DNA from: Hydractinia symbiolongicarpus
Lineage: Eukaryota > Cnidaria > Hydrozoa > Anthoathecata > Hydractiniidae
Length of the DNA stretch: 64,000 nucleotides
Direction: 5' to 3'
Assembly (NCBI RefSeq): GCF_029227915.1
Contig: NC_079878.1
Span: forward strand, 7,936,001-8,000,000
This document shows, in pieces, positions 1 through 64,000 of the stretch (its first letter is position 1; each line of letters begins with the position of its first letter). Under the pieces are notes generated by a model. The model was not told where the DNA came from. It made no database searches and worked only from the letters and a program-made list of their open reading frames with translations. Position numbers and translations under genes: made by a program.

Positions 1-94
1 AAAGAATCCACACGCTTTTACGAGCGATGCTTTGTTTACAGATATTGTTGAGCATGGTGAAAAACTCTACGAAGAAGAGTTTAAATGGGATTAA
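1..94 (+). CDS. C-terminal fragment of an unidentified gene
   Basis: Frame 2 is open from the left window edge to a TAA at 92-94 and encodes about 30 residues ending EEEFKWD. The composition (acidic, a DIVEHGEKLYEEEF segment, no low complexity) looks like a genuine protein C-terminus rather than noise. The segment is loosely reminiscent of the end of small nucleotidyltransferase or HEPN-type domains, but it is too short to assign. The rest of the gene would lie to the left of the window. It could also be a chance open frame. Confidence 0.35.
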   Translation, partial: KNPHAFTSDALFTDIVEHGEKLYEEEFKWD

Positions 95-430
95 GGAGTG
101 TGTTTTACTCAACAAAACTTCGAGCCTACAAATTTGCAAGATTTGCGAAAAATTTGCGCCTTGACCAATCGAACAGTCAATGTTTTTGGTACAAAATATG
201 TTTTAAATTGGATTTGTTGGTAATTGAAGTAGGGGAGAGTACAAATGGAGAAATATCTCGATGCACCAGTCTAATTTCCACGGAGCCTGCTTTTATGTGC
301 CAATCCATTCTTAAAAAAAACTTTGTACCTTTTGAAAACCTCTGAACTTTTTTATTTCGAATATTCTATTCCGGGCGAAAAACCACTAATTCTATTATTA
401 TTAGCTATAATTTTGGGATAATTATAGAGG
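95..430. other. Non-coding stretch
   Basis: An ORF spans 85-345 but shows no recognisable domain and has a composition like random AT-rich sequence. I see nothing else here. Confidence 0.4.
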
Positions 431-612
431 ATAGTCTCTTTGGTGTGTTAAACACTGTTATCAATGTGGGTCATGTCTTTCCTAATGTATAGACTGGAGA
501 CGCATAGACACTATCTACACAATTTTATCTCGCAAGGTATGAGTTGACTTGTGGCTGTTGTCACAGGACTTGCTAAATGGCCTTGCTACAGACTGAACCA
601 CCAGCTTTATGA
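431..612 (-). repeat. tRNA-derived SINE, family B (diverged copy)
   Basis: Read on the minus strand, this resembles the copies at 49609-49821 and 51897-52085. Shared blocks include the AACACTGTTATCAATGTG stretch and a GACTTGTGGCTGT-type core. It is more diverged than the other two, and its tRNA-like head (near 600) is degraded. Confidence 0.5.
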
Positions 613-1216
613 TAACAAATTTAACTTTCTAAACGCTCGATTGCTCATTTAATTAACCAAACTGGTTCCCTATCCTTTTTCTTTATCAAATCTGATAGTT
701 AAGTTTAAATTCAAAAAGCAGTGGAAACGTGCATACTTTTAAACTGAGACATATTAGACAAAATATCTTCTGAACAAAAGGGATTGGCCACCTACTTTAA
801 ATCAACTACTTAATCTTGCGTCAGCCATTTGACCTAGCCTACCGACCGACTACGATTGTTGGTGCCCCCAAATTACACCGCAATTGAAAAATGTCACGTG
901 GATAATGTTATTTTCGCTGAAAGTGTAAATGCATTTAACGACGGTTAACAATGGGGGGGGGGAGAAAGTATGTCTAATGTATTAGAGTAGTTCTCTTGCC
1001 CCCACAACAAATACGATAATAAGAAATAGAAATAATCTTCACACAAATACTACTACAGTAAACTTCCTTCTTTAAATGTAACGTTCGATAGCTAACCCTA
1101 ACTCATTTTTAACTGACGCTAATTTAACTGAGATTCGTTTTTTAAACTTAGATTTCTTTGCAACCAACCTCGTTCCCAAGCATTCTCTTAAAGCAATCTC
1201 CATAACCAAACTTCAA
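613..1216. other. Non-coding stretch
   Basis: AT-rich sequence with a short G run near 953. No gene, RNA or repeat recognised. Confidence 0.4.
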
Positions 1217-1430
1217 GGATATACCCCATCTATTATTCCCAGAAGGGGCCATGAGCTTAGATAGGGAGTCCTGGAGTATTTAACGCTTATTATGAGTCCT
1301 TGCAACATCCAACATCCTTCACATTGTGCCATCTCTCCCATTTACTTCGCATAGTTTGGGTTAACCGGGGCTATGGTAACATTCAATCGCCCATATTGAA
1401 TCGCCGCCAAGGGAAATAGAACCCTGGTCA
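1217..1430 (-). repeat. tRNA-derived SINE, family A (truncated)
   Basis: It aligns with the fuller copies at 4078-4425 (same orientation) and 32054-32404 (opposite orientation). Shared blocks are GGTTAACC(C)GGGGCTATGG, the CATTCA(C/A)TCGCCCAT core and the ATATACCC(C/T)(A/G)TCTATTATT tail. The tRNA-like head is missing, so this copy is partial and the most diverged of the three. Confidence 0.7.
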
Positions 1431-1710
1431 CTTGTAAAAAGTAATAAGTGTGTAATAGGCGCCACAAAGGGCTAGTAACAATAAAAAAGAAGAAAAAAGA
1501 TGTCTTCTATATGTTGTGGATTTAATTTAATTTTAGTTTTTATATATGTACAATGCGGCTTTGTTAATAAAAGAAGACGCGTTTTGACGAGTTCAGGAAA
1601 TGTCTGTTAATAATGAAAACAAATAAATATTTTTGTAAGCTAAGGTAAGTATGATCTCTCATATCTGCATTCAATGTTTTTATAAAAGTTAACTAAATAA
1701 TTAACGTTAT

Positions 1711-1795
1711 TGATTTCCGCCGGCGAGGGCGGAATCTTTAAAATCGCCTGGGAAGATAGAGAGATAGATAGATAGAGACAGCCCAGAGCCTGGAC
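1711..1795. repeat. Short dispersed repeat, copy 1
   Basis: About 80 bp shared with 4950-5032: a small CCGCC...GGCGG inverted motif, then AATCTTTAAAATCG, then a GATAGA-rich run and GACAGC. A related GGCGGAAATCTTTA piece also appears near 5747. Its element class is unknown; it may be one end of a MITE. Confidence 0.55.
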
Positions 1796-2033
1796 GCCTA
1801 AAACTTATCCAGGCTAAAGCCTAAATTCTCGTTTTGACACATTTAGTTCTGAGAACGAGGCTATATTGCGTTTTAAACTAATAGAAATATATATACAAAG
1901 GGTAATTTCCTCCCATCCAGGGAATTTATTTAGGTAGCCAGAAAGTTTCATGTTGGTGAAAAGCAGTTTGCTGATTGAATTGATTTATTGCTAACTAGCT
2001 ATATATTTGATACTGTGAATACGATATAAATAC

Positions 2034-2035
<2 letters not shown>

Positions 2036-2072
<37 letters not shown>
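2036..2072. repeat. (TA)n microsatellite
   Basis: Alternating TA dinucleotides, about 18 units. Confidence 0.9.
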
Positions 2073-2074
<2 letters not shown>

Positions 2075-4077
2075 ACACCCATCGTACTTCTGTTGTTGGT
2101 GTGCAGAAATTGTCGTCGACTGATTCGGTAAGATTATATTTTGATACCCAAATTCTGAAACATTACTAAATTTAGCAAGCTTAAGAAGTGGACATGCCAT
2201 AGCTTTCAGAAACCAGAGAATAATGTGATGTGAGTGCTAATAAGCTGCATATACCGTAAAAAGTGCAGGTAACACCACTGTTTGCACACAGAATTTATGT
2301 CAACTTTACTTTGTCTATCAACGAGCCTTTCATCATAGTGGAAAACTGTACGACATAAAGCCTCTCATACCCGAAAAGTCCTGCACATAACTTTAACGAA
2401 AAGCATTTAAAAATCTAGGGCAGTTCTTAAAATATCAAATTTCAAAAACTTGCATGAGCACATAGGAAATTGACATGTTTTTCACAGGTGTAAATATTTT
2501 TTTATAATATATTAAAGATAAAAATAGGACTATGCAATATTAATTCAAGAATAATTTCAGAGTGAAACTTTTCAAGCAGGTTTTTGTGTGGTATATAAAA
2601 TATATGAGTAGGATGTCACACTAATTGCTTTTTTGCTGAGACGTTGAAAGACAGAGATCGATAGAACGTTTACACAAGCACCAGTGTCTATTTTATACGT
2701 AATCATTGTATTGCATATTTTGCCGTTCGCTGGGCACAGAATTTGCATTTCATGACTTCTTTGCTTTTTTGACGATGGATCATTTGATTGATATCAGAAT
2801 TAGCAGTTGATGACGATTGAGTTGAGTCAGGCTTGTTGTGAGAATAGACTTAGTTTGCAACTTTGATACCGCACTAGCTCTGCAGTTGGATAGTACTTTT
2901 TCAAATGTGATGTCGTTTTCGCAGAGTAGGCGTTCTTTAAATTTTTTGTCTCTTAAACCGATATCAAACGTGTATTCCATAGACTTTAAAGGAAAAGACT
3001 CCTGTTAGGTAGAAGACCTTATATTTAGTAAGAAGTTGGGAATTATGAAACTTTTTCGTACAAAAAATTACATTTTATAATTGAGACTTGAAAAAGAAAC
3101 TTTTCGTTTTTCGGGAAGTCGGCTGTACGAGGTTTGTGCCCTGGGTCCATTGAACGTTGATGGCTGGTCCGTTAAATTATTGAATTATAAAAGATTGAAA
3201 TCGATTGCCACACATTGGACACACATGCGTCTTCGTGGTTCTGGGTGATTCTGGTAGCTTTTATTGTACTTTCTGTTTTTTCACATTTTAGGGAACCAGT
3301 CCCAAATTGTTCTATGATACAAAACATGTTGGCACGATTTCATTGAACTAATTTTGACCCAACAATTCACAATTTCAAGCGTCATTCAAACATGATTTGC
3401 ATGTGAAGATTTGTTGACAGAAGCGGTTAAAAAAAAAGATGGAACAATGATGAAACAGAAGAGCTTGCTGATTTGCTCGATTTACACTTTTTGTTGGATG
3501 CGTTTGAAATAAGAATATATTCGTTAAATACAGATTATGAATTGAAATAAAAAATACTTGTAATAGCCTGATTTGTAAAGTATTTTTATATAATTCAGAT
3601 TGACTTTCGTGGTAAAAAATCTCACGATTAGGGATTGGTCTAGGCTGAAATGTCTAAAAATGTGTAAATTGTTATCTTTTTCGTTTAACATATATATAAC
3701 TGTACAATTTTTTTTCATTTGCAATCAGTTGCTAGTCTTACAACAACAACAACAATAATGATAAATATTTAAAGTGTTTCTAGCCCAGAAAATCACAAAA
3801 ACCAATTGTGAGTGGATTATTTCCATTGGGGTCCACTGAGTCTGAGTGAAGCTAGCTTTCTCACATTTACGTTTAGTTTTAGCAGGCTTCTAGAAAACTA
3901 ATCAAGACCAACGTTAGAGGTAGCTAAGGTTACAGATCAGATGAATTATTATTTTCCTTTTAAAATTTAATTTTGAAGTATAATATCGTTGTTCTTTGTT
4001 TATTAGCGTCCATTTTACATTTCTAATAGTTGTCAACCATTTTTTTTTGTGAAAACGAAAGTGAAATGTATGGTGTA

Positions 4078-4425
4078 GAAAAGATAGATGTGCATATTTT
4101 ACATGGCTAGCCTCACAAATATCGAGGGATATACCCTGTCTATTATTTCCAGGAGGGGCCATGGCTTAGATGGAGAGTCCTAGAGTATTTAATGCTCATT
4201 TTGAGCTACGCAGACCCAATTAGTAGGGCCCACGCTCTACTAGACAACTCCCGGCAACATCCAACGGCTCACACAGTGTGCCATCTCCCCAATTTCCCTC
4301 ACATGGCTTGGGTTAACCCGGGGCTATGGTAACATTCACTCGCCCATGTTGAATCGCCGTCAAGAGGAAACGAACCCCGGTCTCCCGCACAGAGTACGAA
4401 AGCTATAACCACTAATCTACGGCTA
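4078..4425 (-). repeat. tRNA-derived SINE, family A (near full length)
   Basis: On the minus strand the head reads GCCGTAGATTAGTGGTTA, a tRNA-like A box, followed by a B-box-like GGTTCG segment near 4375 and then a roughly 280-bp body. The copy at 32054-32404 matches over the whole length. The body contains the GGTTAACCCGGGGCTATGG and GGGCCCACGCTCTACTAG blocks. It is not a functional tRNA, because no cloverleaf follows. Confidence 0.8.
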
Positions 4426-5902
4426 TAAAAGCTCAAAATTTTAGTAGTAAAAAAAGTGGCAGCTACTAACTTATACGATAGAACGCTTTAGGCAAAACTT
4501 TGCGTCAGAATGTTCCTGTACTGGTAAATTGTGAGCTAGCCATCCGGGGTTTTGTGCACCTTGCCGTCTGTTTAGGCTGCCCCGGGTAGAAACCAAAGGC
4601 GAGATAGTAGTCTATGGTCATCCTTCTTTAGTTTTAAAATAAAAAAATGTTAAATTTTCTTTTATTGGGACACTAAAACAAGATAATAGGGAGTGAGGTC
4701 AATATCGATGACATCATAATGTTATGCCGCAGGCGCTTTTTTTAAAAAAAAATTTTGGAACATGCGCACACTTTTTTTCCTTAAAATCGCGGTTTGAACG
4801 ACCGTATTAAAAGCAACAAAAGCAAGCACGAGGAACCTGCGTACCCACTTCTGTATCTGCAACAGACGGACCTAGGAAAAACGGAAACCTCACAAGAGCT
4901 TATGAGTGTGGCGGGAATTGTTAAAGCCGGTCGACTTCCTATATCTTTTGATATCCGCCAGCGAAGGCGGAATCTTTAAAATCGGCTGAGGAGATAGAGA
5001 GATAGATAGAGACAGCGCGGCTAGGCTGGACGTTTAGCGAGGCTAAAATGACTTTTAAGCCAATAAGAATCCTAACAGTGCAACAACTTGTTTTATTATC
5101 CAATGAACAATACTTTATTTTAAATTTTATATGCTATCGAAAGATAACGCTTGTGCAGTGTAGCATAATGAAGATCGTCTTATAATGCGCCATCTTTGAT
5201 GTTATTATAATTACGTCATTTCCTTCTGTACAATTTTGCAAGCACGTGGACTAAAGCTATATTCAGCAGAACTAATTAATTATTCACGATTTTAAATTTA
5301 AAGAGGAATTGTTGAAACTGAATATTTTTGGTGAAAGATAATGTATTATAGCTATAAAATCGTGACAAGTGTGTTGCAAAAGAAAAAAGAATATGTAGCC
5401 TTATGAAAATAACCTTTCGTAACTGATTATGTAAAAAAAAAAATTCCTGCCACCTTTAAAGATATTTTCCAAGTTGTTTTTCAGAGAAAAAGAAAAAATA
5501 CATAAATTTTCAGCCTTGCCATTGTTCTTATTTTGTTTTTATTGTTCATCAATTTTCAGGTTTATTATTTTTTTTTAAATTGTTTTTATAAAGAAATGAA
5601 GTTTATGTAAGTTAAGTCAGCTATGATTTACAGTTACAATAATAATCAAAAATTTAAATTTAAAATTTTAGAATATTCAATGATTTTGTTCCCCCATACT
5701 TCTCAGTCCTCTTTAAAGTTCCGTACTTTTTCAGATTATTGCTAATGGCGGAAATCTTTACGCCGCAGGGCTTCTTGTTTTCTAATTCGCTGCGCTCAAC
5801 CGAAAATAACCTTATTTATTTTCTTATTTTTGTGACAGGGAAGACTCAAAGAACTTCTAATAGTAGTAGTAGTTGTGTACGAAAAAGTTAGGGTTAGGTG
5901 TT
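4426..5902. other. Non-coding stretch
   Basis: No gene recognised. A second copy of the short dispersed repeat lies at 4950-5032. The region from about 5040 to 5740 is plain AT-rich sequence. Confidence 0.4.
4950..5032. repeat. Short dispersed repeat, copy 2
   Basis: It matches 1711-1795 through the GGCGGAATCTTTAAAATCG block and the following GATAGA/GACAGC run. Confidence 0.55.
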
Positions 5903-6875
5903 TCAAAGGCCTAGATTCATTGTAACATATAGTAAATGCTCTGCGTCGTCCTCCACATAACCATCTTTGGCTGTCTCCGAACGCCATCTACCATGTCGTT
6001 TAAAAAGACGCTCTGGGACGTCTGCATTTGCCGCTGCTGTTGCTCCTCCAGCACGTAGGCTGTGGAGTCCGAATCTTGTCCTATCCAATCCGATTGATGC
6101 AAGTGCATCGAGTGGATTTTCTCTTGTTGTTGTGTAGCTGATTGGGCGGTTCATCTTTTTAAAACTTCCGAATTTGTTGTTTGATGTAACTGTGACCGCT
6201 CTAAACAGATAGGAATCAGGCTCAACAGATACATACTTCATATACTCAGTTAAATTATATACTGGGCAGATCCTATTTCCGCAAGCGCTGATGTAAACCC
6301 AGTTTCTCTCTCTGTAGATATCTGTTTTGCTTTTCGCTATGAACAGTTTCATAAAGATATTTTTTGTAAATGACGTCACATCTTTTCAGATTACTAATTT
6401 CCGAAAACTTAAGAAAGCCACAGAATCCCAAGAGAAAGATATTAAAAGTTCTAAGTTTGTAAAGGTTAACAGCTTCGCTTTTAACAAGTTGTTTATGAAA
6501 TGCGTGCAAACGTTCAACCGTAATTATGTCTTTCTTGCGAGTTTGATGTTGTAGTAGGCGTTTAGCGGCTTCGATTATATTTTTTGGTAAAGTGTGGTCG
6601 CATGGGTTATTGTAGCCTGTCAAATTGTGAAAATACTGGATAGCGTAGAATGCGATTTCGATTTTAGGATAAGAATTGTTCATTTGGGTTAGGTTAAGTA
6701 TGTACAACGCAACTGTTTGTGGTAGAGCTGGTAATTTTGATACAGAATATTTTTGACACCATGCATTCCATGAATTATAAGAATAATAGTACGTTTTTAT
6801 CGTATTATTCCCCCTGGAATTTAAGATATATTCTGGTAGATCTTTTGCTAAATGCCTCAAAGTTTCGTTTTCCAA
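5903..6875 (-). pseudogene. DIRS tyrosine recombinase, frameshifted
   Basis: The N-terminal SAM-like core-binding half lies at 6875-6370 (ILNSRGNNTIKTYYYSYNSW), and the catalytic half in another frame at about 6379-5903. Catalytic signatures seen are HSLRAGGATAAA (H-x2-R), HGRW (second His) and DGYV (nucleophilic Tyr). The place of the first catalytic Arg, usually GFLRFxE in this family, reads GFLKFSEI, so Arg is replaced by Lys. One frameshift near 6370 joins the halves. In intact relatives this enzyme integrates circular cDNA without a target duplication. Confidence 0.87.
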
Positions 6876-7008
6876 ATGGTGCGTATAATAAATTGCAAAG
6901 AGTTCTAAAATGTAAAAAACATTGCCTATTGATTTTGAGTTTTTGTGTGTCCAGTGACTGCATGTCTTAGTCCAGTGACGACACCGTCGCTGTCCCTGTG
7001 GATTCGGT

Positions 7009-9195
7009 TCATGTAACTATTATTTTGCTTTTAAAATGCTTTGAACCTATGGCGGAATTTTTGCACTCACCTTGAGTAACGCATAAATTGGGATTGTCAA
7101 AGATCCTGAAGTTTTTAATAATTTTTTGGAAGTCCTCTGTTGAATCAGTTAAAAATGGCCAAAACGCTGCCGAAGGCCAGGATGGGGCCACCAGTGTGCC
7201 CGAAGCTTTACAGGTCTGCATGTTTTTTAAAACCTTTGATATAGTTTGAATCGGGGGCACGAGTAAATTATTTTCGTTTTCCCACGAGGTATTAAAGGCG
7301 TTTATGCATTCAGTTTCCGGACAATAATATTTTGAGTTGAACCTGCCTACCTTTTTGTTTTCGTCATTAGCAAACCTATCTACGGTGAATGGACCCCAGA
7401 GCCTGTTTAGGTATTCGAAAAAGCATTTTGTGATTTCCCAATTGTCCGTGTCCGTATAACGACTTAATTTATCAGCGTATTAAATTTGGTTTCTTGGCAC
7501 CCATTCGACATTTAAATCTATTTTTTGTTTCTTACAAATATCAAAAATATTTTCTGCCAATATCTGTAAGTTTTCCTTCGAGTTGCCTCTTTTTATTATA
7601 CAATGGCTCGCGTAATTATCTGTCTTCCAAAGTACTGCTTTGTTGCATAAAACTGATTTTAATGATTGTAGCGAATATTGTATAGCGTATAGCTCTCTCC
7701 ACGTGGAGTGCATTAGGCTTTCCAGTGTGAAATTCGTAATAGAAATATGCGTTCTATTCTTTGCCACGTGTATGCACCCAGCCCTGTATCGCTCGCATCA
7801 GAACAAACGATTAACCAGGGAGTATTTCCCCGTGTCATTGGTCTCTCAGTGTGTTTTAGAAGATTGTTCTTCCAAAAGAACAGTTCTTTCACAGCTTCTT
7901 AAGCGTGTGACATGTTCATTCGGGAGTCCCATGATATTCGCGATTCAATAAGATAATAAACTCGTCTAATTTTCAGTTGGGCCAAATTGCCTATAACAAA
8001 TTTCATGGATATGATTTTTCCGCAAAATTTTGCTAATTGTCGTGCTGACGTGTACGGTAGGGAATCAAGAATGAATTGTAAATTCGAAAGAGTTGAAATT
8101 AATCGCTGGGAAGGTATAGAAAAAAGTTTTTTCTTCAGATCTAGATTAATGCCGAGCCATGTCATGTTTTGATTGGGACTCCACAGATATTTTTCGTTGT
8201 TTGCGACAAACCCAGATTTCTTAAGCGAGTCTCGGACGAAGTTCGACGCCCTCAAAGTCGATTCATAGGTATTGCTTGTGCCAGCGCCGTCATCAATAAA
8301 ACATGCAAATTTTATAGCATGTTCTCGCCAGTGTTTTACGAGGACTCGCATTGTTTTTGTGAAAATAAAGGGGGCAGAAGAGAGACCGAACGGTAGGACT
8401 GTAAAAACAAAATACCTTTTTTGGCCATTTGTTACCCAAGAAAATCTGATGCTCTGGAGCAATTTCTATGTGATGATAGCCTTGTTTTATGTCAAATTTA
8501 AACATGAAACCATTTTTCTCAACAAATTCTCCGAAAATCTTCCAATCATCGAATGTGGTTTTTTGTTTATACACATGTTTGTTTACATGTCTCAGGTCAA
8601 GAATAAGTCTCTTTTTATTTTTGGACGAACTAACGCTCAGTGGATTAACCACGTGTGGCTCAGTAACCATTTCTTTTATTCTTCCGGTTTTAAGTAACTC
8701 GTGTAATTCCTTATTTACAAAATCTTCATTGTCAAGAGCTGAACAGTTTTTTTTGAAAAAAGCCTTTTTAGGGGTGGTGAAAAAGGGAATTTTGTATCCG
8801 TATTTTATAAGTTCTAAAATAGTTTTATTAGTGCCTATGTTCTCCCAGTAAGGTAGATGCCGCCTGAGATTGCCCTCCACGGTATGTGGAGGATTAGTTT
8901 GGCGCGAATAAGACCTATTGCATTCAGAAAAATTATATACAGTAGAAACAGTATCACACTTAACTTTTGCCTTTTCTTTAGGGTTGTTTGAGGTCAGGGC
9001 AGTCCTTTCGCCAATGTCCTTGTTTTCCGCATCCGAAACACAGACATCGCTGTTGTGGCTGTTGGTAACTTCGTGGAGATAGCCCGAAGATAGGCCTCCC
9101 CGGAGGTGCAGATTGTGAGCTGAAGGGGATAAAATTTTGATGCTGCGAAGGGTGTGTGAATGAGGAAGACCGGTATGGGGGCCGACGTGGAACAT
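7009..9195 (-). pseudogene. DIRS reverse transcriptase / RNase H, multiply broken
   Basis: The first frame (9195-8293) carries the RT N-terminal part, with LILDLRHVNKHV and DIKQGYHHIEIAPEHQ. A frameshift near 8450 moves to the 8462-7899 frame, which holds LPFGLSSAPFIFTK and the catalytic FIDDG box (DIRS elements often have F/Y-x-DD). A TAA ends that frame at 7899. A further shift near 7760 leads to the RNase H part (7767-7480: STWRELYAIQ, then TDNYAS, then WVPRN). A second in-frame TAA at 7480 is followed in the same frame by YADKLSRYTDTDN and continues to 7009. The enzyme would copy element RNA, but this copy cannot encode it. Confidence 0.88.
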
Positions 9196-9640
9196 GCTTG
9201 AAGGTTGACTTTCTCTTGGTCGCCTTTTTCTTGTTCAGAGCCCGGTTTTCCGCAGCCTTCATCTTTTTGTCATCCTCTGAACCGCTGGCAAGATCATCGG
9301 ATAAGTATTCGTCGACAGCAGCCCATCCAGCCGGAGATTTATCTGCGAAACGGATACATTTGTTTCGCTTGTGGAGATCATCTATGACATTATTAATCTT
9401 TTTGGAAGATCTTGCAATCGAACCATCTTTTACTAGTTGTTTTATTATTTCTAGACTTTGAATTAAATCGCTATTGAATTGTTGTTGTATTTTATTACCT
9501 CTGAATTTAAATTCGGTTTTACTGACCTTGTGCTGCTCCCGAAGACGTTTTTCCAAGTTTTTCGATCGAGTGGTAAGCCTCTGTTCTAGATTTTCGTTCT
9601 GTTCTTGGAAGTTACATTGAAGCTTCTTGTTGCTCAGTCA
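8978..9640 (-). pseudogene. DIRS gag-like ORF with CCHC zinc knuckle
   Basis: Open from about 9620 down to a stop at 8978. The N-terminal part is Gln/Lys/Glu-rich and probably coiled coil, followed by a basic linker (KKATKRKSTFKHVPRR). It ends with a retroviral-type knuckle, CFGCGKQGHWRKDC (C-x2-C-x4-H-x4-C), which is known to bind element RNA. A likely ATG at about 9625 is out of frame with the body, implying another small frameshift. The 3' end overlaps the RT frame by about 218 nt, as is common in DIRS elements. Confidence 0.8.
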
Positions 9641-11218
9641 TTTTGAGTGAATTGTCGACAAACAGTTTTAACGTGTACGGTTCAAGAACTAATTGACATG
9701 TGAACGACCTTTAAACACTTGACGTGATCGGCCTTGGCCATACATACGAAAATAAATTCAATTAATGTAACATAACGACATCCATTAACTTCTATGATGT
9801 TTGTTGTAGGAAAACAACCATTTCTTTTTTCTCAACCGCTTCCTTATCAAAATTTTGCAAGCAGCTACGGACATGATAAATGACATGTTTTTTGTGCAGC
9901 AGTTTCAAAAATCTCGTTTTAAGAAAAAAATATATATAATAAAGTACATTTGTGATAAAAATGAAACTGCCACTTTATGTAAAAATATACTGTGGTAGGT
10001 CAGTAGGCAGGATACGATCCACGGTCGGTAGAAGTGCAAGCCGCATATGAATGGAGTCGCACCACGCGCGGAGATATGCTAACGAAGTACGCGTTTGTAT
10101 ATGTGTATGCATGGGTTTATGAAACACATCTGTGTAGAAATCTCATACTAAAAAATGATAAGAAACACTTGTTCTATAAATGGCATGCGCACTGCAAACT
10201 TGCTAAATTTCCTTAGGTTACTTGGTAAGATTCAAAATCTTAGAAAACGATGCTAATTTTTGCTGACATCAACATGCCCCCTCTTTACGATCTGTTGCAC
10301 CTTGTTTCATGCTGACATCGCAGTAACCGTCAACGCGTTTTCATAATATGTTCTACGGCCTATACACCAGACTTCGCAGGCTGCTGGCAACGGCGTTTCG
10401 GCAAAGTGGTTCTGTTTCCACTTCGAAAAAGAACGGAAAGGCCTTGTGCGAAAATATTATGTCCAAGGTTGCATAAAAAATCTTTTAATGAGGCGTAGGC
10501 GAAACGCCAAATTGTCAACAATGTTTCCGGACATCTTTGAAATAATGTCAATAAATCTATTCAGAAATAAAATTACGAAAAAGTTTTGTGGGTCACATCT
10601 TAGGGTTCAAAGTATAGAGAGAGGTTTTACCATTTCAGTTGCTCCAGCGCTTAGCACTTACGTTTTTACCAAAAAGCGCTGGCATCATGGACTCTCCCAA
10701 AACACACTATAGTTTTGTTTAAAAGTAGTGCTACTTCTGCGAAAACCTACGAAGGTCGTCCTAGTAATTCTGCTATGATCTTTCCAAAAAATCTTAGACC
10801 AGGGGTTATTAAATCGAAAATAATGATGTTATTTGTCTATTCTGTTAACAATTGCAGCATAGAGCTGATTGTTTGGGAGAGGATGTGTGTAACAGTAGCC
10901 CTTCCCTAACAACTGGTTTGTATTGTGAAATATTTAATTTTATATATTTTTACATGTTAGGATTAACATTTTATCACGTCTTTTAACCGCGTATAAATTT
11001 TAAACCAGTTTTAGCTATAAACGTAAATTTCGAGAAAGCATCTTCAAAAGCCGTCTAGCTAGCTATCCTTATTATTTAGTTTGGGTGTAGCTAACTGCTC
11101 TTTATCCTACCCGACTAGTGTAATCACTCTATTCGTCATATGAGAATATTGAGTATCCAGAGGGAACTAAAATTCCCAAAGCTTTTTTTATAACCACAAT
11201 GGTAAGTAAGTAAGCAAC
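9641..11218. other. Non-coding stretch with unrecognised ORFs
   Basis: The ORFs at 10034-10216, 10446-10712 and 10715-10909 have no domain I recognise. The upstream flank of the DIRS element may extend to about 9.9 kb, but no terminal repeat is visible. Confidence 0.4.
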
Positions 11219-11476
11219 AGGACGCTTTAACGTCCTTGGGGATTCCATCCTAACGACTGGCTCTTCCTCCCCTTCGACTGTAACTATGTTACTTAACCGC
11301 GAAAGATACGTATAGCATTGCTCTAACTTTCTTGCCTGCCACACCAGCCAATTAACGGTCAATAGATGGCTTTAAATGGGCTGACAACACCACATTTATA
11401 ATGCGACAGAGTGGAGACTCGAAGCTGAAACTTTATAATTACAAGCCAAATGCGCTACCACTACACCACCTCCACC
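11219..11476 (-). repeat. tRNA-derived SINE, family C
   Basis: The minus-strand head reads GGTGGAGGTGGTGTAGTGGT then AGCGCATTTGGCTT, a clear tRNA A-box region, with a GTCTCCAC-like degenerate B box. The body continues through GTTAATTGGCTGGTGTGGC to GGACGTTAAAGCG. A second copy lies at 55706-55960. Confidence 0.8.
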
Positions 11477-11926
11477 GTGGTAGAAATCATTTACGCTGTA
11501 GTTCTACATTCTCTTCGGAATCTGTTGTAGCAGGCCTAAAAAGGCTACGGAAGCTGAGATCAAGATTCATGATTTTGGGACAAAACTTCAATGATGTATA
11601 AAAAACTTTTTTGCTCATGTTACCTGGCAGAAATACAGGAACATAATAGGCATTGAGACGGTTTTCTTTAGAACTGACCTGCGTGTGTTTGAAAAAAAGA
11701 TACAAAGAAGTTCAACTTCGTTCCTAGGGCATCTTGTATCTTTTCTAACATCGCACGTCTCGCCTTCCCAAAATAAAAAGAGACAACAGGCGCGGGGAAC
11801 GAGGTTGAAAGAAGTCAGCAGGTAAATGATGAGAGATTCCTAATAACATACATTTACAATTACAAAATTTTAAAAAATCGGAATTTGTCTCCTTTTTCTA
11901 CATAATTAGGTACTAATAATGTACAT
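11477..11926. other. Non-coding stretch
   Basis: No supported feature. It lies downstream of the SLC37 stop codon. Confidence 0.4.
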
Positions 11927-12038
11927 AATTAAATACTAGTAAATAAATTATTCTGTAGGATAATTAGATACGACGTAAATAACTTATTCTGTGCATAATT
12001 AGATACTATGTAAATAAATTATTCTGTAGGATTTAGCA
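11927..12038. repeat. Tandem repeat of about 36 bp, three units, over the SLC37 stop codon
   Basis: Three consecutive imperfect units of the form TAAATAAATTATTCTGTAGGA / TAATTAGATACGACG. The rightmost unit overlaps the last codons and stop of the SLC37 gene, so the final residues LNPTE are written by repeat sequence. Confidence 0.7.
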
Positions 12039-13644
12039 AAGGGTCGCTCTCAGTGTTATTACTGACACGACCTCTATTTGAACGTGATAGTCTGTTCATA
12101 GAATCTAAATATACTTCTTTTATCTCGTGAACAAACTGTCTGGAGAGAAGTAAAGCTGCGAGGGTATCAGAAATTATTAACATGTAAAAGACGCCAGCCC
12201 AAGAGTTAGATGACGATGCTATAACACCGGCTAACAATGGTCCCAGTGCAGCACCCAATGAACCTGTCCCATCGATGATGGCTGTTACAACTGCCATTGC
12301 TTTAACGTTACCTTTTAAACATTTGTGTGTTCCTAAACTTGCTGACACTGCTGTTGTTATTAGCGCGTAGGGGCCATTTACAAAGAATCCAGAGATGATC
12401 ATGCATGCGATAAAAAGCGTAGCGTTGGTCGTCCCGTAAAAATAAAACATATACAAACTTGGACCAGCAGATAACAGCATAATCACATTCACAATGCCCG
12501 GTTTATGGGTAATATCAGTCATCAGACCAGCAATGATTCCACCGACAGCTCCACCAATGTCAAAAAGAATTGCCCAATGGGCGGCTTTCTTTGAGTCATA
12601 CTTAATACCGTCGATTGGTGTGTTTACGATGTAGTATGGCAACCAAAAGAGAAAGGTGTAACTCACAAGCTTAGCAAAAAATAAACAAAATGCATATTCC
12701 ACTACTCCAGGTATTTTTAATGCACCCCATATACCGATTGCTTTCGGTTCAACTTTTTCTTCGACAGTTCTTTGGAAAGGATCATTATTTGAAAGTGTAT
12801 CCATACATAAAGAGGAAGATGATGATGAGGAGGAGGGTTGCTTGTTATGTTCGTAAAAATCAACATGGCTTGGATGTGGTATCAAAAAAATAAAAATAAT
12901 CACTCCTACGGATGCAATAATAATACCAGGAACAATGAACGATAGACCCCAATTGGTGTTAACGAATGCACCGGCTACCAGAGAACCGAGAATATTTCCA
13001 AGAAAAATGTGGCAGTTCCACGTGCACATAATGAAACCGCGATGGCCCTCTGGAAACCAAACGCCAACTGCTTCGACTACACAAGGCCAACCTAGAAAAT
13101 AAGAAGAAGAAGCTTTGTCTAGTTTTACTAATTTTTTGATGAACCTTAGAACAGAATATGACATCTTACATCACGTACCGGTGGAATGTGTTATACCAGT
13201 AATGATTTGAAAAAGGACGAAGAACGATAAGGAGTGTATGTTTAAATAGTAAGCCAGGCCAGACAAGCAGGTAGAAACGCCAGTTAAAACCATACCAATG
13301 CTAAGATAGATTCTCAAATTTGTGTGTTCCGCTAGATAGCCACTCACAAATATAGCAAGTGCGTATGAGACTAAGAATGTAGAATCTAACAATCCGAACA
13401 AGTCCTTGTTCTTGTCAGTATCTTCAAACGGAACCCAAGGTTCACAAGAATTATTTTTTGTTTTGGGGCATTCCAACTCAGGCTTCACAATACTGAAAGA
13501 GCGCTTCGCTAGGTGGTATGATGTGTAGGCGATAAATGTGAGAATGATAACGGCTGCTTGATAACCGACAAGTTGCCATCTCTTTGGTAAGTTTCGGAGT
13601 AAGTGTTTGTACAGAGATACAGTTGGAGCTGTGCGCAATACCAT
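12019..13644 (-). CDS. SLC37A2: SLC37-family sugar-phosphate/phosphate exchanger
   Basis: Two exons: 13644-13179, and 13091-12019 after an 87-nt GT-AG intron whose splice rebuilds a Gly codon ([14 protein letters not shown]). The product is about 512 residues, close to the family length of about 500. It is a major-facilitator transporter expected to have 12 membrane segments. Family signatures include the N-terminal [17 protein letters not shown], [22 protein letters not shown] and the NILGSLVAG helix. Vertebrate SLC37A1/A2 sit in the ER membrane and exchange glucose-6-phosphate for phosphate; the same role is inferred here. The ATG at 13644 begins the conserved N-terminus, so the gene appears complete. 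A Ser-rich central cytoplasmic loop (SSSSSSSS) is present. A1 and A2 cannot be told apart, so the symbol is approximate. Confidence 0.9.
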
Positions 13645-14717
13645 AGTATCTAAAAATAACCATATGCGTCACACTATACTTCAAAAAGTAGTTGGGAGAA
13701 TACCCAAAGCGTAACAAATTAGTTTTGCTCAGTAAAATCCTATATGAAATGCTTATACAAATGAAAATTATGTGAAACTAAAGATGTTTTAGCTGTATAA
13801 GCAAATTTTACGAAAGGTGGCGTTATGGGTGTTAGCGCTTTTAGATTCCCTTAACACCAATAAATTTTCCTTTTAAATCGCACTATATCAATTTAGAAGC
13901 TGCAAACCGTGGTTCTTCTTTTTTTTCTTAAATTATGTTCTTAAATTTTTATCAACATAAAAGCTCATGAAATATCAATTCTCAAGTAAGTGTCGATATC
14001 TTTCTTCATAATAAAAATAACATTCCTCGTAATTTTAATTGAACACACGACTTGGTGTAAAATACTAACCTTGCTGAACTTTTAATTCCAAGTGAAACAC
14101 TAAACATTCAACAAAACTTTCTGGTATTGTTTTGTAAAGCTTGAACAATTCGCTCGAACAGCAGTTGTTGTCCTCGCTGTCGAAGTCTTTTTAAAATATC
14201 TCAAGCCAACATGCATCAGGGTGTGTGTGTTTTCGGCCAGCTACCATTTTTAAGCCTTTATTCGCTACCTCCTACAAACCATCCAAGCAAATCTACTTGA
14301 GTTAAATCTAAGTAACTCAACCATGTAAATTGCGTTTTTTTTTAAAAAAAGTTGCTTACATTCCAGAGTAAATTTTACTATTTATCCACCCCCTGTTTTT
14401 TTTTAAAAAAATTGAGTCTATTAACATTTTAATTACAACTTTGTCACGCTAATAATTATTTTCAATCGACTATGGTGATAATAAAGGTTGCTACGTGTGT
14501 TTATTATCTTGTGTTTAAAAGACGTAGCTGAAGTTTGCAAAGTTTTTAAAAGCACAAAGAAAAAACACAAAAACATTGAGAACAATGTTGGTTAAAAGCT
14601 TGCCCTCCCCCCTTTAAAAAACGTTCATCTTATCCTGTTTATACTATGTTGAGAATTCGTAATTTACCATAATAAAATTCGAAAACATGTTGCCTCGTTG
14701 AAAACCGCCATTATGAT
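13645..14717. other. Intergenic stretch upstream of SLC37
   Basis: It should hold the SLC37 promoter and 5' UTR. Poly-A/T runs lie near 13918 and 14335-14410. I see no distinct regulatory site and no gene. Confidence 0.4.
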
Positions 14718-16777
14718 ATGAATTCCTATATCGACGATTTTTCAAAATTACCATTTAGTTTGATATTTACATTCGATGATCCAGATGAACAAATAGATAC
14801 ACTGAATCATCTCATATTATCCTGTATTGAACGTCATGCCCCACTGAAGCGAGTAAAGCTAACACGCCCGATCGCTCCGTGGATGAAAGACCCTGCCATC
14901 CAAGACAGTCGAAACAAACTGGAATTTTATCGTAAAAAAGCCCAAGAAGATCCAAATTACAAAAATGACTATAAAGAAAAACGCACTAATTATCGAAAGA
15001 CATTGAAGGAAATAAAAAACTCGTTCTTCAAGAAATCGTTATCGTCAAAGGATCAAAAATCTGTCTGGAATACTATTCATCGTATTCTGAGCAATCAAAA
15101 AACACGAATCAAACACGATCCTTCAGAAATGAATGAATATTTTAGCAATCTAGCAGCAAACCTAACTGGGAAATCAAACGTCGAGTCTACATTACCAGAT
15201 GATATCAAAACTACTGAAAACGAACAATCGTTCAAAATTCAACATACTACTTACAATGAAATAAATAAAATACTAAAAAATCTCAAGAATGACTGCTCCA
15301 GTGGTCATGACAATATTCCAATACGATTTATCAAGCCAGTATCAGAATTCATAACATCCCCTCTGGTCCATATTATTAACAATTGCATCAACAAAGAAAT
15401 ATTTCCCCAGCAATGGAAGATTGCTCGTGTTTGCCCAATACCAAAGATCAACACACCAATTAGCACAAAGGACTATCGTCCAATCTCAGTACTGCCAGTA
15501 TTGTCAAAAATCTACGAGAGAGTAATCTTATCTCAGTTATGTGAATTCATTGAAAGTAATCAACTTTACAATGAAACACAATCCGGTTTTCGCAAAGGTC
15601 ATACGACTACCACATTGATGCTTAAGCTTCGTGACGACATAAAAAAAGCAATGGCGAAAAGTGAAGTGACACTCTCTATCCTCATCGATTACTCCAAAGC
15701 TTTCGACACGATTGATCACAAAAATCTGCTACTGAAACTACGTGATATGAATTTTTCATTTCGTGCTTTAAAGATATTATCAAGTTATCTGAAAGATAGG
15801 AAACAATACGTTCAAATTGAAGACAAAATTTCATCTTTAAAATCAATGTTTTACGGTGTACCACAGGGTAGCATACTTGGCCCTGTCCTGTTTAACCTCT
15901 ACGTCATCGAGTTATCAAATCAAATCAACTCCGCCAGTATCCAATATGCTGATGATACAACATTATATAAACACTGCAAAGTCAGAGATCTATTTCAATC
16001 AATCAAAGATATGGAAAAGGATGTAGATAACCTTCTAGCTTGGTCAAAAGAAAACAATCTTTTGTTCAACAGTGACAAGCTTAAGTTAATCATATTCCAT
16101 TCTAAGCGACTGAGAGCATTTGATTCTGACCGAAGCTATCTTTGTCGTTGTGCTGGTATGTCAATCGAGCAGGAAGAAAATGTTAAGTTACTTGGCATTC
16201 AATTCGATCAAAATCTATCATGGACCTGCCATATAAACAATGTTATAAAATCCTCGCACTCAACACTACGTGCTCTACGAAAGTTTAGTCGTTTCACACC
16301 TTTCCATGTACGCAAAACCTTGGCGGAAACGTTGATCTTATCAAGGATAAGTTACGGTAATGTTGTCTTCTCGCAAATACCTGATTATCTGATATGTCGG
16401 CTACAAAAGACCAAAACATGGCTGCTGGTTACGTTCTCCGCCGTTATGCTAATCTGCAAGAAGTCACGAATCTAAAATGGCTTCCCGTAAAAGAACATAT
16501 TGAATTCAGTATAAGTAAACTTGTACACAAATCGAGAATTGATAACAACCATCCAAGCTATCTAAACGTAGAGTTTGTTGTACCAACACGAAATTTGAGA
16601 TCTTCTACGAAGGAGCCTCTTGTTAAAAATGTTGGAAATGGCACTTTTCAAAACCAAGCACGGTGTTACGATGAAATCCCGGATAGTATAAAAATTATTG
16701 AAACTCTAGAAAAATTTACTAAAGAAGCAAAACAATTTTATCTAAATAAGGCAGTCGCTAGAGTCTTGTCTGTTTGA
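14718..16777 (+). pseudogene. Non-LTR reverse transcriptase, frameshifted
   Basis: The frame from 14718 to 16475 carries the linker and RT: SGFRKGHTTTTLMLKLRDD, LIDYSKAFDTIDHKNLL (RT2), GVPQGSILGPVLFNLYV (RT4) and the catalytic YADD at about 15947-15958. The C-terminal domain moves to another frame near 16415 and runs to 16777. It holds the family's typical tail (GYVLRRYA, LPVKEHIEF, YDEIPDSIK). The segment before RT (APWMKDP, then the KSVWNTIHRIL block) is what normally joins endonuclease and RT in CR1/Jockey-type ORF2. The ATG at 14718 is simply the first Met after truncation. Confidence 0.88.
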
Positions 16778-16929
16778 ATTCTGTTCGCCGAAGTTTGGGT
16801 GCCAATATTCTATCGACCTGTTCACAATCTACCCTTACTCATTTTCAGCTTGTATTTACTTTTGCCTTTTCTCCTTTTGCGACTAGCCAAGTATATATAT
16901 GAAATATTTTTTTTTTTTTTTCATAATTC

Positions 16930-17400
16930 AATTAGTTTATTTTATATTTTCTTACCTCCAAGGCCATTTATCGTTTTCTCTGGGTTTTTTTTCTAGTTAC
17001 TCCTATCTAGGTTGATTCCAATATCGTCTCTATTTATCTTGTCGATTCGAGTGTTTCAATTTCTTTCGAGCCTTTCAAGTTTATTTTTAATTTTGCTTTT
17101 CATCGCGGTTTTTATAATGTATATATATAAAAAGATAATATTTTTTTTTGAACAATTATTTATTCTTTATTTATAGTTTATTTATATTTTCCTTACTTTC
17201 AAGGCCATTTATCGTTTTCTCTGCTTTTTGTCTAGTTACAATTTAGGTTGATTCCATATATCGTTTCTTAATTTCTCGTCGATTTGAGCGTTTCAATTTC
17301 TTTCAAGCCTTTTCAGTTTTTCTCATCGCGGTTTTCTTTTTTATTTAATGTATATAAAAAAATTTATTGTTTGAACACTTTTTATTCTTAATCTATAATT
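16930..17400 (+). repeat. Tandem duplication inside the retrotransposon 3' UTR
   Basis: Two roughly 220-bp units share AAGGCCATTTATCGTTTTCTC, then TTGATTCCA..ATCGT, then GTGTTTCAATTTCTTT or GCGTTTCAATTTCTTT, then CATCGCGGTTTT. The first unit begins near 16940 and the second near 17165, with moderate divergence between them. Repeated 3' UTR modules may be recognition sites for the element's own RT. Confidence 0.75.
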
Positions 17401-17490
17401 TTTTTCATTTTTATATTTCATTTTAGGGAGAAGAACAATTTTGTACAAAATTGAACCCAAATAAATGTTAATAATAATAATAATAATAAT

Positions 17491-17834
17491 TATGTGGAAA
17501 AAACAATTCGGATAAAATCCAGTTTCATGTTCCGGATGGCAAAAAAGGCCCCTTGACGATGTTTGCCGGAAAACTTATTAAACAAAACTTGGATAAAGAG
17601 AATAGGGACAAAATTATTATAACTAAGTTTAATTTTGTGAATAAATATAAATGTCTTCTTGTACTATACCTTTTTGCAAATAAAAATAATAGAAGTAGCG
17701 CTAGAAAGCATTTTGAGACTCCCAGCAAGTACGGAAGAGATGCGTGGACTTATTAACAGAGTAGATACTCTTCAAAAGCAAGTTTTTATATAAGTTGAAC
17801 ACTTTTCACTGAATGTTTTGAGTATATGCAAAGA
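17491..17834. other. Non-coding stretch
   Basis: Overlapping open frames on both strands at 17525-17756 have no recognisable domain. Confidence 0.35.
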
Positions 17835-18152
17835 ATACCTTATCAGTAAAAAAAAAAAAAAAATCGGCGAGAATTGACAAAATTTTGGCTAGGTGAGTAA
17901 TATTTATTGCCGACTAAAATTTTTGCCGACTTTGTTATTACCTACCAAACTGTTTTGCCAACATATTTTTTTACCTTACTTTTTTTCCGACCACCTTTTT
18001 GCCGTTTATTCTTCCTTGTTGCTATTTTTTCCAGTTTTATGCAATTATTCAAAAATTTAGTCGGCAAAAAAGTGACTTAATGTTCTCTATGTCAAGTGAC
18101 TAATATTTTTGCCGACTAAAGTTTTTGCCTACTTTTTTTACCGATAAGGTAT
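17835..18152. mobile_element. MITE-like element with ATACCTTATC inverted ends
   Basis: The left end reads ATACCTTATCAGTAAAAA and the right end, reverse complemented, ATACCTTATCGGTAAAAA. The interior (about 318 bp) repeats GCCGAC(T) and TTTTTGCCGAC motifs many times. It has no coding capacity. The superfamily is unknown. Confidence 0.65.
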
Positions 18153-18633
18153 ATCAGGATTATTTTTGCTTAAAAATTAGTATCGATATGTTGATCGCGT
18201 AAAATTCGCGAAACAGATATTTTTCATGTCGTCAAAGTGTACTTTTGAAGCAAAGAAATGGTTTCTTAATAAAGTAAACGTTAAAGCCTACCTCCCACTT
18301 TAAAAGAACTTTAATCTTAAAATACTCATAAAATATTGGTATCTAAGAAAATAGATCTTTTTTTGGCTGATTTACCTTTATGAGAGAATATTAAATAAAC
18401 AAGCTTAAGCAAGCTACTTCTAAGCAAATCCTACCGCCATCTTGAATAAGAGAAAGCGGCAAACATCAAAATAAATTTGACGTCGCAAGTTGCTCGCGAA
18501 CAAAATGACCGAAATTTTATAAAAAAGACTCACAGGAGAGTTTTTTTTATACCTTAACAAGGTCGGTAAAGTTTTAGTTGCTGGAAACACAAACGGGGGT
18601 GTAGCGTGGATAGGTGTATCCCCTACAACTCGG
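18153..18633. other. Non-coding stretch
   Basis: Nothing recognised. Confidence 0.35.
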
Positions 18634-18713
18634 CCCAACCTCGTTTCCAGGGTATTTTACCTTGTTGAAGCATAATAACGGCTCGGGGGCCACAAGACCC
18701 TGGGGACGCGGCT
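18634..18713. mobile_element. Short hairpin element (CCAACCTCGTTTCCAGGG type)
   Basis: The left CCAACCTCGTTTCCAGGGT and right ACCCTGGGGACGCGGCTG ends are imperfect inverted repeats. The ends resemble the longer hairpin at 18796-18905. Confidence 0.5.
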
Positions 18714-18795
18714 GTAATAAGTTACGTACATTTTGGGAGAGGGTAAGGTTAAAGATCATCATTCATATAGCGACATCATAGCATGAAATTAGCCC

Positions 18796-18905
18796 CCAAC
18801 CTCATGCCCAGGGATCTTTTTCTCTTTCTGACAATCTCAGACAGCGAGTTTCTTCTCGCCGTCTGAATTTTCAGAAAGCGAAAAAAAATCCTGGGCACGA
18901 GGTTG
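18796..18905. mobile_element. Near-palindromic hairpin element, 110 bp
   Basis: Almost the whole segment folds back on itself: CCAACCTCATGCCCAGG at the left pairs with CCTGGGCACGAGGTTGG at the right. Inner arms CTTTCTGA/TCAGAAAG and TCAGAC/GTCTGA and the core CGAGTTTCTTCTCG also pair. It has no coding capacity; it is probably a foldback-type MITE. Confidence 0.75.
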
Positions 18906-19284
18906 GCTAGGAGACTATCTAAAGACAAAGATGATTAGCAGTTACAGGAAGAAACATACCCACCATTTCACCATGAAGTGGCAACGGTAACAAGGATGTC
19001 ATAATTGACCCGGCCAAGAAACAGGGGTAGATCACATAATAAACGTAACCCGTCAGACTTACGGTAGTCTTTTGTAATTTATTTAAATTTCAGCAAAACA
19101 ATCACACAAAATTCGGTTTCCAATAATTTATTACACCTAGAATAAAAATGAATGCAAAAAATATAAAATTAATTAGAACATTGAAAGTAAAAGGTGATTG
19201 TTGAGTTATCAACTGTTACCAACACTAGGATGAAATTACTTTTCATAAAGGACGAACCAAAATGAAAAGTATTTTTTAGGAAAG

Positions 19285-19650
19285 AAAAATATACACTTCC
19301 CGAGTAAATTTCATGTGGCATAACTTCTTAATTTATTTTCCTGAAAACGGCTTAAAAAGTACGAAAATTTTTGAACATGTAATAAATTTACACAACCTCC
19401 CTTTTAAGCTGAGGTGGAACACAAAAATACAAAATGAACTCAAAAAATTAAGAAGGATCGACCGTGACAATAACGCCACCAAAACCACAACAGTATATAC
19501 ACTCTCTAAAACCAAAATGTGATGAGGATTTTCACCCTTAGGCCAAAAAAGAGATGAGAATTTGCATGCATGCTGGATATAACCAAACAAAGTTCAATAA
19601 AAACACAAAAAAATTAAAACAGTTCATCATTCGGGAAGTGTTTTTTTTCG
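19285..19650. mobile_element. MITE with TACAC(C)TTCCCGAG ends, copy 1
   Basis: The left end, ATACACTTCCCGAGTAAATT then TTTCATGTGGCATAACTTCT, is related to the element at 46182-46517. The right end reads CATTCGGGAAGTGT near 19630, the inverted counterpart. It is about 360 bp and non-coding. It lies just downstream of CDC27. Confidence 0.6.
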
Positions 19651-20102
19651 CCAATTTTGAATTTTTTCAAGGATTTTTAGAATTGTTAAAGAAGTTGTGA
19701 AGAATCAAATAAATTCTCACGAATGACGTTATCGTACAGGATATTTTTTTGCATGCATTAAAGTTTCCATAAAAATAAAAACTTTAAAGTCATAGGTACG
19801 CAGTGGTAGGAGAAGAAGCCGTATTCAAAACTACCGGTTAAATTTTGTAATTATGAAATCGGTTTCCGGTAAAATAAACAGCAGACGTGATAACATAAAA
19901 TAGATTCTAGTCCTTTTACAACTAATAATTTTGTAGAAGAAATATATCGTTATATACAATAAGTATATACAACGGTTGACGTAAAAAGAAATCGAGAACT
20001 GCTAATATTGAATATTCAGGAATACGAGTCGAAAGTAGCGACGTTACTACAAAGCGACACAATCGTAACATTTCGTAACAAAGATGGAGGTCATAAAAAT
20101 CT
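19651..20102. other. Non-coding stretch and probable CDC27 3' UTR
   Basis: It lies directly after the CDC27 stop codon on the minus strand. Nothing else recognised. Confidence 0.4.
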
Positions 20103-23100
20103 TCAGCTACTCTCTTCAACGTCTGACATAATGGTATCCTCAGCTGTGTGTAACGAATTCGTGAAATCATCGCTCACATAACGTTGTTGGTTCATTGCCT
20201 CTTTAATCATGGTGTTAGTTCCTTGCGGATCTAAATTCATTGCCCAAGAAAAGTTCATTTGTGCCAAGTGAGGTTCGTCCATTTTTTGATACGTCTAAAA
20301 AAATAAGCAAATAAAACACAAACCAGATTAACTTTAAATATTAATACAGAGGACCAAAACATGGAATAGAATTTCTTAATTTTCCTGACCACAGTTTGTG
20401 AAACAGAGAGGTGTGTCCTCGACATTCTACGAATCGTCTAGTACACCATAGATGACCGCTCAATAAAGTACTGTACACACCACAGAATCTTCCTGAAATT
20501 TAGGGATGGGGAGTCACAAATGAACCATGACAAAATCATCAAAATATTAGTGACTTCCTAATTTCCACTTTCGCTGTTAGCCCTGAATAGTTTTATATAC
20601 AAAGCAAGTTGATGTGTTATGTTCCACGTGATGAATGACAAATCATGAATGACGTAGTTTTATAAATTCCAAAAAACCTTTCCAAATGCCGAAACCTCTT
20701 AGCTACATCTGTGAATATAAATTTTACCAAAAACTATAATTTTTTGCTAACGAAACACGCGAAAATTAACACGCTGTTGACAGAAACAGTCTTCAAGACA
20801 TCCCAACTACAGTTTAAAAAGAAAAGAAAAGAAAAAATACCTTTCCAATCATAAAATATACTAATGAATCTTTTGGAACAATCTTTTTTAACTCGTTTAA
20901 TTCTTCTAGCGCTTCCTGCAAGATAAAGAAACAAAATTAGGGGCGGTGCAAAAATGGGGAGGGATGGGCGTTTTTTAGGACATTAACCGCCCGTAGGTAA
21001 ATGTAACAATTAGCAAACGCTGATTTTTACAAAAAATTTTTTGGATATCTTAAAGCATTAGGAACAACACCAAAGATTAGGCACATTTGGGGAAATATTA
21101 CATACTATTTACCTTAGTTTTATCGAGTGACACTAAAAACCTGGCTTTGTGATATCTACAGAGAGCATTCTTCGGAGCCAATTCGCTTGCTTTAGAAACA
21201 GTTTCTAAAGCCTCCGCTATTCTTCCCAAGTCGTGTTGCGTCTATGAATAGATCAACAACATAAGCACACTGCACAAGATATGTAGTGATAATTCAACAA
21301 TGTTGTACAGAAATCAGATGAGAAATTATTTAAGATAACTCAGCTACAATCAAATAGCTTTCAATTAAGTCTATAGGGGGAACCCTCAAAACAATGGACA
21401 CTTACCACTGCAAGATGACAGAGTAAGACAGAGTGATTGGGATTGATCTTTAACGCACGACGGTAATGATATTCTGCTAAAGTGTACTTCTCTTGCTTGT
21501 AATGAATCATCCCGATACCATACCTACACGTCGAGCAGGTTATAATACTTTTATAATAGCAAACTCAAGTATTTGTTACCAACACCATTGCAAGACATTT
21601 TGCGGCAAGTGCCAGGAAACGATACTTTTCGGCAAGTGCCAGAAAACGGTATTTCGTGGCAAGTGCCGAAAATTTAGTACAGTCAACTCTCTCTCCACTT
21701 CTATGTCTGTACTTTCGTTCGAATTAGAGACAGATTGGAATTATGGGAAGTCTCTTTAATTCGAATATCGAAGCGTAAAATCGAATTTGGATGTCAGAAC
21801 ATTACTTCTGGGCTATGCTCTTTCCATCATGTCTTCCTGTATAATGCTATACCTCATTAGGGTTATCCTAAATTGGTTTCCTTTAAAAATCAAAACTTTT
21901 AAATTAAAATTTTGTGGGAAGCGACCTTAAAATGTGTTCGAATTGAAGAGGTTTATTGAATTAGAGAGATGCAATAACGAAAAGTAAATTATGAGAGTTT
22001 CTTAAAAAAATTTGACGGTGACTTTGACGTTGTTCGAATAAGAGAGATATTTTCATTACGGAGATTTGAATTAGAGAGAGAGAGATAACTGTATTAATTA
22101 AAGGAGGCGATACTGCGAATACTAATCCCTACCATGCATTGTAATGTCTTTCGTTATAACGTAAAGCAGCTCGGAAACAAGACAAAGCGCGATCTAACTC
22201 TTCTGTGTACACATACTCATGCCCAAGCAGAGAGTAGGCGTACGTAAACTCAGGATCCAACTAGAAGAGAGGGAGACACGTGTCACACTCTCGACAGCTT
22301 GTCAAAGAGTGGTTACTTATTAAAACTTTAACTTTCAGTGAACCACTCAATATGGAATTCTATGCTCAAATTTTGGGTATTAATACACCCATACAAAAAG
22401 CTGTTTACTAATATATATTTGACGTTTGAATCAAGCATGAGGAAAATTTTATGAGAAAAATATTATAACAAAACAACGAAAACACATTTTACACAGCATA
22501 CACACACGTACTTGAATAGCTCTTTCAAGAAATTTGATCGCTAAATCATGTTCCTTCTGTAAACTGAAGCAATTCGCCATCGCACACCATGCCTGGAAAA
22601 GTAAATTTCGTCAATTTTAGATTAAATATTGAAGTGTCACGAACGAGTCAGAGAAACTTTAACTTACCACTGGCGACTCTTTGTTATGATCCACAAGATC
22701 TTGCGCTAATGAAGATAGCAGGCTCTCTTTGCGAGCGAGCCAGAGTAAAGAGGAGTAAATTGCAAGACCTATGATCAAAAAAGGTTGATAAGAAAGATGT
22801 TTACGCACGAAGCTGTGACAAAAACACAACGGATAATAGCAAACAACAAACTTACCTTCACTCATGTTATACGCGTCTAACTCTCTCACTTTCTCAAACG
22901 CTTTTTCTGCCTAAAATAAAATAAATTAATAAATACACCAGGAAAATTTGGTAACTGATCATGTAAGGTGTCGGTATTACAGAGGTGGTTGCCGACCGTC
23001 TGGACTAACTTGCGATTACACTTTTTTCGTGTTAAAAACAAAGCTTTGGTATATTTAGAATTTACATGGAAAAATAAATCAAATAGAAAACGGCTTTTTA

Positions 23101-26100
23101 TAGCTTGTGTGTATTTTACAGACCAGATTGAAAACGCCTTAAAAGCATCAATATCCTTTGAATTATAGCTGAAGGCTATTAACATGAGCCTGTGCCCACA
23201 ATAAAGAATACTAAAATATATGGAGGTAAGATAAACCTTAACATGATCATACGATTTACATTTGATACTGGTCTGTAAAATATGTATTCATCAGAAAATT
23301 TAAATACAACTGACATACTTCAAACATCTATAAACTGATTCAATTTCAAGCAATTTGCACTAGTGGTTTGTGAATTACACTTTTAGTAATTTACTTTTTA
23401 AAATCTATAAATAAATTTTAAAATCTAACAAATCGCTAATATCTTGTGATGAAAACATCAAACTTTCCATAACTAAAGTATACATGTGATTGATTCAAGA
23501 GAAAGAAATTTTACACTTCGCAGGTAATCAGGTAAAATCCAAAACTGTGACGTCATCGCTAACTAGTAATATACCTAAATGCGTTAGCTATTTTAAGATC
23601 CAGCCAATTTATCAAGAAACTAGTTTTACCAGAAATGTGCTTTTATTCTGAAAAATAAAGTAGACTCAAGATAAAAAGGTTGATTGTTATAGCCCTGTAA
23701 AAGGTGTCATTGTTATAGCCCTGTAAAAGGGCCCTGAAAACTCATAAACTGGCAAAACATTGTAAAACTTGTTTTTTGCTTCAAAAATATAGACAAAGTT
23801 CTTACAAGAATAATTGTTTTTATGAACCACTGTTGGGCGTTTCCACTATAGAGGTTAGTTCTAGAGAATACAAAATTGGGACCGTGCCCACTATTAAGTT
23901 TTTGCTACGTTGAAGTTTTGTTGAAACTTCATCAGATCCTGTCCGCTATGAAGAAACTATAAGGTTTCACTGTGTCAGGGTTTGAAAACATACCACAATT
24001 AATTTAAAAAACACTTTTAGCATGTTTTTACTTACTAAAGCCATATCTCCAGTTTCAAAATACGCAATCGCCATTTTCTCCAACACCCAACACGTAGACA
24101 TTTGATGCAGAGGAAGACTTTCAAACACCTCGATGGCTTTCTGACAATTATAAGTGCTCAACAAATGGTATGCTTTACCAATGTCTTTTAACAAAGTCAT
24201 GAGACCGTCTACAAAACAACACATGTTGCACATAAAATCTAAATTGCCAAACTTGTACGGACAATAAAAGTTTGAAACTCTCATTCCCCTTGCCTGAAGA
24301 AACCTCTTAACTTAACTCATGAAAATATGAGAAAAAGTTTCTTTTAAGTGTGCAATATTGTACTATATGTGTGTGATGTTGTGCTGTATGTGTGCGATGT
24401 TGTGCTGTATGCGTGCAATGTTGTGATGTATGTGTGCGATGTTGATCTGTTTTTGTGCCATTTTGTGCTATATGTGTCAGCACGAGAATTCGCATCAAGA
24501 AAGAAAGGCAAAACGTGTGTTCAAAATAAATTACTGCATAGCTAAATAAATCAGCCAGGTAAAAATTTATCGATTTTTATAAACGCTGAAACGTTGGTGC
24601 TTGGGCGTTTATAAAAAAATTCACGGTATATGCCCAATATGGTTTTTACACTGTTGTTTTCATTACATACAAATAAAATGTGAGAGAAAGTCATTAATCT
24701 GGTAAATATACATCTGTCCCTACCCAAACAGGGTATACCATGTTGGTGCAACTAACCCAACCAGGGTATACCATGTTGGTGAAACTAACCCTACCAATGT
24801 ACACATATAGTAACAATAGACTACTGGGGCATCTAATCATACAAATACAAAATCAAAAACTAAGTACCAGCGCTTTGTTGTATTGGCGATAGCAATATCG
24901 AAGGTTTCGCATCTTTTTCTAGTAGATCATCAGTACTTTCTTGTTTTTGTTGCGTTGTTGTTTGGATTATATTCTGTGTGGTAGGCGTTAAAGGATGTGT
25001 ACTGATACTGCTTCTATTGATTCGAGACTGCAACAACAAAATATGTAAATAATAATATAATTAATGTAAATAAAATATAACATAATACTATTATATGGTG
25101 TAAAACACAAAAATTCATCCACCTAGCAGAAAATCTTTTCGAAATTCGCCTCTCGCTACACACAGCTACCGTTTACAATGTAGGCTAGTCGTTAGCCTGG
25201 GGAGGTTTTCCTCAAATTCATGTTTTGGTCCTCCTTGGATTTTCAGCCGTGGTACATATCCCAAGCAATGTGATTTTTTCCATCCTTAGCACAAAGTAGC
25301 GATATGGCTACCATTTTGGATTTAGTCCTCAGATAATTGCTCATTGTGGATAAATTAGCAATCTGGCTACAATTTTAACAGAGTCAATGGGTGTTATTAG
25401 AGATATATCTTTTTTTAGCCTAGTTAACTAAAGCTTCCATCGAGGATATCTAATTCAGTTTCTCTCGGACGAAAGCTTAGAAGCAATCAATTGTCAGACC
25501 AAATCCCTAAAATTCAAATCCACCTCACACCAAACCCTAAATTTCAATCAACCAATAAGCACGAAGCTGATCTGGTCAAATGCTACCCTCCTAAATAATA
25601 CAAGAATTAATTATATTTATTCAGGTGAGTAAAACCATTTTCACTTAAAACAAAAGATTTTCCACTATTGACCATGCGAGCAAAGAACAACGAAAAACCC
25701 TTTAAAACCAAGCATAACTTTCTCCACTTTAACTATACAAATTTTCTGGTGGTAAGAAAAATTTTACTGGGTCTTCTGGCTAAATTTTTTTAAGATTAAA
25801 TTTAAGACTTAAAGTATTCAGAAAATTGCTTTACCTTCGTTTTTCTGCCTGTGCTGGTTGGAGATTTTCCATTCAGAGCAAAATGAACTTTTGGAGTTTT
25901 CTTTACATCCTGTGAAGACAAAAACAACAGCAGTAGCTTAAATGAATAATTTGGAAGGTATAGAAAAGATTCTCAGGATCCAAGCATGTAAGGATAGACA
26001 TGTACTAAGTCTAAAAATTTAAGATTGTTAAAAGAACTAGTGTAAAAGACGAGTGAAATACAGGTGGTTACAAGAATAAAACTTTAAGGTTTACTATAAT

Positions 26101-29100
26101 ACATAATTGTTAGTTTACATTTTTACCACGCAGAAGACAAATAATTCAGGTCATGCCAGTTTTAGAAAATAACTATTAGTAAAACTCATTTTAACTTTTA
26201 ATTTAAATTACCCTTATTAAGCAGCAGATGATATCAAAAAGATAAATACGTCAACAATGGCACTAACATAAACCTAACTCATCAAGTTCACATTAGTTTA
26301 TGCAATATCGTGTTTACTTTCAAATTTCAACATTTCGAGAGACATCAGAAGAGCAAACTATTCATGCCGGGTGGATAAATCAAATAATTAAAAAAGGTAA
26401 AATTACCCTTAATGTGGAAGTGTTGGTGCCAAAAAGTCGACTGCTTCTCCTTAAGCCAGTAAAACTTGTATCTTTCACATCACTAGCAGGTGATTGTCGG
26501 TTTAATGCAGGAGAAGTACTGTGTATTCCAGAGAGACTGTAAGATGATTGCCTTGTAAGCGTATTTTCTGATTTTTTAATTCCAGTCTAAAATGAACACA
26601 AAGTTAACAGGTTCCTTTAAAAGAAAGTAAATAGTGTCAAAACATAAAACTGGTAATAAAAGCAGGATTTTGTTTTAAAATATATTTCTATATTTAAAAT
26701 TTTCTTAGATAGTCAAGGCGCCAGAATATTATGAAAGGTTTTTCTGAACCTTTGGTTATTGTGGCCATTAATTGCTCCATAATGCCAACATCGCAGAAAC
26801 TGCAACTTGCATATTTTTAATGCTGTCTACGAGGCCTACACATGTGCATTTTAGTAAAACTGTTGGAGTCTGTCATTTGAGGAGTATTCATCAGGCGATG
26901 CTGTTTGGCAATTTCGAACAACTGTAGATCTACAAAATGATGGTTTAACACGCATTGAGAATGCAGAATGAAAACGTTGGAATGCTCCATTACTATTTGG
27001 TTATCGTATCTGTATTTTTAATGCTTATCTTCATTGCTTCACTCACTATTGAGAAATTCTTAGTACTAGAATTTCAAAAAATACAAAAAATAGTGTTACC
27101 TTCCTAGTTGGTATTTTCACAGGTGCTTTCATAGGTACTGTTGCAAGATTAGAAACTGGTGGCGTGATGAACATGGGGGAGCTACCTAGATCTGCAACAG
27201 GAGAATCGACAGGAAGTAATCCAAAACTAAATTTAAAAAAATGGGAAGAATAAAATTAAGCTGCCGATATCTTATTTAGGGTGACTAGTTAATTTTTTGA
27301 TTGACACAATAAAGGGGTCAAAATATTTCAATATTTTCAATATTTTTCAGTATGAGTGATTTGCCTTTGACAGAAAATACATAGAATTAAAATTGCATGA
27401 AACATGTATGTGTATATCATAGAAAAATCAATCAACATAACTAAAACATGAATAAGTTGTCTCACCTCGGTGTTAGTGGACTATCTGATGCCTGTGTACC
27501 TAGAATTCTCTGTCTGGCCTTACCAACACCACGATTTGTTCTGGTAACTGGTGGTGGAGGTGGCATATCGATATCTAATGAATTTCGAGACCCATTAGTT
27601 GAAGATAGGTCTTGTTGTGGTTTGCTGATCACTGTCGACGTTAATAGTGGTGCATGCTTTGCAGGATCCATGTTCTCAGAAGATGATCGGTCGTAACTGC
27701 TGATGGATCCAAGGGAAGAGAGTTCTGGCCGAGGAGCAGAGAAAAAATAAGGATATGGTTGCTGTTGCTGTGGTATTTTTGATGAACTTGATGTCTTGAA
27801 GTAGTCAAGTGGATCAATTTTTTCTCCTAAAACATAAACTCATATCAATAAACTTGGAATCTCATAAAATCAGAAATACAAATAACAATGTTATGACAGT
27901 CGTAACATTTCCTACCAATTTGACACAAATGTTCAAATGAACTCCACAAAAAAGGATTGCATTTTAAACTTTGTTTATAGCATTCCACAGCTTTTGAAGT
28001 TTGTCCAGATTTTCTATAAGAAAAAAAGCAGAAAACATAACATATTAGAAAAGTTGCCCATACTATTTAGTAGCTGAGCTATCCGTCTGATAGTGAGATG
28101 ATTTTGAAATTGCCTTTTCTTTCACTACAGGATCGAGCCCAGTTGGTGGTTCAAGTCCACCAGGACAAGCCTTCACTACCGCCAATCACGACCACCTACC
28201 AAGCCGCGTGTTTCGGTAACATTACCTTCATCAGGCCATATACATTTATTTTTCTGGGTACAGTATTATACATTATACAATTTATAGAACAGTAGTAGAG
28301 CAGTACAATTAATAGAACAGTAATAGAACAACAGTAGTAGAATACAGTACAAGGCATATATACATTATACAATTTTCAGAAGTATTAGTATATATATAAT
28401 ATCTATTTATCTATCACTTGTATTGGTTATACTTTACTGACTGGTAGCCTTGTGGTAGAGCGTTCGCTTTCAGTGCAGGAAGTCTTATGTTCAAACCCCA
28501 ACCAGGTCATGCCAGAGACCATACAACTGTGAATCTATACTTTCTGCTTAGTGCTCATTATAAGAAAGGATTGATTCTTAGGCAGTTTAGTTAAACGATT
28601 GTTGTGCTTGCATGACATTTGCAGCTCAAATGGGAGATTTAAATTGCACTAAGAACCCCTTTGCAGTACCCTCATTGATAGCAGTACCAAAAGGAACTGT
28701 ACAGACTATCCTGGGTAAATAATTTTAATAATAATAATAAAGGTTATAATGTGTTACCTGTAGACATTCCCAAGCAACTGTAATGTGACTCCTGCGATTG
28801 GTCCATAATCAGATTTTATAGTTGCAACAGAATGGACTGTTGTTGTATTTTTATTTCCCACTAGAATAACTTCAGCCTCCGACAGTCTAAAAAGAATAAG
28901 ATCTACTCAAGCTTTGTTTTCGTAGTATGCAATAAGGAAATATTAAACTTTAAATGTGTATAGTAGTTTTATGTTGACACCTTTTTACACACACACACGC
29001 ACATTAATATTTTTCAAACATACACAAACTGCCATCCTTTCAAAGGTTTTCATTTTAAGGTTTTTTTCTGTAGGTGCAATGTAAAATCGTTAAGTCAGAA

Positions 29101-30712
29101 TTTAAGTAGAAAAAATACAATTAACTACACAAATATATACTTTAAAAATAAACACTATATTGCATAAGTTGGTAGACCAATCATTTATCATCATAATAAT
29201 AATTTTGCAAAGCAAGTCAATAAGAACAGCTGTCAAACATTTCCTGATAGTTATTATTTGAAGTATGATCTTTAAATTGACTTGTTACAGACACTATCCA
29301 TACCAAGTTTGATGACACAAAAACGTATAAAAAGCCATAAAACTAGTGTATTTTTCCTAAAAATCTAACATAAAGGTATTCCCTTTATATTGAGAATGCA
29401 TTAAATCAGTCAAATTTCAATTGCTTTATTTTAAAATTATTATAATTTGTATTTTCATAGCAAAACCCTTGCAACTGAACTTAATGTTTAATTAGAGCAT
29501 CATACAGTATATGCGTTACTTTCCCTTGATTATTTAAATACAATTTGGGCAGGATTATTTTGTTGAATTAAAGACTTTGTTGTTTTACAATTTATGCTAC
29601 AAGCAAGTAAAAATCCCATTTTCTTAGCTGTATATTTGTAGGAATAACTTTGTATATTTGTAGGAATAACTTTGAAGACACAGCAAAATTTCTGCCGCCC
29701 AGTCAATCACTCAAAGTAATTTTTTAATATTCTCCTTATGCTTCACATTGCACGAGACCCACGGTTTGCCTAGCAGATAAATTTGCCTTGTCAGTATCCA
29801 AAATAGTTAAATAGTATTTAACCTTAACTGGAAACTTACTTATTCAGAATGTAGCAAGATGTTGCAAACAAAAACTTATTGTTGATGTTTATATGAGAAT
29901 GCTTCTTCAACAGATTGTAAGTACGACTCGTATGTCCTGCTCTGTGGTAGCATGTTGCCAGCAAATGAAGCACTTCTTCATTACGAACTATTGAAATAAG
30001 GATAAACTTTAACAGTGAAAACAGTCTTAGGGACAACTGCTCTGAATAAAACATAAATGTTAAAAATCGAAAAAATCAAGGAACATTTTATAAAAACATT
30101 TGGACACTAACATTACTGAGGAAATATTGGTATTATTGTTAAATTACTGCGTAGAATTAAGCTGGATACACCACAAGTGAACTCCACTGCAGCACATGTG
30201 CTAACAATGCATACAGTCATATCCATTGTTACAAAAAGTTTATTTCTCTGGCAGCAAGTATCAGGTTTTTACAGATTCATGTCAAACTTCAAGTTCCATA
30301 TAGGGAGAGTTCTACAGATATTAATATTTTTTCAGGCAATATTATGGCTCCTTATTATTACCTTACTACGCTCCAAAATCATTATTATTCAAGAGGATGC
30401 AGAATTTTTCGTTTTGCTTATACAAAATATCACACAAAAGAAAAGTATAATCACAACTAACCTTCAGCATACAAGCGCTCAGCAAGAAATATCGCATCAG
30501 TAAAGCAGTAGGCATTCAATGCATGCCATATGGCTGCCTATAACATAGAAAGTGATTACAAAGTCCCAAGAACAAACTTGTGAAAGCAGCCTCCACATGA
30601 AAGTTGCATTGAATGCATTAAACTATTGTTCATGTGGTATGGCCACTTTTTTTCATACCAGAATACAAAATCATAACAAAAATTGTACCTTAACCGGCTC
30701 TTGTGCAACCAT
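20103..30712 (-). CDS. CDC27: Anaphase-promoting complex subunit CDC27 (APC3), complete
   Basis: Nineteen coding exons join in frame to 809 residues (human about 824): 30712-30689, 30537-30462, 29987-29840, 28886-28758, 28013-27916, 27826-27466, 27226-27100, 26586-26407, 25909-25835, 25027-24868, 24208-24036, 22910-22856, 22768-22668, 22592-22512, 22260-22133, 21523-21406, 21241-21113, 20915-20841, 20294-20103. Every junction is GT-AG and phase-consistent. The start MVAQEPVKAAIWHALN matches the family N-terminus. N-terminal TPRs include YAEVRNEEVLHLLATCYHRAG. A Ser/Pro-rich middle (SPLTPSFGLLP; RRSSRLFG) carries candidate CDK sites. The C-terminal TPR superhelix (AWCAMANCFSLQKEHDLAIKF, HYNAWYGIGMIHYKQEKY) is intact. 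As a core APC/C subunit it binds the IR tails of CDC20/CDH1 and APC10 during mitotic cyclin and securin ubiquitylation. The acidic tail ends VEESS. Confidence 0.96.
21680..22091. mobile_element. Tigger/pogo-like MITE in a CDC27 intron
   Basis: The left end CAGTCAACTCTCTC and right end, reverse complemented, CAGTTATCTCTCTC are flanked by TA on both sides (21678-21679 and 22092-22093), as pogo-type transposition requires. The interior repeats TTCGAATTAGAGA-like motifs, as in Tigger ends. It is 412 bp and non-coding, and lies between CDC27 exons 15 and 16. Confidence 0.75.
22911..24035. other. Long CDC27 intron without other features
   Basis: AT-rich. A GTTATAGCCCTGTAAAAGG unit is duplicated in tandem near 23686-23730. 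No nested gene is seen. Confidence 0.5.
24350..24475. repeat. Minisatellite, about 20-bp unit, in a CDC27 intron
   Basis: Five or six imperfect units of the form TGTGTGCGATGTTGTGCTGTA. Open frames on both strands here are by-products of the repeat. Confidence 0.8.
24722..24800. repeat. Tandem duplication of about 38 bp in a CDC27 intron
   Basis: CAGGGTATACCATGTTGGTG followed by (C/A)AACTAACCC occurs twice in succession. Confidence 0.75.
25028..25834. other. CDC27 intron without other features
   Basis: Nothing recognised. Other CDC27 introns longer than 300 bp (20295-20840, 26587-27099 and 28887-29839) likewise show no gene. Confidence 0.45.
28441..28740 (+). repeat. tRNA-derived SINE, family D, with TAA tail
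   Basis: The head reads TAGCCTTGTGGTAGAGCGTT (A box), with GTTCAAACCCC as B box 35 bp on. A roughly 230-bp body follows and ends in (TAA)n at about 28722-28738. The tail resembles that of the CR1-like element at 17466-17490, so LINE-driven mobilisation is plausible. It lies in a CDC27 intron. Confidence 0.75.
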
Positions 30713-32053
30713 TTTTGCATATGCTTTATTTTTACAACACTGTATACATACACCATATGCCTTAATTTAACATGTCTAAAATAAATTAAGGACATGTTAA
30801 TACAGGTTCTTCACTTCTCAAATATGTCTAAGGCATTCAGCTATTGCTGATATTTTATGCAGTTTATTGATTAAAATTTAGGCAGCTATAAGTTTGTGAG
30901 AGATTAAATTTAGTGATAAATAACCTTAGCCATAACTAGTCATAATTTCCAATAGGGTTGTCCTTAAAATTTTTTTCATTTGTCATTTTCCTACCGACCT
31001 TTGTAATTTCTTGCCCAACACAAAAACATTCTTTCCCAGTATTTCGACGATTTCCGACCCAAACGCAGTTAAATTATCGGCTTAAGTTATTTTTCCATTA
31101 AGTATGAGTACAGTTAAATAAAAATATAGCTAATCGCTAAGCAAATGAATAATCAAAACAACAGGCTCTCAAGAAGTCCAAAGTAGACAGTAAAATTATT
31201 TTTTTTTGTCTGACGAAAACCGACTGACCCTGGAACAAAACTACGAGTCGGAAAACAGCAAACCAACAATTAATTAAGGACGGCCTAGGTGTATATTTAT
31301 ACTTATTGACATTTCTCTTATTTCAGGTCATATAGCGATAACCCATCAAAACTGAAAAATATCACTATACTAGTTTGTGATCAAATTCCCTGAAATTGTT
31401 ATTTATTTATACCTCAAAAAAAGAAATTCTTTACTAATTTACTCTTGTTGAATATTATCATTGCTGCATATTTCGATTTGTCATACAAACCACTAGGAAA
31501 AGTTAGCTGAAAGTTAAGAGTTCTGCTGATTTTTATTGGTTTTTCCTTGTTTTGGGTGATTTGTGGTTTTATCATATTAGTTTAGTTTTTTGAGTTGATA
31601 TGTGAATGTCATCTTGAACTAAAAAAATATTATTCAATTTGTTACCCCAATGTGGCACAAAAAAAGACAATTTAAATACTCATCTATAAAGGCTATGATA
31701 CTCAGTTTTTTTTTCAGGGTAGTCATTATGGTCTAAAGAAAAACATGCTGTTTATGTGGTAAAATTTACACATTTGCAAAGTGTACCTTTACCATTTTTA
31801 CACTTTTCATCAAATCTACTCAAGCTTCCTTCCTATTTACGATATATATTCATAAGAGAATGCAGCTTCTTTGTGTGCCCATAATAAATCAAGTAATCAT
31901 TCTTTACATCTTGGACCCAAGGATATTAGGCTTAGATAGTCCATGTAACTTTTTTCTAATGTCCTCCAGCCAATTGTATAATAATTATTTTTAACTATTG
32001 TATATATTTGTTATAAGACTGAAAATACATGTGTTTTATCTTTATCTTATTTT
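30713..32053. other. Intergenic stretch upstream of CDC27
   Basis: It should include the CDC27 promoter and 5' UTR. No discrete element is recognised. There is no protein-coding support. Confidence 0.4.
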
Positions 32054-32404
32054 GGCACCGTAGATTAGTGGTTATAGCTCTCGTACTCTGTGCGGGAGAC
32101 CAGGGCTTGATACCTCTTGACAGCGATTCAAAATGGGCGAGTGAATGTTACCATAGCCCCGGGTTAACCCAAGCCATGTGAGGGAAATTGGGGAGATGGC
32201 TCCATGTGTGGGTCGTTGGATGATGCCGGGGGAGTTGTCTAGTAGGGCGTGGGCCCTAATAGGGTCTGCGTATAGCTCAAAATGAGCATTAATACTCTAG
32301 GACTCTCCATCTAAGCCATGGTTCCTCCTGGAAGTAATAGACAGGGTATATCCCTCGATATTAGTGAAACTAGCCATGCAAAATATGCACATCTATCTAT
32401 CTAT
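32054..32404 (+). repeat. tRNA-derived SINE, family A (full length)
   Basis: Head GGCACCGTAGATTAGTGGTT (A box), GGGCTTGATACC in place of the B box, then a body identical in order to the 4078-4425 copy in inverse orientation. It ends TGCACATCTATCTATC. Blocks such as CCCGGGTTAACCCAAGCC and GGGTATATCCCTCGATA are shared. Confidence 0.85.
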
Positions 32405-32954
32405 AATTTGCTCAATAAATATATCATTAACAAAATGTCTTTTTTCCAGTTTTCCAGCTAGCCAGGTCAACTGAACTGAAAGTGCTGTTTTGCCTTTCAG
32501 AAATAATTTTGGCAAGTTCGGAAAATAGGGGAAGTTTGGACACGTTAGAAAATTAAGCATTAAACAATACAGAAGAAAGAGCACCAGAATAGACCAGAAT
32601 AGCAGCACACTCAGAAACACACAACCGGCGTTTTAGGCCTCTCCATTTTTGTGATAGGCGGCGTGAACTTTATTTAAGACCAGGTAAATAGGAAAAGGGG
32701 GTGAATAACACACACGAGTTCTACACGCATATTTGTTCAAAATAAATGAACCTAATTATGATCGATATTTATTTTAATAAAGCCTTTGAGTCTTTTAGTT
32801 CACTCCAAAAGGTGAAGAAATAGCAGAAAAGTACCAAATCCTAAACTGTAGTGTGGTATATGTCAGTGACATAGAGTCAGAACCACCTCAGAAGATTAAT
32901 GCTGACACTGCAAAACAATGCTGAACCGCGTAATAATCACCGCACTTTCCAGTG
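32405..32954. other. Non-coding flank of the large transposon
   Basis: Nothing recognised. It ends in the left copy of the GAACAC target duplication (32955-32960). Confidence 0.4.
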
Positions 32955-32960
32955 GAACAC

Positions 32961-33110
32961 TACGATGGCCCACAAGGGTCACAGTGCGAGAATTTTTTAT
33001 ACACTGCGCGAGAATTCTAAAATGTGCGAGAATTTTCTGCTACACTGCGCGAGAAATCTAACTGTTGTGCGCGAGAATTTCGAAACTGTGCGCGAGAATT
33101 TATATTTGTG
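32961..33110 (+). repeat. Left terminal inverted repeat and subterminal motif array
   Basis: A 94-bp TIR is followed by further motif copies. Six GCGAGAA(T/A)-type copies occur at roughly 22-bp intervals, most as TGCGCGAGAATT. They are likely transposase-binding sites. Confidence 0.88.
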
Positions 33111-33949
33111 TTAGAAAGATTCTTATGAAAATCAAATTTATGCTATTTTTACAGACCTTGGTCTGAAGTTTATCTGCAGTATCCTGGAACCGAGGTTGAA
33201 CTCCACCACAGCGCCTCCCATACCATTTATGGAGGACTTATTTAGGTATCTCGGGGTGAGAGCAAAGTTGTTCTGTTTGTTTTCCAAATTCAAAATGGAT
33301 TCTGTACTCAGACGTTTAGTGAGGGAACAAGTTAAGGAAGAAGTCAGGAAAGAGGTGAAAGAAGAAATTGAAAGAAGTATTTTGTCAAAACAAGACCAAG
33401 ACCAAGCTTGTAATGGAGAATCCAGTGATATCAAGAACGAACAGAAGAGACATGGAAACATCACTACCAGATTGAACACTTTGTTGACAAAGATAACCAA
33501 AAAAAGGCTTAGGTAAAGCTAGCCGTACCTAACAGCCGTACCTAAGCCGTACCTTAGCCGTACGTAACTACACTTTTCTTTTTAAGGTGAGGTAATGTAT
33601 TTTAATGGAAAAAACTGAGCTAATCGTAGTGGTAAATTTGTTGTGTCACTGAATTTCTGTTTCTCAATCGCCAATGAACCCGCAAAATACGAAAAATGTT
33701 AACGAAACATCTTGCTCTAATATAAACCAAACGGGGGAGAGCGCGGGAAGGTGATTCCCAAATCGACAAATTAAGTACGGCTGGCAATAAAAAGGTGGTT
33801 AGTACGAGCGGTGAACTTCAATGCGACTTATCAAGTAAAGTAAAATAAAGGGGATAGGTAAGGAAAAGAGAGGAAAAATATGAAAATTATAAGACAACAT
33901 ATATTTTACGGTTGGGTCCTATCATATAAAAAACAACTTTAAAGGCTAA

Positions 33950-34830
33950 AATATGTACAATAAAAACGAAATTAAGTTAAGTACGGCTAGCTAAAATAAG
34001 GTACGGCTGGACCATATTAAGGTACGGCTAGGTCCTATCGTATAAGAAACATCTTCAAATGCTAAAATTGTTCAATAAAAACGAAATTAGGTTAGGTACG
34101 GCTAACTAAAATAAGGTACGGCTGGAAAATATTAAGGTACGGCTAGGTTCTATCGTATAAAAAACATCTTCAAATGCTAAAATATGTTCCATAAAAACGA
34201 AATTAGGTTAGGTACGGCTAGCTAAAATAAGGTACGGCTGGACCATATTAAGGTACGGCTAGGTCCTATCGTATAAGAAACATCTTCAAATGCTAAAATA
34301 TGTACATTAAAAACGAAATTAGGTTAGGTACGGCTAGCTAAAATAAGGTACGGCTGGAAAATATTAAGGCACGGCTAGGTCCTATCGTATAAGAAACATC
34401 TTCAAATGCTAAAATATGTGCAATAAAAACGAAATTAAGTTAGGTACGGCTAGCTAAAATAAGGTACGGCTGGACCATATTAAGGTACGGCTAGGTCCTA
34501 TCGTATAAGAAACATCTTCAAATGCTAAAATATGTACATTAAAAACGAAATTAGGTTAGGTACGGCTAGCTAAAATAAGGTACGGCTGGAAAATATTAAG
34601 GCACGGCTAGGTCCTATCGTATAAGAAACATCTTCAAATGCTAAAATATGTGCAATAAAAACGAAATTAAGTTAGGTACGGCTAGCTAAAATAAGGTACG
34701 GCTGGAAAATATTAAGGTACGGCTGGGTCCTATCGTATAAAAAACATCTTCAAATGCTACTAATGTTCCATAAAAACGAAATTAGGTTAGGTACGGCTAC
34801 CATTGCTCGAAATTAAAGTACGGCTGCACA
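33950..34830 (+). repeat. Tandem array of about 116-bp units, left arm of the foldback
   Basis: Each unit has three GGTACGGCT boxes (before AGCTAAAATAA, GGACCATATTAA or GGAAAATATTAA, and AGGTCCTATCGTATAA), then AACATCTTCAAATGCTAAA and AAAAACGAAATTA. Alternate units carry GGACCATA or GGAAAATA, hinting at a two-unit higher-order period. Confidence 0.9.
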
Positions 34831-34933
34831 TCTATTTAAAGTAAAATAAATTGTATAGCTAAAAATATAAAAAATATTACCTAAGAAACAAAATGTTTTA
34901 ACAAATACGAACACGATAATATATAATTATATT

Positions 34934-35248
34934 TTAATAAATATCACTATCAGTGTCAGATTGATTGCTTACATTCTGTAACGTTTCCATTTCTAGGACC
35001 AAATCTGTAACAGATCTATCCGATCTTGATGCAATATATCGAAACGCTAACAACTGTAAAAGAAAGATGTCGATAAAATCAAAGGTCGTAAAGAGTGATT
35101 TAGAGGTAGCTGAGATAGATACAGGCCAGTTCTGTTTAAAGTCAGTCAGTGTGACTCTTAACCCAATTGCCAAACAATTCAAAAAAATACTGGGTAAGAA
35201 CTTGGCCAGGGCTTCCTTCCTTGACGCTGCTAATGACATTCTCTCCAT
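34934..35248 (-). CDS. Unrecognised ORF in the foldback core
   Basis: A 104-codon frame starting MERMSLAASRKEALAKF and ending with an acidic SDTDSDIY. The same frame stays open upstream to about 35360 without another required start. An overlapping plus-strand frame (34965-35342) is also open, so at most one of the two is real. The composition looks protein-like, but I recognise no domain. It may be a remnant of the element's own gene or captured sequence. Confidence 0.3.
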   Translation of the reverse strand: MERMSLAASRKEALAKFLPSIFLNCLAIGLRVTLTDFKQNWPVSISATSKSLFTTFDFIDIFLLQLLAFRYIASRSDRSVTDLVLEMETLQNVSNQSDTDSDIY

Positions 35249-35339
35249 ATTACTTCGATATTGTCGACTTCTGATGATAGTGGCGATGCTTTTATCGAAG
35301 GTTTCATCATTGACTGTTGCACAACAGTTGTTTCTTATA

Positions 35340-35740
35340 TGATAGGTCCCAGCCGTACCTTAATATTGTCCAGCCGTACCTTATTTTGGTTAGCCGTACC
35401 TAACTTAATTTTGTTTTTATTGAACGTTTTTAGCTTTTGAAGTTGTTTCTTATATGATAGGACCCAGCCGTACCTTAATATGGTCCAGCCGTACCTTATT
35501 TTGGCTAGCCGTACCTAACATAATTTCGTTTTTATTGAACATTTGTAGCATTTGAAGTTGTTTCTTATATGATAGGACCCAGCCGTACCTTAATATTTTC
35601 CAGCCGTACCTTATTTTGGCTAGCCGTACCTAACATAATTTCGTTTTTATTGAACGTTTTTAGCATTTGAAATTGTTTCTTATATGATAAGACCCAGCCG
35701 TACCTTAATATTATCTAGCCGTACCTTATTTTGGCAACCG
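35340..35740 (-). repeat. Inverted right-arm array of the same unit
   Basis: About three and a half units of the same repeat in inverse orientation, recognisable by AGCCGTACCTTAATATT, AGCCGTACCTTATTTTGG, AGCCGTACCTAAC and TTATATGATAGGACC. They are more diverged from the left arm than left-arm units are from each other. Confidence 0.88.
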
Positions 35741-38700
35741 TATTTAAATTTAGCCAGCTGTAGTCACTTTTAGCGCTAGCTCTAATATTGTCCGCAGCGT
35801 AATAATGTTCAATCTTACTTTACTAATGTTTTTCATACATTCAATTTTAAAAATCTCTTTTGTATTTGTATTAAAATCATTTTATAAAAATTATAATACA
35901 TGTAAGATATATTATTATCGGTATTTCATCATTGAGGATTCCCTGGGGGTTACTGGGGCTCGACGATGGAGTGCTCCATTTTGCATCATTTTTATCGGCA
36001 TAGATATTCACCTAAAAGACGAAATAAAAGTTAGACAATTTAACTTTGATATACATTAACTACTAATTTTAAGCTTAGAAGCAAGTGGTCTTACACAGAG
36101 CTGCTAATTACGAATTTTTTTAAGTACGGCTAAGGTACGGCTAAGGTGCGGCTGTTAGGTACGGCTAGCTTTACTTAACCAAAAAAAGTGTTCGTGCTGC
36201 TGGCAATGCTTCAACAAATAAAAAGGATATTAGAATCCAAGTAAGATGGATGAGAGAGGTTGGAGGAAACTGGATAAATGTGAAACAAGCAGAGGGAGGA
36301 GGAAGCCGTTTCATTGCTTTAAATCAGGAGAATCAAACTTTCGAGCATTTATTGACCAAAAGTCTGGATGTTTATTTTGGTGTGTGTGGAAAGAACTGTT
36401 TCAATGAAGACCGACTAGAAGTGACTGCAAAACTGGAAGATTTACCGGTACTACAGTCAACTTACGGGACAGTATTCCAGATTATCTTAAAGAAAGGGGT
36501 TTGTTTCCATCAAAAACATGGTTTGTTTTGAGAACTAGTTTAAATGATAATGGTCCAGAGCTTGAAAATTATTTTGATTATGATTACAATGATGATTGTA
36601 TGTCACTCTCTGATTCTGAGCCTATTACTGCTGCTGGTCCTGCTTTGAAAAGAAAAATTTGTGACACATGCTCGGGCACTTACTTCAGGTTTTGCATCAG
36701 ATGTAAGCAAGATAAGGAGTTTGAACAGTCATTGCAGAAAGATAGTCAAAAGAATTCATTTGACTCTGAAGGTGGATCAACATCCGAAGAACCATCCAAT
36801 GAAAATATTACTGACAGATCTATCGAAAATTTGCGAGAACAACGTATTAAAGCTTTATCTAGTAATTCACCAAAATTAAACTTGGAGAAAGAGTTGAATG
36901 TTTTGTCAGCGAAGTTCATGAAAAAAAGTAAAGTAACTTTTAATATCAGAAGAAGATGTGTATTTAATGATGTTATGCAAAAAATGGAGGTGTTTTTTTC
37001 AGATGCTGAATTGTCTCCTTTCAAGGTAGAATTCACCAGTATGGGTGGTAAGGAAGCTGGTGTAGACACAGGTGGTCCTACTCGTGAGTTAATATCGCTA
37101 TTTTATCAAAGCACAATTGGTAAACTTACATATGGCCGTCAAAATAATGAATTTTTCATCCATGATCTGCAAAAGTTAACAGAAGATCAATATATGTTTT
37201 TTGGAAAATTTGTGTCATTATCTTTATTACATGGTTGCAATCCACCATACTTCAGTGCTGGTCTCAGTGGCTTTATAGTGGGTGAGTTCTTTAAAAACGA
37301 AAACCTATTTTTGCCTTCATGTCATTTTACTGCTTCATGAAATATGTACATTTCGACATTGTTTGGGGGGAGGGGGGGGGGATATGGTTTCAAAGGTTCA
37401 GGGTCAGTGAGCCAAAGGATTAACTAACATGTGATTTCCAAGGTGGCGTTTGGTTTACATTACTGTTGATGTATGGAAGCTTTATAAAAGGCCTTGTTTG
37501 CATGTGTTTCAGTGAATTATTTGGCAAATTTTGATATTGACTTCTTGTTTATGCCTGAGATTATTTAATCTATTTCAGGGCATAAAGACTGTTTATGTTG
37601 CATCGATGACATACCCAGCATTGACCTCAAAATTAAACTTGAAAATATCAGAAATTGTGATAAAGAAGCAGAATTTCAGTCTCAAGTTCAACGTTTCCAT
37701 GAACGATTTGACTATGGTTACAACAAACCATGTCCGAAACTAGCAGACAAAACTGATTTATTGCAAAAGGTTGCTCACCACATCATAATATCTATGCAAT
37801 TAGAGGAAATTCATCAATTTTTAAAGGGACTTGAAGCTTTTGGTGTTCTTGATCTGCTTAGAAAGCATCCTTTGGAAGCCATGAAGTTATTCACTTACAA
37901 CCAAGATCTTGTTGATCCTGAGGTTATCAAGTCCTGTTTTGATGTAACATATTCGAACGAAAGTGATAAAGCTGCCCTAGAGGAAGATATTTTTTACAAT
38001 TGGAAAAACTTCCTCGATGAATTGGGTCACGGTAAGTGTATCACTGTTAAAACTTTCACCGTATCTGATGTCGAGAATGAAAAAACAGATGAGAGTGCTA
38101 AATCAGAGAAAAAACTTTCACTAGGCGATGTTATGATGTTTCTCACAGGCTCTACTGTTGTACCTAATAACGAAAAAATCAAAGTTCTTTTTGATCATAT
38201 AACTGGAAAGGGAAGAATCAGTGTTTCGACATGTCAGTATCAGCTCACTTTTCCGGTTGTACCAAGATATACTGGGTCAAAATTTTCTAGAAACATTACC
38301 GAAGATATTATTAATTCGCCGGGCTTTGGCATTGTTTAAAAATACTTGTTGTTTGATAAGTATATTTTATCAGTGGTATTCTATTGTTTTTTGAATTAGC
38401 ATATTTTTTAAAACATCATTCAGCTTTGCAAATATTGCCCACGACAATGCTTGAATTGTGTTTTTCATAGCCGTTGACACGGGGGGGGGGGGGGTGTCTT
38501 TTGTTTTGTCTTCTGTTTTTGTTGTGTTTTAATTCTGAATGACACAGATTTTCTTTCCTCTATTTTGTTCTGTATTTTATTTTTAATGAAGCTGAATCAG
38601 TGCTTTTTATCATTGATAATGGACCATTCTTCTATTTTGTTTTTTATTTTAACTTTTAATACAGCTGTTTCAAATGTATTAAACATTTTGTTTCAAGATT

Positions 38701-38754
38701 GAAGATTTCAAGATTACATCTGTATTTTTCAACACCAACTTGTTACATTGTTAT

Positions 38755-39903
38755 CTACATAAATTCTGCTACAGCATCAAGTAAAAGAAAGTATATTTCT
38801 AAGGCTTGCTGAATTGTACTTGGACGTCCATTTGGGTGTCCTTTCATTGCAAGGACTGTGTATGCAAATTCAATAAACTCAGGCTCGTTGTCTGCAACAG
38901 CAATAGCAAATGTAGGATCGTTGAATTCGCTGATGTCACTAATGTCAACAAATTTCTTGTATGATTTGCTATTGTATAGCTCTGGTATAAAATGTAAGGT
39001 ATCTGGACGTCTGCGTGGTAGGGTTGAACCTCTGCTCGGTGCAATGATATGTTGATTCCAGCGCACCGCCATATCATCTAAATCTTTTCGAATCAAGTGC
39101 ATAAAACAAAAACGAGCGCATTGAGCAATCAATACATTGCCACCATCCAAATAGCCCATCCCAGAAAGCTCTGCAAAAAACTCTCTCCACCACATTGGTC
39201 TATCCTTGGCCAACTGCGACCAAAAACATTCAATCCTTTGATTGTTCGGAGAGGATCCCACGATGAAACTGCCGAGACCAGCATACTCATCGGTGTGATC
39301 AGCCCTCATGCATATCTGAATGGCCTCGATTATGCTGTTCTCGGTCCCGTCGTCGCTTCTTATTCTAGTAGGTAGTCTGTTCAACTGGGTTACAGCTTCT
39401 AAGAAATAGTTGGCAACAACTTCTGGTCGTTTATTTGTGGGTCCAACTTCGAGCCAAATTAATCGGCGGGAAAACCCGTCAATACAACCGTGTATACTGA
39501 AACCGTAGGGCTTCAGTTTGTCATGCCCGTCCAAGTGCCATAAAAAATCTGGCCCAGGTACACTGTAGATTCGGCGCCTCAACCGTTTCTTTGCGCGACT
39601 TTCAACTCCTACTGGATCCAACTCTCTTAAAATTTCCATGACAGATGATCTTCTGGCTGGTATTCCGTTTGCCTTTATGGCCTTCCACAGCTTTCTGTAG
39701 CCTAAAAAAAGTAAACAACTGTAATAACAGTTTTCACGCCTGGTAGAAAATGCTTGGGAACTAGACATTAAAAAATTTAAGTCCTGTTCGTATACTCATG
39801 CTATAATACCTAGTGACTTTCCACTTCCAGTCAATTCACTTGAAATCGCTTGAATCACTTCCTCTCTGGACTCGTACTGACCAATGCGTCGTCTCAAGCC
39901 CAT
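38755..39903 (-). CDS. IS3EU-like DDE transposase/integrase, intact
   Basis: Two exons, 39903-39810 and 39701-38755, joined by a 108-nt GT-AG intron that rebuilds Gly in KSLGYRKLW. The product is 346 residues with no internal stop. The N-terminal GYRKLWKAIKANGIPARRSSVMEILRELDP resembles the HTH_21 region of bacterial IS3-family transposases. The catalytic rve-like core has WHLDGHDKL (first Asp), IRSDDGTEN (second Asp) and SPNNQRIECFWSQL (Glu). It would cut and join the element's ends and presumably binds the TIR motifs. It converges on the HECT gene 3' end about 415 bp away. The ATG at 39903 gives a basic N-terminus, MGLRRRIGQYESREE; a further upstream exon cannot be excluded. Confidence 0.88.
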
Positions 39904-40199
39904 TTTTCTTAAACTTCTTTTCAATGTTCACAAACTTATGTAAATACTGTGATGAATTGCAAGAAAAGATATTATTTCAAGATTTGTCATGTCTTGAGAG
40001 AAGTATTGCGATATCAAAGAATCACGATCACTGTTAACACTCACTGAAATGCATGGCAAGTGCGTTGGTATAGGCATTATGGCTTCGAGCTATGCTTTCG
40101 AAAGTCCATGCTGTTTCCATTAAAAGAGAAAAAAAGCGCGAAAGAAAATTAATTTTAAAGACCAGATCGATGATATGTAGGCCTGCGATATTTAAAATA

Positions 40200-40400
40200 T
40201 TTTTTCGTCCAGTCTATATAAATTTTCTCGCAATATTTGGAAATTCTCGCGCATTGTTGAATATTCTCGCGCAGTGTACAAAAAAATTCTCGCATAGTTT
40301 ATAAGCTCTCGCGCAGTGTAGTGGAAAATTCTCGCACATTTTAGAATTCTCGCGCAGTGTATAAAAAATTCTCGCACTGTGACCCTTGTGGGCCATCGTA
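40200..40400 (-). repeat. Right terminal inverted repeat and subterminal motif array
   Basis: The inverted copy of the left end. Eight GCGAGAA-type motif copies are spaced 20-25 bp apart; the outer three match the left end exactly and the inner ones diverge. The right copy of GAACAC follows at 40401-40406. Confidence 0.88.
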
Positions 40401-40830
40401 GAACACAGTTTTAAATTTCCCCGCCGTGTCGTCTACTTTTACAGTAGAGTCTCCATAACTCGAACCTCTATAACTCGAATCTCTCCTTAACTCGAACAAA
40501 TTCGTTGGCACCGTGAAAATTTCCTAATAAACTCTTATAAAAAAACCTCTACAACTCCAACCTCCATAACTCGAATCTTCCCTTAACTCGAACAAATTTT
40601 TTTGTCCCTTGGAGACTTTTCTCTCCATAACTCGAATTTTCTGACATCATAATCAAAATTCGAAAAGTTTTCCTGATAAATTGGGTCTAAAAATCTTGTT
40701 AATACGTGTTTTGCAGGCCTTATTATTAATTCGAATGATTAATGATGCGTCATCCAAACCTTTCGAACGTCTTTTTCGAACGTTTTCGAGAAAATCTAAA
40801 GAATTTCAAAAGAAAGACACTCTCATAACA

Positions 40831-43149
40831 ATGTCGTCTGTGGCAGGATCAAAGCGTCGAATTGACAATAAGTCGTGCAAAATCAAGTACAAAGCTCTTA
40901 AAGCGTTGGAAAAGGGTACTGCGCCAAAGGATGTGGCAAAAGAGTTCAAAATTCCTCCAAGCACCCTGTCAACTTGGAAAAAAAATAAAGAAAAGATTTA
41001 CAAGCAGTTTAACAACGGGCAAACATCGAAGAGATCAAAGCCAGAAAAATTCGAAGATGTGAACAAAGCTGTTCATAAATGGTTACTTATGATGAGGAGT
41101 GAGAATATCCCAATCAGTGGCCCGATGCTGAAAGAGAAAGCTCTTGAGTTTGCCGAAGCGTTGGGTGTCGAGTCATTTCAAGCTTCTCAGGGGTGGATGG
41201 CTAAATGGAAAACCAGGTTAGTTGACTAAGATTTTGTTTGTTTATCTTCGTGAAGATAAAATCTAAAAAAATGTTACAATAGCTTTGGTAGTTGTTTTTT
41301 CAAAATATCAATAGACTCTCTTTCAGAGAGGAAGGATAATTTGCATGGGACTTTCATCCCTAATCCATCACCAGCATTCAATGACTTTCCAGTAATTGTT
41401 ATTTTGCAAACATTGAAGCTGTCATTCTTCAGAAAGTAAAATATGACTTTTGCAAAGCGTCCTGACTTTCCTAGTGGTAGATGTCCAATGATTTCTCCAT
41501 CATTTTTCTTGACTGCAACTGCATATTTATCCATTTTATTTGTTGGTTCCATGAAACCATAAAATTCATCTCCAACAGAGGGTGTCCAATTACTTTTATA
41601 AACATGATACCCCATGACAAAAGCGTCGATTTCGTACGTAATAAGTTTAATGATAGGAAGTTCTATACAACAAATAATGTCTGTTAATCTTTTGACTTGT
41701 TGGACTTTGATGGCTTCCATGCTTTCTTTCACTCGTCAAAACTTCGAAACTTGGTAAAAATCGAATCTTTTTCTATTCGAATTCTTTCACAAATCAAAAC
41801 ATGGTAACAATCGAATGTTTTCTATTCGAATCATGGCCATGGCATTCTAAATTTAGAATTCCATGATTCGAATCAAACAAAATGTAAAGCTCCATCTACA
41901 CTAGTCACAACTACAGAGATAAACGTTTTTCTCATCCATTCCTTTCAGGTATGGAGTATCCTTCAAAACCATCGCTGGAGAATCACGGTCCGTCACTGAG
42001 GAAATGACAGCGCCATGGTCGGAGACAACATTACCAACCATTCTCTCCCGCTATCCTCTGGAAGACATTTTTAACGCCGACGAATTTGGGCTTTTCTTTC
42101 AATGCCTTCCCAATAAAACTTTGCATATGAAAGGTGATAAGTGTTCTGGAGGAAAACACAGCAAAGTTAGACTTACTGGTTTAGCTGCTGGTAATGCCTC
42201 GGGGGAACGATTGCCAATGTTTGTAATCGGCAAGTCCGCCAAACCTCGTTGCTTTAAAGGTGTCAAAACACTACCCTGTCGATACCGTTCGCAAAAGAAG
42301 AGTTGGATGTCTGGAGAGCTGTTCGAAGAGTGGGTACGCGAGCTTGATCGAAAATTCTCTGTCTTTAAGCGAAAAATTGCTTTGATTATTGACAATTGTA
42401 CCGCACATCCTCATGTTGAAAACCTGGAATGGGTAGAATTGATCTTTCTTCCTCCAAATACCACGTCCCGAACCCAACCTATGGACCAAGGAATTATCCG
42501 CGCCCTGAAAGCAAAATATCGATCGCTAGCAGTGCGGAAATTGATAAAAGCCTTGGACGAGGAAAAATCGACTCCGAAGTTCTCGATTCTTGCAGCTATG
42601 TACATGCTAAGGAAAGCATGGGATGATGTTTCCAACAAAACATTCACCAATTGCTTTCGAAAATCAGGAATTTCCCAAAAGGATGCAGAAAGAGCGATCA
42701 ACAAAGATGACGACCCTTTTAAAAGTTTAACCAGCGAAGTAGAAGAAGACCCAATTCCAACCCTCGATGCTGAACTCTCTTACATAAAACGAAGGTTTCC
42801 TGACCACATTGATCCTGACTTATCAACTGAAGATTTCATTGATTTTGACATTGAAGTCAGTACATCCCATGGGCGTCTGAAGACTGCTGACATCATTGCT
42901 GAGATCACTGGGACTCAAGACGAAGAATTAGAAGAGGTCGACGAAGAAGACAAGGAGGAAGAAGATAAGATCACAAGACCGACGGCCGAGCAAGTGCGTA
43001 CAGCTATCAACGTCCTCGAAGACTTGAGTATTTTTTCACATTTTGGAGAAGAAATGATAGCTTCCCTGAGGGACTTGAATCGTAATATCGCCAAAGATTT
43101 TGATATGAGTTGTAAGCAAACAGTTATCACCGACTTCTTTTCTAAATAA
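40831..43149 (+). CDS. pogo/Tigger transposase
   Basis: Exon 1 (40831-41216) and exon 2 (41949-43149) join across a 732-nt GT-AG intron (KWKTR|YGVSFKTIAGE) into 528 residues. The N-terminus has two CENP-B-type helix-turn-helix parts: KALEKGTAPKDVAKEFKIPP with STLSTWKKN, and then NIPISGPMLKEKALEFAEAL. The catalytic DDE_1 domain shows FNADEFGLF (first Asp), LIIDNCTAHP (second Asp) and TQPMDQGII (third Asp), which is the pogo DDD arrangement. An acidic tail (EELEEVDEEDKEEEDK) precedes the C-terminus. The chosen ATG gives MSSVAGSKRR; an open extension upstream to 40681 lacks an ATG that matches the family start. No internal stop is seen, so the enzyme may be functional. Confidence 0.92.
41274..41720 (-). 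CDS. HIRAN-like domain protein, antisense within the pogo intron
   Basis: 148 residues from ATG 41720. The core is GYHVYKSNWTPSVGDEFYGF, then NKMDKYAVAVKKNDGEIIGH and LPLGKSGRFAKVIFYFLKND, ending with a GLGMKVPCKL segment. This pattern matches the HIRAN fold, known in HLTF to bind 3' DNA ends, and stand-alone HIRAN ORFs are common in cnidarian genomes. It lies wholly inside the transposase intron (41217-41948) in the opposite direction, so it travels with the element. No intron or signal peptide is visible. The function in this setting is unknown. The intron may itself be a nested insertion, but I see no TIRs around the ORF. Confidence 0.72.
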   Translation of the reverse strand: MEAIKVQQVKRLTDIICCIELPIIKLITYEIDAFVMGYHVYKSNWTPSVGDEFYGFMEPTNKMDKYAVAVKKNDGEIIGHLPLGKSGRFAKVIFYFLKNDSFNVCKITITGKSLNAGDGLGMKVPCKLSFLSERESIDILKKQLPKLL

Positions 43150-43370
43150 ACATTAAAAAATTCATTAAAAGTGTATTGTTTTGACTTTCATTAACCTAAT
43201 AACCCCCTTAAAGTTAGACTTAAGATTAAATATAACGTTTTTATCCAGCTGGTTCACGTAAAGGGAGGATATTGCGCTAAAAGTTGAAAACCTCTACAAC
43301 TCGAATGTCTCCATAACTCGAACGATTTCCTTTTCCCCGTGGCTGTTCGAGTTATGGAGACTCTACTATA

Positions 43371-46181
43371 AATCATTTCGGATTTTCTGTAGCCTGTGCA
43401 GCTACTTGGATTTAGAAGCCAGGCGCCATGCGCTTTCAAATATGAAATAAATGGCTGCATGATATTTCACAACCCATATTTTAACTTTTTTTACTACATT
43501 TTTTTTTAATAATAGTCGTCATTTTGCTTCAATTTTCTTCATAAATCCTCTTCGATATGCTTAAGGTATTTTTATACGCTCTTTTACCTCCACCACAAAG
43601 AGTTATTTTAAAATTTCCAACAACTTTTTTATAAGTAGAAAAAAATTCTACTTGAAATGTTATAAATTTTCGCCAACCAATTGAAATCCTTAGATTCATT
43701 CATGCAGATGATGTTTTCCTTTTGAATAAGTCGAGAGAATAATGAACAATGGAGCTTAAAATAATCTTACGTGTTTTGAAAGAAGATGGCTGAAGGCGAA
43801 GGAATTGAAAAGGAAAATCTGAAAGTGGATTAAAAAAACATGCAGATTAAAAGAACAAAAATAATTATTTAACAGTGTTGTAGGTATTAAGCTATAGTTA
43901 GCGGAGTGGCGCTTCTTTTAGCTTACATGTTTTCCTTCTTTTATAAACATAACGCTTATATCATTGCTTTACAGTCGAATATGCATATTCTATGCATATT
44001 GTTAGCCTTCCTGGCGAATCCTTCTGATGTGTGTTTTCTCTTAGGTATTTTAATCAGAGTCTTTTAAAACTTTATTGATAGCACTGAAGTTAAAGTTAGA
44101 AACAGGATCCTATACATTTATTTAGTTCGCAAGGGAACGTTTAATTTTTTAATTTCTTTCTCCAAGAAGCATAACGTATTCTAAGCCTGATTATGTTTCT
44201 TTAGCATTAGCATATCACAGTCTGAATTTGAATTTGCACTTGCTTATAAAAAAATGCATTTTAAGCATCCACGTACCCCCGGGTTTAATGTCAAAGCCTT
44301 TAGCGCTTACTTGACTGCTAAACAAGTTTTTTCTGGGGACAAGGTTGATTGTGAAGAAGATGGAGAAAGACGTTACCTCTATTGACAGATCACAACCTAT
44401 TCTTAATTCTACAAAATTGACGTTCACATTTATATTGTAACAAGCCACCACGTGTCGCAATATGTTGGACATGTTCATTCCTGTGGACGTGTAGCATGCT
44501 GCCTAATTATTTGTGGTAGTAGCCATGAAACGAACACGATACATGTGGTATCTAGTATGTAGCACACTGTCGCATTTGTTCGTTTTGACCTTTTAAAAAA
44601 ACTAAGGACATTTAAACAACGTGTTCAGCTAAACCCACATCACAGATTATGAGAACTAAATAATTTCTGAGAGAGAATAATTTTCGAATTGAAAGATTTT
44701 TTCCTTTGTGCATGTATGTTTTAAAACTTACCATTATCTATTTATTTGACAAGAAAACATGTTGGTAAGCAATAAGACACTGCCTTAGGAGACCATATAA
44801 TGGAGTGTGATCGCCTCGCTAATTTAATGACTTCTCCATTGTTGTTAAAGAGGCACACAACTATATACTCGAAATAAAGGACAATTTTTTTTGAACACAT
44901 TTAAGATTGTTATATAGTTTTGTTTTTCTTAATGATCCTAAAACTTGTCTATATATAGAGAGAACAGAATTGTAATTTCTCTAACTGCAGTATACAGCCG
45001 AAAGCTAGTAGAAGAAAATAATATGTCAAAAAACACACTTGTATTCAATCAATGTTTTCTTCTAATTCTAAAAGCAAAAATATTCATCGTCACCAATGAA
45101 AAACAAAAGTATATAACAAAGTACAAATATAGCGGTAAAAAAGTTCTTTCTTATTCTTTTACGGCTTTACTGACTCTGAACAAAGAACAGAGGTACAGAT
45201 CATACGAATGTCCTTTTAAAAATTTCTTGCATGTGATAATGTAAATTTACTCTGAACAAACGACAAGAATGAATTAAAGTTGAACGTTCAACTAAAATGT
45301 AGTTACAGCGAAGTAAAATTTTCAACTAGCTAGCATGGGCTAAAAGAATAACATGGGCTTTAACGAGTTTTATATTGACTAAGTAACCAAAATGCTAAAG
45401 AAATGAATCTGAAAATGAGAGATATATTTTTTATGATTCCGTCGCCCTGTATTTAGTAATTTTGATAAAACTGGATATCAGATCATTGTTTATTTATGGA
45501 CAATGGAGCTAGTTAAAAGAAGCATCCAGACGAAATGTTGCTGAATCTGGTTATTTTAACTGCTAAACTTGACATTGTTGTTGTGTTTATCCTATGAAAA
45601 TGTTTTTATCGATAAATAAATATTGTAGGAATTAGATATATAATCATTTCCAATGCTTCTTAAATATTTTTTTTCGTGCTTGTTTACATTTTAAACTACC
45701 ATTTTTCTTGACGACGGTCAATACCGCAATATATCGGCCCGTCGTCAAGAGAGCTAAGCCAATCAGAATGACTAAAAACCTGTATTGCCCGCTTGAAGAA
45801 TCGCGACGGTTAACAATTATTTATATTAAATTTTAGTTGTATCTTCATCACCTTTTTCACTTATATACAAATTTTAGATGTATTTATTTTGATGCTTTAG
45901 CTATCTAGCTATAAGGACCAAGAGAAACTTTTGATTTATGGTCTCAAATTACCCTGCTAGCATGCTATATTACTTGTGATTTTTATGTTATAGTTTACTT
46001 AACAGGTTAAATACCTATCTTGCTAGCAAGGCATAGGATTCTCGGACGCTGGTTCCCAGCCAAAAGAATAGTTATTTTAAATAATTTCATTCACAGATGT
46101 CCCTGTTGCTCAAATGTTACTTAATATAACCGTTTTCAACAAGTGTCGTTGAAAATCAGTTTTCATAAATACTGGGTAAAG
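43371..46181. other. Gene-poor intergenic stretch
   Basis: No gene is supported. The ORFs at 44215-44478 and 44945-45244 have no domain. One hairpin lies at 45707-45749. Confidence 0.45.
45707..45749. repeat. 43-bp hairpin
   Basis: CTTGACGACGG pairs with CCGTCGTCAAG around a 21-bp AT-rich loop. It could be the end-to-end remnant of a small TIR element. Confidence 0.6.
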
Positions 46182-46517
46182 AATACACCTTTCCCGAGTT
46201 TTATTCTTTTGATGTGCCGCAACTTTTTCTGTTGAGTTTTGTTAAAAACGGACAACAGATTTGAATTCCTTATCAAAAATGTCATAAACAAAGAAAATTT
46301 CGAAACAATGCAGCAAGTAAACAACCTGCTATTCTAAATTAAAGATTTGTGGCATGTCTAACCTCTTTTTAAAAACAAGGCGGGACATGGTAACTTGAGC
46401 ATTAAGAAGACTTTAACTGTGATATATAACTTCTCAAACTATGCTGAATTCAAATATGGTATTCATATCTTACGAGTTTAAAAAAAGTATGACTCGTGGT
46501 CTCGGGAAAGGTGTATT
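46182..46517. mobile_element. MITE with AATACACCTTTCCCGAG ends, copy 2
   Basis: A perfect 17-bp inverted repeat, AATACACCTTTCCCGAG at 46182-46198 and its complement at 46501-46517. It is about 336 bp and non-coding. The left interior (GATGTGCCGCAACTTTTTC) resembles that of the 19285-19650 copy. It lies about 300 bp beyond the NME8 stop codon. Confidence 0.75.
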
Positions 46518-46824
46518 AAAGCGAACACAAAGAAATAAAAAATGCAACCAATACACTGATTTTGTACTCACAGATTATCATGTTATAAAATTATAATTTA
46601 TTGATATTTATACACAACATTGAAAACATGGATAAGGGTAAGTGTGGTATTTTTGTCTATCGTAGTAGCCAGACACATGAAAAAAGAAACACTTCGTTGC
46701 AATATAAAGCCATATGAATACCATTTATTTGATGCATAGTACCCCAAATTTTTTCGTTTTATACATCGGTCCCCAGAATTAAAAAAAAAAAAAATCATTT
46801 TTAATTTAATTATACAAAACAACT

Positions 46825-49800
46825 TCACGTAGTATCAGATCCTTCGGTAGTTTCCGGTTCTGATTTTATTTCAGTTGGTTCGCGACTAGTCTCTGCGTCT
46901 GTTGTTGTCTCATCACTTGTGGTGGTTTCATCAGCAGTTGTCTCAGCTGCCGTATTTTCGGTCGCACTTGCTTCTGTTACTGACACCTCGGTACCAGTTT
47001 TATCTTCTTCCGAAACTTGTGTTGATTCCCGACTACTCTCGTCGGCTGTAGTGGCATCTTTGTCTTCACTAGTAGACTCAGTTCTCGATTCTTCCCCAGG
47101 TGTTTCACTGTTTTCAATTTGACCTTCTACTTCTGGTGCAGTTGAGTCTACCTGACTGGTCTCTTCACTCTTTTCTTCCTTGGATTCTACAACAGAACGT
47201 TTAGAGAAGACATGAAGCAACAGAAGGGTTCAGCTCGTCCTTAGTACGTAAAGGTCTCCTTCGCCCTGTCACCGGTAGAGGATAGACAGCTACTTAATAA
47301 CGTGGAATTATGTCGGCTCTCCGATCTTTACTGGTTTCCAGCTGGTTGCCAAAATTTTGTACAAATGAAGGTTAGATCTTACGAGGTGTTAACAAAAAGT
47401 TTATAAGGATCAGCAAAAAAAGTTAACTGAAAATACTTAAAAATCGAAATTCGCAAAGTTAAATTTGTTGAATTTGTTAAATACACACCTCCTTGCAATG
47501 CAGTCGTATTACATAAATACGTGATGGTTATATTAAAGGGTACAAAATGTAATTTTTCTGGCGTACATGAAATTCGATTGAGAAAGCGAGAGTTTGCTAC
47601 AGGTGGATGATATTGATGTGCGCAGACGCAAAGAAAACATCAAAACGATGCACATTCTTTTTTCATCACCAAATTTCAAAACGTACACCGTTATAACATG
47701 AAATAGCCAAAATAATTTGTGTGAGAATTAATTCACTGAACTAGATGTGACATACACGTATTTTGGTGCATAAGCAACTACTTATAAAATTCCGAAATAG
47801 CTTTCGTATGAAAAGTATAGAACACAGGCAACTAATTATTTTTAGGGTGTGGTTTTTAAAAGGCATTATCGGACTAAACAATGACTTTGTGTAATTTATT
47901 TCCTGTTCCCTAAAATAACCGGTTGTACTCATTTACGACACAGGCCATTTATTTACATTTGATTTACATAAATATTTAGTCTTGGTGATAGCAGCTAGCA
48001 ATATAGTTATTTTTAAAATATTAAAAAAAAACATGTTCTTTTTTAAAATTTATTTAAAAGTTTAAGGTTTATAATCCGCAATATGAAATGAGACATTCTT
48101 TTTCGTTTTCAAACTACCTTGTTTATTATTGCTTGTGTCATCAGTGGATGCGTCAGCCTCTATATCTTCAGGTGCTGCACTTGTTTTATTAGGTGGAGGG
48201 GTACCTGTGGGTAGCGAAGTTTCAACTTCGTCAGGAGAAGCTACTTCTTTGGCGGAGTCACCAGCTTCAGGGCGAGTAGTAGCGTCAGTATCGGTTTTTT
48301 CTGAATTCTTTGTAGCTTCACCTTCCGGAGCAGCTTCTTGATCTTCACTGCTAGCAGTGACACCGTTTCCGATTGGAGATACATCCTCTGTTTTTGCAGG
48401 TGCAGCGCTATCTTCAGCTTCTTTGGTTGCTACAGACGTAGCTTCAACTCCTGAATCTGGTACAGATTCGGATGCTATTCCATCTCCTGTAAATTATGTA
48501 GAACATATCATAAGTGTTTGTAGAAGTAGCCTGTTTGACAGATTGCAGTATGTGTGACGTTGAATCAAACTTTAGTAACATTTTTAGTTGCATCTTTTCG
48601 AAATTTTAGACGGTCGATGTTAAAAATTATTGGAAATTTCTTACGGGGAGTTTAGAATAAAATGCAAAATTTGCAAATTTTAGTTCTCACAAAAACTTTT
48701 TTCCATGTAGGTTAAGATTCGATGATCACACGTATCGTTGTTAAATTCACCCCTCCTCGAAAATTAAATAATAAAATAAGGGAGGGATAAAAAATAAAAT
48801 AAAAATGTCGTACGTACCTTCAGCTGTTTCCAATATGGCGCCATCTTCCGCTAAATAAGTGAGTTTATATAAATAATTCAACACTCAAGACTTGTAAACA
48901 ACATTACTAACAACATGAATCTGAATCAGCATGACATATGAAGAAGCAGTGTAAAACATAGAAGGAAGTTGAAAATAATTGTTAAAAATATATCCGGCGA
49001 ACAGAACAAAAGAACTTTCGCCATAGTGTTCTTCAAATGTTGTCATGTCTCAAAAACATGAAAATACACGAAACACGTGCTCATTAGTCACGTGAATCTT
49101 TTTAAAATAAAGTCCAGCCAGAAATCATCTTAAAACATTATTAATTTATAAAACACATGGAAATAAACTAAAAATAAACACGTAAACAAAGCTAGAATCG
49201 ATTATAAATTAAAAAAACCTACCAGATGGGTTTTCCGATTTGGATTCTAAAAAGAAAAAGTAATTGTCAAGGTATTAATATTTTTATTTTATTGTATTAT
49301 TAAAATATATATTTTTGATTTTTACATTACATATCCCTTTTTCCCACATGTAAACAATTAAAAGCTAACATTTTGAGAAACTGTAATATATAAATCTTTA
49401 TTTAAGACACTGAAGACATATAAGGCTTAAGTCAAGAACAGAGAACTTGAAAGCATTCCAACCATCGCATTATTTTGGCAATCGTTTTTTACTTATAAAA
49501 TTTCCTCTTTCAAGTTAACAGAAGCATATTCAAAACTTAATGTAACTCAAGAATATAAAACTTCATTACAAGACTTTCTTTTTGTGTTTTTAGGTTTCAG
49601 GATGGAAAGTGGCGCGTGGCCTTGTGATTATGGAGGTCGCTTCGTAATCACAAGGTCTATGGTTCGGCCCACAGCGCAGGCATGTTTAGCAAATGCCTTT
49701 ATCGTAGCTACGGTCCAGTCTATGCCATGTGAGGGAAATTGGAAAGGCAATGCCAGTGTATACTTAATGTATACATTATGAGCACAGGACCCACGTTGAT

Positions 49801-52800
49801 ACCAGTACTGAAGTGGCTACCTATACAAATATTCAGAATAATAATAAAAAAATTAAGAACGCTGAAAGAGAACTTCACAGTCCAGTGTCTCATCTCAAAA
49901 AAGCATATATTTTGCAAGAAATGCCAGACAAGGGAAAAATTTTTTATTAAAGCATAATTTAAAGTTATTAGCCTGAACCAAAAAGATTCACAAATCATTT
50001 TTTATTCAGTTGACAAACCATGATATATCTTTTTACCATATATCTTTTACATGCCAATGTAGATTGCGTTAAAAAAAACTTTATGATATTAAGTAAAAAC
50101 CTTACAATCGAAAAAATATTTTCTGAATTTTCAGATGGTATAAACCTTCCACAGAGCTTTTAAGATGATTCAATATAAGGGCTGTGATCTGAAAATGATG
50201 TGTTACTGAAAGTTTTTTATCGTAACTCTGGTTGGTTGGTTGTCGACTTGGTGAAGGTTGGTGAAAATTAGAAAATAACGTGAAATATAAGAGCAAGTGT
50301 GTTTTGAAGTTTTGAACATTCTTCTGTAAACACCGAAAACATAACAACTAATTTAATATAACTAAAAACTTAAAATGTAGCCATCTGCCTATTGCACTCT
50401 TTGCTTGTTCTTTAAGAAACTCAGGATTTTCAATTTCACAGGAAACAGTAAAAACAACAAGTTTTTGTTAAATAAAATATGAAATAAAAATTGGATTTAT
50501 TTTTATTTAATAATAATTTTTAACAGCAACATAATCCTAAATACATTATTCTCTTTTTAGGTGATTTGCCGAAGCAAAAATTTAGAACTGAAAAAAATTA
50601 ATCTTGCTTGGGTTTTAATAAATGATCTCTAATTTCTTCACTCCAATATAAATTGATGGAAAAAATAAAAAGAAGTAGAAAAACTCCTCCAGCAAATTTG
50701 ACAAATACAATTTTCCTTCAACAATTAGCTAGCTAACATCTTTGTTACAAGACCTCTGTAAAATGGTATATAGCGGCTTGAGCAACAGATTAACCTTTTC
50801 TCTCGAACAGATACACATCACCTCACATAGCTGGTAATATTAAGGCCGCTTTTCACTACAGCGTTTATCGCCGCACGTCACAGCGTTTAAACGTCTGCGC
50901 TGAGGAATGCGGTAAAAAAGACCTTTATGGAAAGCGGCCTTAAAAACGTAAATCCTTGCTCCATTTTTTAAAGACAGTAGCATTACGATCGCCACAAAGT
51001 TAGCTAGTGGTTAGTATATATAAAGAAACAGAGACACTTACCCTTGGATGATAAACACTGCCCCATTTAATTTTGTGAAATAAAGAAGTTCGTCTAAAAT
51101 TTTGAAACGAACAAACTCCTGCCAGCCGATCCTTGAAAGACAATCTGTATGGTTCGAAACTGTTGGAATCTGTTATTTTCCAGAGTGTGAAAATCTAATT
51201 TCACTTTTCAGTTCAGCGTTCTTTATGTTGTTAGACAAATGATGACGAAAAAGAAGAAAAAAACGAAAGAGATGAGTCTGTTGTTATCCGCGCTAAAACC
51301 AGTGAATAATTAACGAGACGAAAAAGATCGTTCAGAGGGGAATACAACAAAGTCATTGTGCTTCAGCAAAATGTATTGTTAAACAGAAAGGTAAAATAAC
51401 ATTACCACAAAATATGACTCTTCATAAAGTTTCTTATTTTAAGAAACCGGGTACAAAGTAAAACTTGAAGTTTACAGTGGAGTTCCCATCAAAATTGTTA
51501 AAAAACAATGCACAAAAGCGTCAAACAGGCAACACTCCTCCGCATCAGCTAAATCGCTACTTTTGTATACGTGTAAAACGTATGAATGACGTTCAAAATT
51601 TTGATGGTCGTACTTTCTAGCGGTTCGCATTATGAAAGCCATGTCCAGGCCCAGGACGGCCCTGAAATTCTGCGTAAATAACGATGCCAACATCAGCAGT
51701 AAATAAGCACATTTTAGGCGTTTGCATCTAACCAAATAACACTGCATCTGACCAAATAACATTGCATATAACCAAAAAACATCAGATTCTAAATTTTAAC
51801 TCTGCTTTGAACATCGATAAGTAAACTATGATAAGTTAAAAATGCACGCATCTGAAAGCCTACTATTATTATCACTATTTTGAATATTTATACAGGATAT
51901 AGCCACTTTAGTGTTAGAAACACTGTTATCAATGTGAGTCCTGTGTTCTGAATGTCTACATTAAGTATACACCGGCATTGCCTACCCAATTTTCATCACA
52001 TGGCATGGGTTGACCCGTAGCTGTGGTAAAGACACTTGCTAAACATGCCCGCGCTGTGGACCGAACCACGGATCTTATGATTATGAAGAGACTACAACAT
52101 AAAAGCTTGTGGAAGCGAACGTCGAAATTTGCAATCTTGTATCAACATACTTTGACTAGGGTTGTTAATTTTAGTGAGACCGCAACTGCATTTTTTGCAT
52201 TTTCAGGGTTTTACGTACCATAAGTTATAAGTAGAGCTTTTGCAACCTAATAGCTGAATAGTAATAACCATGACCGCGTTATTTGATGCAGTCACGAAAA
52301 TCGAAAAAAGAAACTTCGCAAAATAAGTATACGCTAATTAATTTACCTATGACTAATCCGTTTTCATCCAATTGCACATCGGGGAAAAATTCAGATATTA
52401 TTTCCACAGCTTTAGTTTTACTCGAAGTTCCATGGATAGCATTCATCAATTCATCTTTCGCAAACTGTGCGCGCAAACTAAAAAAATACGAGTTTTGTGA
52501 TGAAGTAAATAAAAGAAGACATGGAAAGCCTAAATAAATTATAACATCATTACAAGACTATGAAATAGAGATTGGCAATAACCGGTGGAAATATCCACCG
52601 GATTTTGCGTCTTTGATGAATTGCATTTCACCTCGATTGAATTTTAAAGCTTAAAAAAATTTATAAATGAAAATTAAACTGAATAATAAGGCTGGCTAGC
52701 TGGCTTTTGTTAGGACGTTTACTCAAAATCTACGGTCGTAGCCAAAATTATTCTTGCTTGGGTTTTAATAAATGATCTCTAATTTCTTCACTCCAATATA

Positions 52801-55800
52801 AATTGATGGAAAAAATAAAAAGAAGTAGTTAAGATGCTAATCCAATTAACAAGATTTGTATGTGGCTGAAAAACGTGTATATTATATATTATCTTGACAT
52901 TTTAAAACATATAAAAACAAAAGAAAGCTTTTTGAAGACAATAAAGGAAAGAAAAAACGGACTTACTAACGTCAACACCACAGCTTTTAAAATAATTGTA
53001 GTCACGCTAGCTTAGTTTGTTTCATATTTATTTCTCCGTTACAATTGAGATTTGCGGGAATTTTCTGAAATAATGCTGCGCGCAACCCTTTTGAGCATAA
53101 CAAAGGAAAGACTTTAAGAAAAACATGTCTGCATATTTAAGTCCTGTCAGGTGCATCCAAAAATGAAGATAACACTTCAGAGATAATTGTGCATGATTAT
53201 TTCTGATACGGAAGTGTAGAGAGGTGGGAAATTAAATATGCCGAAATAATGACTTCGTGTAATATTTAGTAGAAGCGATTTTATAAGTGATAACCTTTAT
53301 CAAAACATAAAAGTGAATTTTATAAAACATTTGGCGCTGTTTTAAATCCCGTTTCACTAGCAATTGTTCGTAACCTGATATTTTTAGAAATGATTTAACG
53401 TTTAAATAAAATAGAGAGTGTATATGTACGAGAATACAAATTATCAACATACGAATTAGGGTCGACTTCTTTGGCTTCTTCCGGTTTGGCAGGTCCCATT
53501 AATGTTCTGAAGCCATGCACTGCATCTTCTCGTGATAAGATCAAAAATTGCGTAGGTCCACTAAAGAAATATTAGTAACCTTTTAACTGTGAACCATTCA
53601 AGCAAGGTTGTGAAGAGTCTGCGATAAAAAACGGAAGCTCTGCAAAATTCATTTATTTCGAAATGTCCTTTTTTGAAATAAATTTCTTCAATATTTCGCA
53701 TCTAACTGCTAAAAGGTTGCATCAAATCTATAAGATAATATCCATATACGTCTGTCGCGCAAAATGGTAACGCAAGTAGCGAGACGCACGCAATGCGGTA
53801 TAAAAATATAAAAAAGACGGGAAAACGCGTGGATTTTTACAATGGCCACCGACTACTCTTGTGCAAATGATATTGGTACTTTTATCGCTCGAGTACAAAA
53901 CCAATAACCTCTCTGCTCTCCGCATCACCACGCAAGTTAAGGCTAATCTCTTACTTTGAAACAAGTTTAATTCTGAAAAGCTGTCTAGGAATTTGTACAT
54001 CTTTTTGAAATTTCTTGATTGGCTCTAAGCTTTTGGATTTCAAAGTCCCACTAATTATGCATGACATTATCAAGCAGCCATGACTGAGGTTTTACATTTT
54101 ACAGTTTTAGTAAAGAATATATGATTATAGATGCTTTTATAATTATAATTTCATATTTCTTAATACTTATTACTTTTTATGTATATTTACTTTATAATTA
54201 TAATTTTATATTTACTACTAATAATTATGATTGACAACAGCGATTATTTGTTTAAGAGCTACTTGATAATTTCATAATCTTTGCATAATTAGCGAAACTT
54301 TAAAGCCCTATATCTCAAAAACCAAGAAAAATTTCTGAACAAAATTAAAAAAATTAATAGACAACTTTTCAAGCTCTTTCATATGAAATCAACTTGCTGT
54401 TAATTGGGAGGTAAACTCGAACATTATTACAAACCTGCTCATGTAGTCAGTAAGTTTATTAAAAAACTCTTTTCCGTCATGCTCTTTATAAAACACTGAA
54501 GCTAATTCTTTAGTTAAATTTACTTCCTTTTGAGCGGAAATTTTAAAGCCAGACTCCTTGATCTTTCTTATAATCGCCTCTAAAATTTTTAGAAATAAAG
54601 TATTAATACCGATACCAATCAATACATCCTTAAATAAAAGTATAGTTCACCAAACGTTGTAATTCACAGACCATAGCCAAATACATAGACTAAAGTAGCC
54701 GTGATGTCAAAATAAAATAAACACATCCCTTAAATTGAAATTCAACTATCAGATTTGCAGGAATAATATTTCAAAAACTTTTGTTTTCTCTCAAGTTTAA
54801 GCCTGTTTCTCGCCTGCATTGATGTTGGGCATTATAGCCAGCTATGTTATATAAGGCTTGGTTGTGTTTTTTTGAATAAAAAAAAAGTTACAATGACCAC
54901 ACCTATCCGTTCTGTAATGGGAAGCAAGCTTGCAAGCATAAAAAATACTGACCATGCCCTACTGCGTAGTACCTTACCCCTTTCCTCTTCTTTCTCATAC
55001 ACGTCAGGTTTAATAACAGCCACTGTAGTTTCCATCGGAAACAAAATCTTCATTTCTCTATCGACCTGATCTTCTGACTCCGCTCCATGAAGGGGATTTA
55101 TGTTATCGTCAGGATCGGCAAATTTAACACGTAAACTAAAAGAATCGTCATCATTATTTGTTAAAATATGATGACAATCACCAATGCAATTCTGCTTCAT
55201 GTACGCTCAAATACCTTAGGTTAAATCTTTGCTGAAAAAACATTTTTTCAACAAAAACACATAAAGCAAGGAGAACGAATATTTTAATATATTATTGCCA
55301 CTAGCGACCGAGCCCTTGTTTTCTCAGCTAGAAATATATTTAGAAAGTGAAAACACACAACAGTACAACATAATCGATTCACTGCTCTCAAAATAACCCC
55401 TAACTTTTGAAGCTCAGATCGACTTGTTTTTGGCGAGTTGAGCGTTAAGTAGCTTTCAAAGAATACTTTTGATCAGATTGAGATTGAGATGATATAAACA
55501 TACCTTACTTTGGATGGTTTTCGTGCAAGAGTTTTAGTGTGGTCACCTGCTTCAGTTTGGTCACCTGCTTCAGTTTGGTCACCTGCTTCAGTTTGGTCAC
55601 CTGCTTCAGTTGATTTGACTTCCTTATCTTCTTCTTCTTCTTCTTCTTTTTTTTCTTCTTCTTCACTTAAAAACATTATAAAAGAATTAGTAAATAAATC
55701 ACGGGAAGATTTAACGTCCTTGGGGATTCCATCCTAACGACTGGCTCTTCCTCCCCTCCGACTGTAGTTATGTTACATTACCGCCTGAGATACATATAGC

Positions 55801-58800
55801 ATGCCTCTAACTTTCTTGCCTGCTACACAAGCTGATTAACAGTCAGTAGATGGCACCAACGGGCTGATAACATTACATTCAAAATGCACCGGAGTAAAGG
55901 CCTCGAACATGAAGCCTTATGATTAGAAGCCAAATGCGCTACCATTACACCATCTCCACCTAATCAAAAGTGTAGCACGTATATAACCATCACCCTTTTC
56001 GTCTGTATAATCTCCAGAAGGGTGTTTACTGTAAATAATCTTAGGTTCTAACACAACACATTTAAAAAGAACTCTTCGTCAATTCCTCAAGAACAAACAG
56101 TTTCTTTCAACTCAAATCTCACCACTGTTACACGTGTGTATTGACAAAGGTAAGGTAATCACGTGATACATATAAAAAAGCATATAAAAAAAGGAAATAA
56201 TAAATACGTCGTTTTGGAGGAGTGTTGAAGATCTGTTTCATTCACTTCTTTTTCATTCTTAGTTTCCTCTTCTTCACTGAAATATAGTAAAGTTTTAAAA
56301 TATCGGCATCCCAATTTAACTTAACTTAATAGCAACATAATCTACCTTCTTTCTTCTTCTATTTCATCCACAGGTGCTGTGTTGGGAATAACTTTAGGCC
56401 CTAACATATCTCTCCAGGTTTTAACAGCATCTTCACGAGCCAAACAGAGGGCTAGAGATGGGCCGCTATAAGGAGTAACATAAAAAAGATGACAAACAAA
56501 ACATAGTTGGAAATGTAGACAAAATTAATTTAATATTGTGAACTATGTAGTATTACATTTAAAAGGCGAGCAACTCAACCTTTTTCGCTCAAATGTTTCT
56601 TAATTAAATTAGTGGTTATTTGCCTTGATGTTTCCACTCATTCGTCTTTACTTTATGAAACGGAAGTTATTACGACAGAGTCAAAAGCCTAACAGGTTGT
56701 TGCCCTAGAATATAAAAACTCAAATCTTTTTTCTTTTCTACTAAAGGATTACCTGGTCATGCTGGAGACCAGATTTTCAAAGTAGTCCTGCTCTTTGTGT
56801 TCTGCATAAAATTCTTCCACCTGTTCTCTCGTTAGGTGAACTTCTTTTTGCATTGCGATTAAGAAGCCAGCTTCTTCTATACTTTGAATAATCGACTCTC
56901 TCCTGTTACGTAAAGCATTTGGTCGAACCAAAGCCAATGTTCGTTGAAGTCTTTTTTTCTTTCGTTTTTCGGTAACAACTGGACGGTTAAAATCAGGGAA
57001 GAAAAAAGCTAACTCCCTGGCAGCGCTTTCTCCAGAGTCACAGCTATGGAGAGCGTTTTGAAGTGGATCTGTACCAAACTTTGCTCGTAAACTAAAATAT
57101 AACGACGAACCAACTTTTAATCTCTCCACTAAATGATATATTTCCTCGAAAAGAATACTTAACTCGTTTTCCACTAAATAGTGGAATATAAGGGAATTCA
57201 TTTTCGTGGGAAATCAATTTTGCCAAAATTAGTCCGCGAGAATTATTACTGGGAAATATAATTCCCGTAAGGTATCAGAAAAAATTGACATCGATTTTTT
57301 ACAAGTAAAAGGAAAATCACTTTTAATTATTTTATTTTTTTAATATTATAATAATATTTTATTATTATTTTTTTATTTAGACGAGGCACAAGCATAGAAA
57401 TGCTTCGTGTTCAGCGATACATTTAAATATAGAATACATCTAAAATGCTTTTTTTTTACTATTTTTTATACAATAATTTCATCCAAGATATGTCAGTTAA
57501 AAGGACCAACGAAAAATAATATTTCACTGTTAGTTGGTTTGGTATTGCTTTACCTTTCAGGAGCTTCTTCTTTAGCCATATTAACATCCGCAGGACCAAT
57601 TAAACTTCTGAATTCAGGTATGAGATCTTTACCGATATCTTCACCAGGTTTTGTTACAGCAATTGTCATACAAGGACCACTAGAATAGATTAAAAAACCG
57701 AATTGAAGCCAGAATAATATATCCACTCTAAAGGTTGTGTTTATAAAATTGAAATATATGTCTTTTCACAAATAGGTATATTTGGTACACACCTTGACAT
57801 GAAATCGACGAGCTGCTCAAAATGATCGGTCCCTTCATGTTGTTTGTAAAATTCTGCTGCTTCTTCTCTTGTCAACACGCGTTCCTCTGTACGAAGAACT
57901 TCTAGCCCAGCATTTTTAATCTGTTAATATGTGCAAAGAAAACATTTGCATGTTAATATGAAAATACAATTCGGAACTGGTGCGGGTTTTACGGAAAATA
58001 ATTTGTATAATTTATTTTAGGAAATTAATAATACAAAATATGCCTATCTAAAAATATAAAAGTTATTTAGCCTGATGTCAAGCAAGTTTTAGAATCACCT
58101 TCACAAATGTTTCGAAAAAGGTTCTTTCCTGTGCACGAATATTCTTCGCTAATCGTATTCCTTCAGCATATGGTTAATAATTTTTGAATTATTTTTCAGA
58201 TTCGGCATTAGAAATAAATGTTAATTTTATTTATCACTAGTTAGTAATTGTTTTTAAAAATATAAAAAATAAGCTGGAAAAACATTCGTATTAGAACGAC
58301 AAAAAGAACTCAAATAAAAAATGCTGTCCACCTCTTCAATAATTTGATCAACAAGTCCAGCTTTAACTGCATCAGGTTTTATAATTGCAACTGCCACTTC
58401 TTTCGGAACATCAACTATAAAAACATGAGAATTTAAACATTTCAAATGTTATATTTGTAAATTTATTATATTATATTTTATATTTTATATGTTATTTACA
58501 GTCAAGTGGTTTAGGTAAAATTAGTACATTAATCTGATTGTGAAATTTAAATTATTATTAGTAGTAAAAATTAATATGCTTTAAGTGTTAATTTTTTTTT
58601 TTGTTTTCGTTTCCTATGCATGCATTTAGTAGTTTGGGAAAATGTTTGGAACTAGAAAGCTGACATTCGAATTATTAAACCTTACTCCTAATAAATTACT
58701 TTGCACACTTCAAATAAGCTAGGAAAGTCATAACGTTGAAGCTTTAAAGATGATAAAAAATATTTTCAGACTTTAAAAAAAAATTATATGGCAAATACTA

Positions 58801-61800
58801 GGAGTTTAAAATAGAACACAAGGTCGCCCACTCACCCCTTTTATTAGTGAAAACACCTGATCATAAATACGGTTAGTTCTTGTAGTGTAAGTTCACATTC
58901 CCTTCAAACAATATTGTGTATTTATTAATGTATTAGACGGTTAGGTTTTTGTTATTTGTGTATTTTATATATTTAAATCTACCTTCAGTTGATGTCCTGG
59001 AATGTTTACTTGAAGCTGAAAAAAGATTGACAAGTTTAGCTATATCATTCCAAAGCTTAAAAGATCCTAAACAGAAACTCACTGCCATGGAAATATATTA
59101 CTGGCTATGCTTGATATGTTTAACATAATTTATATCATGCTTCAGATTCAAAAGATTATGCTTTGCAAAATACTTCTTTTATTAGCATCGCTGGTTTAAT
59201 GAGGTTAACTTTTTAATACACAAAAGTTCCACTATAATAAACTGTTCTCTTCTGTTCTGAAATTGCGTAAGAACTACCAAACGTGAAAATTAAATTAATT
59301 GAAATAATACGACCTGCAATTACACAGTATTAGAATGGACTACGGAAATGAAAGTAGAGAGACTCATTTTAATCCTAAACAACTTAAAGTAAATTGAAGA
59401 GGTAGCTGCAACGACAACTTGAACATGTCACTAGCAAGATCTGAAGACAATGAGCAAAGGTTAGAAGGTATGACAAAAAGAACAGTAAAAGAAGTAACGA
59501 GAAAAAAAATTGACGCATCTCTGTTTTGACATCGCATCGTCTTTTGAAACTATAGTAAATCGTTGTGCTTTTGATAAAGAAAAAGGGTAGTCTTATTCTA
59601 ATGCGCGATTACCTATCATTTTGTAGAATTGATTTGAACTCATATTTTTTAGAGAGAAAAATAAAAAGCAATGTGAACCTGGTAAAACTAAATATTTAGT
59701 ACAGCTTTAAGTTATTTATTTTTAATCTTATCCACAACATGGCTGAAAAATATTTTTTTAAAAAAAGAAAACTCTAAAAACTTCTGCTGTATGGATGCAA
59801 TACACCTATAACATTCATCAAACTTTCAAAGAGTGACCCTTTTTCTCTAATGAGTACTTTTAACACTATTGCTTTTAAACTAAAATAAAATGTTTTCTTA
59901 ACTAAATAGTAATAAACACACTTTCTCAGCTAAATAATATTAATCAGACACTTTCTCAGCTAAAACTAACCTGGCAATTTTGCAGACGATAACCTGCTCA
60001 TTCGTCTTGACATTAACCTTGCTAAAAATAAATAACTTTTTCAATGTACCTCAAGGGTAATAAGAATTTTAATATCTACTAGTAAGCCTGTAGTAATTCC
60101 ATGGGGATTCACCAGTCACTGCTTGCAGCTACCATATTTGATCCACAGCAGACAATATAGTTAATGTAATAACAGCAACAGAGCATAATTTTGTATATTT
60201 GCTGGCTCTACTTCTCTCATCATTTTAAGATGTCTTCCTAACAAACTAGTAGTTTTGCATTTTATCGAAGTAACATAATGTTACAAAATGTTTCCTTACA
60301 ACACTCAACTAAATACTACTAAGAATAAATCAAAAAAAAAAAAAAACGTGACTAAATGACCATTTTTTCCTCTTTAACAAAAAAAAAACAGAAGTTAAAT
60401 AAATCACCTAGTTCTTCCTCTTCTTCATCCAACTCATTCTTTTCAGAATCTTCCTTTTCAGTTTCAGTTGGCTTACTTACAACTTCTTCATCGATAAACT
60501 AAAGAGACAGTCAAGGTTAGGATATTTTATTTTCACCTGTATCTACTAAAGGTTATATCTGTACCAAGTTTCAAGGTAAAACCTTTTCATCATTTCTCTT
60601 GTTCGAATTTGTGAAGCTGTCTATGTAATCTTATAATGAATGTGCCTTAGAAAGATTCTATCTTGATACTCTATTTTTCAAAGTACTTTACATTGATGTT
60701 GAAAGTGCATGTTTGGCTACAGAGATAAGAATGTAACATGAAGTACACAATGGGCAAAATCTTGCTAATGATTTTAAAAATGTCCATAGACTTAACAATA
60801 CATTTTTTGCTCCAGAAAAAATTTAAATTACATTAAACAGAAACAAAAAACATTTTTCAGACAACAATATAAAAGCTTATAATAAAGTATAATAAAGAAT
60901 CCAACCAACTTTCCGCACTTTTATAAAAATTAGGATGTGTTGTTGGAAATAACCTCTGTGCGTCCAAAAAAAAAAGCCGGCTTTCTAATTACCTACATTG
61001 GTCAGAATAACAAAAATAATGGAATCCACTATTCCAACATGACAACGTAATTTTATTCTGTTGACATTTTCATCATGCTATTTTTAATATACATATTGTA
61101 ATTATATAAGTGCGTCAACATAAAAAACTAGATAGCATACTATTTCTCTTTCAGCATTTCCTTCTAGTATTTCGTGTTCAGTTTTTAATAGTCTACCAAT
61201 GGATTTAATTAACAATGGTCCATTACAATCACGTACAGCATAGACAAGTTGGCCATCCTAATAAAGGTTATGCTAATTAAAGAAAACTTACTAAAAAACA
61301 GTGAAGGGTTTCTTATCATTCACAAGGTTTTTTTTTGTAAAGGTTAGGGTTAGATTAAAAATGTTTAAGAATTACTTACACCATAGAATAAGAAAGTGGG
61401 CTGGGACTTTCCACGGTAATGTACTAGTGATTCAATATTATCTGTATTAGCCTGAATGAAAGCAAGTTAATATTATTGTGAGTAAGAAATATTACAAAAA
61501 TCTAATATATATATGTATTTGTTTTATTGTCAAAATATGATACTCACAACAGCGAAACTTAATAAATCATCACCAGTTTCGTTTTTTATTTTACGAAATG
61601 TGTTTACAATAGCTTTACATGGGCCACACCAACCAGCAAAGACATCAACAACTAAAATGCAAGTCTAAGGATGTCTTAATGGAACATTGCAACTAAAGGA
61701 GATTGATCACTTTACTTATACTGAATTTCACCATGTGAGAGATATATAAAGAAGAGTGAAACACAAGGAAATTATAAGGAATCAAGAAAAGGTTAATGTG

Positions 61801-62201
61801 TAAGGGAGGAATAGATTGCACTTGATTTTAAAGGATACTTAAAGGGATATATACACATACAGAGTCAAGATATAATTGCAAAAATTATTCTCTAAAAAAT
61901 TGTTCATAAATTCACAAGGCAAAGATAACTCTCCCTAAATTTGTTACCAAAAAGGGAACTTTACTTTTTTTTTCTTTTTGGTGTATAATTTCACTAAGGA
62001 TTGAACACCTTTCTAGCCTGTGAAAAAAGTCCGTTTTCAAATGAAAAACCTATAAAAACTTAATCAATTAATATACATTAGCAGACAGGTCTCCAGGATT
62101 ATGCATGTAAGAAGCACAATAAAAAATATATAATACTTTTTACCCAATAAGCCTTTGTGTTCCAACAAACTTTCCCATTCTTCTTCAGTTTTTACTTCTT
62201 T
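46825..62201 (-). CDS. NME8: NME8/TXNDC3-like thioredoxin plus three NDK domains (first exon not found)
   Basis: Twenty-two phase-consistent exons encode about 960 residues: 62201-62144, 61651-61548, 61451-61380, 61257-61141, 60498-60408, 60021-59971, 59015-58983, 58414-58332, 57920-57793, 57679-57554, 57091-56753, 56465-56346, 56276-56208, 55665-55504, 55135-54978, 54579-54435, 53560-53453, 52477-52347, 49246-49223, 48850-48818, 48486-48118, 47186-46825. The order is: thioredoxin fold with VVDVFAGWCGPCKA; acidic linker; three NDK domains (AVAIIKPDAVKAG; TLALVRPNALRN; TVAVIKPDVYEKE); long acidic Ser/Thr tail. The active-site His is kept in each NDK domain (NALHSCDS, NPLHGAES, NAIHGTSS). Orthologues are outer-arm dynein-associated proteins of cilia and sperm flagella. 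Unusual points are the acidic insert in NDK-B and the tail. The Met exon should lie above 62202. Confidence 0.92.
47187..48117. other. NME8 intron without other features
   Basis: Nothing recognised. Confidence 0.4.
49609..49821 (+). repeat. tRNA-derived SINE, family B (full length)
   Basis: Head GGCGCGTGGCCTTGTGATTA (A-box region) with GGTTCGGCCCAC as B box, then GCCATGTGAGGGAAATTGG and a TATACTTAATGTATACATTA palindrome-like part, ending AGTGGCTAC. It lies in the large NME8 intron. Confidence 0.8.
50602..50678 (+). repeat. 77-bp exact direct repeat, copy 1
   Basis: Identical over 77 bp to 52752-52828, starting TCTTGCTTGGGTTTTAATAA and ending AAAAAGAAGTAG. No inverted ends are seen. Confidence 0.9.
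50839..50945. mobile_element. Short TIR element (TAAGGCCGCTTT ends)
   Basis: The left TTAAGGCCGCTTTTCA and right GGAAAGCGGCCTTAA form inverted ends around about 75 bp with internal CAGCG/CGCTG symmetry. It is non-coding and lies in an NME8 intron. Confidence 0.7.
51897..52085 (-). repeat. tRNA-derived SINE, family B, second copy
   Basis: The inverse of 49609-49821. It shares GTGGACCGAACCACGG (the B-box region on the minus strand), CACATGGCATGG and the AAGTATACACCGGCATTGCC block. Confidence 0.75.
52752..52828 (+). repeat. 77-bp exact direct repeat, copy 2
   Basis: Same orientation as 50602-50678. The two copies bracket the exon that encodes the end of the third NDK domain. Confidence 0.9.
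53561..54434. other. NME8 intron without other features
   Basis: An open frame at 53728-54000 (minus) has no recognisable domain. Confidence 0.4.
55504..55665 (-). repeat. AGDQTE hexapeptide tandem repeat in an NME8 exon
   Basis: Four near-identical 18-bp units (TTGGTCACCTGCTTCAG on the plus strand) encode TEAGDQ repeats, preceded by a Glu/Lys run from GAA codons. The exon is 162 nt with phase 2 at both ends, so it can be skipped in frame. Confidence 0.85.
55706..55960 (-). repeat. tRNA-derived SINE, family C, second copy
   Basis: The minus-strand head GGTGGAGATGGTGTAATGGT then AGCGCATTTGGCTT is a good tRNA A-box region, with GTTCGAGGCC as the B box. The body matches 11219-11476, including GTCCTTGGGGATTCCATCCT on the plus strand. 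It lies in an NME8 intron, 40 bp from the repeat-coding exon. Confidence 0.85.
59016..59970. other. NME8 intron without other features
   Basis: Nothing recognised. The introns at 57092-57553, 58415-58982 and 60499-61140 are likewise plain AT-rich sequence. Confidence 0.4.
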
Positions 62202-64000
62202 CTAAAATATTATTAACCAATATTTAAAATGGTAAAAATGTGAATGGAGATCGATTATTTTTTAAACAAATATCAATTAGAAGGTGGAGATTGAGGTTTG
62301 GAATTTCTAAATGTTTTCTTGAACATGGAAGTTTGAAATCAAGGCTTAATTGTTTCATACATTATAAAAGTACAATGCAATGCAATACTAGGCAAGTTCA
62401 TTCTGTACTTCTGACCTCAGCAGCAAGCATCCATTTATTAAAGTTTTTAAGGGGAATTAATGATTAGAAAATGCTAAAAACATCTTTCTTTCCTGATTTT
62501 CCATAATAAGACAAGACCTTTTTTCTTTCTAGCCATTGACTATTTATTTATAAAAACTAGGTATAAGTGGGAATGAGAATGGAAAAAAAATCTGGTTCAG
62601 TTACATTGATTTTGAACCGTGCAAATAGTAAACTCTGGAATATTTTTATACAAAACAAAGATAAAGGTTTAGTTAGATTTGGCTGGGAATTTTTATACTA
62701 TACAATTTATAAATAAGCTATGTAAGTTAAAGTTCTTAATTTCGCATTTACTCATTTTCTATATAAAGCTATATAAAGGAAATAAATTTGGGCTGGAAGA
62801 AAATTGTTGGAATTTCGTTTTGGCAGGACGGCAAAAATTAAATTTTTAGAAAATTTAATTTAATTGCAGGAAAATGAAAATAAATAGTTTTGATGATGAC
62901 TTTACTCCAATAAACATGCAAACTTTTTTCTCTCCAATTTTATGGCAGGTCCTTACACGAAGACAAAAAAGTTAGGGGTCTTTAGGACACTGTCAACTCC
63001 AAAAGTGAGGTTTCTGGGAACAACTCCAAAAGTGAGGTTTCTGGAAAGAGCCTCAGAATGAGTGATATGTATTATATAAACGCACACATAGCAAAATATT
63101 TCCATCTGATTTAAGAAATTTCTGTCTTGGTAGTATAAGTTTGTTTACTTCCAATGGTAAATTAGGATCTTTCTGCAGACAGCACAATTACACATTCATC
63201 CTTTTTCGGACCTTTAGGCAGAGGAAATATACATGGCAAATTTTTTGCCAGCAATTTTACCTGTAAAAAAACGTGGTAGAATACGCTACAAAAAGCGCAG
63301 AGGCATGTAAACAAAGTGTTGCAGTCAGCCACGGTAGAAGCACTGTCATCAGACACTTGTTTTACAAAATTCAATTATATGATCTAAAATTTTGATTTTA
63401 ACAACTACAAAAAAATTGACGGCTTAAAGCATCAACATTGTAGGTTAATTAATCATGCATGTTTTCAAAAAGAGAAGTTACGTTGTTATTACGTTGGTTT
63501 CTTATTCAAAATAATTAGCTATTTTCCATGTGTTTTAAAAATACATTTTTATAGCCTTCCTTAAGTAAATGCCGATTTTCTAAGAATACCGGCGGTCATA
63601 TCAAAAAGTAAAACCCTGGTGTAATCTGCTAAAACTGAAAAGTGTCAAAATCTCTGCTGATTTTCCTCATATTTTCTTGTTTATATATAAAACATCAGCA
63701 ATGAGGAACAGGCAAAAAGATTTAGCATAAGCGTGCCCCAAAACATATCACAGGGTCATTTTATTAATCAGGTCAGTGACTTTTTCAACATGATTGACAT
63801 GTGTTGTACATACAGCTTGAAAGTTTTTTTTAGTTCTTTTTAATGAATGTCCTCTTTGATTAAAAATACCAAATTGGATGTTTTACAGTCAAATTGATCA
63901 GGACTGGAGTCAACTTTGGTTGACACACACTTGAAGCAACACATTTTTTAGCTAGCTAACTACAGATACAAATAATTCATTGAAAACATTGTTTTGTGTA
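62202..64000. other. Region upstream of the identified NME8 exons
   Basis: It should contain the initiating NME8 exon and promoter, neither of which I could pin down. A GTGAGGTTTCTGG unit is duplicated near 63005-63045. A minus-strand frame at 63162-63260 follows an acceptor-like TTTTTTTACAG and ends with a stop. It could be the last exon of another gene, but I do not recognise it. Confidence 0.35.

Follow-up and report, generated by a model that had tools for sequence, protein, structure and literature searches.

Between a pair of inverted ends at positions 32961–40400 of the 64 000 nt of Hydractinia symbiolongicarpus DNA analysed here (the window) lie an IS3-like transposase gene and, convergent with it, the gene of a predicted E3 ubiquitin ligase of the HECT type. 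The locus raises the question of whether the ligase belongs to the element or is enclosed by it through capture or chance, and what a ligase could do for a transposon. To our knowledge, most eukaryotic cut-and-paste elements are described by their transposase alone.

The element in the window and its transposase

The terminal inverted repeats are 94 bp long and are located at 32961–33054 (plus strand, beginning TACGATGGCCCAC...) and 40307–40400 (minus strand). Their first 77 bases are identical, and 92/94 positions agree overall. Identical copies of GAACAC at 32955–32960 and 40401–40406 form the expected 6-bp target-site duplication. A control scan for ends with a 6-bp duplication gave no hit in 200 random sequences or in five further pieces of the window. 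Arrays of a subterminal motif, GYGCGAGAATTY, located by motif count, occupy 32984–33102 (plus strand, spacing of approximately 18–23 bp) and 40240–40377 (minus strand); 17 matches are found in the window versus 2.6 expected, 11 of them within the two ends. CGAGAAT occurs 3–6 times per end in seven family-1 copies and is absent from the six checked copies of other families. These arrays are likely transposase-binding sites.

The transposase gene is on the minus strand, convergent with the HECT gene. Exon 1 (39810–40077) encodes the N-terminal region with a probable helix-turn-helix, and contains an in-frame stop at 39930–39928 that is unique to the window copy at that residue among nine family-1 copies. 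Exon 2 (38755–39701) encodes the IS3-like DDE core, which matches Pfam rva_4 at 1.9e-33 and bears out the original prediction on this point. The intron has GT-AG borders, and the homologue P0001 is spliced there. D89, D148 and E189, presumably the catalytic residues, are invariant in 28 transposase sequences. Against NCBIfam, the P0001 transposase is best matched by IS3 (5.8e-8), followed by IS481 (1.2e-5), with scores of 32 and 25 bits that are below the curated cut-offs of 160 and 224. PDB sequence searches with the transposase gave no match in one run and six weak matches in another (best E 0.36). The likeness to bacterial IS3 and IS481 resides in the transposase, whereas introns, long inverted ends and a HECT partner set the present elements apart. 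TA..TA termini, usually 6-bp duplications and an IS3-like DDE transposase, the features of the IS3EU superfamily, are all seen here.

The window element is best explained as a degraded IS3EU-type DNA transposon with two genes. It is not ‘complete’, as had been proposed: in addition to the transposase stop codon, the HECT gene is broken by a nested 2674-bp insertion and by a second break in frame. Nor is the description of exactly two genes borne out: the nested element splits HECT.

The HECT gene

The N-terminal coding part of HECT (33295–33504, plus strand; 60/62 residues identical to the homologue P0121) runs up to the nested element at 33507–36180, across whose insertion site P0121 is continuous. 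The nested element has no recognised transposase; it is flanked by the 8-bp duplication AAAAAAAG (33499–33506 and 36181–36188) and has inverted ends of approximately 60 bp and 116-bp tandem repeats in opposite orientations. HECT resumes on the plus strand at 36187–36443 with the GGGxRF motif region (85/86 identical to P0121) and shifts frame near 36443, as judged against P0121, an independent homologue without the lesions of the window copy. The next frame (36444–37281; 278/279 identical) contains CxxC..CxxC, the N-lobe and, at 37065–37091, the DTGGPTREL motif that had been reported from the sequence. A GT-AG intron at 37282–37578, absent from P0121, precedes the last exon (37579–38339; 246/252 identical), which carries the C-lobe, the anticipated Ser-Thr-Cys site (Cys codon 38232–38234) and the stop. 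The proposed protein of about 710 codons is readable only by skipping the nested element. P0121 itself is a 680-aa HECT homologue with 13 members; its lack of the intron and its location on a 2225-base contig suggest the spliced transcript of an intact copy.

Across families, the HECT protein consists of a variable N-terminal part with GGGxRF, often with CxxC..CxxC, and a HECT domain with its catalytic cysteine; the cysteine column is invariant in 10/10 rows from nine families. Pfam HECT is matched above its cut-off (23.9 bits) at four loci, L026 (25.9), L035 (31.5), L037 (27.0) and L039 (40.0), and just under it at L023 (23.8). No HECT match was returned by Pfam searches with pieces of L019, L022 and L038, and P0121 (family 1) alone matched no Pfam family. 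A four-sequence profile led by P0121 matches Itchy at 2.6e-13, two of its rows being themselves matched by Pfam HECT. PHD-type fingers N-terminal to the HECT domain are the mark of G2E3 orthologues; none was matched by Pfam in P0121, L026, L035 or L037, so these proteins do not carry that mark in this search. The L035 HECT protein matches P0125, one of the fish proteins named in databases as G2/M phase-specific E3 ubiquitin-protein ligase-like, at 1e-17 and 3e-11 in single comparisons. Both proteins have an N-terminal region and a HECT domain and match along both, but identity is only 22–29 %. Searches of viral and prokaryote collections (2, 12, 9 and 57 stretches matched) gave no confirmed relative.

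HECT and transposase across the genome

Three checks of an element-borne ligase had been proposed from the sequence: whether HECT and the transposase occur together at other loci bounded by such ends and 6-bp duplications, whether empty sites exist, and whether the trees of the two genes agree. The results support an element-borne ligase on all three. At least 121 transposase matches (exon pieces counted) were found in the genome, of which 31 loci were read. These are a non-random sample: the window, 20 loci (L009 included) chosen for long matches and family spread, five added family-4 loci chosen for open transposases and five more chosen likewise (four divergent, one F7). All were found via the transposase, so elements retaining HECT after loss of the transposase would have been missed. 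The loci fall into about ten families, with transposase identity down to approximately 37 %.

HECT sequence convergent to the transposase is present in 30/31 loci. At 23/31 loci the two ends are present together with a perfect 6-bp duplication; the 23 duplications all differ, and HECT sequence lies within every one of these units. The scan demanded a 6-bp match, the sole length scanned; pairs within the long ends (GAATTC) in the window copy, L012, L015 and L016 were excluded from the count, and L016 had none besides. L032 has both ends and no matching 6-bp duplication, and no end pair with a 6-bp duplication was found for L009, L016, L022, L024, L028, L034 or L039. All 23 bounded loci have TAC...GTA termini; TA..TA was required by the scan, so specificity resides in the 22–24 of 24 matching end bases. 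The ends TACGATGG are shared by 8 of the 10 families. One empty site was found: a related repeat copy at L025:702–998 is contiguous across the position of L014, with a single CTTATT. Both genes are open at L026 and L031.

Distances between HECT sequences follow those between transposases. Mantel tests gave r 0.97 (p 1.5e-4) with nine rows and r 0.92 (p 1e-4) with ten, or r 0.88 (p 1.5e-4) minus the near-identical F5 pair; in the ten-row set L039 was substituted for L028, and L025 was omitted as incomplete. The main split is common to both trees, with some conflicts. In the nine-row trees HECT joins F1 with F3 (94/96), whereas the transposase joins F1 with F2 (83/88). The ten-row trees differ in the position of the two deepest families: in the HECT tree F9 groups with F1, F2 and F3, and F10 with the rest, whereas the transposase tree places F9 with F10. 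Branches here are long, and HECT may have been exchanged at an early stage. When three family pairs were compared at the DNA level, HECT coding similarity was seen in F6–F7 and F4–F5, but in F1–F2 the similarity was confined to the transposase; one 49-base match in F6–F7 is outside the genes.

In this genome alone, HECT has accompanied the transposase across about ten families. The pairing, the parallel divergence, the invariant cysteine, the empty site and the open copies together indicate that HECT is very probably an element-borne, long-resident second gene of an IS3EU-type lineage, in keeping with the original view that it is no one-off capture.

Possible roles of the ligase and relation to known elements

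The IS3-like DDE transposase would, from the chemistry of its family, act at the TACGATGG... ends to cut and paste the element, generating the 6-bp duplication. The second, convergent gene is predicted to encode a HECT-type E3 ubiquitin ligase. This ligase would act in trans, and it may tentatively be suggested that its substrate is a host factor keeping the element in check, such as a component of the silencing, repair or turnover machinery. In 35/36 pairs HECT has diverged more rapidly than its transposase, which is compatible with an arms race and no proof of one.

Alternatively, and with less probability, the ligase could target the element's own transposase and control its turnover or stoichiometry, so that HECT would limit the element itself instead of attacking the host. 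The joint inheritance of the two genes is consistent with this, as is the state of many copies. All 8 family-1 copies that contain HECT have it damaged, while 5/9 transposases of this family are free of stops outside the intron; in F4, HECT is open in 2/6 and the transposase in 6/6, five of the six loci having been selected for an open transposase, and such damage comparisons are in general biased towards open transposases. L020, L021, L034 and L036 retain HECT remnants only. Four family-1 copies with four different duplications (L010, L011, L013 and L014) have lost the HECT start region in common, which points to a subfamily that spread without a normal HECT start of its own. Copies with damaged HECT and a start-less subfamily weigh against the main reading; they would be expected here if loss of a brake leaves a copy able to jump. 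However, the faster divergence of HECT would be unexpected were the transposase its sole partner. Recent constraint on HECT is not strong, which likewise counts against the main reading: within-family HECT dN/dS is 0.69–1.09, with 2.44 in one pair that has two synonymous changes. Over both the HECT and transposase counts the range, that 2.44 apart, is 0.58–1.09, which does not discriminate (L016 contributed no codons to the transposase count and L034 was left out of the F4 HECT count).

It is unlikely, though conceivable, that the ligase interferes with DNA repair or the cell cycle and thereby times excision and re-insertion for moments when copies can be gained. Animal HECT ligases act in DNA repair or cell cycle pathways, and the L035 protein resembles the fish G2/M phase-specific ligase-like protein; however, the name of the latter is a database label. 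Uptake of a host HECT gene by one element, irrelevant to the system, is very improbable: single copies and one subfamily managed without intact HECT, but the gene is in the same convergent place in 30/31 loci and in about ten transposase families whose identity falls to approximately 37 %, and this explanation is rejected for this genome. Chance bracketing of a host HECT gene by two unrelated element ends, for which the broken state of the window copy is the sole argument, can be dismissed given the 23/31 loci with the same arrangement and exact 6-bp duplications, and the empty site.

The preferred reading, a ligase directed at a host restraint, has a parallel in fungi, where IS3EU elements carry extra enzyme genes: TET/JBP lies between transposase and alpha-kinase genes that are in opposite orientations, and the elements have TAYGG..CCRTA ends and 6-bp duplications (PMC12730594). 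An IS3EU element with an extra enzyme gene is common to both, although the enzymes there are others and the hosts fungal, whereas here a single HECT ligase is carried in a cnidarian, between TACGATGG ends in 8 of the 10 families. By analogy, the role of HECT may be comparable to that of the fungal TET/JBP genes. PMC12730594 gave 0 matches to ‘ubiquitin’. The main text of the published IS3EU description likewise has 0 matches to this word, whereas HECT is a regular partner here. In the literature searched, no paper containing both IS3EU and HECT was found. Repbase counted 17 autonomous IS3EU families in 2022 (PMC10045372).

HECT-bearing IS3EU elements could, with some reservation, be a two-gene system of ancient origin from which the many G2E3-like HECT genes in cnidarian and fish genomes arose, in which case many annotated ‘E3 ligase-like’ host genes would be transposon genes or their domesticated descendants. 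Annotators should be aware that such genes may be mobile. A ubiquitin ligase retained beside the transposase over many families offers an opportunity to study how transposons deal with host proteins, and L026 and L031, in which both genes are open, bring that question within reach of experiment. Such a ligase also suggests a possible origin for the abundant HECT ‘E3 ligase-like’ genes of some animal genomes.

The window element and its damaged copy of each gene

The IS3EU-type element occupies 32961–40400 of the window, with GAACAC at either flank. Of the 94 bases in each end repeat, 92 are identical, including an unbroken run at the first 77; this agrees with the inverted ends and 6-bp duplication of the original prediction. 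The right-hand gene, in two exons, had been read as an IS3-like transposase and matches Pfam rva_4 at 1.9e-33. Its best database relative, P0001 from Hydractinia symbiolongicarpus (100 % identity, 94 % query coverage), matches NCBIfam IS3 at 5.8e-8 and IS481 at 1.2e-5, each under the curated cut-off. Exon 1 starts at 40077 and in the window copy carries an in-frame stop at 39930–39928; a stop at this residue occurs in none of the eight remaining copies of the same transposase-based family (F1). Compared with window 38755–40077, the P0001 gene model takes as its start an internal Met that lies beyond the exon 1 stop, and is thus seemingly shorter than its relatives.

The left-hand, HECT-type gene is interrupted at 33507–36180 and has a frame shift near 36443. 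The interruption is a nested element of 2,674 bp with matching ends and an 8-bp duplication, AAAAAAAG; its inverted ends measure about 60 bp, and it contains 116-bp repeats in two oppositely oriented arrays. Nothing in it was recognised as a transposase, and no further copy was found among loci L009–L034. Since its left end, GTAAAG, adjoins the HECT coding frame, the nested element might be spliced out like an intron. The four HECT pieces share 60/62, 85/86, 278/279 and 246/252 residues with the database homologue P0121 (680 aa), which, being without an intron on a contig of 2,225 bases with 13 cluster members, resembles the spliced transcript that an undamaged copy would yield. The element was originally described as complete; the window copy is damaged in both genes.

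A Tigger/pogo-like element beside the right end (40438–43372) has 28-bp inverted ends and DDE_1 and Tc5-type DNA-binding ORFs, between which a minus-strand ORF (41274–41735) matches the HIRAN domain at 1.9e-4 (21.6 bits, under the 24.7 cut-off). Retroelement remains with reverse transcriptase and broken frames occupy 5903–9637, where a tyrosine-recombinase-like ORF was also recognised by eye, and a 599-codon reverse transcriptase ORF (14676–16475; RVT_1 1.2e-30) is LINE-like by eye. Probable host genes encode a major facilitator transporter (12019–13668) and a nucleoside diphosphate kinase (56749–57213).

Pairing, ends and an empty site at other loci

The source genome (481 Mb, 76 contigs) holds at least 121 transposase matches, exon pieces counted singly. 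Thirty-one loci were compared: the window, 20 picked for match length and family spread, five of family 4, and a last five (four divergent, one of F7). Thirty of them carry a HECT sequence in convergent orientation to the transposase, although reduced to an N-terminal remnant in L020, L021 and L036 and to a C-terminal end remnant in L034. In L022 the two genes are 5.2 kb apart and a single element end is seen. L009, extended by one neighbouring stretch, has one element end only and no HECT even after 10 kb of extra sequence.

Two ends with an exact 6-bp duplication are present at 23/31 loci (16/21 for the window and first 20, 3/5 for family 4, 4/5 in the last batch), and all 23 duplications differ; the same scan returned nothing in 200 random sequences or in five other pieces of the window. 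L032 has both ends with unlike flanks, and at seven more loci the scan found no end pair with a duplication. The predicted recurrence of such ends around both genes was borne out, and an empty site was found for the HECT-bearing L014: a related repeat (L025:702–998) is 86 % identical across the join (278/322), with a single CTTATT. The element is mobile as a unit.

Two rearrangements were also observed. An internal deletion preserving the frame has left a 254-codon ORF at L025:5884–6645 in which the N-terminal part of HECT runs directly into the C-lobe, cysteine included. Adjoining the F7 element of L039, an 827-codon ORF (3721–6201), by eye a retroelement-like polyprotein, may have displaced its far end.

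HECT identity, co-inheritance and selection

The predicted HECT protein with a catalytic site is supported: the catalytic cysteine column is unchanged in 10/10 rows. Four loci score above the Pfam HECT cut-off of 23.9 (L026, L035, L037, L039); L023, at 23.8, narrowly misses it, and no HECT match came from pieces of L019, L022 and L038. The family 1 HECT by itself has no Pfam match, but a profile of four sequences led by P0121, two of which match Pfam HECT on their own, reached Itchy at 2.6e-13. In the N-terminal part, motifs read by eye include RLxxLL (six families, all those whose stretch was read), GGGxRF (7/8 families, F3 lacking it) and CxxC..CxxC (F1, F2, F3, F6); a ‘QDxEFxxSLxxD’ stretch presumably resembles motifs of other ubiquitin proteins. 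The HECT of a divergent element (L035:2072–3879) resembles the fish ‘G2/M phase-specific E3 ligase-like’ protein P0125 in both its N-terminal and HECT parts.

By transposase, the 31 loci sort into about ten families. Between F1–F8, identity is 41–66 % for the transposase and 17–52 % for HECT (pieced together in broken copies); F9 and F10 transposases are about 35–40 % identical to the others. Retention of reading frames and the cysteine at 17–52 % HECT identity between families would need long-term selection. HECT is the less conserved in 35/36 pairs. HECT and transposase distances correlate (nine rows, r 0.97, p 1.5e-4; ten rows, r 0.92, p 1e-4; without the near-identical F5 pair, r 0.88, p 1.5e-4). 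Both trees hold {F1,F2,F3} at 100 % bootstrap in nine- and ten-row analyses alike; {F4,F5} and {F6,F7} appear in both transposase trees, but in the HECT tree only with nine and only with ten rows, respectively. The trees disagree on F9/F10 and inside {F1,F2,F3}, where branches are long, so that an old exchange of HECT is possible there. As judged from distances and shared groupings, the two genes are co-inherited, with these exceptions to the expected agreement.

DNA similarity in three family pairs is nearly confined to coding sequence and element ends, with HECT coding similarity in two pairs, transposase alone in F1–F2, and one 49-base match outside genes in F6–F7. Within families, dN/dS for both genes is 0.58–1.09 (one HECT pair 2.44, on 2 synonymous changes), as expected of young decaying copies. 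HECT is damaged in 8/8 family 1 copies holding it, and 5/9 transposases there lack a stop outside the intron; F4 has open HECT in 2/6 and open transposase in 6/6, F10 whole HECT in 0/3 and open transposase in 3/3. This contrast is biased because all loci were found by transposase and, outside family 1, partly picked for an open one. Less prone to that bias is an altered HECT start common to L010, L011, L013 and L014, with no Met from the preceding stop to residue 7. Since these copies occupy four different target sites, one subfamily has spread despite lacking a normal HECT start of its own, whereas lineages overall retain HECT. The pattern is consistent with an enzyme that works in trans and is provided by intact copies, among them L026 and L031.

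A putative role for the ligase

The transposase would move the element, and the ligase would act in trans, its target tentatively a host restraint factor. The faster evolution of HECT and the TET/JBP genes borne by fungal IS3EU elements, as described in part of one source (PMC12730594), lean towards this reading, itself somewhat short of an even chance. Action on the element's own transposase is less likely, and action on repair or the cell cycle less likely still.

According to excerpts of PMC10045372, IS3EU elements comprise 45 Repbase families with TA..TA ends and usually 6-bp duplications. The open-access full texts searched contained nothing on IS3EU together with HECT, nor on ‘phase-specific E3 ubiquitin-protein’ beside a transposable element; among the matches listed for DNA transposon, Repbase and transposase, none contained ‘HECT domain’. 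The excerpted Hydractinia genome paper (PMC11067881) mentions neither ubiquitin nor HECT. To that limited extent, the HECT-bearing IS3EU variant is new.

The anatomy and the conserved catalytic residue are established, and the old, repeated two-gene transposon system is real; the role of the ligase is putative and unproven, if testable. In Cottus, some unclassified repetitive candidate elements match proteins such as G2E3, according to part of PMC5638112, which fits a wider origin in which HECT-bearing IS3EU transposons would be a source of G2E3-like HECT genes across cnidarian and fish genomes.
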